Part shown: positions 1-40,315 of the stretch, in pieces | Numbering within the stretch: the first letter of the stretch is position 1 | Layout of the letters: each line of letters opens with the position of its first letter | Assembly (NCBI GenBank): GCA_013373445.1 | Contig: JABXHV010000042.1 | Span: forward strand, 1 to 40,315 | Length of the DNA: 40,315 nt | Direction of reading: 5' to 3' | Origin: Paracoccaceae bacterium | GTDB taxonomy: Bacteria > Pseudomonadota > Alphaproteobacteria > Rhizobiales > Stappiaceae | Notes under the pieces: model-generated | Told to the model about the DNA's origin: nothing | The model's input: only the letters and a program-made list of their open reading frames with translations | The model's database searches: none | Position numbers and translations under genes: made by a program

Positions 1-1680
1 CAGCTGTGCCTTAAGGAAGGTCTGACCGTCTTTCGCGATCAGGAGTTCTCCTCCGATATGCGCTCGCGACCAGTCAAACGCATTTCCGATGTGCGTCTGT
101 TGAAATCTCACCAGTTTCCGGAGGACGCCGGTCCCCTCGCCCACCCGGTTCGGCCACGCAAATACACCGAGATCAACAACTTCTATACCGCGACTGTCTA
201 TGAGAAAGGCGCAGAGGTTGTCCGGATGCTCAAAACCCTTCTGGGGCCAGACGGGTTCAAAAAGGGCATGGACCTTTATTTCGCGCGTCACGACGGTGAT
301 GCGACAACGATCGAGGCTTTTCTTGCCTGTTTTGCAGAGGCAACCGGAACCAACCTCGATCATTTTGCGCTTTGGTATGAACAGGCGGGCACACCGAAGC
401 TGGAAGCTCATAGCGTCTTTGACGAAACTTCCGGCTCCTTGACCATCGACTTTTCCCAATCGATTGCCCCGCTTCCCTCACAAGACACATCAAAACCGGC
501 TGTTCTGCCCATCCGGTTTGGACTGGTGGGAGATGATGGCAACGACATGGTTCCGCCCGAGATCACCGGAGCGACTGTCAAGGACGACACGCTGATCCTC
601 GACCAGGCCAAGCAGACTGTCATCTTCAAAGGCCTGCCTTCCCGGCCGGTGCCGTCGCTGCTGCGCAACTTTAGTGCACCGGTCACCCTGGACGCGCACT
701 TGTCTCTCGATGATCTTGAGTTCCTTGCGATGCGCGACAGCGACCCTTTCAACCGCTGGCAGGCGATGCAGACACTCGCCAGCCAGGAGCTGATCCGGAT
801 GACGGGTGAAGCTCAAAAAGGCGCAACGCCAACAGCCGATAGCGCTCTGATCAAAACCTTCGGGACCATTCTGGAAGACGAGACGCTCGATCCTGCGTTC
901 AAGGCGCTGGCTCTTCAGCTGCCCGGCGAAGGCGACCTGTCCCGCGAGATTGGAACGGACGTGGACCCGGACGCTATTCATTCAGCGCGCGCCACCTTGC
1001 GCCGCGCTCTTGCCGAGGCCCATCTGGACACGTTCAGAAAGCTCGTTGATGCACGACCGACTGGCGCCTTCAGCCCTGATGCGACCGCAGCCGGCCAGCG
1101 TGCCTTTGCCAATCAGGCGCTTTACTTCATCTCGGCAACGCGATCACAAGAGGCCGCAGAGCTCGTCTTCAACACCTTCGATCAAGCCGACAACATGAGC
1201 GATCAGATCGCTGCTCTGACCCTGCTGGTCCATGATGACCTCGATCAGGCTGCAGCAGCCCTCGAAGCCTATCGCCGCAAGTTCGAAGGCGTTTCCCTGG
1301 CGATGGACAAATGGTTCACGGTTCAGGCAACCGCGCCACTAAACGACGGACTTGAACGGGTTCAGGCCCTGACAGCCCATCCGTTGTTCGACTTTACCAA
1401 CCCGAACCGTGTGCGCTCCCTTATCCACGCGTTCGCCACAGGAAATCTGACCCAGTTTGCGCGCTCCGACGGCAATGGATTTGAGTTCGTTGCCGACAAT
1501 GTTCTGGCCATCGATGCGCGCAATGCGCAGGTCGCCTCACGGCTACTCACAAGTTTCAGGTCTTGGCGTGCCTTTGAGGCAGAACGTAGTTCTCTAGCAA
1601 AAGCTGCACTAATACGCATATCAACTTATGAAAAACTGTCGAGAGACAGCAAGGATATTGTCGATAGATGTCTGCAATAG
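1..1680 (+). CDS. pepN: Aminopeptidase N (M1 family), 3' part
   Basis: The frame is open from base 1, so the start and the GAMEN and HExxH segments lie left of the window. The first visible residues (LKEGLTVFRDQEFSSD) are the M1 stretch just after HExxH; the Glu of KEG, residue 6 here, is the third zinc ligand in E. coli PepN. The Tyr of NNFYTATVYEKGAEV is the transition-state-stabilising tyrosine. The rest is the long helical C-terminal domain typical of PepN. The enzyme removes N-terminal amino acids from peptides in the cytoplasm as a zinc metalloprotease. The Met at 58 is internal, not the start. It ends at TAG 1678-1680 and is followed by a hairpin with a T-run. Family assignment is firm from sequence; substrate range is inferred from the family. 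Confidence 0.95.
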   Translation, partial: QLCLKEGLTVFRDQEFSSDMRSRPVKRISDVRLLKSHQFPEDAGPLAHPVRPRKYTEINNFYTATVYEKGAEVVRMLKTLLGPDGFKKGMDLYFARHDGDATTIEAFLACFAEATGTNLDHFALWYEQAGTPKLEAHSVFDETSGSLTIDFSQSIAPLPSQDTSKPAVLPIRFGLVGDDGNDMVPPEITGATVKDDTLILDQAKQTVIFKGLPSRPVPSLLRNFSAPVTLDAHLSLDDLEFLAMRDSDPFNRWQAMQTLASQELIRMTGEAQKGATPTADSALIKTFGTILEDETLDPAFKALALQLPGEGDLSREIGTDVDPDAIHSARATLRRALAEAHLDTFRKLVDARPTGAFSPDATAAGQRAFANQALYFISATRSQEAAELVFNTFDQADNMSDQIAALTLLVHDDLDQAAAALEAYRRKFEGVSLAMDKWFTVQATAPLNDGLERVQALTAHPLFDFTNPNRVRSLIHAFATGNLTQFARSDGNGFEFVADNVLAIDARNAQVASRLLTSFRSWRAFEAERSSLAKAALIRISTYEKLSRDSKDIVDRCLQ

Positions 1681-1697
1681 TTCACGTCACGAGAAAA

Positions 1698-1744
1698 GGT
1701 TAACGCGACGTCCAGTATTTCCGATTTGCGTTAACCATTTTTTT
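1698..1744 (+). terminator. Candidate Rho-independent terminator of pepN
   Basis: Perfect 9-bp arms GGTTAACGC (1698-1706) and GCGTTAACC (1728-1736) enclose a 21-nt loop and are followed one base later by seven T (1738-1744). The loop is long and the stem only moderately GC-rich, so strength is uncertain. The right arm also contains TTAACCAT (1731-1738), which matches the published CtrA half-site, so the element could be regulatory instead. Confidence 0.5.
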
Positions 1745-1853
1745 CTTCATGCCCTATGGACAAAAAACACTTCATCGATTCAAATGAAAGTGATTCGGAA
1801 GAGCTCACTGAGCTATCTTCTTAATATTTCAATAGAATTCGGGAAATGTTCCG

Positions 1854-4256
1854 ATGGCACGAGCGTTTGCTAGTAGCGTATCCATACGCCGCTTTGCAGA
1901 AATGACACAAAGAATTTGGTGTCGCTTGCCCGCTCTGGGTAAGTTCGGCCAGAGCACTTCCGCGTCTGGCAGCTTGTATCTGCGCACCGATCCGTTGATG
2001 CGCAAAGTCATCCCTGCCCTGTGCCTGGTTTTCCTAGCTTGCCTGGCGTTCTACCGAATTCTCGAACTCGGCTACAACCACGCTGACACTGAAAGCTTTG
2101 CCAAAGACAGACTTGCGCTAATGGCGTCGGTCGTCGCTGTTCATCTAACTCATGAAGAAAACAAGCTCAGTGAGCTTGGTTACCGTTCAGCGCTCAAGGG
2201 CACCCTGGCCAACAGCGTTCCGGAAGGGGCAACCAGCGAAGGCCGCCTGTTCCTCGTTGCCAATAGCGACGGCATCATTGTCGCGAGCACACCGATACAG
2301 CCGCACCTTGAAGGCCTGCCGATCACCCAGATTTTCAATGCCTCGCAGCCTCTGACTGTCTTTGGCGAGCGCGCAGGCGTCATGAACGTGCCCGCTGACC
2401 TCAACAACACCGGCGAAAAGCAGGACACCTTTGTCACGGTTCATCACCTGGATGGCCGGTTGGGTATGGTTGCGGTGCTCCAGCCTGAAAGCGACGTTTT
2501 CGCGAACTGGCGCCGCCGACTGTCTGCCAATGTGACGCTCTTTGTTGCGATCAGCAGCATCTTCCTTGTCCTGAGCTATGCCTTCTTCAGCCAGTCGACC
2601 CGCGCCGACAAGGCCGAAGACAAGCATTCGACAGCACGCACCCGCATTGACACCGCGCTCAACCATGGACGCTGCGGCCTGTTTGACTGGGACCTGTCTC
2701 GGGGCCGGATGTTCTGGTCTGCTTCACTTTATGAGCTTCTCGGACATCGCCCGAAGGACGATCTGTTGTCCTTTGCAGAAGTGTCTGCCTGGGCGCATCC
2801 TGATGACATCGACCTGTTTGCCCTCGCAGAAGAGCTGCTTGCCGACACCGCCAGCACTGTTGACCGCACGTTCCGCCTGCGCAACGCACAAGGCGACTGG
2901 ATCTGGCTGCGCGCGCGCGGCGAAATCCAACGCGAGCCGGGACGCAACGAGCCGCATCTGATCGGGATTTGCATCGATGTGACAGAGCAGCACTTGCTGC
3001 AGGAAGCAAGCCGCACGGCAGATGCCCGTTTGCGCGACGCGATCGAGACCATCTCGGAAGCTTTCGTCTTGTGGAACTGCCGCAACGAACTTGTGGTTTG
3101 CAATTCCAACTATCAATCGCTGCACAATCTTCCTTCTTCGGCGCTTGTGCCCGGAACTCCTTATCAAGAGGTCATGGCAGCCTCTGAAAATGGCCACATT
3201 GCCTCGAGCATGGTGACCATCCGCCAACGCGAAGATGCTCCGAACGGCAGCTATGAGGCACAGCTGGACGATGGTCGCTGGCTTCAGATTTCAGAGCGCC
3301 GAACCAAGGATGGCGGCTTCGTGTCTGTCGGCACGGACATTACGGCGCTGAAGCAGAACGAAGAAAAACTCGTCTCCCATGAGCGCAAGCTGCAGGCGAC
3401 GATCATCGACCTGCAAAAATCTCGTCAAACGCTTGAAGTGCAAGCCAAGCAACTTGTGGATCTGGCTGAAAAATACTCGGTCGAAAAGACCAAGGCGGAA
3501 GATGCGAACCAGGCAAAGTCGGAATTCCTTGCCAACATCTCGCACGAATTGCGCACGCCTCTCAATGCGATCATCGGCTTCTCCGACATCATGAACCGGG
3601 AAATGTTCGGCCCGCTTGGAACGGATCGCTATTCCGAGTATTGCGCCGACATCCACAATTCGGGCACCTATCTCCTGAAGCTGATCAATGACATTCTCGA
3701 CATGTCACGCATCGAGGCTGGCCGGATGTCAATTGACACCGAGACCCTCAATGCGGCGGAGGCAGCACGCGATGCAACGCGCATCATCAGCGCAACAGCC
3801 GCTGAAAAGGGCGTCAAGGTTATCTCTGACGTTGACCCTGAAGACTTGCCGGTCGCCGCTGATCGACGTGCCTTGAAACAGGTCCTGCTGAACCTTCTGG
3901 CAAATGCAGTCAAATTTACGCCCGAAGGGGGTGAAGTGCGGCTGGTCGCAAGACCGGAAGACAATCTGGTGCGTTTCCAGATCATCGACACCGGCATTGG
4001 AATTGATGCCTCGGACATCGACAGGCTGGCCAAACCGTTCATCCAGGTCGAAAACCAGTTCACCAAAACCCATACAGGATCAGGCCTTGGCCTTGCCATC
4101 GCACGCTCACTGATCGAGTTGCATGGCAGCTCGCTGAACATCACTTCGATTGTCGGTCAGGGCACGACGGTAAGCTTCGTGCTTGAACGCGAGTCCCATT
4201 GCGCTGCAAAGGGAACCCAGGCCACTACCAAGGAAACCCAGGCCCTACAGGCGTAA
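1854..4256 (+). CDS. PAS-domain sensor histidine kinase, PleC/DivJ-type
   Basis: An 800-aa membrane kinase. A transmembrane helix at about 51-69 and another at about 226-246 flank a periplasmic region of roughly 155 residues. Two PAS domains follow (about 265-380 and 393-500), then a coiled coil (500-552), a HisKA domain with phospho-His H564 (NISHELRTPLNAIIGFSDIM) and an HATPase domain with N box (LLNLLANAVKFTPEGG), G1 (DTGIGI) and G2 (GSGLGLAIA). The stretch MFGPLG..RY.EYC..I..SG.YLL after the H box is characteristic of PleC/DivJ kinases, which act on DivK and so on the CtrA cell-cycle pathway in alphaproteobacteria. There is no receiver domain, so it is not CckA. ATG 1854 gives a basic 48-residue leader; ATG 1998 (MRKVIPAL), just before the first membrane segment, is a credible alternative. 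The C-terminus carries a short imperfect duplication (GTQATTKETQAL). Whether it is the PleC orthologue needs a tree. Confidence 0.8.
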   Translation: MARAFASSVSIRRFAEMTQRIWCRLPALGKFGQSTSASGSLYLRTDPLMRKVIPALCLVFLACLAFYRILELGYNHADTESFAKDRLALMASVVAVHLTHEENKLSELGYRSALKGTLANSVPEGATSEGRLFLVANSDGIIVASTPIQPHLEGLPITQIFNASQPLTVFGERAGVMNVPADLNNTGEKQDTFVTVHHLDGRLGMVAVLQPESDVFANWRRRLSANVTLFVAISSIFLVLSYAFFSQSTRADKAEDKHSTARTRIDTALNHGRCGLFDWDLSRGRMFWSASLYELLGHRPKDDLLSFAEVSAWAHPDDIDLFALAEELLADTASTVDRTFRLRNAQGDWIWLRARGEIQREPGRNEPHLIGICIDVTEQHLLQEASRTADARLRDAIETISEAFVLWNCRNELVVCNSNYQSLHNLPSSALVPGTPYQEVMAASENGHIASSMVTIRQREDAPNGSYEAQLDDGRWLQISERRTKDGGFVSVGTDITALKQNEEKLVSHERKLQATIIDLQKSRQTLEVQAKQLVDLAEKYSVEKTKAEDANQAKSEFLANISHELRTPLNAIIGFSDIMNREMFGPLGTDRYSEYCADIHNSGTYLLKLINDILDMSRIEAGRMSIDTETLNAAEAARDATRIISATAAEKGVKVISDVDPEDLPVAADRRALKQVLLNLLANAVKFTPEGGEVRLVARPEDNLVRFQIIDTGIGIDASDIDRLAKPFIQVENQFTKTHTGSGLGLAIARSLIELHGSSLNITSIVGQGTTVSFVLERESHCAAKGTQATTKETQALQA

Positions 4257-4289
4257 CCGGGGTCAACAGCCATCGACGACTGAGGGTCT

Positions 4290-7200
4290 TTAGGCTTGGC
4301 GTTTCTCCGAAGCTTCCACGGTCTCGACCTTGCCAACAATTTCTTCAAACAGCTCGCGCACGCGCACCTGGGTCTCGCTCAACCGGGACACCAGACGAAT
4401 AAGGTCCGGCTCACCGGAGGCGCGTACCAGCAGATCCAGAACGCCGCGCGGCGCGTCATCTGCATGAAAGCGCCCCGGAACCGTCATCCGCAGGATCTGG
4501 GTCAACTTGTGATAAAGCGCCAGGGCAGTCAGCAAATCGTCCGCGCTTCCGCTTTCCAGATAACCTGCGTCCCGCAGGTTGATCAGTGCCTGCTCGGTGT
4601 TCTGGTCGAGGATCGTCGGATCCTTTGAGGCATTTGCCAAAAGCAGATATTGCGCGATGAACTCAATGTCGACCAACCCACCGGCGATTTGCTTGAAATC
4701 CCAAATGTCCTTGGTTCCCTTTTCCTTCTGGATGCGGGCGCGCATTGATCGCACATCATTCGCCAGATCTGCCGTCACACGTGGTTTCGACAAGGTCACA
4801 CACATGTGGTCACGGATCTTCTGGCGAAACTCTGGCGAGCTGGACGCAATGACCCGGGCGCGTGTCAGAGCCATGTGTTCCCAATTCCAGGCATCCTTGG
4901 CCTGATATTCGACAAAGCTGGATAGGTTGGTGGCCAGAGGGCCCGCGTTCCCTGACGGTCGCAGGCGGAAGTCGACCTCGTAAAGGCGGCCCTCGGCCGT
5001 TGGCGCGGACAGGGCCGTTACAAACCGCTGGGTCAGCCTTGTATAGTATTGCGTAATCGACAGCGGCCTTTGACCATCGGACTTATCTGCATCTTCAGGC
5101 GCTTCATACAAGAGGATCAGGTCGAGGTCAGAGGCGGCTGTCATTTCGCGGCTGCCGAGTTTGCCCATGGCCAGCACCGCAAGTTCACCGCCTGGCACAA
5201 TCCCATGAGTGTCGGCGACATGTTCGACGACACGGTCGAGAAGACCGGCCACCACCACTTCGGCCAGCCGCGCGAGGGCCTGCCCCACCAGATCAGCAGC
5301 CAGTGTGTCAGACAACAAACGCAATCCGATCAGGAACTGCTGTTCCTGCACGAAGATCCTGGCCCGGTCCAGGGCGTCTTCATAATAGGTTGCCAGCGCA
5401 AGTGCTCGGTCCCAACCTTCCTGAAACTCTTCAACGCTTGGCATTGCCCCAAAGAACGCCGGATCAAGAACGGTATCGAGGGTATGGATGCGCCGTGAGA
5501 CAGTCTCGGCCAACCGGGGGGCTGCGCCCATCACGGTTGCCAGGAGGCTCAATAATTCGGGATTGGATTTCAAAAGCGCAAACAGCTGCACACCGGCTGG
5601 CAGCTTTGACAAGAAAGCATCAAAGGATCTGAGCGCTGCATCTGCGTTGTCGGTCGCGGCGAGCGCCTTGATCAGGATCGGGTGCAGCTCGGTCAACCGC
5701 TCGCGCGACTTGCTGGCACGGGTGGCCGGATAGCGACCAAAATGCCAGGCCTTGATCAGGTTGGCGGCCTCAACGGGTTGCTTGAAGCCCAGACCAGACA
5801 AGGTCTCCAGCGTATCGGGATCATTGTCTTCGCCTGTGAAAACCAGATTGCCAAGTTCTGAAGCCAGCTCCGGCTCATCCTCGAACAGGCCTGCATAATG
5901 CTTTTGGACCAAGCCCAGGTGCACGAGCAATGCCTTTTCAAAGTCGGCAAGGTTCGTGAAGCCCATGAGATGGGCGATGCGCAACAGGCCTTCCTCATCT
6001 TTGGGCAAAAGTTGGGTCTGCTCATCGTTGAGCATTTGAATGCGGTGTTCGACAGAGCGCAAAAAGATGTAGGCGACCCGCAGGTCTTCACAGACATCCT
6101 GTTTGATCCATCCCGCTTCCAGCAGCTTTTCCAACATGTCGAGGGTTCGACGTCCCCTGAGTTCGGGGTTTCGGCCGCCCGCGATCAATTGCTGTGTCTG
6201 GACGAAAAACTCGACTTCGCGAATACCGCCCCGGCCCAGCTTCACGTTGTGCCCGGCAACGGCAATGACGCCGTGACCCTTGTGCATATGGATCTGCCGC
6301 TTGATCGACTGCACATCGGCAATGGCTGCAAAGTCGAGATACTTGCGCCAGATAAAGGGAGTGATTTCAGCGAGGAAGGCTTCACCTGCAGGAATATCGC
6401 CCGCGCAAGGTCGTGCCTTGATCAAGGCCGCACGCTCCCAGTTTTGGCCAAGAGATTCATAATAGGAAAGCGCTCCGGGAACCGACATGGCCAAAGGTGT
6501 GGCGCCCGGGTCCGGGCGCAGGCGCAGATCGGTGCGGAACACATAACCCTCTGCTGTCCGCTCCTGCATGATCTTGATCAGGCGACGGGTCAGACGCACA
6601 AATTCGACCGGCGCTTCCCCACTGCCGGTCATCGGCGTGACCGCAGGGTCAAAGAGAATGATCAGATCGATGTCGGAAGAATAGTTGAGTTCCTTGGCGC
6701 CATGCTTTCCCATCGCCAAAAGGATGAGCCCGGAGTTGACCTCGGGTTTTTCCGCATCCACTGGTGCGAAGCGGTTGCGGTTGGCAAGATCAGTCAGGCA
6801 AAAGCGAACCGACGCATTGAGCGCTGCGTCGGCAAAGGCTGCCAAGCCACGCGTGACCAAATCGAGACCAATTGCCCCTGAGATATCAGCAAGCCCGAGC
6901 GTGAGTGCGAGATCCTGCTTCATCAGTCGCAAGGACCGCATCAGGCCAGCTTCGTCTTCGGCCTTCAGATCAGCGGCTTGCGAAATCAGACCCTCAATAC
7001 GGGCCTTCGGCGCGCTGGTCAGAATGTCGAAGAGCCGCTGCGGATCGGCGACAGCCAAATCCCTCAGATAGGCGGAATTGCAGCAGATCCCCTTAATGAA
7101 GGGTTCGAGGTTTTCATGCGCGCTGAAGAGATCGGTCAGCGCGCCGTGGCATTGCTGCTTGTTCTGGGCCTTCTCGATCAGATCGTTCAGGAACAGGCCA

Positions 7201-7310
7201 GCATGGTTATCATCGGAGCAAACCGGTACGACCCAAAGCCGTTCGACCAGCGGAAGTGACTTCTCATCCCCCCTTGGGGTCGTTGATCCGTTCGTGCTTG
7301 TCTTGCCCAT
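4290..7310 (-). CDS. glnE: Bifunctional glutamine synthetase adenylyltransferase/deadenylase
   Basis: GlnE modifies glutamine synthetase with AMP and removes it again, under control of PII and glutamine, and so sets ammonium assimilation. Two nucleotidyltransferase domains are visible. The N-terminal (deadenylylating) one has MGKHGAKELNYSSDIDLIIL with metal-binding D213/D215. The C-terminal (adenylylating) one has MGKLGSREMTAASDLDLILL with D728/D730. Each is followed by helical regulatory and HEPN-like segments. Length from ATG 7310 is 1006 aa, near the rhizobial norm. The frame stays open to an ATG at 7403, but that would overlap the upstream kinase by 140 bases. The 7310 start overlaps it by 47 and has GGAAAAGGG just upstream. 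It converges with the PleC-type kinase gene across 33 bases without a clear terminator. Confidence 0.95.
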   Translation of the reverse strand: MGKTSTNGSTTPRGDEKSLPLVERLWVVPVCSDDNHAGLFLNDLIEKAQNKQQCHGALTDLFSAHENLEPFIKGICCNSAYLRDLAVADPQRLFDILTSAPKARIEGLISQAADLKAEDEAGLMRSLRLMKQDLALTLGLADISGAIGLDLVTRGLAAFADAALNASVRFCLTDLANRNRFAPVDAEKPEVNSGLILLAMGKHGAKELNYSSDIDLIILFDPAVTPMTGSGEAPVEFVRLTRRLIKIMQERTAEGYVFRTDLRLRPDPGATPLAMSVPGALSYYESLGQNWERAALIKARPCAGDIPAGEAFLAEITPFIWRKYLDFAAIADVQSIKRQIHMHKGHGVIAVAGHNVKLGRGGIREVEFFVQTQQLIAGGRNPELRGRRTLDMLEKLLEAGWIKQDVCEDLRVAYIFLRSVEHRIQMLNDEQTQLLPKDEEGLLRIAHLMGFTNLADFEKALLVHLGLVQKHYAGLFEDEPELASELGNLVFTGEDNDPDTLETLSGLGFKQPVEAANLIKAWHFGRYPATRASKSRERLTELHPILIKALAATDNADAALRSFDAFLSKLPAGVQLFALLKSNPELLSLLATVMGAAPRLAETVSRRIHTLDTVLDPAFFGAMPSVEEFQEGWDRALALATYYEDALDRARIFVQEQQFLIGLRLLSDTLAADLVGQALARLAEVVVAGLLDRVVEHVADTHGIVPGGELAVLAMGKLGSREMTAASDLDLILLYEAPEDADKSDGQRPLSITQYYTRLTQRFVTALSAPTAEGRLYEVDFRLRPSGNAGPLATNLSSFVEYQAKDAWNWEHMALTRARVIASSSPEFRQKIRDHMCVTLSKPRVTADLANDVRSMRARIQKEKGTKDIWDFKQIAGGLVDIEFIAQYLLLANASKDPTILDQNTEQALINLRDAGYLESGSADDLLTALALYHKLTQILRMTVPGRFHADDAPRGVLDLLVRASGEPDLIRLVSRLSETQVRVRELFEEIVGKVETVEASEKRQA

Positions 7311-8718
7311 GCCCTTTTCCGCCCTTGCGTGTCTCTGACGCTTTGAGTTCAATGCGGGCGCACAGTCCCGGATCTTCATTTTTGAGCCGCAATTCGCTTC
7401 CATGCAACCTTGAAACTGCCGTTACGAGACTTAATCCCAATCCGGTGCCGGGTTCCGATCGGCTCTCATCAAGGCGTACGAAGCGATCCTTGACCTTTTC
7501 CTGCTTGCCGTCCGGGATGCCTGGGCCATTGTCGCACACAGACAGGACAACCGTCTCCCCTTGCCGGTCAGCTTCAATGGTGACCTTGAGATCCCCTTCC
7601 TTCGGGCGACCGTATTTGAGTGCGTTTTCAATAAGATTGACAACCACTTGCGCCAACAAATCCCGGTTACCCAGCACTTTTAGATCGCCCGTGCAGACGG
7701 TCTCCAAGGTGCCACCTTCATCTTCCAGAACAGGCTCATAAAGGTCTGCCATTTCTTCCACCAAAGATGCCAGATCAACCTCACCCATTCCCGCCCCGGG
7801 GGTCATCGCTTCGATGCGCGCAATTCGCAACAAGGCATCAAAGATACGCAGCAGATGATCGCTTTCCTCAAGCGTCATTTCCAAAGCCTCGCGATGGGCT
7901 GCCTCGTCCTTTCCATCCCGCAGGGACGCCTCGACACGAGTGCGCAAACGCGTCAACGGCGTCTTGAGATCATGTGCGATGTTGTCGGTGACATCCTTCA
8001 TGCTGCGCATCAGCAATTCAATGCGCTCCAGCATGATATTCAGGTTGGAGGCCAGGCGGTCAAATTCATCACCGTTGCCAGCAACGGGCAGCCTCTGGCT
8101 CAGGTCCCCGGTCATGATGGTCCGGCTGGTCGCCGACATGTCGTCAATGCGTTTCATGACCCGGCGACTGACGAAGAACCAGGTGATGCCGGCCATCACA
8201 ACGACAGAGATCAGCCAAAGTCGCAGCGCCTTGGACAGCAGATCAGAAAAGCGCATCTGCTCGCTCAGATCGCGGCCAACAAGCAAACGGTAACCGCCGC
8301 GCAGACCAAAGGTGCGCACAAGCGCTTCCTGTTCTGCCTTGCCGCTGGTATCGCTGCGCGAATAGCGCATGCGCCGCACGTCACCATCTGCCTCGTCGAG
8401 GACAATTGTCGGCAGACGGGCAATGTTGCCGACGATCGCATTGCCTGCAAAATCGACCAGAAGATACAAGCTGGCGCCGGGCCTGCGCGCGCGCCTTTCG
8501 ATGCTTTCCACCAACGCCCTGACGCCGCCACGCGCATATTCTTCAGACAGGCCGCCTATTTCGGCATCGACGGTCTGGACGACCTGACGTGCCATCAGGC
8601 CGGTGGTGTTCTGGGAAATGTAATAGAGCAAAAAACCGGACAGGCCGCTGAACACCAGAATGTAGATGAGCGACAGTTTGAACGCGGTCGTGCGCACAAT
8701 TCTAATCAGTGGTGTCAC
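7264..8718 (-). CDS. HAMP-domain sensor histidine kinase
   Basis: A 484-aa classical membrane kinase, partner of the response regulator just upstream. An N-terminal membrane helix (about 12-35) and a second one (about 167-185) flank a periplasmic sensor of about 130 residues. A HAMP linker follows, then HisKA with phospho-His H249 (NIAHDLKTPLTRLRTRVEAS) and HATPase motifs NLIENALKYG, DNGPGIPDG and GTGLGLSLVTAVSRLHG. I chose the GTG at 8718 because it overlaps the regulator stop (8702-8704) by 17 bases and has GGGG upstream; the more upstream ATG would overlap the regulator by over 100 bases. The signal is unknown. The position between degP and glnE matches an arrangement I recall in Rhizobiales, but I do not recognise a gene name. 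Confidence 0.85.
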   Translation of the reverse strand: MTPLIRIVRTTAFKLSLIYILVFSGLSGFLLYYISQNTTGLMARQVVQTVDAEIGGLSEEYARGGVRALVESIERRARRPGASLYLLVDFAGNAIVGNIARLPTIVLDEADGDVRRMRYSRSDTSGKAEQEALVRTFGLRGGYRLLVGRDLSEQMRFSDLLSKALRLWLISVVVMAGITWFFVSRRVMKRIDDMSATSRTIMTGDLSQRLPVAGNGDEFDRLASNLNIMLERIELLMRSMKDVTDNIAHDLKTPLTRLRTRVEASLRDGKDEAAHREALEMTLEESDHLLRIFDALLRIARIEAMTPGAGMGEVDLASLVEEMADLYEPVLEDEGGTLETVCTGDLKVLGNRDLLAQVVVNLIENALKYGRPKEGDLKVTIEADRQGETVVLSVCDNGPGIPDGKQEKVKDRFVRLDESRSEPGTGLGLSLVTAVSRLHGSELRLKNEDPGLCARIELKASETRKGGKGHGQDKHERINDPKGG

Positions 8719-9388
8719 GGATAGTGTACCCCGCGCCGCGAATGGTGTGCAGCAGTTGGTTGTCGAAGTCCTTGTCGATCTTGCCGCGCAAGCGCGAAAT
8801 ATGCACATCGATCACATTGGTTTGCGGATCGAAATGATACTCCCAGACGTTTTCCAGCAGCATCGTGCGCGTTACCACCTGACCGGCGTGCAACATCAAA
8901 TACTCCAGCAGGCGGAATTCTCTCGGCTGCAGGGGAATTTCTACACTGCCACGGCGGCATGAATGGCTCAGTCTGTCGAGGATCAGATCGCCCACCTGAT
9001 AGGTGGTTTCCACCTTGCCTTCACCCTTTGGACGACGGGCCAGAACCTCGACACGCGCCAAGAGTTCGGAAAAGGCATAAGGCTTGGTCAGGTAGTCATC
9101 ACCGCCAGACTTGAGGCCAGTGACCCGGTCATCGACCTGGCCAAGCGCGGACAGGATCAGGACCGGGGTATGATTGCCCGACGCACGTAGTTCCTTGATC
9201 ACCGAAAGACCGTCCAGTTTGGGCAGCATCCGATCGACGATCAGCACGTCATATTGGCTTGTTTGTGCCATCTCGAGGCCGGTCTCGCCGTCCCCTGCCC
9301 GATCAGCGACATGTCCAAGCTCGCTCAATCCCTTGGAGAGATAGGAGGACGCTTCGTGATCATCTTCAATAATAAGAATCCGCAACAT
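8702..9388 (-). CDS. OmpR/PhoB-family response regulator
   Basis: A 228-aa two-domain regulator. The receiver domain has acidic pocket E8/D9/D10, phospho-acceptor D52 (VLIVDRMLPKLDGLSV), and the conserved Thr/Ser and Lys (ILSALG, LTKPYAF). The winged-helix DNA-binding domain occupies about 130-225 and ends with the typical DVHISRLRGKID and IRGAGYTIR. ATG 9388 follows AAGGAG. It is the first gene of the regulator-kinase(-glnE) run and lies 3' of the degP terminator, so it probably has its own promoter between 9389 and 9426. DegP next door suggests envelope stress as a possible input, but that is inference from position only. Confidence 0.9.
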   Translation of the reverse strand: MLRILIIEDDHEASSYLSKGLSELGHVADRAGDGETGLEMAQTSQYDVLIVDRMLPKLDGLSVIKELRASGNHTPVLILSALGQVDDRVTGLKSGGDDYLTKPYAFSELLARVEVLARRPKGEGKVETTYQVGDLILDRLSHSCRRGSVEIPLQPREFRLLEYLMLHAGQVVTRTMLLENVWEYHFDPQTNVIDVHISRLRGKIDKDFDNQLLHTIRGAGYTIRDTTD

Positions 9389-9426
9389 GGTCTCCTTATA
9401 AGCGGCTTGATGTTTTTGCGCAAAAC

Positions 9427-9455
9427 AACGGCGGCGGAAAAGTTCCGCCGCCGTT
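9427..9455 (-). terminator. Strong hairpin terminator after degP
   Basis: A perfect 13-bp stem, AACGGCGGCGGAA (9427-9439) and TTCCGCCGCCGTT (9443-9455), has a 3-nt loop. Read leftward it is followed by GTTTTG. It lies between the degP stop (9556) and the response-regulator start, so it most likely ends degP transcripts. A second inverted repeat, CTGCACTGA (9508-9516) and TCAGTGCAG (9534-9542), sits closer to degP but lacks a T-run in the degP direction. Confidence 0.75.
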
Positions 9456-9555
9456 ATCCGGTAAGCTCCACCCGAGACGCAGCGGCGCGTTTTGCGGAGC
9501 GAACCTACTGCACTGAAAGAGCAAGGGTGGGGCTCAGTGCAGGGTCGTTTTTCTG

Positions 9556-11076
9556 TTAGCCAACCTTGTTGGTTGGCAAGGCGACAAACCGGTTTGATCT
9601 TTCGGTTTCGACGCGCAGCAGAACCGCCTTGCGGCCTTCCTCATCGGCCTTCAACATGGCCTTGACCACATCAGCCGGAGTTTTGACTGCAGTACCACCA
9701 ACTTCGGTGATCCGGTCGCCTGGGCGCAGACCCTTTTCAGCTGCAGCGCTGTCGGGATCAACATCGGCAATCACGACACCTTCACCGCTGACACCGGCCA
9801 CTTTGGCTGTGGTCAGCTCAAGGCCGAGATCGTCCAGGCTGGTTGTGCCGTCTTCGCTCTGGGTCACCGCAGCCATCTGCTGAGGATCTTCGAGCGCGCC
9901 GAGCGTTACGGCGATTTCCTCTTCACCGCCATCACGCCAGACTGTGACGTCGACCTTGCTGTCAGGCGCATAGCCAGCGATCATTTTGGAAAGGGCTTTC
10001 GGATCCTTGATGTCGATACCGTCAACCTTGATGATCGCGTCGCCTGCCTTGAGGCCAGCCTTTTCAGCCGGGCTGCCGTCCTGAGCTTCGGCGACGATTG
10101 CGCCAGCTGCCTTTTTAAGACCGATGCTTTCAGCGATATCGTCGCTTACAGCCTGGATCTGTACGCCGAGCCAACCGCGCTCCACAGAACCGTCTTTCTT
10201 CAGATCGGCAATAATGTCAGTCGCTGTGGATGACGGGATCGCGAAGGCGATGCCGACGTTGCCACCGGATGGGGAGTAGATCGCAGCGTTCACGCCAATC
10301 ACTTCACCCTTCATATTGAAGGCCGGGCCGCCAGAGTTGCCGCGGTTGACCGGTGCATCGATCTGAATGAAGTCGTCGTATGGACCAGCGCCAATATCGC
10401 GTCCACGAGCTGATACGATCCCGGCAGTTACGGTGCCGCCAAGGCCGAACGGGTTACCGACGGCTACGACCCATTCACCAACGCTCGGAGCGTCATCGGA
10501 GAATTTGACGTATGTCAGATCATGATCGGTGTCGACTTTCAAAAGGGCCAGATCGGTGCGTGGATCGGTGCCGATCAGCTTGGCGTCATACTCGTCACCA
10601 TCGCTGTTGATCACGGTGAACTCGCTGCCGTCTTCGACCACGTGGTTGTTGGTGACAAGATAACCGTCTTCGGAGATGAAGAAGCCGGAGCCCTGGGCCG
10701 TTCCGTATTTATGCAGCGGCTTCTGGGATTTGCCAGAGCCCTCTCCGCCGAACCGGCGGAAGAAACGATAGAGCGGGTGATCTTCAGGCAGACCTTCCAG
10801 GAAGTCGTCAGAGCCATTGAAGCTCATGGTGCGGGGCTTGATCTCGCGCTTCACCTGCACGCTCACCACAGCGGGCGAAACCGCCTGAACAACCGGAGAG
10901 AAATCGACAGGACCAGCTGACTTCACAGACACGGGATCCGCCATCGCAAACTGATTGGGTACGATTGTCTGGACAGACAGAACGCCTGCGACGCCAAGGG
11001 CCATCACACCGGCCAGTAGGCGGGCCCGGCGCGAGCGAAGGCGAGTTGATACTTGCTTGACGTTTTCGATTTTCAT
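9556..11076 (-). CDS. degP: Periplasmic Do-type serine protease DegP/HtrA
   Basis: A 506-aa trypsin-fold protease with two PDZ domains that degrades or refolds damaged proteins in the periplasm. An Arg-rich N-terminus leads into a hydrophobic export segment (about 20-45). The catalytic triad is visible: H145 (VTNNHVVEDG), D175 (RTDLALLK) and S248 (VNRGNSGGPAFN). PDZ1 spans about 291-385 and PDZ2 about 405-495, giving the DegP/DegQ rather than the DegS layout. It lies upstream of a two-component pair but is separated from it by a strong terminator. The 5' region (11077-11268) holds two inverted repeats that may be involved in control. In other Rhizobiales degP is said to follow ccmH directly; here a GST gene and a DUF2336 gene lie between (from memory of family context). 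Confidence 0.93.
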   Translation of the reverse strand: MKIENVKQVSTRLRSRRARLLAGVMALGVAGVLSVQTIVPNQFAMADPVSVKSAGPVDFSPVVQAVSPAVVSVQVKREIKPRTMSFNGSDDFLEGLPEDHPLYRFFRRFGGEGSGKSQKPLHKYGTAQGSGFFISEDGYLVTNNHVVEDGSEFTVINSDGDEYDAKLIGTDPRTDLALLKVDTDHDLTYVKFSDDAPSVGEWVVAVGNPFGLGGTVTAGIVSARGRDIGAGPYDDFIQIDAPVNRGNSGGPAFNMKGEVIGVNAAIYSPSGGNVGIAFAIPSSTATDIIADLKKDGSVERGWLGVQIQAVSDDIAESIGLKKAAGAIVAEAQDGSPAEKAGLKAGDAIIKVDGIDIKDPKALSKMIAGYAPDSKVDVTVWRDGGEEEIAVTLGALEDPQQMAAVTQSEDGTTSLDDLGLELTTAKVAGVSGEGVVIADVDPDSAAAEKGLRPGDRITEVGGTAVKTPADVVKAMLKADEEGRKAVLLRVETERSNRFVALPTNKVG

Positions 11077-11117
11077 TTCACGTTCTCCAGTGGTTCGAAA
11101 CCAGGTTGGTCAGAAAG

Positions 11118-11152
11118 GCAATGAAGCGCTTGCGGGGAGAAGGCTTCATTGC
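11118..11152. promoter_or_regulatory. Perfect inverted repeat in the degP 5' region
   Basis: Arms GCAATGAAGC (11118-11127) and GCTTCATTGC (11143-11152) match without error across a 15-nt spacer, 42 bases upstream of the degP ATG. It could be an operator or a stable 5'-UTR hairpin. A second site, the 12-bp palindrome ACAGGCGCCTGT, sits at 11184-11195. Function is not evident from sequence. Confidence 0.4.
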
Positions 11153-11183
11153 TGATACCGGAGACTATGGGGTGCGCAACCTT

Positions 11184-11195
11184 ACAGGCGCCTGT
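11184..11195. promoter_or_regulatory. 12-bp palindrome upstream of degP
   Basis: ACAGGCGCCTGT is a perfect palindrome about 110 bases upstream of the degP start and 73 bases beyond the 3' end of the GST gene. It may be a binding site for a dimeric regulator; no known consensus is recognised. Confidence 0.25.
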
Positions 11196-11268
11196 CTGAA
11201 GGATTAAGCTTTAGTAATGTTGGCCTTGCGGGAAAAAGCGAGGCCCTTTTATGAAGGGGTTCGCGCGC

Positions 11269-11940
11269 TCAATCGGCTGCAAACACGACAGGCGTATCCC
11301 CTGCCTGCCATTTGACAAACTTCGGCATGATCGCAGCAAACCGCTCGCTGGTTTCGAAGGTGCGCAGACGTGCCGACAGATTCGGCCAGGGTTCGGCATT
11401 GAACCAGTCGCGATCAACGTTCGCGAATTGGCGCAAGAACGGCAAAAACGCGTAATCGGCAAGACTGGCCCTGTTTCCAAACAACCAGGGAGTGCGCGCC
11501 AACCGTGCCTCCAGCTCCATCAAGATCGCGGCAGCCGCACTGCGCTCCTCGGTCGTGGAGGCGTCTGGGTAACGCGTGTCATACTTATAGCGATCAAGAT
11601 GGCGCTTGAAGTCACCATCAAGACGACCGATCAACGCCAGCATCTCATCGCGTGAGCCTTCATCTGGTTTCAGCCAGTTTTCCGGGTCTGATTGCTCCAG
11701 CGCCCACAGCATGATGTCGAGACTTTCATCAATCACCGTACCGTCGCCTGTCATCAAACAGGGGACTGTCCCGCTGGGGCTGGTTTGAAGGAACTCAGGG
11801 GCCTTGTCGCGCAGCAAAATCTCCCTTAATTCAACAGCCGCACTGCTGGAAAGAAGAGCCAAACGCGCGCGCATCGCATACGGGCAGCGCCGAAATGAAT
11901 AGAAAACTGGAAGACTGGACATAAAATGTGTGTCCGACAT
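11269..11940 (-). CDS. Glutathione S-transferase family protein
   Basis: A 223-aa protein of the cytoplasmic GST fold. The N-terminal thioredoxin-like domain carries SFRRCPYAMRARLAL, with C19 in the position of the glutaredoxin-type active-site Cys of omega/beta-like GSTs. It also has GTVPCLMTGDGTVIDESLDI, the cis-Pro and acidic Glu-Ser motif that binds the gamma-glutamyl part of glutathione. The all-helical C-terminal domain includes LADYAFLPFLRQFANVD. I chose ATG 11940; ATG 11922 is equally possible, as neither has a clear SD, and a TTG at 11976 also keeps the frame open. The substrate is unknown; such proteins often act as thiol transferases or dehalogenase-like enzymes. Confidence 0.85.
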   Translation of the reverse strand: MSDTHFMSSLPVFYSFRRCPYAMRARLALLSSSAAVELREILLRDKAPEFLQTSPSGTVPCLMTGDGTVIDESLDIMLWALEQSDPENWLKPDEGSRDEMLALIGRLDGDFKRHLDRYKYDTRYPDASTTEERSAAAAILMELEARLARTPWLFGNRASLADYAFLPFLRQFANVDRDWFNAEPWPNLSARLRTFETSERFAAIMPKFVKWQAGDTPVVFAAD

Positions 11941-12115
11941 CACTTGCACAAGGTCAAGATAGATTTTCGCGTACAAAGTTCACTAAGCCAACGAAAAACC
12001 TTGCTCTTTTCAACATAGAGTAGAAGTAAAACAACGACATCTCCTAACGTTACGTATATTGACGAAAGATGCAATTTTTCAGTGAAAATACTGACCCCAG
12101 CAAAGTTATTTACCG

Positions 12116-12127
12116 TAGGTATACCTA
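12116..12127. promoter_or_regulatory. Palindrome TAGGTATACCTA upstream of the DUF2336 gene
   Basis: A perfect 12-bp palindrome lies directly before a TTGACT hexamer (12128-12133), about 50 bases upstream of the DUF2336 start. A good -10 match at the right spacing is not seen, so promoter assignment is weak. The 236-base AT-rich region 11941-12176 between the divergent GST and DUF2336 genes must hold both promoters. Confidence 0.3.
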
Positions 12128-12176
12128 TTGACTGTATTGTTTCGCCAATAAGTAAAGGCACGGATAGGTCTGGGGT

Positions 12177-13175
12177 ATGATTGAAGAGCTCGTAAAGCTC
12201 ACAAAGTCGATTTCGTCATCAAAACAGGAACGCCTGGTTGATCACGTAACGAAGTTGTTTGTACCGCTCCACGCCAGCAAGAAAAAGCTGGAAATGGAGG
12301 CCTTCAACTCGCTCTTGAGCGGGGTCTTTGACGATGTGAGCCGTGGCTCTCGCCAGATCATTGCGGATCGTCTCGGCGCGCGGGAGTTCACTTCCGCGGA
12401 TCTCGCCATGAAAGTGGCGATGGATGACGACATTCAAATCGCGCGTCCCGCACTCGAGAAGTCGCCTGTCCTGACACACGCACAGCTGATGAAGATCGCC
12501 AAGGTCAAGGGTCAGGATCATCTGATGGCGTTGACCAAACGCGATCACATCGACCCCAAACTTGCAAAGCTCATCTTGAAGCGCGGCGGTAAGAACGTGC
12601 GCGAGTCGCTGGCGCAAAATGTCGGCGCGGAAATCTCACAAGAAGATTTCCAGATGATCGTGAAAGACTTGCCGAACCAGCTTGGTGACAAAATACGCCA
12701 TTTGCGCAAATCCAACCAACAGCTTGTCCAGGAACTGTTCAACGACACGGCTGGCAAAATGTCAGGCCCCGAGCTGGAGCCTGGAAAAGGAAAAATACCG
12801 CTCAAACAATGGTTCAGCGGTATTCGTGGCGGTCATATTTCCATCGAAAAAGCCATCTCCCAGCTTTGCATGGAAAAGAACCTTTATGATGTTGCCGCGC
12901 TTTTGTCTGTCGCGTCCGGCATTGACCAGAAGTACATGAACAGTCTGATCATTCGCTATGATTCCACGGGCATCGCGATTGTCTGCCGTGCCATCGGCAT
13001 CCCGGACATGGACTATTCATCCATCTGCAAGGCACGTTGCCATCACCTGAAGTTCCCGGTGTCCACCGGCAACAAATGGTTGACCAACTATCACGTGCTC
13101 GATCCGCTGGACGCCAAGCGCTTCCTCGGACTTATGAAGCTGAAGCTCCGCACAATGGCCGAAAAGGCCGCCTAG
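12177..13175 (+). CDS. DUF2336 domain protein
   Basis: A 332-aa cytoplasmic, helix-rich protein without membrane segments. The N-terminal two thirds resemble the alphaproteobacterial DUF2336 family: repeated short helical motifs such as SRQIIADRLGAREFTSADLAMKV and RPALEKSPVLTHAQLMKIA, with a HEAT-like rhythm. The last 100 residues end in a basic segment. The biochemical role of DUF2336 is not known to me. ATG 12177 follows GGTCTGGGGT. It faces the ccm genes tail to tail, and its stop codon lies inside the same CTAG tetramer that supplies the ccmH stop. It stands alone as a unit. Confidence 0.75.
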   Translation: MIEELVKLTKSISSSKQERLVDHVTKLFVPLHASKKKLEMEAFNSLLSGVFDDVSRGSRQIIADRLGAREFTSADLAMKVAMDDDIQIARPALEKSPVLTHAQLMKIAKVKGQDHLMALTKRDHIDPKLAKLILKRGGKNVRESLAQNVGAEISQEDFQMIVKDLPNQLGDKIRHLRKSNQQLVQELFNDTAGKMSGPELEPGKGKIPLKQWFSGIRGGHISIEKAISQLCMEKNLYDVAALLSVASGIDQKYMNSLIIRYDSTGIAIVCRAIGIPDMDYSSICKARCHHLKFPVSTGNKWLTNYHVLDPLDAKRFLGLMKLKLRTMAEKAA

Positions 13176-13705
13176 TCGCCCGGTTTTCCAGGGTGATAAG
13201 TGTCGTCGCCGCCTTGGGCATCAAGCAGGCGTTCCAGTCGCTCCTGTTCGGCCGCAGTCAGCTCGAATTGATGATCGCCCTCCTCGGCCTCGCGTCGACG
13301 CGCTCCCATTGAGCGATAGGCCAGATAACCTCCGAGCACGAGCGCCAGTGGAATGGTCGCCCACAACAATGCGGTGTGCCAGGCAAATCTCGGCTCGAGC
13401 AGGACGAACTCGCCATAGCGCGAGACAATGTAATTCAGAACATCCGCGTCACTGTCACCGTCCACGAGGCGCTCACGCACCAGAATGCGCAAATCCTTGG
13501 CCAAAGGCGCATCACTGTCATCGATGGACTGGTTCTGACACACCATGCAGCGCAGCTTGGCAGACAGTTCTCTGGCCCGCTGCTCCAAAACCGGATCCGG
13601 CAGGATCTCGTCGGGCGTCAGGGCTTTGGCGGGAAGCAGTCCCGTCAACATAACAAACAGAAGAGCGGCGCAAAGCCCAATTGCGGATCGACCACGCACG
13701 TTCAT
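13172..13705 (-). CDS. ccmH: Cytochrome c maturation protein CcmH (CycL)
   Basis: A 177-aa periplasmic, membrane-anchored thiol-disulfide protein of the haem-ligation complex; it keeps the apocytochrome CXXCH cysteines reduced. Visible are a signal peptide (residues 1-27, ending LLPAKA), the active motif LRCMVCQNQS with C53 and C56, the conserved DLRILVRERLVDGDSDADVL and YGEFVLLEPRF, and a C-terminal membrane helix (about 117-138). The true start is ATG 13705, which overlaps the ccmF stop as ATGA; a longer frame to 13867 runs inside ccmF and is rejected. It is the last gene of the ccmI-E-F-H operon and shares a CTAG double stop with the convergent DUF2336 gene. Confidence 0.95.
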   Translation of the reverse strand: MNVRGRSAIGLCAALLFVMLTGLLPAKALTPDEILPDPVLEQRARELSAKLRCMVCQNQSIDDSDAPLAKDLRILVRERLVDGDSDADVLNYIVSRYGEFVLLEPRFAWHTALLWATIPLALVLGGYLAYRSMGARRREAEEGDHQFELTAAEQERLERLLDAQGGDDTYHPGKPGD

Positions 13706-15732
13706 GAACCTGCCCCAGTCGATGTGCCGGCTCCGGATGTGCTGGTGCCCGCAGTTCCCGAGCTGGACGTCTGCCGCCTGCGCGAGGGCGTCGGCGCGCC
13801 AACCCGCAGCCGGCGATCCATGATCGACAATCCGCCGCCGATCGCCATGACCACACAGCCAAGCCAAATCAGCAACACCAGGGGCTTGAAGTAAGCCCTG
13901 ATATCCAGGCTGCCATCCTGGTGAATTTCACCCAGAGCCAGATAGAGCTGTGAAACGCCACTGGTCATGATCCCGGCTTCGGTCGTCGGCATCCGGCTGG
14001 CTTCATAAACCCGTTTGGAGGGTGTCATTGTACCGGCGACGACACCGGCCTTGCGCACTGTGAAGCGACCGATATCTTCAATGTAATTTGGCCCTGTTGC
14101 GGGCGACAAACCGTCAAAGGTCACCTGATAGGACCCCACGTCGACGGACTGTCCGGGCTTCATTGTCAGGACCACTTCGGTCTGAAATGCGGTTGCCGAT
14201 ACGATGCCCAAGACCGTAACACCGACGCCGAAGTGGGCGACAGCTGTCCCCCAGGCAGACCCGGGAAGCCCGACAATGCGTCTGATGCCCTTGAGGGGAC
14301 CAACGGATGAAAATTTGCCGCGCGACCATAGCTCGGACACCGAGCCGGCCATCACCCAGACAGCAAGCCCCACTCCAAGCGCTGCCAGAATATTGTCAGC
14401 GCCCCACGACCACAGCATGACCAGGGCAAGGACGAGCGCCAGGGCCATGGCGGCATAGAGCCGCTGCGCAACGGCCAAAAGGTCGCCGCGCTTCCAGGCC
14501 ATCGACTGACCAAAGGGAATAACGAGCAGCAACGGCACCATCAAGGGGCCGAACGTCAGATTGAAGAACGGTGCACCAACGGAAATCTTAGTCCCGTCAA
14601 ATGCATCAAGCGCCAGCGGATACAGCGTTCCGACAAAGACCGATGCAGTGGCTGCGGTCAGAAAGAGGTTGTTGAAGACCAGCGCGCCTTCGCGGCTGAT
14701 GGGCGCAAAAATACCGCCCTGTTTCAGGAGCGGTGCGCGCCAGGCAAACAGGCTGAGCGAACCACCAATGAAAAGGCACAAGAGGACGAGGATGAACACG
14801 CCCCGCTGTGGATCCGTGGCAAAGGCATGAACGCTGGTCAAAACGCCCGAGCGCACCAGGAAGGTGCCCAGCATTGACAAGGAGAACGTGATGATCGCCA
14901 GCAGAACTGTCCAGACCTTCAACGCGTCGCGCTTTTCCATCACCAACGCAGAGTGCAGCAATGCTGTTCCCGAGAGCCACGGCATAAGGGAGGCATTTTC
15001 GACAGGATCCCAGAACCACCAGCCACCCCATCCCAGCTCATAGTAGGCCCAGTAGGAGCCCATCGAGATGCCAAGAGTGAGAAACACCCAGGCAAGCAGG
15101 GTCCATGGCCGCACCCATCGGGCCCAGGCAGCATCGAGACGCCCGAGGATCAAGGCGGCAACGGCGAAGGAAAAGGTGATCGAGAAGCCGACATAGCCGA
15201 TGTAAAGAAGGGGCGGATGGATCGCCAGCCCAATGTCCTGCAAGATCGGGTTCAGACCATTGCCTTCAATGGGCGCGGGCAGCTGGCGTTCAAAGGGATT
15301 GGAAGTTGCCAGAATGAAGAGCAGGAAACCGGACACGACCCAGGCCTGCACAGCCAGCGTTGCCGCGCGCAATGGAGCTGGCAAATTGGAGCCGAATGCC
15401 CCGACAAGCGCGCCGAAAAACACCAGGATCAGGACCCAGAGCAGGACAGACCCTTCATGATTCCCCCACACCCCCGAGATCTTGTAGATCAGAGGTTTTT
15501 GGGAGAAGGAATTCTGCACCACATTGGCGACAGAGAAATCCGAAACCAGATAGGAATAGGTCAAGGCGGCAAAGGACAGCCCCACCATCAGGAACATGTG
15601 AATGGACACCGGCCGGGCGATCGCCATCAGGCGCGCGTCCCGTTTCACAGCCCCCAGCATCGGCAAAACCGACTGCACCAGCGCCATGACAAACGCCAGG
15701 ATCAGTGCGAAATGTCCAAGCTCCGCAATCAT
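13702..15732 (-). CDS. ccmF: Haem lyase subunit CcmF (CycK)
   Basis: A 676-aa polytopic inner-membrane protein, the core of the system I cytochrome c haem lyase. It takes haem from holo-CcmE and ligates it to apocytochrome with CcmH and CcmI. The tryptophan-rich WWD motif (LGWGGWWFWDPVENASLMPW) is at about 233-252, and conserved segments VWGNHEGSVLLW and LAIHPPLLYIGYVGFS carry His residues of the haem site. At least twelve hydrophobic segments are visible. The C-terminal tail from about 648 is an unusual Ser/Thr/Gly-rich low-complexity stretch. Its stop overlaps the ccmH start by 4 bases. The gap to ccmE is 59 bases with no notable structure. Confidence 0.96.
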   Translation of the reverse strand: MIAELGHFALILAFVMALVQSVLPMLGAVKRDARLMAIARPVSIHMFLMVGLSFAALTYSYLVSDFSVANVVQNSFSQKPLIYKISGVWGNHEGSVLLWVLILVFFGALVGAFGSNLPAPLRAATLAVQAWVVSGFLLFILATSNPFERQLPAPIEGNGLNPILQDIGLAIHPPLLYIGYVGFSITFSFAVAALILGRLDAAWARWVRPWTLLAWVFLTLGISMGSYWAYYELGWGGWWFWDPVENASLMPWLSGTALLHSALVMEKRDALKVWTVLLAIITFSLSMLGTFLVRSGVLTSVHAFATDPQRGVFILVLLCLFIGGSLSLFAWRAPLLKQGGIFAPISREGALVFNNLFLTAATASVFVGTLYPLALDAFDGTKISVGAPFFNLTFGPLMVPLLLVIPFGQSMAWKRGDLLAVAQRLYAAMALALVLALVMLWSWGADNILAALGVGLAVWVMAGSVSELWSRGKFSSVGPLKGIRRIVGLPGSAWGTAVAHFGVGVTVLGIVSATAFQTEVVLTMKPGQSVDVGSYQVTFDGLSPATGPNYIEDIGRFTVRKAGVVAGTMTPSKRVYEASRMPTTEAGIMTSGVSQLYLALGEIHQDGSLDIRAYFKPLVLLIWLGCVVMAIGGGLSIMDRRLRVGAPTPSRRRQTSSSGTAGTSTSGAGTSTGAGS

Positions 15733-15791
15733 GCGACCAACCGGCTTGTGTCTCGTATGCTCATGGTGTGCTCTGTCTTCATGGGCGCAGC

Positions 15792-16229
15792 CTATTCATT
15801 TCCCTTCCAGACACCCTGTTTCTTCAAGGTCTCGGCGACTTCCTTGGGCATGTAGTTTTCATCGTGCTTTGCAAGGATCGTATCGGCATTGAATGCCCGG
15901 GCACCGATCAACTCCCCTTCCGCGATGACGCCCTGCCCTTCACGAAACAGATCCGGCAAAATGCCCTGATAGGTCACAGCAACAGTATTGGCACCATCCG
16001 TGACCTTAAAGGCCACACGAGAGTCTTCAAAGCGCTCCAGAGAGCCTTCCTCAACAAGACCACCAAGACGCATGCGCTGGCCCAGTGGCAGGTCCTTTTC
16101 GACAATGTCCGTCGGTCCCTGAAAGAAGACAATCTGATCATTGAGGGCGGCCAATATAAGACCCACTGCCAGAACCAGTACGGCTCCGACGCTGCCAATG
16201 GTGATCAAACGGCGCTGTTTTCTCGTCAT
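15792..16229 (-). CDS. ccmE: Haem chaperone CcmE (CycJ)
   Basis: A 145-aa periplasmic haem chaperone anchored by one N-terminal membrane helix (about 9-28). It binds haem covalently through a histidine and hands it to CcmF. The motif AKHDENYMP contains the haem-binding H122 and the axial Y126, and the OB-fold core includes [11 protein letters not shown] and [21 protein letters not shown]. Length and motifs are fully typical. It is the second gene of the operon. The 87-base spacer from ccmI contains two perfect palindromes. Confidence 0.96.
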
Positions 16230-16237
16230 GTCCCCTC

Positions 16238-16255
16238 ATCTGCTCGCGAGCAGAT
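16238..16255. promoter_or_regulatory. 18-bp perfect palindrome upstream of ccmE
   Basis: ATCTGCTCGCGAGCAGAT is a perfect 18-bp palindrome 8 bases upstream of the ccmE ATG, where the SD would be expected. In RNA it could fold as a 6-bp stem with a 6-nt TCGCGA loop. It may be an operator, a processing site or a translational control element. Confidence 0.4.
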
Positions 16256-16286
16256 CACTCTCCCCAAGATCGACGTTGTTTGCCTC

Positions 16287-16300
16287 GCCAGCATGCTGGC
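16287..16300. promoter_or_regulatory. 14-bp perfect palindrome downstream of ccmI
   Basis: GCCAGCATGCTGGC is a perfect 14-bp palindrome, 17 bases past the ccmI stop in the same 87-base spacer as the 18-bp palindrome. No T-run follows, so it is not a typical terminator. It may protect or process the polycistronic message. Confidence 0.35.
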
Positions 16301-16316
16301 TCCTCCCGGCCTTCAG

Positions 16317-17462
16317 CTATTGCGATACCGATAGCCCAAGCTCCCGGCCCAGAGCCTCAAGCTGTGCAATGGCTGTACTCTCGTCCTTAAAGCTGTTTTT
16401 GGCTTTTTCCAAGGCGGCTTGCGCATCCTCAGGCCTTTTCAAAACCACATAGGCGCGGATCAGACGGGTCCATTCCTGAAGCCCCCCACCCTCGGTGGTG
16501 AGGCGCTCCGACAGGCCCGCAACCATGCCTTCAATCATTGCCGCACGATCCGCTTCAGTCATGTTGGATGCCGCAGACACGTCGGCGGCCGTCGGCCCCG
16601 GCGCATCGGTGGCCAATTCACCGCCCTGAAGTTCCGCCAATCGTGTTCTGGCAACCTCAACCCATCCAGCGCCTTCTTGCGCATCCTCAAGGAGGCGCCG
16701 CCATGCGGTGCGCGCTTCTTCCACCCGGCCTTCCTGGGTCAGCGCTTCTGCAAGGTAAAACCGTGGCTTCACGGCCTCGGGATCGAGGCGATTGGCGCGC
16801 TCAAAGGCCGCGCGTGCCTCGTCATTCACAATGCCCTGATCAATCGCGAGCAGCGCTTCTCCATAACCGATCTCACGCTGATAGGTCGAGCCCAGCAGCG
16901 AGGCCGCCTTGGCATAGGCTGTTGCGGCACGCGCCGGATCTGCGATGCGCATATAGACTGGCGCGAGAATGTCCCACCCCTGCCCGTCATTTGGATTATC
17001 TGCCAGATGTTGCTCGACGCGCGCAATCAGCACATCAAGGCTCTGATCCTGCGAGGGCACATTCAAACGCGCTTGCAAGGGCTGGTCTTCAGCACCCGGC
17101 ACACCCAAAAACAGATAGAGCACAATGGAGGCAACAGGAATAAACAGCAATGCGGCACCCTGGATCAGCGCCGTAGCGTAACGCGACATGCCTTTGTTCG
17201 CGGAAGACCTGCTTTTCAGCAGCTCGTCGACACCCAAAAGCCGACGTGCGATCTCGATACGGGCTTCGCCAGCGGTTTCAGGTTCGATCAACCCGCGCGC
17301 AAGATCTCGATCCAGCTCGTCAATCTGATCCTTGTAAACGGCCATATCAGCGGAGAGACTGTCCTCGGCTGCAAAGTCGGCACGTCTGGCACGCTGTGCG
17401 GGGATCAAAATCACGAGGGCTGCACCAACAGCCAAAAGGGACGCCACAAACCAGAAAATCAT
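16317..17462 (-). CDS. ccmI: Cytochrome c maturation protein CcmI (CycH)
   Basis: A 381-aa membrane protein that presents apocytochrome c to the CcmF-CcmH complex. The N-terminal helix (1-18, MIFWFVASLLAVGAALVI) and a second helix (about 98-118) flank a cytoplasmic coiled-coil-like loop containing KDQIDELDRDLARGLI, the conserved CcmI signature. The periplasmic part carries TPR-like repeats, for example NPNDGQGWDILAPVYMRIAD and LDPEAVKPRFYLAEALTQEG. It is the first gene of the ccm operon. A TATAGT hexamer ends 6 bases before the ATG, which suggests a leaderless transcript. Confidence 0.93.
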   Translation of the reverse strand: MIFWFVASLLAVGAALVILIPAQRARRADFAAEDSLSADMAVYKDQIDELDRDLARGLIEPETAGEARIEIARRLLGVDELLKSRSSANKGMSRYATALIQGAALLFIPVASIVLYLFLGVPGAEDQPLQARLNVPSQDQSLDVLIARVEQHLADNPNDGQGWDILAPVYMRIADPARAATAYAKAASLLGSTYQREIGYGEALLAIDQGIVNDEARAAFERANRLDPEAVKPRFYLAEALTQEGRVEEARTAWRRLLEDAQEGAGWVEVARTRLAELQGGELATDAPGPTAADVSAASNMTEADRAAMIEGMVAGLSERLTTEGGGLQEWTRLIRAYVVLKRPEDAQAALEKAKNSFKDESTAIAQLEALGRELGLSVSQ

Positions 17463-17468
17463 GGTCTG

Positions 17469-17499
17469 ACTATAGACACGCTTGAAGACTGTGGTGCAA
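17469..17499 (-). promoter_or_regulatory. Candidate ccmI promoter
   Basis: Read leftward, TTGCAC (17499-17494) and TATAGT (17474-17469) are 19 bases apart, and the -10 ends 6 bases before the ccmI ATG. This would place the transcription start at or next to the A of the start codon. Spacing is longer than ideal, so confidence is low. The remaining gap to the upstream gene (17500-17623) shows a small hairpin, TTCCCG/CGGGAA (17596-17611), without a T-run. Confidence 0.35.
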
Positions 17500-17623
17500 G
17501 CACACGCGACATCACATTCACGAAAATTCGCTTGCTTCCCAGCCCTTTCGGAAAATGGTCAGCGCTTTGGCGCCGGTGTTTGCTTTATTGAGGCATTCCC
17601 GCTTCCGGGAACTTGCAGGAGTG

Positions 17624-19066
17624 TCAGGCAACGCCCCGGCGCTGGTGAACGAGCTCAGGCTCCTTGGCAAGAGCGCTATGCCGGCTTCGTCTGAGCTGCT
17701 GGGCAAATTTGCTGCCGTAGTAGATCTCGCTGAACTGGATAGCCGTATCAAGCGCCATCAGCACCGCGTCGCGGCGCGGTCCGACCGTCGTGCCCAATGT
17801 GCTCATCAAGCTGCGGGTCTTGTACTCCAGTGCCTGCTCCAACCCCTGACGGGTCCGCAAGCTGACGTCATTGACTGCAAATATGTCATTCGACTTGCCC
17901 ACCAGCACAAGCGTATGCAGCGCCCGCACGGCCTGATCCAGAACCTCGGTGTTACGTTCGAAATTGCCTTGACTATCGACTTCCGGGACCTCGATGGCTT
18001 CAAGCACCAGATCATGCACATTGCCCAGCTCGGAGGTCACGATGCTCGACACCTGGGTCTTGCTCTGCGCAAGCCGCTTGAACCATTGCGGCATGACTTT
18101 CAGGTCCAGATCACGCTCAATGGAACTCACGAGCGCACGGTAGTCCTCGAGGGCTCTGGCGAAAGCAACCGGGTCAGGATTGTACTTGCGATGTTCATCG
18201 GCAAGGATGCACAGGCGATCTGCCTCGCTCATAACCACATCGATGAACGGCGAGAATTCCGATTTGCTTAGCGCCCGCGTGCTGTCTGTGCCGGCCAGAC
18301 GGATCGCGAAGGAACACAATGATGCGGTGTGCTCTGCGCGGCGTTGCAAGGCAACTGCGACAATGGCAACGCGGTCCGGATGCTGACTGGTCAATCGCTT
18401 GACCATGTTGAGCATCCTGCCGCCCTCGCGCAGTTCATGATCACTGACCACATCCGGAATGCTGTCCAGAAACGGGCCAAGCCAGTTTTCAGCGGCAAAG
18501 ATTTTCAGGATATCCGTCAGGTTCCGATAGCCACGCTCCCCACCCATTTCGATGGTCAGGTTGCGACGCGCCTTGTCCGCTTCACTCAGATGTTCGAGAT
18601 AATCGGACATGGCGTCGATCGCGCGATGGCGAACCTGAACAATCTTGCGTTCAAGCTGCTGATCATTGACCTTTTCGTCTTCGGAGTCCTTGAGCAGTTC
18701 GGCCAGATCCACAGGCAGAATATCGCGCTGAAGCCAGCGCCACGCCCGGTCCAGGGCCTCGCGTTCGATGCGCGCCTCCTGCTTTACCGGCAGGACTTCG
18801 TTGATCAGGAATTCGTCAAGCGGACTGAAGAAGTGCCGCTCTACAAGGCTGCGACGTGACCCGAGCCGCGGCCGTTCTTCGGCAATCGGCTCCCAGCCGC
18901 GCAGCAAACCGGTGGAGGCATCAAGGATCAGCTCGACATTTTCATCGGCACTGCCGGTGTCTCTGGCACGCTCAAGATTGCGGACAAGACTTTCCACCGC
19001 CTTCGGGGACAGGTCCTTCAGGTATTTCTGAATTTTGCTCGACTTTAGATCGCTTGCCGCCATCAT
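17624..19066 (-). CDS. Conserved helical protein of unknown function
   Basis: I do not recognise a named family. From ATG 19066 it is 480 aa, cytoplasmic, with no signal peptide or membrane helix. It is rich in long charged amphipathic helices (VRHRAIDAMSDYLEHLSEADK, AVALQRRAEHTASLCSFAIRL) and has a conserved-looking N-terminal core (KYLKDLSPKAVESLVRNLER). The start is uncertain: ATG 19063 and TTG 19081 are in frame and none has a good SD. It stands between the surface lipoprotein and ccmI, 161 bases upstream of the latter, so it may be its own unit. Base use matches the neighbours, and the length and clean frame argue for a real gene. Two opposite-strand frames inside it are treated as shadows. 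Confidence 0.7.
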   Translation of the reverse strand: MMAASDLKSSKIQKYLKDLSPKAVESLVRNLERARDTGSADENVELILDASTGLLRGWEPIAEERPRLGSRRSLVERHFFSPLDEFLINEVLPVKQEARIEREALDRAWRWLQRDILPVDLAELLKDSEDEKVNDQQLERKIVQVRHRAIDAMSDYLEHLSEADKARRNLTIEMGGERGYRNLTDILKIFAAENWLGPFLDSIPDVVSDHELREGGRMLNMVKRLTSQHPDRVAIVAVALQRRAEHTASLCSFAIRLAGTDSTRALSKSEFSPFIDVVMSEADRLCILADEHRKYNPDPVAFARALEDYRALVSSIERDLDLKVMPQWFKRLAQSKTQVSSIVTSELGNVHDLVLEAIEVPEVDSQGNFERNTEVLDQAVRALHTLVLVGKSNDIFAVNDVSLRTRQGLEQALEYKTRSLMSTLGTTVGPRRDAVLMALDTAIQFSEIYYGSKFAQQLRRSRHSALAKEPELVHQRRGVA

Positions 19067-19174
19067 CTGCGTTCGTACCAAGGCTAAAAGATAACGTGAG
19101 CCTAGAAGACAACGCTTAAATAAAGGTTGCGATAACCAGTTTCGCAGCTTTCATCACCGTTAGAATATGCATTG

Positions 19175-19201
19175 AAAAACAGGTACTTGAGATAATACCT
19201 G
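19175..19201 (-). terminator. Candidate terminator after the lipoprotein gene
   Basis: Read leftward, CAGGTA (19201-19196) and TACCTG (19185-19180) form a 6-bp stem with a 10-nt loop, followed by TTTTT (19179-19175). It lies 34 bases past the lipoprotein stop. The stem is short, so it is probably weak. Confidence 0.45.
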
Positions 19202-19235
19202 AAAGACGTCTGGGAAATAACGTATTGAATTTGGC

Positions 19236-19670
19236 TTAGCCGATAATGCGCCATTCGTCTTTTTCGGCACGGCAGGCAGCGCCGCGTGCGGAAATCGGAC
19301 GGTTATCAATCAGCATGTTGTAGGTGAGTTCCCGGCAGACCTGATCATTGACCTGATAATACGGGCCGGTGGCGACTGACCCCGTGTGGCCGGTCTTGTC
19401 ATTCTGCCATGGAATAACGGCCCCATCGGCGCGGGCCAGCAACGCCTTTTCCTGGGCCACTGTGATCTGTTTGCGATCAGAGCGTTCCAGGGACGCGCCA
19501 AGCTCGTTGCTCAACAGCACTTCTATCGCCGTGCCCGCTTCGCTGTTTGTCATCGAGGAGCTGTCGCGAAAATCAGCAGTCCATGCGGACAAACCACCGG
19601 AGTTTGCAGAGCTACAGCCAGCAAGGGCTGCTCCCAACAATCCAATAATAAGTGCCTGTTTGAACCGCAT
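19236..19670 (-). CDS. Small outer-membrane-type lipoprotein (RT0821/17-kDa antigen-like)
   Basis: A 144-aa exported lipoprotein. ATG 19670 follows AGGAA and opens a signal peptide ending in the lipobox LAGC with C19 as the lipidated residue. The mature part has a GTAIEVLLSNELGASLERSDR segment. Its C-terminal repeat-like motif, VCRELTYNMLIDNRPISARGAACRAEKDEWRIIG, recalls the C-terminal domain of rickettsial 17-kDa/RT0821-type surface proteins (two cysteines and a terminal Trp). A longer frame to 19730 would bury the signal peptide and is rejected. It lies downstream of the FeuPQ-like genes, with 138 bases between, and may be transcribed separately. Confidence 0.75.
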   Translation of the reverse strand: MRFKQALIIGLLGAALAGCSSANSGGLSAWTADFRDSSSMTNSEAGTAIEVLLSNELGASLERSDRKQITVAQEKALLARADGAVIPWQNDKTGHTGSVATGPYYQVNDQVCRELTYNMLIDNRPISARGAACRAEKDEWRIIG

Positions 19671-19808
19671 CTTGGTATTCCTAGAACTTCTATGCCTGAC
19701 TGAATCACGCCCGATGAACCAGTGTAGCATCGATCTTCAAAATATAAGTGCCCAATGTATTCTTTTTAAGTCTTCCCGATGCGCCCTGCAATTCCAAATA
19801 CTTTGATC

Positions 19809-21251
19809 TTACACAGATGGCAGCAACAGTGTGGCCTTCAGGCCACCTTTGTCACTGCGCGACAATTCAAATTCCCCGCCGTAGACCCCTGCAAGATCAG
19901 CAACAATTGACAATCCAAGTCCGGTTCCAGGCACGGTTTCATCAAGACGCTTGCCGCGTTTGACCGCTTCAAGGCGCTGATCTTCCGACAGTCCGGGCCC
20001 ATCATCTTCAACACAGATTTCAAACAGGGCCCGGGCGCTTTCTTCCTGAGACACGGCAGCAACGCTGATCTGTACTTCCAGATCCGCCCACTTGCAGGCG
20101 TTGTCGAGCAGGTTGCCGACCATTTCTTCCAGGTCCTGCTGCTCGCCGCGAAAGCGCAAGTCGCTCAATTCATCCGTATCCGGCATATCGAAGGCGACAT
20201 CCTTGTCCCGGTAGATTTTGGACATGGCGCTCACCATGCGCTCGAGCACCGGCGTCAGTTCACAGGAAACGCCAATCACCCGGCGCTGCGCGGCCATGCG
20301 GGCGCGTTCCAGGTGATGCTGGATCTGGGTCGACATCAGGGTTGCCTGCTCGCCGACCTTGTCGGCGAACTCGCCCTCCGTCGACCGGGCTTCATTGGTG
20401 ATGACGCTCAAGGGGGTCTTGAGCGCATGGGCCAGATTGCCAACATGGGTGCGTGATCGCTCAACCACTTCCCTGTTGGCATGAATAAGCGCATTCAACT
20501 CGACGGCTAAAGGCGCAAGCTCGCCGGGCAAGTCCTCGTCGATCTTTTCCGCCAGGCCGCGTCGGACCTCAATCAGCGACCCTCCCAGACGCTTGAGTGG
20601 TTTCAGCCCGACACGCACCTGAAGATAAATCGCTCCCAGGAGACCAGCACCAAGGATCACCATGGTCAGAAGCACCAATCGCCGGAATTGCCTCACATCC
20701 TCGCGAAAATCATCGGTCTCGGCGGCAACAATGATGTCATAGTTGTTGCCGTTGATCTCGACTGTCAGCCGGCGTACGCGCACTTCCTGCTCTGCCGGAC
20801 CAATGGCGAAATAACTGGTGTCCGGTTCCTGCCTGTCGCCCTGCCCCACCTGCAACATGTCGCCAACGAGCGAGGGCGAGGCGAACAAGACCTCGTTGCT
20901 GGCGTGATCGATGACGGTCCAGTACCAACCAGAGAAAGGCAGATCGAACCGCGGCTCGCCAAGGCCTTGCGGCTTGCGCACAAGGTCACCCTCGGCGTCG
21001 CTGTCACCAGCCACATTGCCATCGGGCACCATGTTCGCAACAATGGTCTTGAGATAGACACCCAACTGGGCGTCAAATGCCCGTTCGCTGGCAGCGCGGT
21101 AGAGCCCTGCAAGCACAATCCCGGCCACCGCCAACGCCAGCATCGACCAGACCGTCGCAACCGTCATCAGGCGGCGGGCAAGCGAAACCTGGCGCTTGGG
21201 CTTGCGCCGCTTTCCCTCGCTGTCGCCAGGCTTGTCGGTCTCAGCCGTCAA
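19809..21251 (-). CDS. feuQ: Sensor histidine kinase, FeuQ/PhoQ-like
   Basis: A 480-aa membrane kinase paired with the FeuP-like regulator. A basic N-terminus precedes membrane helix 1 (about 29-50). A periplasmic sensor of about 140 residues follows, rich in acidic residues (GDSDAEGDLV), then helix 2 (about 191-212), a HAMP-like linker, phospho-His H275 (GNLAHALKTPLSVITNEARS) and HATPase motifs NLLDNACKWA, EDDGPGLSEDQR and GTGLGLSIV. The start is a TTG at 21251: GGAG lies exactly 6 bases upstream and the gene then overlaps feuP by 11 bases; no ATG exists before the first membrane helix. In Sinorhizobium FeuPQ senses low osmolarity and controls cyclic glucan export. The same role here is inference. 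Confidence 0.85.
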   Translation of the reverse strand: MTAETDKPGDSEGKRRKPKRQVSLARRLMTVATVWSMLALAVAGIVLAGLYRAASERAFDAQLGVYLKTIVANMVPDGNVAGDSDAEGDLVRKPQGLGEPRFDLPFSGWYWTVIDHASNEVLFASPSLVGDMLQVGQGDRQEPDTSYFAIGPAEQEVRVRRLTVEINGNNYDIIVAAETDDFREDVRQFRRLVLLTMVILGAGLLGAIYLQVRVGLKPLKRLGGSLIEVRRGLAEKIDEDLPGELAPLAVELNALIHANREVVERSRTHVGNLAHALKTPLSVITNEARSTEGEFADKVGEQATLMSTQIQHHLERARMAAQRRVIGVSCELTPVLERMVSAMSKIYRDKDVAFDMPDTDELSDLRFRGEQQDLEEMVGNLLDNACKWADLEVQISVAAVSQEESARALFEICVEDDGPGLSEDQRLEAVKRGKRLDETVPGTGLGLSIVADLAGVYGGEFELSRSDKGGLKATLLLPSV

Positions 21252-21909
21252 CGGGTTCTCCAAGGCGATAACCAAGACCGCGAACGGTTTCGATCAGATC
21301 TGATCCAACCTTTTTGCGCAAACGGCCAACAAACACTTCTACAGTATTGGAATCCCTATCGAAATCCTGCTCGTACAGATGCTCTGTCAGCTCGGTTCTC
21401 GAGATCACCTTGCCCTGGTGATGCATCAGATAAGACAGCACGCGGTATTCATGCGAGGTCAGTTTGATCGGGCTTCCATTGAGGGTGACGCGGCTGGCAC
21501 GCAGGTCGAGACGCAACTCGCCGCATGTCAGTTCGTTGGAGGCATGCCCTGCCGCACGGCGCACCAGGGCGCGCACACGCGCCAGAATTTCTTCCATGTG
21601 AAACGGCTTGGCGACATAGTCATCGGCGCCGGCATCTATTCCGGCCACCTTATCCGACCAGCGGTCGCGTGCGGTCAGGATCAGCACCGGCATCTTGTGT
21701 CCGTCGCGGCGCCAGTTCTCCAGAACCGACAGGCCGTCGATCTTCGGCAAGCCGAGATCCAGAACCACCGCGTCATAAGGCTCGGTATCACCCAGAAAAT
21801 GGCCTTCTTCACCATCGAAGGCAGTGTCAACGGCGTACCCGGCTTCAACGAGTGAATCGGTCAGCTGGCGGTTGAGATCGGCATCATCCTCGACAACGAG
21901 CAGGCGCAT
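21241..21909 (-). CDS. feuP: Response regulator, FeuP-like (OmpR family)
   Basis: A 222-aa regulator very close in pattern to rhizobial FeuP and to PhoP: receiver with D9/D8 pocket, phospho-acceptor D51 (DAVVLDLGLPKIDGLSVLENW), K101 (YVAKPFHMEE) and the typical ILTARDRWSDKVAGIDAGAD. The winged-helix DNA-binding domain ends in DSNTVEVFVGRLRKKVGSD and VRGLGYRLGE. The gene is co-transcribed with feuQ (11-base overlap) and with the small PepSY/FeuN-like gene 60 bases upstream. Location next to ccmI-E-F-H repeats the rhizobial arrangement feuPQ-cycHJKL, which supports the name. Confidence 0.9.
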   Translation of the reverse strand: MRLLVVEDDADLNRQLTDSLVEAGYAVDTAFDGEEGHFLGDTEPYDAVVLDLGLPKIDGLSVLENWRRDGHKMPVLILTARDRWSDKVAGIDAGADDYVAKPFHMEEILARVRALVRRAAGHASNELTCGELRLDLRASRVTLNGSPIKLTSHEYRVLSYLMHHQGKVISRTELTEHLYEQDFDRDSNTVEVFVGRLRKKVGSDLIETVRGLGYRLGEPVDG

Positions 21910-21969
21910 GTGAACTCCGTTTCTTCAACTTCAATCTGTTCCAGGATCAATCAGGCGACGTGCGCGCAC

Positions 21970-22230
21970 CTAGCGGCTCGCATTCAGCACTTTGGTCTGG
22001 ACTTTGCCGCCGACCAGTACGGCCAGCCGGTAGACATAGCGTCCGCCCTCGATGCACAGGTCCGCCTTGACGACTTCGCCGCCGGCAGCTGCAAGCATCG
22101 ATCCAAGGGGCGCGGCCTGGCCCGAGGCAACGGCCGCGCGTGCTTCGGCTTGCGACAGACACTGCGCGTTGGCAGCGCTTATCGGTGCCAACAGCAGAAG
22201 GACTGCAAGGCAAGTTCGCCTAAATTTCAT
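21970..22230 (-). CDS. feuN: Small periplasmic PepSY/FeuN-like protein
   Basis: An 86-aa exported protein. ATG 22230 opens a clean signal peptide (residues 1-22, ending SAANA-Q). The mature part has the PepSY-like pattern LSQAEARAAVASGQAAPLGS and ends YVYRLAVLVGGKVQTKVLNA. Two cysteines, C24 and C59, could form a disulfide. The position just upstream of feuPQ matches FeuN of Sinorhizobium meliloti, an 83-aa periplasmic repressor of FeuQ. Orthology is inferred from position, size and export signal, not from an alignment. A longer frame begins at TTG 22236 but adds only two residues. Confidence 0.7.
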   Translation of the reverse strand: MKFRRTCLAVLLLLAPISAANAQCLSQAEARAAVASGQAAPLGSMLAAAGGEVVKADLCIEGGRYVYRLAVLVGGKVQTKVLNASR

Positions 22231-22315
22231 GTCCAATCACCACCATCTTGATGCGTCGGTGCCTCCACCTGACGCGGTCTAACGATTCCATGGTGATCTT
22301 ATTAGACCTTGCCAC

Positions 22316-22333
22316 CTGAACACCAGCTGAACA
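22316..22333 (-). promoter_or_regulatory. Tandem CTGAACA direct repeats upstream of feuN
   Basis: CTGAACA occurs at 22316-22322 and again at 22327-22333, exactly 11 bases apart start to start, one helical turn. This is the layout used by OmpR/PhoP-family dimers. It sits in the 211-base divergent region between feuN and the DUF1194 gene, which also holds CCACCTGA twice (22265-22272, 22312-22319) and an inverted GGTCTAA/TTAGACC pair (22276-22308). FeuP autoregulation is an inference. Confidence 0.4.
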
Positions 22334-22441
22334 TTGCGCGGCCAAACATTCACTGAAAACAAGCCTTTCAGGGGGGCGTCGTTGCACAAGTCAGGCGCAA
22401 GAGCTAGGATTTCAGCAGGCTATTGAGCGGAGGAGGCACAA

Positions 22442-23197
22442 TTGACCCGACTTTTGAGACTGTCCGTCTGGCGCAAGGCACTGGCATTACCGGTCAGCTT
22501 TCTGCTTTCCATGATGTATCTTCTGCCCGCCAGCGCCTGTCCGTTGGCGCTTGTGATTGCCATGGACGGATCTTCCAGCGTCAATTCCGAAGAGCACGAG
22601 ATGCAGGTCGCAGGCCTCGCAGAGGCGCTGCGCGACGACGATGTTGTCGAAGCAATCCAGGCCGTTGGCGGCATCTGGTTTTCAAGTTTTGAATGGAGTG
22701 GGCGCTCTCAGCAGAGCATTCAGGTGGGATGGCGCTTTCTGGAAGACCGCGAAGGCATTGAAAAGGCTGCAGAACGATTGCAGCGCTCGGTGCGCGGCTT
22801 CACGCAATATCCAACAGCGCTCGGATATGCGCTTGGCTTTGCCGCAGTCCATTTGAAACAGGTGCCGGAGTTCTGCGTGCGTCAGGTGATCGACGTCGCC
22901 GGTGATGGCATCAACAACGAAGGTTTCAGCCCGCAGATCGCCTATGGAGCGTTCCCCTTCCAGGATGTCACGGTCAACGCGCTTGCTATTGCCGGAGCAA
23001 AGCCTGATCCGGTTCATTACTATCAAAATGAGGTGATCCGTGGTCCGGGATCATTCGTGGAAGTGGCACAAGGCTTTCAGGATTATGCGGCTGCGATGAA
23101 GCGCAAACTGTTGCGCGAGGTCGGCACCAGCTACTCGGTCAATCTTGATCCGGCGCTTGCGCCAGCAATGCCAAAAATGACAACTCTGGAATACTGA
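22442..23197 (+). CDS. Secreted DUF1194 vWFA-domain protein
   Basis: A 251-aa protein with an N-terminal signal peptide (about 1-32, ending LPASA-C). The von Willebrand A-type domain has the MIDAS motif DGSSSV at about 42-47, a conserved Thr in FTQYPTALGYALGF and an Asp in VIDVAGDGINNEG, so it probably binds Mg/Mn ions and a protein ligand in the periplasm. DUF1194 is a common alphaproteobacterial family of unknown role. The start is TTG 22442, six bases after a perfect AGGAGG. It is divergent from feuN and converges with the regulator gene at 23209 across only 11 bases. Confidence 0.85.
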   Translation: MTRLLRLSVWRKALALPVSFLLSMMYLLPASACPLALVIAMDGSSSVNSEEHEMQVAGLAEALRDDDVVEAIQAVGGIWFSSFEWSGRSQQSIQVGWRFLEDREGIEKAAERLQRSVRGFTQYPTALGYALGFAAVHLKQVPEFCVRQVIDVAGDGINNEGFSPQIAYGAFPFQDVTVNALAIAGAKPDPVHYYQNEVIRGPGSFVEVAQGFQDYAAAMKRKLLREVGTSYSVNLDPALAPAMPKMTTLEY

Positions 23198-23208
23198 ACA
23201 AGAGGCGG

Positions 23209-23919
23209 TCAGGCATCGTCATCGGGATTTCGATGCACACCCTTGCGCTCCATTTCGAGATAGAAGTCCTTGAGCGTTGTACCAGGCTCAGCGCGAAAAC
23301 GCTCTCCTGTCGCCGTAATGCTTTCGATGCGATCCACGCGGAACACACGAAAATCATTGCGCAGCTCGCACCACGCAATCAGCGTCCAGACCTTGCCCCA
23401 GAACCATAGCCCGAGGGGACGGATGTGCCGCTGTGAGGCTGCATTCGCCTTGTCGCAGTAGTTAATCTGAAGCTGCGAGGAAGCTTGCGCCGCAGCCTCC
23501 AGAGTGTCGATCCGCATACGAACGGCATCGGTCATCTCTGGTGCCAGAGAATGGATCTGCACATCCTTTGACGTGGTTTGAAGATCGTCCGGCAAGACGG
23601 CCTCAATCTTTGACAGAGCCTCTTCAGCAGAGCGCGCCATGTTCAGACCGCCCCAGGCACGGACCAGCCGGGCCCCGGCGATGAGGGCTGAAATCTCCTC
23701 ACGGGTGAACATCAGCGGCGGCAGGTCATAGCCAGACCGCATGAGATACCCGAGACCGGCGGCGCCATCGATCGGCACACCGGAAGCCTGCAGGTCGGCG
23801 ATGTCGCGGTAGATCGTGCGCTCGGACACCTCCAGCCATTCGGACAACTGGGCGGCACGAATGAGCCGACCACCTCGCAAATACTGAATGATCTGAAACA
23901 GGCGGTCGGCGCGGCGCAT
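23209..23919 (-). CDS. YafY/DeoR-type HTH regulator with WYL domain
   Basis: A 236-aa DNA-binding protein. An N-terminal HTH_11-type domain (LIRAAQLSEWLEVSERTIYRDIADLQ, about 18-43) is followed by the linker GLGYLMRSGYDLPPLMFTREE. The WYL ligand-sensing domain spans about 138-220 (RPLGLWFWGKVWTLIAWCELRNDFRVFRVDRI). WYL proteins are thought to sense nucleotides or other small effectors. It is the second gene of a two-gene unit after the VOC protein (26-base gap). A CCTTTGTT/AACAAAGG inverted repeat before that unit may be its own operator. Confidence 0.88.
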   Translation of the reverse strand: MRRADRLFQIIQYLRGGRLIRAAQLSEWLEVSERTIYRDIADLQASGVPIDGAAGLGYLMRSGYDLPPLMFTREEISALIAGARLVRAWGGLNMARSAEEALSKIEAVLPDDLQTTSKDVQIHSLAPEMTDAVRMRIDTLEAAAQASSQLQINYCDKANAASQRHIRPLGLWFWGKVWTLIAWCELRNDFRVFRVDRIESITATGERFRAEPGTTLKDFYLEMERKGVHRNPDDDA

Positions 23920-23945
23920 GGGAATGGTCCTGACAAGCAGTGTTG

Positions 23946-24311
23946 TTAACCGAAAAGGCTAATGGAGTTGCCGTCCGGGTCAAGGCAATAGGTGAAACGG
24001 CCAACCGGTATTTCGATCGGATCCATTACAACTTCGCCGCCCGCATCGACCAGTCGTTCCATCGTCTCTTCGAGCGTGTCGGGACAGTTCAGATGAACGG
24101 TTGGGCCTGTGCCCTTTGGTGCAGGTTTGCCCGGATACAGATGCCCGGACCGGCCGCCTTCCTTGACCGGGAACATGGCGATCGGGTTGGGACCCATATC
24201 CTGGACGGTCAGTTCTGTTTTGAAAACCGTGTTGTAAAAGGCGATGGACTTGTCGAAATCCGTGACCGGGATTTCAAACCAGACGATGAAGTTTTCAGGT
24301 GTAAATGGCAT
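23946..24311 (-). CDS. VOC-superfamily (glyoxalase/bleomycin-resistance fold) protein
   Basis: A 121-aa single-domain protein with the paired beta-alpha-beta-beta-beta modules of the VOC fold: WFEIPVTDFDKSIAFYNTVF at the front, VHLNCPDTLEETMERLVDAGG in the middle and FTYCLDPDGNSISLFG at the end. Candidate metal ligands are E10, H68-region and E/D near the C-terminus, but the terminal Glu common in glyoxalases is replaced (SISLFG), so an enzyme role is unsure. ATG 24311 follows AAGGAAG; a longer frame to 24350 is rejected because it starts before the SD. First gene of the unit with the WYL regulator. Confidence 0.85.
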   Translation of the reverse strand: MPFTPENFIVWFEIPVTDFDKSIAFYNTVFKTELTVQDMGPNPIAMFPVKEGGRSGHLYPGKPAPKGTGPTVHLNCPDTLEETMERLVDAGGEVVMDPIEIPVGRFTYCLDPDGNSISLFG

Positions 24312-24319
24312 TGCTGCTT

Positions 24320-24339
24320 CCTTTGTTCGATAACAAAGG
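24320..24339 (-). promoter_or_regulatory. Inverted repeat overlapping the VOC gene ribosome-binding site
   Basis: CCTTTGTT (24320-24327) and AACAAAGG (24332-24339) are perfect 8-bp arms with a 4-nt spacer. On the leftward strand the AAAGG of the SD lies inside the arm nearest the start codon. It could be the operator of the co-transcribed WYL regulator or an RNA hairpin hiding the SD. Confidence 0.45.
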
Positions 24340-24352
24340 TTCAATCGCACAG

Positions 24353-24380
24353 GGCTCCTGACAGCATTCTGTCAGGAGCC
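24353..24380. terminator. Perfect 12-bp hairpin between the GTA/lysis unit and the VOC unit
   Basis: GGCTCCTGACAG (24353-24364) and CTGTCAGGAGCC (24369-24380) are separated by CATT. It lies 48 bases past the last gene of the leftward GTA/lysis unit, where a terminator is expected. It lacks a clear T-run in that direction; rightward it is followed by TTTG only. Direction and function are therefore uncertain. Confidence 0.45.
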
Positions 24381-24428
24381 TTTGACCAATTTGATTTATC
24401 CCTCGGCAGTCTTTGCAACAGGGCTTTT

Positions 24429-24932
24429 TCACGCAGCCGGAGGTTCTGGATCATTCGGATCTGGTTCTGCCGGTTTGGCAGGGTCAGCGCCCTTCGAACC
24501 ACTGCCATCACTGTCCATAGGCTGCCTGCCTCCGAGCCCCCTCACCTTTGCGATGCGGGTCACGCCCTTCGCGCCATCGGCCAGGAAGAGGCTGGTCACG
24601 ACCAGTCCGCCCCAGTCCTTGAGAACCGGCACATCGGTGATGTTCCAACCGAAGTGAAAGACATTGTCGATACACAGCGCTGCCCACCAGATGCCGAGCG
24701 GCAAGACAAACACCAGCCGTCCCATACGGCTGACAGAGAACGGCAAGCCGTCGTCAATCAGAGAGAACTTGCGTGCCTGGGCACGGGCATGAATTTCTGC
24801 ACGCACCTGTTCAACAGCCAGTTCGACGCTCTTTTCCTTGTCGGTGATCTCGTCATGAAGGCGTGATTCCATATGCGACAGCAGTCGGTGCATGAAGCCT
24901 TCGGAAAAGATCGACAGCAGAAAATGGATCAT
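24429..24932 (-). CDS. Small membrane protein, holin-like
   Basis: A 167-aa protein, last gene of the GTA/lysis unit. A charged helical N-terminal half (residues 20-58, many Glu/Lys/Arg) precedes two hydrophobic segments (about 74-95, LVFVLPLGIWWAALCID; about 108-122, WGGLVVTSLFLADG). An acidic, Pro-rich tail follows (from about 140, with DPNDPEPP). ATG 24932 overlaps the upstream stop as ATGA and follows AGGAAG. The size, membrane segments and place beside a lysozyme suggest a holin. I cannot confirm a match to the GTA three-helix holin family without a profile search. Confidence 0.6.
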   Translation of the reverse strand: MIHFLLSIFSEGFMHRLLSHMESRLHDEITDKEKSVELAVEQVRAEIHARAQARKFSLIDDGLPFSVSRMGRLVFVLPLGIWWAALCIDNVFHFGWNITDVPVLKDWGGLVVTSLFLADGAKGVTRIAKVRGLGGRQPMDSDGSGSKGADPAKPAEPDPNDPEPPAA

Positions 24933-25297
24933 TGCTGCTTCCTCTCGCTTGTCTGTGCCTCGCGTGACCATCCAGCCTGGCCGTGGGTCACATGGCGCAG
25001 CAAGATGTTGAACAAGGTCACGCCGATGACCACCAGCGGCAGCCTGTCGGCAGGCAGAACCTTGGTCCAGTCGGCAATCGAGAGTTCATCCAGAAGCTCA
25101 GCCACGATGGCCAGACTGCCAAGTGAGCCGTTGAAGGCCAGTGTTTTCCAGCCCGTCATGGGTCCGCGCTCTGTCATGTGTCCGCGCTCTGTCATGGGGC
25201 CTCCATCTGTCTTGCGAAAAACGGTTCTAGTGATCTCCAGCAGGGATGGGAGATACTTGATGACCGGTATAATCAGTCGTGACATTGCGACGTTCAT
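24929..25297 (-). CDS. Small membrane protein of the lysis cassette
   Basis: A 122-aa protein with an amphipathic N-terminus (MSRLIIPVIKYLPSLLEI) and two hydrophobic segments (about 52-72 and 86-105), then a basic C-terminus. Between them is a tandem repeat MTERGH-MTERGP-MTG, encoded by a duplicated 17/18-bp unit. ATG 25297 follows AAGGAAA and lies inside the 3' end of the lysozyme gene (71-base overlap). The stop overlaps the next gene as ATGA. Possible roles are holin, antiholin or accessory lysis protein; the sequence alone does not decide. Confidence 0.6.
   Translation of the reverse strand: MNVAMSRLIIPVIKYLPSLLEITRTVFRKTDGGPMTERGHMTERGPMTGWKTLAFNGSLGSLAIVAELLDELSIADWTKVLPADRLPLVVIGVTLFNILLRHVTHGQAGWSREAQTSERKQQ
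25162..25196. repeat. 18-bp-period tandem repeat in the lysis membrane gene
   Basis: GTCCGCGCTCTGTCATG occurs at 25162-25178 and 25180-25196, an exact copy at an 18-bp period, so the reading frame is kept and MTERG(H/P) is repeated. It looks like a recent slippage duplication. Confidence 0.8.
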
Positions 25298-26222
25298 CAG
25301 ACGGTTTCCTTGTGATTTTGTGAGGAAAAAGACCGGACATGCCCGAGCTGAGCCAATCGCGGATACGGCCGCGAAACCGCCATGCGAGTGCGGCCAGCAG
25401 GATCAGTCCGAGCGCGGCCAGTCCGATCCCCAGCCCCCAGCGCCAGTCAAAGCCCAAAGCCTGACTGCCCGCAGCACTGGCCATTCCACCGCATAGCGAC
25501 GACACGTCCGCCTTGCGTTTGCCCAGCTCCCTTTGCAGCTGGGCGCGGGTTGCCGGTCCGGCAATGCCGTCGACGACCAGTTCCGGGTGGGTGCGTTGAA
25601 AGGTCGTGACCGCCTGGCGGGTGCGCAGGTCCATGCGGCCATCAAGATCACCTTGCAAGAAACCCAGCGCGTGAAGTCCCTTTTGCAGATCTTCGATCTG
25701 AGGATCGAACCGGGGGGCAGCGGCCGCCGAACTGCCATCGCGCAGGTGTCTGCCGGTCAAAAGCACCTGGGCTTCCTCGCGCCGCCGGCGCACCAGACCG
25801 GCCAGTCGTTTACCGCCAGCCGTCGTGCCGGTGCGCTCCAGCAAGGTTGCCGCTTGCGCGAAATCCTTGCGCGCGAGGGCCCTGGCCCAGCGCCAGCCAA
25901 GGGCCCGGGCCCCAAGATTGTAAACCACCGAAACACAGGCATCGAAGCGTGCCTGATCCAGAAAGGCAAAGGCCCGGCGGACCGGTACGGCATATTCATG
26001 ATCAATCAGTTTCAAAAGAACCTGATTGGCTTCCTCGCGCGAAATGCTGTCGCCGGGCTGCAGATCATGACCATGCCGGGTTCGCCACCAGCTGGCAAAA
26101 ACCCTCGAGCGCATGGTGAAGCCGTATCCGATGGTCAGGATCCCAACCGGATCGCGATAGGCCCTGGAGACAAATCCCTCATGCCTGGCCAGAAATGCCA
26201 GACCCTGATCACTCATTTGCAT
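25227..26222 (-). CDS. GH24 lysozyme (endolysin) with peptidoglycan-binding domain and C-terminal membrane helix
   Basis: A 331-aa endolysin predicted to cut the glycan chains of peptidoglycan. The T4-lysozyme triad spacing is exact: E15 (RHEGF), D24 and T30 (RDPVGILTIGYGFT). The GH24 domain covers about 1-155. A PG_binding_1 domain (about 173-231, LQKGLHALGFLQGDLDGRMD, VVDGIAGPATRAQLQ) follows, then a membrane helix (about 261-282) and a basic 50-residue tail. There is no N-terminal export signal. The helix near the C-terminus is unusual for an endolysin. ATG 26222 follows AGGGAGAAG; its 3' end overlaps the next gene by 71 bases. It probably acts in host lysis for GTA release. Confidence 0.88.
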   Translation of the reverse strand: MQMSDQGLAFLARHEGFVSRAYRDPVGILTIGYGFTMRSRVFASWWRTRHGHDLQPGDSISREEANQVLLKLIDHEYAVPVRRAFAFLDQARFDACVSVVYNLGARALGWRWARALARKDFAQAATLLERTGTTAGGKRLAGLVRRRREEAQVLLTGRHLRDGSSAAAAPRFDPQIEDLQKGLHALGFLQGDLDGRMDLRTRQAVTTFQRTHPELVVDGIAGPATRAQLQRELGKRKADVSSLCGGMASAAGSQALGFDWRWGLGIGLAALGLILLAALAWRFRGRIRDWLSSGMSGLFPHKITRKPSDERRNVTTDYTGHQVSPIPAGDH

Positions 26223-26282
26223 TGTTTTCTTCTCCCTCAACGCGGAGCCACCCGTTCGGGTGGTTCCGGGACCTGAAACGGT

Positions 26283-27020
26283 TCAGGAGGCCGGGACACT
26301 GGCCTCCAGAAAATGCACGGCGATACGCACGCTGCCGCCGGAAAAGCTGCCGCCATTGGCGCTCAGGCGGATCGTTGTCGGTGCGTAGAAGGCCGTCGGG
26401 CCGATAACCCCGGAGTTGGTTGCTCCTGCGCTCACGCCCAGACTGCCGCCGAACTTTGACGGCTCGCCATCAAGGCCGCAGTCATAGGACGTTACTCCCA
26501 GGACATTTGTGATTGTGCGGCAGGCAACGGCGAAACAAATCGCACGGTTAGGGATCTCGATGGTGCTTTCGACAAAGCTTCCCGAGAGCGTCTCCAGCAG
26601 TTCTTCGCGCACTGACAGGGACAGCGCCGCCCCACTGGCACTTTGTGCAACAACGTCCGTATCGGAGGGGGCTTGCGGAAACACTTGCAGCCAGCCGGAC
26701 GCTCTTTTGACCAGCAAGGCCGCCTCATCTTCCACGAAAGCCTTCAGCCCTGAAAAGGGCGAATGAAAAACCCAGGCGCCATCACGCCATTCGGCGATCT
26801 TGTCCGCCGCACCGCTCCAATCTGCGATGTCTTCGCCGACAGGCACCAGATAGCAGTCGCCTTCGTTGAGGCCGCCCGGCGCGGGCACACCTGCCGTGCG
26901 GGACAGCAGATAGAGCTGCGCCAACGCATCCAGCTTCACCAGAGCCTCGTTGTGAGTGATGTGCTTTTGCGCCTGTGCTGCAGAAAGCACGGGCAGTTGG
27001 AACCTCAAGGTGTCAGACAT
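26283..27020 (-). CDS. DUF2793 phage/GTA-associated protein
   Basis: A 245-aa protein with the DUF2793 hallmark start MSDTLRFQLPVLSAAQAQKH followed by THNEALVKLDALAQL, and a PGGLNEGDCYLVPVG segment. The domain is usual in alphaproteobacterial prophages and GTAs at the tail end of the structural genes, and some members are thought to be fibre or spike proteins. The C-terminal 100 residues look beta-rich and Gly/Ser-rich. ATG 27020 overlaps the stop of the megatron gene by 8 bases. A longer frame to 27134 runs inside that gene and is rejected. A 60-base spacer with a CCACCCG/CGGGTGG hairpin (26248-26263) separates it from the lysozyme gene. Confidence 0.8.
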   Translation of the reverse strand: MSDTLRFQLPVLSAAQAQKHITHNEALVKLDALAQLYLLSRTAGVPAPGGLNEGDCYLVPVGEDIADWSGAADKIAEWRDGAWVFHSPFSGLKAFVEDEAALLVKRASGWLQVFPQAPSDTDVVAQSASGAALSLSVREELLETLSGSFVESTIEIPNRAICFAVACRTITNVLGVTSYDCGLDGEPSKFGGSLGVSAGATNSGVIGPTAFYAPTTIRLSANGGSFSGGSVRIAVHFLEASVPAS

Positions 27021-30000
27021 GGCAGGTGACCTTTCGCTGAAAGCCGCGACCAGCCGTTGCCGACATCTGGCAAACGGCAAATGTGAGGGAGGAAACAGGG
27101 CCGCCGAAGTCGGCGATTTCGTCGCCGGACGCATAAAGGCACGATGGCTCCGAGCTGGTCAGGGTGCGCAGGACCGTGCTGCCGCCCGCATCCAGAATGT
27201 CGACTTCATAGGCCTCAAGTGCCTCGCCCAGCGGGACTTCGACCTGATCCCAGCTGTCGCCGCCGCGCCGGGTCTGGCGTACAAATGTGATGGATAGGCC
27301 CGATGGCAGGCGTTTTGCCCGCAGATGCACCGGTGCCAAAGGTTTGGCACCACGCGCTGTTGCCGTGTGTTCCAGATCGAGCACGATTTCCGCATCCAGC
27401 GCCGTTCCGGCTGGCACCAGCCGATAGGTCAGCTCCAGACCTATCCGATCACTGGTCAGCGGCACCAAAGGACAGGTCGTGCGGTCGAGTAGCACCACAT
27501 CTGCGCCGGTTTCTGCGCCTTGCAACATTTCGGGTTCTGTTCCGGCCTGCGCGCGCAGCAAGCCACTCAACTGGTAGGTCAAGGCGCCGGTGAGCTCTGC
27601 GTCCCTGAACTGGAGGATTTCATAGCCGCCGCCACTGGTGCGCACGGCAAGCGCGTTCTTGCCCGCCAGCACCGACGCTGCATCACGCGATTGCAGCACC
27701 CCGCCATAAAGCTCGACTTCCAGCGTGGTGGCCCGGTCCCATACACCCACAGGGCCCGGCCCTATTGGCGCCAGCAGCCGGCCGAGCGTTGCCGGGCGCT
27801 CAATGTTTTGAACCAGATCGTAGCCCGTCCCGGTGACGGACCGGAACAGGTTCAATCCGCCTGGCCAGGGCCGCGCAAATCCTGCAAGACGCAGACAATT
27901 GTCCGGATCAGCGTCTTCCAGCGGCGGCAGGTCCATCAAGATGCCGTGGGGTTTGCCTGCCTCGGCATTTCGAAAGGCAGTGGCCGGCGCACTCAAATAT
28001 GCCGTTGTGGGTGCAAGCGTGCTGCCAACGCGTGTTGCCTCAATCCGGCTGGCGTATGCGTCTTCCATACGTTCGATGCGCAACTTCAACGGCGGATCGA
28101 ATGTCTTGCCGGGCACCGCACCAAGGGCGAAAACATCCCCCGGCTGCAAATCAAGTCGCAAGGGTGACAGCGAGAACTCGGCCCGTTCGCGCTCGCCCCA
28201 CAGGCGCGCCAGACGCCGGTCTGCCGTCTGCTGCAATTCACTTGCGCCAATCACCGCCCCCAGATCGAGCGTTTCGATCTGACGACTGCCGCTGCCCAGA
28301 CGGCGTGATGCAACGCTCTGGCGCTGAAAGTCACGTGCGCTTTCTTCTGCGCTCATGCGCACCTCGGACGGCAACTCGCTCTCCTGACCTCTGGTGCGGG
28401 CGAGCAAAGGCGCCTCACCGTCCTCCTGAACAAGATCGTCAAAGGTCAAATTGGCAACGGCATCAACGGACTGGCGCTCGATGCGGATCTGGGCGCCCAG
28501 ATCGCAGGCCATGCCTCCAAAGGCGCGCAGCAGTGGTTCCATGACATCGCGCAGCGCCACAGGTCCGGGCACGGTAATGCCTTCCAACACACCGTCCAGA
28601 GATCCGACAGACACATCGGCCGGATCAATCCCGGCGTCCGCCACAAGCTGGCGCAAAAGCGTTGTCAGCGAGAGGGTTCCGGCGCGGCCATTGAGCCAGT
28701 GGCCAACCTGCCAGTTCACACCGTCCGCCCAGACCTCCAGGTAGTTGGGAAACGCCGGATAAGGCCGCGCATCCCAGGTCCAGAGATGGATCGCCGCCGG
28801 GTCAACCATTCGCCCGGTGTAACTGGCGGCTTGCGGATTGCTGCCCTCTTCAAAATCCGGATAGTACGGATCAAAACACGACAGCCAGGCTTCCAGTGCC
28901 CGGCGCTGGATCAGGTCATCACGTGCACCGGAGGAGAAATACGGCACCGCGCTTTCCGATGATTTCGGATCGACAAACAAATTGGGCTGATTGGCCGCCT
29001 TGTCGATGGCCGGGATGCCGAGTTCTGTAAATACAATCGGCTTTGACCCGGGCACCCAGCCGGTCGGCGATATTTCTTCAAGGCCTGCGGCGCGCTCGAC
29101 ATGCGGCTCGCTCCACCAGGAGCGGAGATCCTTGGACCGGTAGACCCATGGCTTTCCATAGGCCCCATCGGTGATCGGGGTGCGCACGGCGTTGTTGCGA
29201 TCCTCAGGGCTTGCGTAATACCAGTCGTGATACTCGCCGCCGGTGATCCCTTCCCTCAGCCCGGCAAGATCATAGGGGTCCTTATTGCCATCCGGGTCTC
29301 CTGCCCCGCGCTGATCTGCGATCGGCAGGTAGTTGTCGATGCCGATAAAGTCGATGTCCGGGGAGGCCCACAGCGGGTCGAGCGGGAAGCGCAGCTCGCC
29401 ATCGCCAGGCACATGCGATCCGTATTCCGACCAGTCAGCGGCATAAGACACTTGTGTGCCAGCCCCCAGAAGCGCCTTTACATCGGCCGCCAATGTCACC
29501 AGAGCCGAGACAAATGGATAGGTTCCCGGGGCCGTCTGCGCCTGCGTCAGAGCCTTCATTTCCGAGCCGATCAGGAACCGGGCAACACCGCCAGCTGCCT
29601 GCGCCAGGGAGGCAAAATGCAGGATAAACCGGCGGTAGGACCATTCTGTCGGACCGGGTGCACCGCTTCCAACGAAACTCGCGATATCGGAGGCTGTCCC
29701 GGCACTGATACGACCACGCCAGGGATAGGCTGGCTGCTCGTCTGCTCCGCCCGGATCAGGCAAACCATTGCCGCTCGGCACATCCATCAGGATAAAGGGA
29801 TAGAGCATGACTTTGAGGCCGCGCGCCTTCAGATCCTTGATCGCGGCAACGACGCTTGCATCAGAGGGCGTGCCGCCAAATGCCGGACGTCCGTCAACGC
29901 TGGAGACCTGACGCGCTGCGGACCGGCTCAGGCCCGCTGCGCTCCAGGTTGCACCGCTGGTGATCTTTTGCGGCACTTCCACCCGCGGGGAAATCTCGCA

Positions 30001-30864
30001 ATGTCCGGCACGCAGGTCATCGCCAAACCAGGACACGACCAGCGCGACACTTTCCAGATTGGGACACAAGTCCTGCAATTCATCCAGTGCGGCTGTCCAG
30101 TCTGACCGGGCGCTCACCACGTGTCGGTTGACCGCTTCTGTCACGCCGGGCAAAGGCTGGGCGGTGACGCTGGTGGGATGATAAACAAACTCGCCTGCGC
30201 CGGGGATAAGCGTCACGGCGCGAATGTTGTCCTCGAGCGGTTCAATGGACCGAATGACCTCGAAGGTCAGCTGCGGCAGACGATTGCCGAAGGGCTCCAG
30301 CGGCAAATGCTCAAAGACCACATAAGCGGTTCCGCGATAGGCCGGGGCATCGCCTTGCAGACCGGCAATCAGCGGATCGGCCAGCTGGGACGTGTCGCCC
30401 TTGTAGAACCGGATCGTGAGACTGGAGCGGTCGAGCAGCTTGCCATCAGCCCAGATGCGCCCGAAGCGGGTGATCGGGCCTTCGCACAAGGCGACAGCAA
30501 AGTTGCCATAATAGGAATAGCTGCGCACTGTCGTGCTGCTGCCCCCACCACCACCTTTGCCGCCCTGTTTTTCTTCGCTGACTTCTTCCTCAAAGCTGGT
30601 GGCCCAGATCACCTGCCCGGCCAGCCTGACCCGGCCATAGACCTTTGGCAGGCTGCCGCCTTCCTGCGAGGACTGGACAGTGACATCTGACAGACGTCCG
30701 GTCTCTATGGTTCTGGACGTCCCAAAGAGCGATTGATCGATGACAGATCCGGCGATTGCCCCGGCCGCCTTGCCCAGAACGCCGCCAAGGGCAGCATAGC
30801 CAGCCGATTTTCCGAGCGCTGCACCGAGCGCCTGGCCGGCGGTTGTGAGAACCAATGTCGCCAT
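27013..30864 (-). CDS. GTA megatron / host-specificity protein (g15), TIM-barrel
   Basis: A 1283-aa tail-tip protein, almost the size of RcGTA g15. The N-terminus (1-45) is hydrophobic and Ala/Gly-rich, as in RcGTA. A Lys/Gly loop (EEKQGGKGGGGGSS, 97-110) is followed by the GTA TIM-barrel domain (about 260-700). Candidate catalytic glutamates there are E435 (LIGSEMKAL) and E614 (VFTELGIPAIDK), suggesting a glycoside-hydrolase-type action on the cell envelope. The phage-tail_3-type baseplate domain lies at about 760-960 (QSVDAVANLTFDDLVQEDGE). It starts with TAATG overlap on the NlpC/P60 gene. In RcGTA this protein forms the baseplate tip and contributes to DNA delivery; that role here is by homology. 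Confidence 0.93.
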   Translation of the reverse strand: MATLVLTTAGQALGAALGKSAGYAALGGVLGKAAGAIAGSVIDQSLFGTSRTIETGRLSDVTVQSSQEGGSLPKVYGRVRLAGQVIWATSFEEEVSEEKQGGKGGGGGSSTTVRSYSYYGNFAVALCEGPITRFGRIWADGKLLDRSSLTIRFYKGDTSQLADPLIAGLQGDAPAYRGTAYVVFEHLPLEPFGNRLPQLTFEVIRSIEPLEDNIRAVTLIPGAGEFVYHPTSVTAQPLPGVTEAVNRHVVSARSDWTAALDELQDLCPNLESVALVVSWFGDDLRAGHCEISPRVEVPQKITSGATWSAAGLSRSAARQVSSVDGRPAFGGTPSDASVVAAIKDLKARGLKVMLYPFILMDVPSGNGLPDPGGADEQPAYPWRGRISAGTASDIASFVGSGAPGPTEWSYRRFILHFASLAQAAGGVARFLIGSEMKALTQAQTAPGTYPFVSALVTLAADVKALLGAGTQVSYAADWSEYGSHVPGDGELRFPLDPLWASPDIDFIGIDNYLPIADQRGAGDPDGNKDPYDLAGLREGITGGEYHDWYYASPEDRNNAVRTPITDGAYGKPWVYRSKDLRSWWSEPHVERAAGLEEISPTGWVPGSKPIVFTELGIPAIDKAANQPNLFVDPKSSESAVPYFSSGARDDLIQRRALEAWLSCFDPYYPDFEEGSNPQAASYTGRMVDPAAIHLWTWDARPYPAFPNYLEVWADGVNWQVGHWLNGRAGTLSLTTLLRQLVADAGIDPADVSVGSLDGVLEGITVPGPVALRDVMEPLLRAFGGMACDLGAQIRIERQSVDAVANLTFDDLVQEDGEAPLLARTRGQESELPSEVRMSAEESARDFQRQSVASRRLGSGSRQIETLDLGAVIGASELQQTADRRLARLWGERERAEFSLSPLRLDLQPGDVFALGAVPGKTFDPPLKLRIERMEDAYASRIEATRVGSTLAPTTAYLSAPATAFRNAEAGKPHGILMDLPPLEDADPDNCLRLAGFARPWPGGLNLFRSVTGTGYDLVQNIERPATLGRLLAPIGPGPVGVWDRATTLEVELYGGVLQSRDAASVLAGKNALAVRTSGGGYEILQFRDAELTGALTYQLSGLLRAQAGTEPEMLQGAETGADVVLLDRTTCPLVPLTSDRIGLELTYRLVPAGTALDAEIVLDLEHTATARGAKPLAPVHLRAKRLPSGLSITFVRQTRRGGDSWDQVEVPLGEALEAYEVDILDAGGSTVLRTLTSSEPSCLYASGDEIADFGGPVSSLTFAVCQMSATAGRGFQRKVTCHV

Positions 30865-31370
30865 TATGCGCGCGCCTTTCGGTTGCTGTCCGGGAGATCT
30901 GAGGGGAACGAAAACACATGCGCCAGACGCCGTTGCCAGGCGCTGGCGAAGGGGCTTTCGACAACACCGATGCGTTCATAGGCGTGGATGAGGCTGCTTG
31001 GTCCGGCGAGAATAGCCACGTGCCGGGCGGGCAAATGATCGCGCCAGCGAAACAGCAAGATGTCGGCAGGCTGGCGCTCCTCCAAAGGTTTTTCGACAAA
31101 CCACCGCCGTCCGGCCTCGGCCAGCTGGTCACAGGATTTGTCCAACGCACCATCGGCCTCATAGGGCGGCACGGCCTCTGGTTCACTGCCGTAAAGCGCA
31201 CGCCAGATGCCGCGCAAGAGGCCAAGGCAATCAGCGCCGACGCCTCGCAAGCTCGCCTGATGGCGATAGGGCGTGCCGATCCATGCCCGTGCTTCCCTCA
31301 GGACCGCCTCGTTGAGCGCGGTCTGCACGGGATCCTCGGTGCTCGCATCAACCAACACGGGGCGCACCAT
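30864..31370 (-). CDS. GTA NlpC/P60 peptidase (g14)
   Basis: A 168-aa NlpC/P60-fold cysteine peptidase. The catalytic set C48 (GVGADCLGLLRGIW), H117 (PARHVAIL) and H129 (SSLIHAYE) is complete. It fits the RcGTA g14 role of cutting peptide cross-links of peptidoglycan at the tail tip. ATG 31370 overlaps the DUF2163 gene by 23 bases. Its TAA overlaps the next ATG by one base. No signal peptide is present, as expected for a virion protein. Confidence 0.93.
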   Translation of the reverse strand: MVRPVLVDASTEDPVQTALNEAVLREARAWIGTPYRHQASLRGVGADCLGLLRGIWRALYGSEPEAVPPYEADGALDKSCDQLAEAGRRWFVEKPLEERQPADILLFRWRDHLPARHVAILAGPSSLIHAYERIGVVESPFASAWQRRLAHVFSFPSDLPDSNRKARA

Positions 31371-32292
31371 CGTTTTCGCCGGTGTTGCGCGCCGGATAAG
31401 ACAGAACGAAATCGGTTCCCGGCATGTGCGGAAAACCTTGAAAGTTCAAAGTGTTGGAGAACTTCCTTCGACAGGTCTCGAACCGCTTGTCGCAGCCTGC
31501 ATAAAGCGTCAGTTGCGTGCCGACCTCCAGCGTCTTCGGCGGGGCTTGCCACAGCCCGATACGGGCGGATGTTGCTGCTGGACCAGAGGCATCCAGCTCA
31601 TTGGCATGCCCTGCGATCTCGGTTTCAAAACCCTGCTGCGGACCATCGTCGACGCACAGGCGACCACCGGAAAACCATCCGCTGTCAAACCCGTCCAGAC
31701 CGCTCACCAGCAGCGTACCGGGAGCCTCGATCGCGGAGACAATCGCCTGGGCCTTGAATTGCGGATCCTCCAGATCCAGCTGGCAGCGCGTATCGCCAAG
31801 GTCGGCATCGCAATTTCTTGAAAACACCCGCCCCTGACGCACGTCGAGCAGATGGCCGAGACCGCGCAGCTCCGCCTGGAAGGCTTCTCCTGCGCGGCTG
31901 ACCTCGCCGATCCGGGCACGTCGCACGAGAAGGTATTGGCCGGGGTCCTGCCAGTTGACCAGATACATGGCCACCCTCGCCCCGTCCCAAAGCCCGGCTT
32001 CCAGATCATCATCGCTCAGGCCGGAGGCGCTGATGCTGGCCGGCTCAAGTTCTGTTGAGCTGAGCGCGCCGCGCACATCACCGCCGCCGGTGGCAAATCC
32101 GGTCGCACTGACAAGGCTGGAGACTTCCAGCGCATTCTCCGGCTGGCAGCTGACGCCCTCCACTTCAATTGATCTATCATGATCGGTGAAGCCGATCACC
32201 GCGCCATCCGCACGGGTCACAAGCCAGCATTTGGCCAAAGTGGTCACATGGCCCGCCAGATGATTGGCCAGACCCTCGGGGAGCTGTTTCAT
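31348..32292 (-). CDS. GTA hub protein (g13), DUF2163 / phage_BR0599
   Basis: A 314-aa tail hub protein. The N-terminal DUF2163 domain (about 1-160; VTRADGAVIGFTDHDRSIEV, then DDLEAGLWDGARVAMYLVNW) is followed by the phage_BR0599 C-terminal domain. Four cysteines are spaced as two pairs: SRNCDADLGDTRC and YAGCDKRFETC. Comparable cysteines hold an iron-sulfur cluster in the phage lambda gpL/RcGTA hub group, so the same is likely here. ATG 32292 is 39 bases after the DUF2460 stop. It overlaps the NlpC/P60 gene by 23 bases. Confidence 0.92.
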   Translation of the reverse strand: MKQLPEGLANHLAGHVTTLAKCWLVTRADGAVIGFTDHDRSIEVEGVSCQPENALEVSSLVSATGFATGGGDVRGALSSTELEPASISASGLSDDDLEAGLWDGARVAMYLVNWQDPGQYLLVRRARIGEVSRAGEAFQAELRGLGHLLDVRQGRVFSRNCDADLGDTRCQLDLEDPQFKAQAIVSAIEAPGTLLVSGLDGFDSGWFSGGRLCVDDGPQQGFETEIAGHANELDASGPAATSARIGLWQAPPKTLEVGTQLTLYAGCDKRFETCRRKFSNTLNFQGFPHMPGTDFVLSYPARNTGENDGAPRVG

Positions 32293-32331
32293 GGGATATA
32301 CGCCTGTCTTTGGTGGGTTCGCGCGGCGCGG

Positions 32332-32967
32332 CTACACCTTGATCTCGATGAGCGGGATGGAGGGAATATCCCCCGCCTCAAAGGCGGCAAGGCTGAGCTC
32401 CAGACGATCGGTGTCAAAGCGCACCGGCACGTCGAACAAGAAGCCCGCGGTCACTTCCGCGCCTTCGGTCGGTGGGGTGCCGAACACCAGTTCAGCGGTC
32501 TCTGTTTCCAGACTGACATCGGTGCCGAACACCTGGGGGATGCCGTCAACCGCGACCTTCAAGCTCGCCTCATCGGGCAACAAGATAGCGCGATCATAGG
32601 CGGTCTGGCCGCTGCCATAGGTTTTCTTCAAAGCGAAGGTCGTTGTCTCACCGTCGCCAATGGCAAGGCTTTGGTCCATCTGAGACGGCAAGGCGCGATC
32701 AGCGCGGGTGGAATGATCGAAGGGATCACGAAAGCGAAATCCGTAGAGCCTGCCACGCGCCTTTTCAAACAGCGCCACCACGGCCTTCAGGTCCTGAAGC
32801 GAACGAATGCCGCTGGCTGCATCATAACGTCTGCGGCTATCTGCCCAGCGAGCGTTGCGGCTTTCATGACCAGAGGCCAAGAGCACCACATCGGTCAGGC
32901 GTTCGGGACCGCCGAGTGTGCCGAAGGCAACGCTTCCGGGAAAGCGCTCATTCAAAAAGTTATCCAT
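32332..32967 (-). CDS. GTA distal tail protein (g12), DUF2460
   Basis: A 211-aa protein of the DUF2460 family, the size of RcGTA g12. It opens with the typical FLNERFPGSVAFGTLGGPER, has YGFRFRDPFDHS at about 74-85 and ends PSIPLIEIKV, all landmarks of the family. In RcGTA it forms the hexameric distal tail ring that joins the tube to the baseplate. ATG 32967 follows CAAGGAGAG. The gene starts 33 bases after the tape-measure stop. Confidence 0.93.
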   Translation of the reverse strand: MDNFLNERFPGSVAFGTLGGPERLTDVVLLASGHESRNARWADSRRRYDAASGIRSLQDLKAVVALFEKARGRLYGFRFRDPFDHSTRADRALPSQMDQSLAIGDGETTTFALKKTYGSGQTAYDRAILLPDEASLKVAVDGIPQVFGTDVSLETETAELVFGTPPTEGAEVTAGFLFDVPVRFDTDRLELSLAAFEAGDIPSIPLIEIKV

Positions 32968-33000
32968 CAGAGCTCTCCTTGAAGAGTTTACACGCGGGCT

Positions 33001-33642
33001 CTAGAGCCCGCGGCGACCGCGACTGACGGCGCGCGCGACCATCGCCGAGACCTGCGCCTCTGAACGGCGGAAGCTCTCCGCATCGCGGGTCGCCACATTG
33101 ATCTGGATTTTGGGTCCGCCGGCTCCGGTGCGTCTTCCTGCGCCCTGTCCGCCGCCTGCAACACCGAGGCGGCCGTCAGGACCACGTGCCAGCGGCAAAA
33201 TGGCTTCAGCTCCGGCTTCTCCTGCGACCCCGAGGCCTGATGTCCCGCCGGGTCCACTTGCTCCGGACAGGCCAAAGTAGGTTGGCGAGGCCACCACACC
33301 GCCCTTGGCAAAGGGCGTAACCGGTGCGTCCCTGGAGACAAGGTTCGACAGCCCGTTTCCCAAAGCGTTGCCGAGTGAACTGGCAGCTTTCCCGGCAAGC
33401 TGTTCCAGCGGGGCGAGCGAGGCGTTCAACAGCCTGGAGGACATCGACAGGGCAATTTGGCGAAACACGCCTTCCAGCGACTTGCCATCGACCAGCGCCG
33501 ACTTGAGGCCGGAGGACAGCGACGCAGAAAACTTCACCGCCGAGCGATTGACCTCCAGCATCCTGGCTGAAAAAGCTTCCAGATCCTCCACCGGCACCTT
33601 GATCTGTGTGTCGGCGCCCGGCCGTGTCTCTCGGTCCACCAT
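33001..33642 (-). CDS. GTA tape measure protein (g11)
   Basis: A 213-aa protein that sets tail length. The N-terminal half is a long amphipathic helix (DLEAFSARMLEVNRSAVKFS). The middle has the hydrophobic LAPLEQLAGKAASSLGNALG, and the C-terminal part has TPFAKGGVVASPTYFGL and GEAGAEAILPL, which are signature segments of phage tape-measure C-termini. The length is near RcGTA g11 and implies a short tail of about 50 nm if the usual scaling holds. ATG 33642 follows AGGAGGG. Confidence 0.9.
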   Translation of the reverse strand: MVDRETRPGADTQIKVPVEDLEAFSARMLEVNRSAVKFSASLSSGLKSALVDGKSLEGVFRQIALSMSSRLLNASLAPLEQLAGKAASSLGNALGNGLSNLVSRDAPVTPFAKGGVVASPTYFGLSGASGPGGTSGLGVAGEAGAEAILPLARGPDGRLGVAGGGQGAGRRTGAGGPKIQINVATRDAESFRRSEAQVSAMVARAVSRGRRGL

Positions 33643-33659
33643 TGTGCCCTCCTGATGCG

Positions 33660-33827
33660 TTAAAGCTTGTGTGGTTGATCCGGATAGGCCCGGATCAAGT
33701 CAGCCAGCGCAGCTGCGCCGAAAGAGTGACGCGCGGGCTGAAGGTTCAGTGCCCAGGCAATCTCGATAGGTGTTGCCGCCCAATAATCAGCCGGTCGCCA
33801 GCCGAGTTTCTGGCAGACAGCCTCCAT
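33660..33827 (-). CDS. GTA small tail assembly chaperone (g10.1, DUF2376-like)
   Basis: A 55-aa gene that is easily missed. Its ATG shares one base with the stop of gp10 (TGATG). The protein begins MEAVCQKLGWRPADYWAATP, continues IEIAWALNLQPARHSF and ends in ADLIRAYPDQPHKL, the pattern of the tiny DUF2376 protein found between g10 and g11 in RcGTA. It likely pairs with gp10 as a tail assembly chaperone during tube growth on the tape measure. It ends 17 bases before the gp11 start. No other frame in this interval gives a plausible product. Confidence 0.85.
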   Translation of the reverse strand: MEAVCQKLGWRPADYWAATPIEIAWALNLQPARHSFGAAALADLIRAYPDQPHKL

Positions 33828-34216
33828 CAGGTCTTGCCAGGGAAAGGGACGGCCGGGGTTTCCCCAACCTCCGCCAGGTCTTCCGATGCGTCTTCGTCTG
33901 CTGCCGTGTCAGGTCCAAAGGTCACGGCCAAGAGGTCAGAGCAGATGGCGGCGAAACCAGCCGCCCCGCCGACCGACGTCATGAGCCCCACCTGGGCATC
34001 GCTGACCTCATGACCTGCCCCGCGCAATCCTGCACCGATCACCTTGATCAGGTCACCGGCGGACAGGCGCGCGGACGCGAACCGGTCGACCAGGCCTTGC
34101 AGGTCGGAGCACTTCAATCCAGCCTCCAGTTCGGCCAGAGCCCCCAGGGTCAAAACGAGCGTCCATTGACGTCCATCGAGGTGGGCGGTGATCTCACCGC
34201 GCAGGCGATTGGCCAT
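33827..34216 (-). CDS. GTA tail assembly chaperone (g10)
   Basis: A 129-aa protein of the GTA_gp10 (phage TAC) family. Family features are MANRLRGEITAHLDGRQWTL, LGALAELEAGL and ALRGAGHEV-type segments (here GAGLRGAGHEVSDAQVGLM), with an acidic C-terminal tail (DTAADEDASEDLAEVGE). It overlaps the 55-aa chaperone gene by one base. ATG 34216 follows AGGAGA. Its upstream neighbour is not the major tail protein, as in RcGTA, but the antisense DUF2235 gene, with which it is head to head over a 159-base gap, so it may need its own promoter. Confidence 0.88.
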   Translation of the reverse strand: MANRLRGEITAHLDGRQWTLVLTLGALAELEAGLKCSDLQGLVDRFASARLSAGDLIKVIGAGLRGAGHEVSDAQVGLMTSVGGAAGFAAICSDLLAVTFGPDTAADEDASEDLAEVGETPAVPFPGKT

Positions 34217-34244
34217 TGCTGTCTCCTGAAATGATCATTCAACG

Positions 34245-34261
34245 TGCCAGAACCTCTGGCA
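34245..34261. promoter_or_regulatory. Inverted repeat covering the -35 of the DUF2235 gene
   Basis: TGCCAGA (34245-34251) and TCTGGCA (34255-34261) are perfect arms with a 3-nt centre. The right arm contains the proposed -35 hexamer (34256-34261). A repressor bound here would block the promoter. As RNA in the gp10 direction it would be a small hairpin without a T-run. Confidence 0.45.
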
Positions 34262-34284
34262 TTGTCGGTGTTTTTATGTATACT
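34256..34284 (+). promoter_or_regulatory. Candidate sigma-70 promoter of the DUF2235 gene
   Basis: CTGGCA (34256-34261, 4 of 6) and TATACT (34279-34284, 5 of 6) are exactly 17 bases apart in the AT-rich stretch ahead of the gene. Transcription would start near 34291 and give an 85-base leader. No equally good leftward promoter for gp10 is visible in the 34217-34375 gap. Confidence 0.55.
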
Positions 34285-34375
34285 TAAAGTTGCGTTATCG
34301 GTGCACACGCCCTCAGTCTTACGAAAGACACCCCGCAGCATGTTGCGATCGCTGCGAGACTTTTACGGAGGCCAC

Positions 34376-35386
34376 ATGAAACGACTGGTGATTTGCGCTG
34401 ACGGAACCTGGAACGCACCTGAATCGGAAGGCGCGAAGGACAACTCTTCGACCAATGTCCTGAAGATGCTGCGCGCGATCCTGCCGAAGGACCAGAACGA
34501 CGTCGAGCAAATCCGGTATTATTGCCAGGGCGTGGGCACCGGTAACGCGGTCGATACCCTGACGGGCGGAATGTTCGGTGCCGGTCTCAGCAATCATGTG
34601 CTGGAGTGCTATCGCTTTCTGGCCAACAACTATTGTGTCGGCGACGAAATCTATATCTTCGGCTTTTCCAGAGGGGCCTTCACGGCCCGCAGTCTGGGCG
34701 GCCTGATTGGTGCTCTCGGACTGGTGACACCCTCGCAGCTCGGCAAACTGCCCGATGGCTGGGCCTACTATCGCCTGCCACCTGAAAAGCGCGCCACGAT
34801 CGAAGGTCAAGCGCTACTCAAGTATCTGGACCAGCGCGTAACCAGCGTGCCCATTCGCTGCATCGGTGTTTGGGATACGGTCGGTTCGCTGGGTGTTCCC
34901 GGCCGCTTCTTCAATATGTACCGGGCCAGTGAGTTCGAGTTCCACGACTGCAAGCTGGGCGCCAACGTCAAGGTGGCCCTCCACGCGCTGGCGATTGATG
35001 AACAACGCAAGGATTTTTCACCCACTGAATGGGATGAAAATGCCGTGCGGGCTGGCCAGACGATGGAGCAGGTCTGGTTTCCCGGAGTGCATGCCAATGT
35101 CGGCGGCGGTTATCCCGATCAGGGCCTGTCCGATGTGTCCCTCACATGGATGATCGAGCGGGTCAGCACTCACACAAAACTGGAGTTCTCAAAGGACTTC
35201 ATTGAAACGCACGTTGTGCCTGATCCGACCTCAACGCTGTATGACTCCCGGCGCGGCATCATCTGGAACCTGCGTCCGAAATATGTGCGCCCGATCAAAC
35301 AGGGCGCCAGCATTCACCAATCGGTCCACAAACGCTGCGCAGCGCCGTTGCAGCCAGCCTACAAGCCGGAAAACCTGCCCGCCTGA
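34376..35386 (+). CDS. DUF2235 alpha/beta-hydrolase (Tle1-like domain), inserted in the GTA cluster
   Basis: A 336-aa cytoplasmic protein; ATG 34376 follows GGAGG by 5 bases, and the in-frame extension to 34244 has no SD. The DUF2235 fold is clear: MKRLVICADGTWN at the start, nucleophile elbow GFSRGAFTAR with S98, candidate acid D167 (GVWDTVGSLG) and H239 (VWFPGVHANVGGGYPD), giving a full Ser-Asp-His triad. The domain is shared with Tle1-type phospholipase effectors, but no VgrG, PAAR or immunity gene is nearby and no membrane segment exists, so an effector role is not supported. It is antisense to the whole GTA run, between the major tail protein and gp10 genes, 60 bases tail to tail with the former. 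It behaves like a moron gene with its own promoter. Confidence 0.85.
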   Translation: MKRLVICADGTWNAPESEGAKDNSSTNVLKMLRAILPKDQNDVEQIRYYCQGVGTGNAVDTLTGGMFGAGLSNHVLECYRFLANNYCVGDEIYIFGFSRGAFTARSLGGLIGALGLVTPSQLGKLPDGWAYYRLPPEKRATIEGQALLKYLDQRVTSVPIRCIGVWDTVGSLGVPGRFFNMYRASEFEFHDCKLGANVKVALHALAIDEQRKDFSPTEWDENAVRAGQTMEQVWFPGVHANVGGGYPDQGLSDVSLTWMIERVSTHTKLEFSKDFIETHVVPDPTSTLYDSRRGIIWNLRPKYVRPIKQGASIHQSVHKRCAAPLQPAYKPENLPA

Positions 35387-35446
35387 CAGTTTGAGCAGCA
35401 TAGCGGCGTGACACATCGCGCTGTGACACTGCGCTTTGGTGTGGCT

Positions 35447-35863
35447 CTATGCATCTGCGGTAAAGCTGAGTTCTCCGGCAGATTCCAGGGCCATCTCGAA
35501 GCTGATTTCCCCGTCATGGCGTCCGCCGTATTCCAGCGCGGTGACCTGAAACGGTCCCTCAAGAACACCAAAGTCCGGGATGATGACCTGCCAGGGACAG
35601 ATCTGCCCCTGAAAGAAGACCTCGCGCACCTTGGCATCGCTGTCCTGATCGCGAAACAGGCCGGAGCCTGCAAGACTGGCGGTGCGCGTTCCGGCCTGTG
35701 CCAGCAGCTCGCGCCAGCGTCCTGCGCTGTCAGAACTGGTGATATCAACCGATGAGGCGTTGAGCGCCAGACGCCGGGTTCGCAGTCCGGCAACCGTGAC
35801 GAAGCTGCCGGTCTCCAGCGGGTCGAGTTTCAAAAGAAGATCACGGCCATTTTGCGCTGCCAT
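35447..35863 (-). CDS. GTA major tail protein (g9)
   Basis: A 138-aa tail-tube subunit of the TP901-1 major tail protein family: MAAQNGRDLLLKLD, then TVAGLRTRRLALNASSVDIT and SSDSAGRWRELLAQAG, all standard family landmarks. It forms stacked hexameric rings around the tape measure. ATG 35863 follows CAAGGAGAG. Its 3' end faces the antisense DUF2235 gene across 60 bases that contain an imperfect direct repeat (GTGACAC at 35408 and 35423) but no terminator-like hairpin. Confidence 0.93.
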   Translation of the reverse strand: MAAQNGRDLLLKLDPLETGSFVTVAGLRTRRLALNASSVDITSSDSAGRWRELLAQAGTRTASLAGSGLFRDQDSDAKVREVFFQGQICPWQVIIPDFGVLEGPFQVTALEYGGRHDGEISFEMALESAGELSFTADA

Positions 35864-35917
35864 ATCGACTCTCCTTGTTGGGATGTGAGAATTTGAACGT
35901 CATTGCGTGGCGGTGCC

Positions 35918-36340
35918 TCAGGCGGCTGTCATCGCCGGTTCGGTGACGGCACGCAGGGACAGCTCTCCCTTGAAGCTGCGTCCATCGCGCAGCAGCCGGG
36001 TTGTCACGCTGGTGATTTGAAGCCCGACCAGATGATGGTCCTGAAGGGAAAACCCCGGCTGCATCAGCAGGTCAGTGATCCTGGCCGCAAGGATATGGGT
36101 TTCATCACTTGAGGGCTGACGGGAATGAACGACCAGTTTCAGATCATGCAGCAGCCCGGCCTCTTCGCCTTCCAGCAAGGGACGGGATCCGGCACTCTCA
36201 AGCGACACGTTTGGAAAGCGTGCGTTGCGCGGAGGGTGATCATAGACACCGCCCTCCCCGAGCAAATCCATCAGGGTGCTGTCTGCCTTCAGCCTCTCGA
36301 AGATCGCTGACCGCAGGGCCAGGGTCGCGGGTGTGGTCAT
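35918..36340 (-). CDS. GTA tail completion/terminator protein (g8), DUF3168
   Basis: A 140-aa DUF3168 protein. Family landmarks are LRSAIFERLKADSTLMDLLG, the VYDHPP segment, and LLHDLKLVVHSR followed by ILAARITDLLMQPGF. In RcGTA it closes the tail tube at the head-proximal end. ATG 36340 overlaps the stop of g7 as ATGA. The gap to g9 is 54 bases. Confidence 0.92.
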   Translation of the reverse strand: MTTPATLALRSAIFERLKADSTLMDLLGEGGVYDHPPRNARFPNVSLESAGSRPLLEGEEAGLLHDLKLVVHSRQPSSDETHILAARITDLLMQPGFSLQDHHLVGLQITSVTTRLLRDGRSFKGELSLRAVTEPAMTAA

Positions 36341-36657
36341 AGACCTTCCTCCTCAAGCATGCAGACAATTTCGGCGTTGCGGGTGTCGATCGGCGAGACA
36401 GCGAGGACCCGAAAGCGCCGGCTGCCGGAGGTGATCATCCAGCCGCTGGTAACATCATCGCGGTAGCGCAGGCGCAGCCGGTGGCTGGCATAACCTTCCG
36501 GGCGACCACCGACAAAGCGGCTGCCGCGGGACAAGGTGACAAGCTCGGCAAAGACCTCTCCAACGGGAGCAAAGGAAATTTCTGCCGTGCCGCCGGTGGT
36601 CTCGGTACGCTCGGGCCGGAGCAAGAACACCGGGCTTCTATAGCGTCCGGCGCTCAT
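36337..36657 (-). CDS. GTA head-tail adaptor (g7)
   Basis: A 106-aa head-tail joining protein (phage_H_T_join family). It reads MSAGRYRSPVFLLRPERTET, then VFAELVTLSRGSRFVGG and YRDDVTSGWMITSGSRRFRVLAVSPIDTRNAEI, typical of the family. ATG 36657 overlaps the g6 stop as ATGA; a longer frame to 36753 lies inside g6 and is rejected. Its own stop overlaps g8 as ATGA. Confidence 0.92.
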   Translation of the reverse strand: MSAGRYRSPVFLLRPERTETTGGTAEISFAPVGEVFAELVTLSRGSRFVGGRPEGYASHRLRLRYRDDVTSGWMITSGSRRFRVLAVSPIDTRNAEIVCMLEEEGL

Positions 36658-37223
36658 AGCAATGGCACTCTGTGAGTGGACAAGAGCCTGTCCACGCCAA
36701 AGGGAACCGGTTCCAGAGCGTCTTCTGCGACGGCCTCGCGGTGCTCGAACCAATGGGCTGCCAGCATGCGAATGCTTTGCCGCAGGTTTTCCGGCACATC
36801 GCTCTCGGTAGGTCCGTAGCCAGCGGTGAAGTCGACCTCGATGCCATTGAGGTTCTGCAAGGGCAGTCCGGCACCTGGGCGAACCCGCAGCCTTGCCGGG
36901 GAGCGTGCCTTGTCGAGCTGATAGTCATCGGAGCTCAACAGATGCCGGTCGCCGTCCAGATCATAGACCGCCACCTCACTGACGCTGAGGATCGGCGCCA
37001 CCGGCAGGACGATCACCCGGCCGAAGGGCCAGTTTTCCAGATACAAACGCCAGTTCTGACTGATCAGCGCCCGACGGGTTTCCCGCTCCACATGCTGGCG
37101 TGCCGCCTTGACCAGATCGCCGAGCAGCTCCTCTTCCTGTGTGCCGGAGACACGCAGATAGGCCCGCATGTCAGCGACACTGACCGGCTCGATTGTTGGC
37201 GGGTCGATGAGTACAGAAGTCAT
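36654..37223 (-). CDS. GTA head-tail connector (g6)
   Basis: A 189-aa protein of the phage gp6/phiE125 gp8 connector family: VSVADMRAYLRVSGTQEEEL, ARQHVERETRRALISQNWRL and NGIEVDFTAGYGPTESDVPE are family landmarks. It docks on the portal and carries the adaptor. ATG 37223 has GGAG 8 bases upstream, while ATG 37241 has no SD. A strong terminator lies upstream, between the capsid gene and this gene, so it must rely on readthrough or another promoter. It overlaps g7 by 4 bases. Confidence 0.9.
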   Translation of the reverse strand: MTSVLIDPPTIEPVSVADMRAYLRVSGTQEEELLGDLVKAARQHVERETRRALISQNWRLYLENWPFGRVIVLPVAPILSVSEVAVYDLDGDRHLLSSDDYQLDKARSPARLRVRPGAGLPLQNLNGIEVDFTAGYGPTESDVPENLRQSIRMLAAHWFEHREAVAEDALEPVPFGVDRLLSTHRVPLL

Positions 37224-37273
37224 CTCCGGTTCTCCAGACATCTTTTTGAAAAGGCGGGGCTTTGCTTGCGCAC

Positions 37274-37304
37274 AAAAAAGGCCGGGCTCATCACAAGCCC
37301 GGCC
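37274..37304 (-). terminator. Rho-independent terminator between capsid and connector genes
   Basis: Read leftward, GGCCGGGCT (37304-37296) and AGCCCGGCC (37288-37280) form a perfect 9-bp GC-rich stem with a 7-nt loop, followed directly by TTTTTT (37279-37274). It lies 52 bases past the capsid stop and 50 bases before the g6 start, inside the GTA operon. This is the best terminator shape in the window. Confidence 0.85.
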
Positions 37305-37356
37305 AGTTGGGGGAGGAGATCGTGACGCCGGGCGTCAGCTCGGCAGCCGATGGTGA

Positions 37357-38760
37357 TCAGCCCGGCGTTGCGGTGACAGCGGTCGCGAACTGCAACAGCT
37401 TGATCGCGTCATAGTCCTGGACGCCGCCGCCAACACGTTTGGTGGTGTAGAACAGGACATTCGGCTTGGAGGTGTATGGATCACGCAGGATGCGCACGCC
37501 CAGGCGGTCGACCACCAGATAGCCGCGCTTGAAATCACCAAACGCAATGGCTGCGCCGTTGGAGCTCATGTCCGGCATGTCCTCGATTTCCGTCACCGGG
37601 AAATTCATCAGGCTGGCGTTTGCCCCCGCCATGGCTGGTGGCTGCCAGAGATAGTTGCCATCGGCATCCTTCAGCTTGCGCAGCGCCGCCTGGGTCTTGC
37701 GGTTCATCACGAAGCGGGCGTTCTGGCGGTAACCGCTCTTCAGCGAATAGACCAGATCGAGCAAGATGTCGGAGGGATGAGACGACGGCAATGCAGACGC
37801 GGCACCGGTCAACAGGGTGCCCAGCTTGCCCCACTCCCAACTGCTCTCCGCCACGCGCTGTTCTTTCAGAAAGCCCTTTGGCTTGGACACACCATCGCCG
37901 TTGACAAAGGCTGCGCCTTCCTGCTCGGCAAAGGCGGTTTCAACTTCCTCTGCCAACCAGGCGTCAATGTCGACAACCGCATCATCGAGCAAGCTCGCGG
38001 TGGCTGCCGGCATGGCGTAGAGCTCCATGGTCGGGAAATTAAGCTCGGCCAACTGGGGAGCGCCGGTCTCCGGCCGCGCAGCGCTCTCGCCAACCCAGCC
38101 CGCATTCGGGCCCTGGGTGGAGAAGGGTTTCTTGTAGAGCGATGACGAAACCTGACGCACGGCGGCGATGGCACGGATGGGAGACGCCTCGGACAGGCGG
38201 CGCATGATGCCTGCCTCGGTTTCCTCAGGCACCAGATAGCCCCCCTCTGTGTCCGCTGCGATGTTCAGGCCCTTGCGTTCCAAAGGACGCAGCGTCTGTT
38301 CGCGGCCGGTGCGCATGTAGCTTTCAAAGGCAGCCTTGTGCTCCATCGTCTGGACCGAGCGGACCGGGCCGCTGGTCAGTGCGCGCTGCGGGCGGCGGCT
38401 CTTAAGGCTCATGTCGTCGAGGCGGCGCTGGGTCATATCAAGCGCTGCATCCAGACGGTCGAGCTTTTCCAGCGTCAACACATCGGCAGATCCGCGCTCC
38501 TCGATCTCCGACAGACGGGCATCATTGACCTGCCGATAGGCCTCAAAGGCACGAAAGAACTCCTCAAAGGAGCGCGCCACGGTGTCCGCGTCGCCGCTGT
38601 CCTCCTCGGGCATGGCGTGGGCCGGGCTGGATGGCAGACCGGCCTTGGTTTCAAGGCCCGATTTGGTTTCAAGGCCCATTTGGGTTTCAAGGCCTGGTTT
38701 GATCTTCAGGCCTGGCGGGTATCCGGCACCCAGTGTTTCACTTGAACTGGCAGTCATCAT
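37357..38760 (-). CDS. GTA HK97-fold major capsid protein (g5)
   Basis: A 467-aa capsid precursor. The N-terminal 130 residues form the delta/scaffold region with hexapeptide repeats (about 15-40) and a coiled coil (EIEERGSADVLTLEKLDRLD). The mature HK97 shell follows: KGLNIAADTEGGYLVPEE, E-loop with YKKPFSTQGPNAGWVGE, and FVMNRKTQAALRKLKDADG to GDFKRGYLVVDRLGVRILRD. The neighbouring protease presumably removes the N-terminal region. ATG 38760 follows AAGGAG; ATG 38757 is adjacent and also possible. It is followed by a strong terminator, which would favour high capsid messages. Confidence 0.95.
   Translation of the reverse strand: MMTASSSETLGAGYPPGLKIKPGLETQMGLETKSGLETKAGLPSSPAHAMPEEDSGDADTVARSFEEFFRAFEAYRQVNDARLSEIEERGSADVLTLEKLDRLDAALDMTQRRLDDMSLKSRRPQRALTSGPVRSVQTMEHKAAFESYMRTGREQTLRPLERKGLNIAADTEGGYLVPEETEAGIMRRLSEASPIRAIAAVRQVSSSLYKKPFSTQGPNAGWVGESAARPETGAPQLAELNFPTMELYAMPAATASLLDDAVVDIDAWLAEEVETAFAEQEGAAFVNGDGVSKPKGFLKEQRVAESSWEWGKLGTLLTGAASALPSSHPSDILLDLVYSLKSGYRQNARFVMNRKTQAALRKLKDADGNYLWQPPAMAGANASLMNFPVTEIEDMPDMSSNGAAIAFGDFKRGYLVVDRLGVRILRDPYTSKPNVLFYTTKRVGGGVQDYDAIKLLQFATAVTATPG
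38641..38712. repeat. Four 18-bp tandem repeats in the capsid gene
   Basis: Four units of 18 bp (38641-38658, 38659-38676, 38677-38694, 38695-38712) share the core TCAAGGCC or TTCAGGCC. Three share GGTTTCAAGGCC exactly. They encode GL(E/K)(T/I)(K/Q)x hexapeptides in the capsid N-terminal region. The period is a multiple of three, so copy number can change without frameshift. Confidence 0.9.
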
Positions 38761-38806
38761 GGTCTCCTTGCAAGAGAGCTTCGGGAAGAAAAGAGGCTTG
38801 AAACGT

Positions 38807-39286
38807 CTAGACAAGACGCACCCGCGCCTTGTCCATTTGCGGAAAGGTGACCAGAGACACCTCCCAAAGATCGAGTTCGATCAAGGTGCGGGCACCGCGC
38901 CCGCCCGCCTTCAACGCCTTGAGCGCCTGAAAGCCGATGGACAGTCCGGACAACGCGCCGCTGGCAATCAGATGAGCTGCCTCGCGCGACTGGGCCACAT
39001 CGGGCAGCAGTTGCCCGATCACCCTGAGGCCATGCCGGTCTTCGGACATATGGGTCCAGACACCAACGGGGCGCGCCGGATCGTGCTGCCACAACATGGC
39101 AATGCCGTTTGCCCCGCGCTGGCGCAGCGAACGCCTGAAGGCCCCCGGCCGCACGACATCGCCGGACGCATCGGGCTGGTCGAACAGGCTGGCATAGCCG
39201 GTGATGGTGATCCTGCCTTGCTGGCGCGAGCGCTGCGTGACTGGCCGGGCAATCCGGCGCTTTGCGGAACCGCTCAGCGCTCTCAC
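38807..39286 (-). CDS. GTA HK97-type prohead protease (g4)
   Basis: A 159-aa HK97-family (U35/S78) serine protease that trims the capsid delta domain. Candidate catalytic residues are H68 (MLWQHDPARPVG), S116 (ALSGLSIGFQA) and E142 (DLWEVSLVTFP), in the usual order. The start is GTG 39286, overlapping the stop of the Pro-rich gene upstream as GTGA. The gene ends 46 bases before the capsid ATG. Confidence 0.93.
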   Translation of the reverse strand: MRALSGSAKRRIARPVTQRSRQQGRITITGYASLFDQPDASGDVVRPGAFRRSLRQRGANGIAMLWQHDPARPVGVWTHMSEDRHGLRVIGQLLPDVAQSREAAHLIASGALSGLSIGFQALKALKAGGRGARTLIELDLWEVSLVTFPQMDKARVRLV

Positions 39287-39612
39287 ACAGAACCAGCCCC
39301 CGGCCCCTGCCGACCGGTTGTTTGATAGGTGTCGTGATGGCGCGCGGCATGTTGCCCACCTTGCGGCATCACCTTGCGACCGATTTGCGGACAGGCCAGA
39401 TCACACAGGAGGTCGGCAAATTCGCGAAACGTCGTCTCGCCTTCCTGCGGCCTGGCAGGCTGGATACGCGGCGCGCGGAACGGATTGAACGGCAGATAGC
39501 CCAGCATCGGTCCTGTCGGCGCAGGTCTCGGTGGAAGGGCTGGCGGGGCCGCTGGAGCGGGGGAAGCGCGCAGGCTCAATGCCTCGCGCACGCCAATGGG
39601 TTGCCTCGGCAT
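39283..39612 (-). CDS. Proline-rich small protein of the GTA head module
   Basis: I do not recognise a family. It is a 109-aa soluble protein: a short N-terminal helix (MPRQPIGVREALSLRA), a Pro/Ala-rich linker (about 17-33), a middle segment MLGYLPFNPFRAPRIQP, a motif FREFADLLCDLACPQIG and a His/Gln-rich tail. ATG 39612 follows AAGGAGAG, and its TGA overlaps the protease GTG as GTGA, so it is translated with the head genes. It has no counterpart that I know in RcGTA at this place, where g3.5 is followed directly by the protease. It may be a cargo, scaffold or minor head protein. Confidence 0.6.
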   Translation of the reverse strand: MPRQPIGVREALSLRASPAPAAPPALPPRPAPTGPMLGYLPFNPFRAPRIQPARPQEGETTFREFADLLCDLACPQIGRKVMPQGGQHAARHHDTYQTTGRQGPGAGSV

Positions 39613-39672
39613 GGCAGCTCTCCTTGTCATGTGATGTGTCAGATGGTGCTGCAGAACGGGCTGCAAGCGGTG

Positions 39673-39972
39673 TCAGGGACGGCGACTTGGCGCCTTGCGC
39701 TCACGGTCCGCAGCAGCAGATTGATGAGTCTTTTGAATCGCTTGTGACCCACCGTTGAAGTTTTGCTCGGAGTCGCTCAGATAATGATTCAACACGCGGT
39801 TCAAACGGGCGACCTGTGAGACGAAATCCGAGAAGCGCCGGTTAGACAGCGACAGCTCGCGGATGAGCCGCATGGCCAGAAGACTGGCGGCGGCAGCCCA
39901 CAGGAACAGAGCCATATGGGCCAGATCGCCGCGAACAATCACCGACTGCAGAATGTCGTCGGCGACAATCAT
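39673..39972 (-). CDS. Small GTA head-formation protein (g3.5, rcc01685-like)
   Basis: A 99-aa protein with one hydrophobic helix (about 18-38, LAHMALFLWAAAASLLAMRL), then a helical segment (FSDFVSQVARLNRVLNHYL) and a polar tail. Its place between portal and protease and its size match the small RcGTA head-formation protein encoded there. Assignment is by position; I cannot align it. ATG 39972 overlaps the portal stop as ATGA. Confidence 0.65.
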   Translation of the reverse strand: MIVADDILQSVIVRGDLAHMALFLWAAAASLLAMRLIRELSLSNRRFSDFVSQVARLNRVLNHYLSDSEQNFNGGSQAIQKTHQSAAADRERKAPSRRP

Positions 39973-40315
39973 GTGACCGGCCCCCCGGCATCGCCTTGCG
40001 CCTGCGGAACAAACTGTTCCTCGCGCGCACCATAGCCGACAGCAATGCGCTTTTCGTCGTCATCGAGAAAGTCCGCCGAGACGACGCGCCGCCACAAGGC
40101 CTCGCGTTCACCGGCCAGCGCCTCGATGGCATCAAGGTCAGGCCTGAGCGTCAGCTCTTCGCCGAACGCCGGTCCGAGCCAGGCCGCCAATGCGCCTGCA
40201 GTGCGTGAGACAAGCGGCAGCACCCCTTGTCGCCAAAAGGCTCGGCTGGCCTCCTGATAATTGGCATAGGTCGTGTCACCGGGAATGCCGAGCAGCATCG
40301 GCGGCACGCCAAAGG
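39969..40315 (-). CDS. GTA portal protein (g3), 3' part
   Basis: The frame runs off the right edge. About 115 C-terminal residues are visible: FGVPPMLLGIPGDTTYANYQ, then EASRAFWRQGVLPLVSRTAGALAAWL and DEKRIAVGYGAREE, diagnostic of HK97-type phage and GTA portal proteins. The portal is the dodecameric channel at the head vertex through which DNA is packed and leaves. Its stop overlaps the next ATG by 4 bases. The terminase genes should lie upstream, outside the window. Confidence 0.93.
   Translation of the reverse strand, partial: FGVPPMLLGIPGDTTYANYQEASRAFWRQGVLPLVSRTAGALAAWLGPAFGEELTLRPDLDAIEALAGEREALWRRVVSADFLDDDEKRIAVGYGAREEQFVPQAQGDAGGPVT

Follow-up and report, generated by a model that had tools for sequence, protein, structure and literature searches.

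A conserved terminator hairpin between the capsid and connector genes of a GTA cluster as the likely 3' end of a nested anti-Shine-Dalgarno sRNA

As characterized in part of PMC12559287, sRNAs of the alphaR8 family consist of a weak hairpin, a single-stranded UUUCCUCCCU and a Rho-independent terminator. One alphaR8 sRNA, SisA, provides the published precedent for a seed that pairs with Shine-Dalgarno regions and blocks translation. SorX of Rhodobacter sphaeroides, which is Hfq-dependent, is cut from an mRNA 3' end (PMC9438474, in part). Accounts of GTA control have so far invoked activators, repressors and, more recently, antitermination, the last exemplified by Caulobacter, in which GafZ lets some RNAP pass a terminator that lies in the GTA cluster after its first gene (PMC11150451, in part). 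No sRNA in a GTA cluster is reported in the titles and abstract openings of the listed open-licence papers on GTAs and on Roseibium sRNAs.

The window, i.e. the whole stretch of 40,315 nt that was analysed, lies on a contig of a 3.64-Mb genome and contains a GTA cluster in which the major capsid gene (g5) and the head-tail connector gene (g6) are separated by a gap of ~115 nt, measured up to the earliest possible g6 start. The features of this gap and the two genes that border it are as follows.

37357..38757, minus strand: GTA major capsid gene g5, start at 38757 or 38760, upstream of the element (PF05065, E 2.4e-90; ORF)
37323..37337, minus strand: 5' hairpin TGACGC-CCG-GCGTCA (fold; a hairpin at the same place in most relatives, by eye)
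37305..37319, minus strand: unpaired anti-Shine-Dalgarno seed TCTCCTCCCCCAACT (CCTCCCC in all Roseibium GTA gaps; unpaired in the fold)
37280..37304, minus strand: intrinsic-terminator hairpin with G-C stem, forming the proposed sRNA's 3' end (scan, fold and strict scan; stem covariation in relatives)
37274..37279, minus strand: T6 tract (sequence, terminator scan)
36654..37241, minus strand: head-tail connector gene g6, start at 37241 or 37223, downstream of the element (PF05135, E 3.1e-09; ORF)

The original prediction placed a perfect 9-bp GC stem followed by T6 between g5 and g6, and the sequence bears this out: GGCCGGGCT-TGTGATG-AGCCCGGCC and then TTTTTT occupy 37304-37274 on the minus strand, beginning 52 nt past the capsid stop codon, with nine Watson-Crick pairs (eight G-C and one T-A) that can be extended to 10-11 with U-G. 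The earlier gene calls were also correct (the capsid as PF05065 and a gp6-like connector as PF05135), and the antisense gene noted in the cluster is real and Tle1-like (PF09994). This phospholipase-domain gene lies antisense from 34379 to 35383 (plus strand), with g9 and g10 on either side of it, and its only counterpart in the loci compared is in the GTA contig of G038 (L046:2971-3969, 61.6% identity).

The 41-nt stretch with the hairpin folds at -21.6 kcal/mol (z -4.5), a stability equalled by none of 200 shuffles, and the hairpin ranks first of the 27 terminator-like sites in 20316-40315 (17.4 expected). Under strict criteria (at least nine Watson-Crick pairs, at least seven of them G-C, a loop of 3-8 and at least six T within the next seven bases) it is the sole site on either strand of the whole window, with none in 40 dinucleotide shuffles; the fold z score and the strict scan together rule out a chance origin. 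The fold of a wider 118-nt stretch is unremarkable (z -1.7, equalled by 15 of 200 shuffles).

CCUCCC is an anti-Shine-Dalgarno (anti-SD) sequence. A stretch of this type, UCUCCUCCCCCAACU, lies unpaired in the window directly 5' of the terminator hairpin, the order from 5' to 3' being a small hairpin, the anti-SD stretch, the G-C terminator hairpin and a U tract; the predicted fold comprises the hairpin, 18 unpaired bases that include the motif, and the terminator. The usual form in the genus is UUCCUCCCC-N-ACU, and the window copy is diverged and lacks both the 19-nt core and the upstream block described below. Hfq is encoded in the same genome. A whole-genome search with TCCTCCCCN{1,4}ACT returns one match, the window element itself (reversed control, three), which rules out the motif as a common feature of this genome's terminators; the looser CCTCCCN{1,5}ACT returns 45 (reversed control, 82). 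Among 38 own-genome loci examined (eight of the 35 RF00519 matches and 30 of the 45 pattern matches), CCTCCC followed by a terminator occurs only in mmgR, in the GTA element and in a further site that is SorX-like by eye (L069, C198:87233-87309).

The comparison within the genus of the window, taken to be Roseibium, covered 45 genomes, 17 with a GTA-type capsid gene and 28 without it (27 with no capsid match at E 1e-30, and G041 with a 46% match only). CCTCCCC is present in all 17 GTA gaps (0.66 expected from shuffles), where it immediately precedes a G-C hairpin followed by a T tract. The check named in the original prediction, namely whether related clusters retain a hairpin here although the sequence has changed, is thus positive in 17/17. 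Nine of these hairpins with their tracts were recovered by the strict scan and eight by folds read by eye, the stems of the latter having a mismatch or a bulge. The remainder of the gap differs widely among the Roseibium GTAs, except for a block common to six species. When 17 distinct rows (L023, L175 and mmgR among them) are aligned by fitting to the model, six of the seven terminator-stem pairs are changed on both sides and 95.7% of cells are paired; none of 500 shuffles scored as high.

One genome, G007, has its GTA split at the RNA element, with the capsid gene and g6 ~58 kb apart (L006, L333:11619-12671 and L302, read at their ends only). The capsid-side junction is adjoined by a phage-type integrase gene (PF00589). 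Each of the two junctions carries a 12-nt repeat from the element (CTCCCCAGACTG), and a new hairpin with its own T tract is found on the capsid side; the hairpin of G007, one of the eight by-eye cases, was seemingly supplied by the inserted island. Islands with such integrases habitually enter RNA genes and restore their 3' end. We take the split as an independent sign that the element belongs to an RNA gene.

Beyond the family, the capsid gene is present in 137 of 199 Hyphomicrobiales genomes, from which 80 loci were hand-picked (one per genome, outside Stappiaceae, with longer contigs preferred). Fourteen of these have g6 more than 800 nt away, leaving 66 gaps, and two more have gaps of less than 40 nt, leaving 64. 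CCTCCC occurs in 42 of the 64 (12.2 expected, with a maximum of 20 in 200 shuffles) and is absent from 22, and TCCTCCC occurs in 16 (2.7 expected). Other tandem gaps of the same loci, taken from a crude longest-ORF gene call and less G+C-rich than the capsid-g6 gaps (0.60 versus 0.67), contain CCTCCC in 13 of 271 cases (20 expected). The other-strand form, GGGAGG, is at chance (7 versus 5.6 expected). CCCTCC, the motif read in reverse, is somewhat enriched (22 versus 12.6 expected). An artefact of base composition is ruled out by the dinucleotide shuffles together with the same-locus control gaps. At 25 of 55 order sites no base of the motif is paired, compared with 19% in shuffled gaps and one of 39 control sites; some order-wide sites lie inside stems. 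Two layouts recur, with the motif either 5' of the stem or in its loop. A separate named set, consisting of 80 named loci minus 14 without a usable gap, seven Stappiaceae records and one too-short gap, has some genomes in common with the order set; its top 6-mers are TCCTCC and CCTCCC, the latter in 25 of 58 gaps (7.2 expected).

The Roseibium model R1, which has just seven pairs and was used as a detector, gave 12 matches at E up to 2 in the 80 order loci, six of them on the coding strand between g5 and g6. In other genera of Stappiaceae just 5 of the 41 gaps contain CCTCCC, and the Roseibium layout was seen only in L023. At the class level 41 of 190 genomes matched, and 29 loci (L265-L293, two of them from the window's own order) were viewed once; by inspection without statistics these often have a different spacing or gene order and show no clear pattern. 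The 14 loci in which g6 starts more than 0.8 kb past the capsid gene are L187, L188, L197, L221, L223, L234, L235, L240, L242, L244, L247, L251, L257 and L263; in L197 and L188 an R1 match lies immediately before g6.

A model built from 16 Roseibium GTA elements, with L006 omitted because its terminator is replaced, also gave strong matches in GTA-less genomes. The exact 19-nt core, GAACGATGAGGGTCGTTCC, is found in 32 of the 45 Roseibium genomes with one exact copy in each, and the reversed pattern in none; the core is present in 26 of the 28 GTA-less genomes (absent from G004 and G043) and in six of the 17 GTA-bearing ones. Downstream of the core, 30 of the 32 carry CCTCCCC, the exceptions being G027, a stand-alone copy with the changed seed CCACCCC, and G006, with CCTCCCT. 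A search of the 26 GTA-less loci, with ~5 kb on each side of the element (1.9 kb on one side in G033), found no match to 12 GTA proteins of the window, and the positive-control locus was found. Orthologues of the genes that flank the GTA in five GTA-bearing genomes and in the window lie on both sides in 20 of the 26 loci and on one side in six. On the right flank, the markers in the window are the following.

23245..24311, minus strand: glyoxalase-like gene (23949-24311) and WYL regulator gene (23245-23919), with orthologues beside the stand-alone element in GTA-less Roseibium

Since these loci have GTA flanks and no GTA genes, the cluster is gone on both sides of the element and the RNA unit remains. 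The loss of the GTA may have been one event, which would be compatible with the trees of both flank genes: GTA-less rows are grouped with the GTA-bearing G023 in the WYL tree (98/98), and GTA and GTA-less rows are mixed, with weak support, in the glyoxalase tree. Because a single loss is possible, the 26 GTA-less genomes are not independent.

Within the GTA-less loci, identity is 98.8% over 34 columns of the core, as opposed to 49% over the first 100 upstream columns. In eight of them the closest left-hand gene that the loci share lies on the other strand, facing away, and the terminator is therefore not serving that gene. Most stand-alone copies and six GTA-borne ones share a conserved upstream block, TCAC...CTCACAC...TTGCCTTGCAA, which in five of the six begins shortly past the capsid stop; it may be the RNA's own promoter, and inspection of the block by eye for a known promoter type gave nothing convincing. 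In the stand-alone set, the 5' hairpin comprises seven consensus pairs, all invariant, and shows no covariation because its letters hardly vary; its consensus fold differs from the single-sequence folds.

Several further sites were noted. G035 has a degenerate copy of the 19-nt core (1-2 mismatches) at C61:176853-176871, ~780 nt from the exact copy, and second degenerate sites (1-2 mismatches) in G003, G005, G006, G021, G037 and G039 possibly reflect chance. Away from GTA genes, UCCUCCCC-ACU with a terminator is found at L308:2933 (minus), L309:4994 (plus) and L311:5114 (minus), from G032, G018 and G079 respectively, and the family may thus contain several such RNAs.

On the strength of these patterns in sequence and gene order, we consider it likely that the element is a trans-acting, probably Hfq-dependent anti-SD sRNA nested between g5 and g6, and that the 'terminator' is its 3' end. 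Such an RNA would end at the intrinsic terminator, Hfq would hold it at the U tail, and the CCUCCC seed would pair with the Shine-Dalgarno regions of target mRNAs, blocking their translation. The gap of the window is too short for the upstream block, so the RNA here would probably be cut from, or form the end of, the capsid mRNA, making the window copy probably a product of the capsid 3'UTR; as this copy has neither the 19-nt core nor the block, its status as an sRNA derives from place and layout. The downstream GTA genes of the window would then need readthrough or antitermination, either of which is plausible by the precedent of Caulobacter GafZ. That the GTA-less species have lost the cluster and kept just the RNA unit makes it probable that the RNA has a function independent of the GTA.

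According to the original prediction, the hairpin is a terminator placed right after the capsid gene, at which partial termination would set the amount of capsid mRNA above that of connector mRNA. The hairpin is real and its position is conserved, but the anti-SD stretch and the GTA-less copies indicate more than a plain capsid terminator. A plain intrinsic terminator with an incidental anti-SD stretch would account for the textbook hairpin with T6, for its being kept in place in every Roseibium GTA and for the terminator-like sites of the order gaps of 40-400 nt (11 of 54, with 0.8 expected, versus 6 of 221 controls); however, strong hairpins are present in 35 of the same 54 gaps (3.8 expected, versus 9 of 221 controls with 9.5 expected), the CCTCCC stretch is among the most conserved parts of the element while the letters of the stem vary, and 26 genomes that have no GTA-type capsid gene contain the unit. 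The stoichiometry idea leaves both the conserved stretch and this presence unexplained, and we regard the plain-terminator reading as unlikely.

A second alternative is that the stretch acts in cis: by pairing with the g6 (or g5) Shine-Dalgarno site it would tune translation of that gene, and the hairpin would shield the capsid mRNA at its 3' end. The position between g5 and g6 on the same strand and the often unpaired seed would suit such an element, but the motif of the window is still unpaired when the whole gap is folded together with the g6 start, and the unit persists at loci that no longer have g5 and g6, making a cis-acting role very unlikely. Finally, a site of GTA transcription control, i.e. 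a terminator passed only by a GafA/GafZ-like antiterminator in the manner of the Caulobacter terGTA, is highly improbable, for although GafZ lets some RNAP past terGTA and also past the E. coli rrnB T1 terminator (PMC11150451, in part), terGTA consists of three 150-bp repeats after the first gene, unlike the hairpin of the window, and the presence of the unit without a GTA would go unexplained; such control and an sRNA can nevertheless coexist.

If the nested anti-SD sRNA is real, it would add an RNA layer to GTA control and a possible link between particle production and host translation. Its presence in GTA-less genomes constitutes a natural experiment that separates the function of the RNA from particle production, and this function is testable in species without a GTA at that site. 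A more general and tentative suggestion, which we hold as a possibility, is that in GTAs of Hyphomicrobiales an anti-SD sRNA at the head-tail junction ties capsid transcription to the repression of host mRNAs during particle making, and that Roseibium kept the RNA after losing all of the surrounding GTA genes. The element also serves as a caution that 'terminators' in phage-like operons can be the ends of conserved RNA genes.

In comparison with known families, the window element scores below the Rfam cut-offs for both SorX (RF02784; 26.0 bits, cut-off 46.6) and MmgR/suhB (RF00519; 22.8 bits, cut-off 41), and symR, an unrelated RNA, scores 22.5 bits on it. Among other loci scanned, suhB gave sub-threshold matches in one of 14 (L023, 25.5 bits) and in one of six (the stand-alone L304, 27.2 bits). 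The curated scores rule out filing the element as a member of alphaR8 or SorX; sub-threshold matches of this kind are weak evidence of kinship, and the case for kinship to alphaR8 is one of layout, not of score. A separate, true mmgR is located elsewhere in the same genome (71.3 bits).

The likeness to alphaR8 (MmgR/suhB, RF00519; SisA-D of Caulobacter) consists of the hairpin, the UUUCCUCCCU-type single-stranded anti-SD stretch and the Rho-independent terminator (PMC12559287, in part); in the window fold a hairpin lies 5' of the core region and the terminator 3' of it. In most stand-alone copies, as in the mmgR of the window's genome (L066), AGACU comes after the seed. In place of the 10-nt core UUUCCUCCCU, the window has UCUCCUCCCC, most stand-alone copies have GUUCCUCCCC and G006 has GUUCCUCCCU; the core region is unpaired in the folds of the window and L008 and partly paired in those of L296 and L294. 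The element differs from alphaR8 in its sub-threshold score, in a seed that usually ends in CCCC rather than CCCU and in its location inside a GTA cluster.

SorX, the top-scoring Rfam match of the window element, likewise has a CCUCCC segment between a 5' hairpin and a G-C terminator, and the location of the element on the coding strand between a stop codon and an intrinsic terminator is that of a 3'UTR-derived sRNA of the SorX type; apart from the score, the difference is that the SorX mRNA encodes a regulator and not a capsid protein. The gaps with the motif in a loop can be compared with sRNAs of Rhizobiales, namely SmelA075 and SmelA099, which we take to be the 'cuckoo' sRNAs, and alpha-r14/NfeR1. 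These have anti-SD sequences in hairpin loops and diverged stems (PMC3927594 and PMC7143759, both in part), as do several of the order GTA gaps, but they contain three or four hairpins, compared with mostly one (by eye) in the loop-layout gaps. In 17 loci scanned, no Rfam match reached a curated cut-off.

The Caulobacter terGTA resembles the element in being a terminator inside a GTA operon (PMC11150451, in part) and differs in that its repeats follow gtaT and do not form a single hairpin after the capsid gene; the window has one terminator hairpin after g5 in its short gap rather than a series of long, GC-rich direct repeats downstream of the first GTA gene, which lies outside the window. Finally, DicF of E. 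coli, from a defective lambdoid prophage, is also an sRNA inside a phage-derived operon with a 3' end formed by Rho-independent termination, and is processed from the operon mRNA (PMC9438474, in part). The bacteria, the seed and the targets are different, and the element, compared with DicF, exists in six GTA-borne and in stand-alone copies that have a conserved upstream block.
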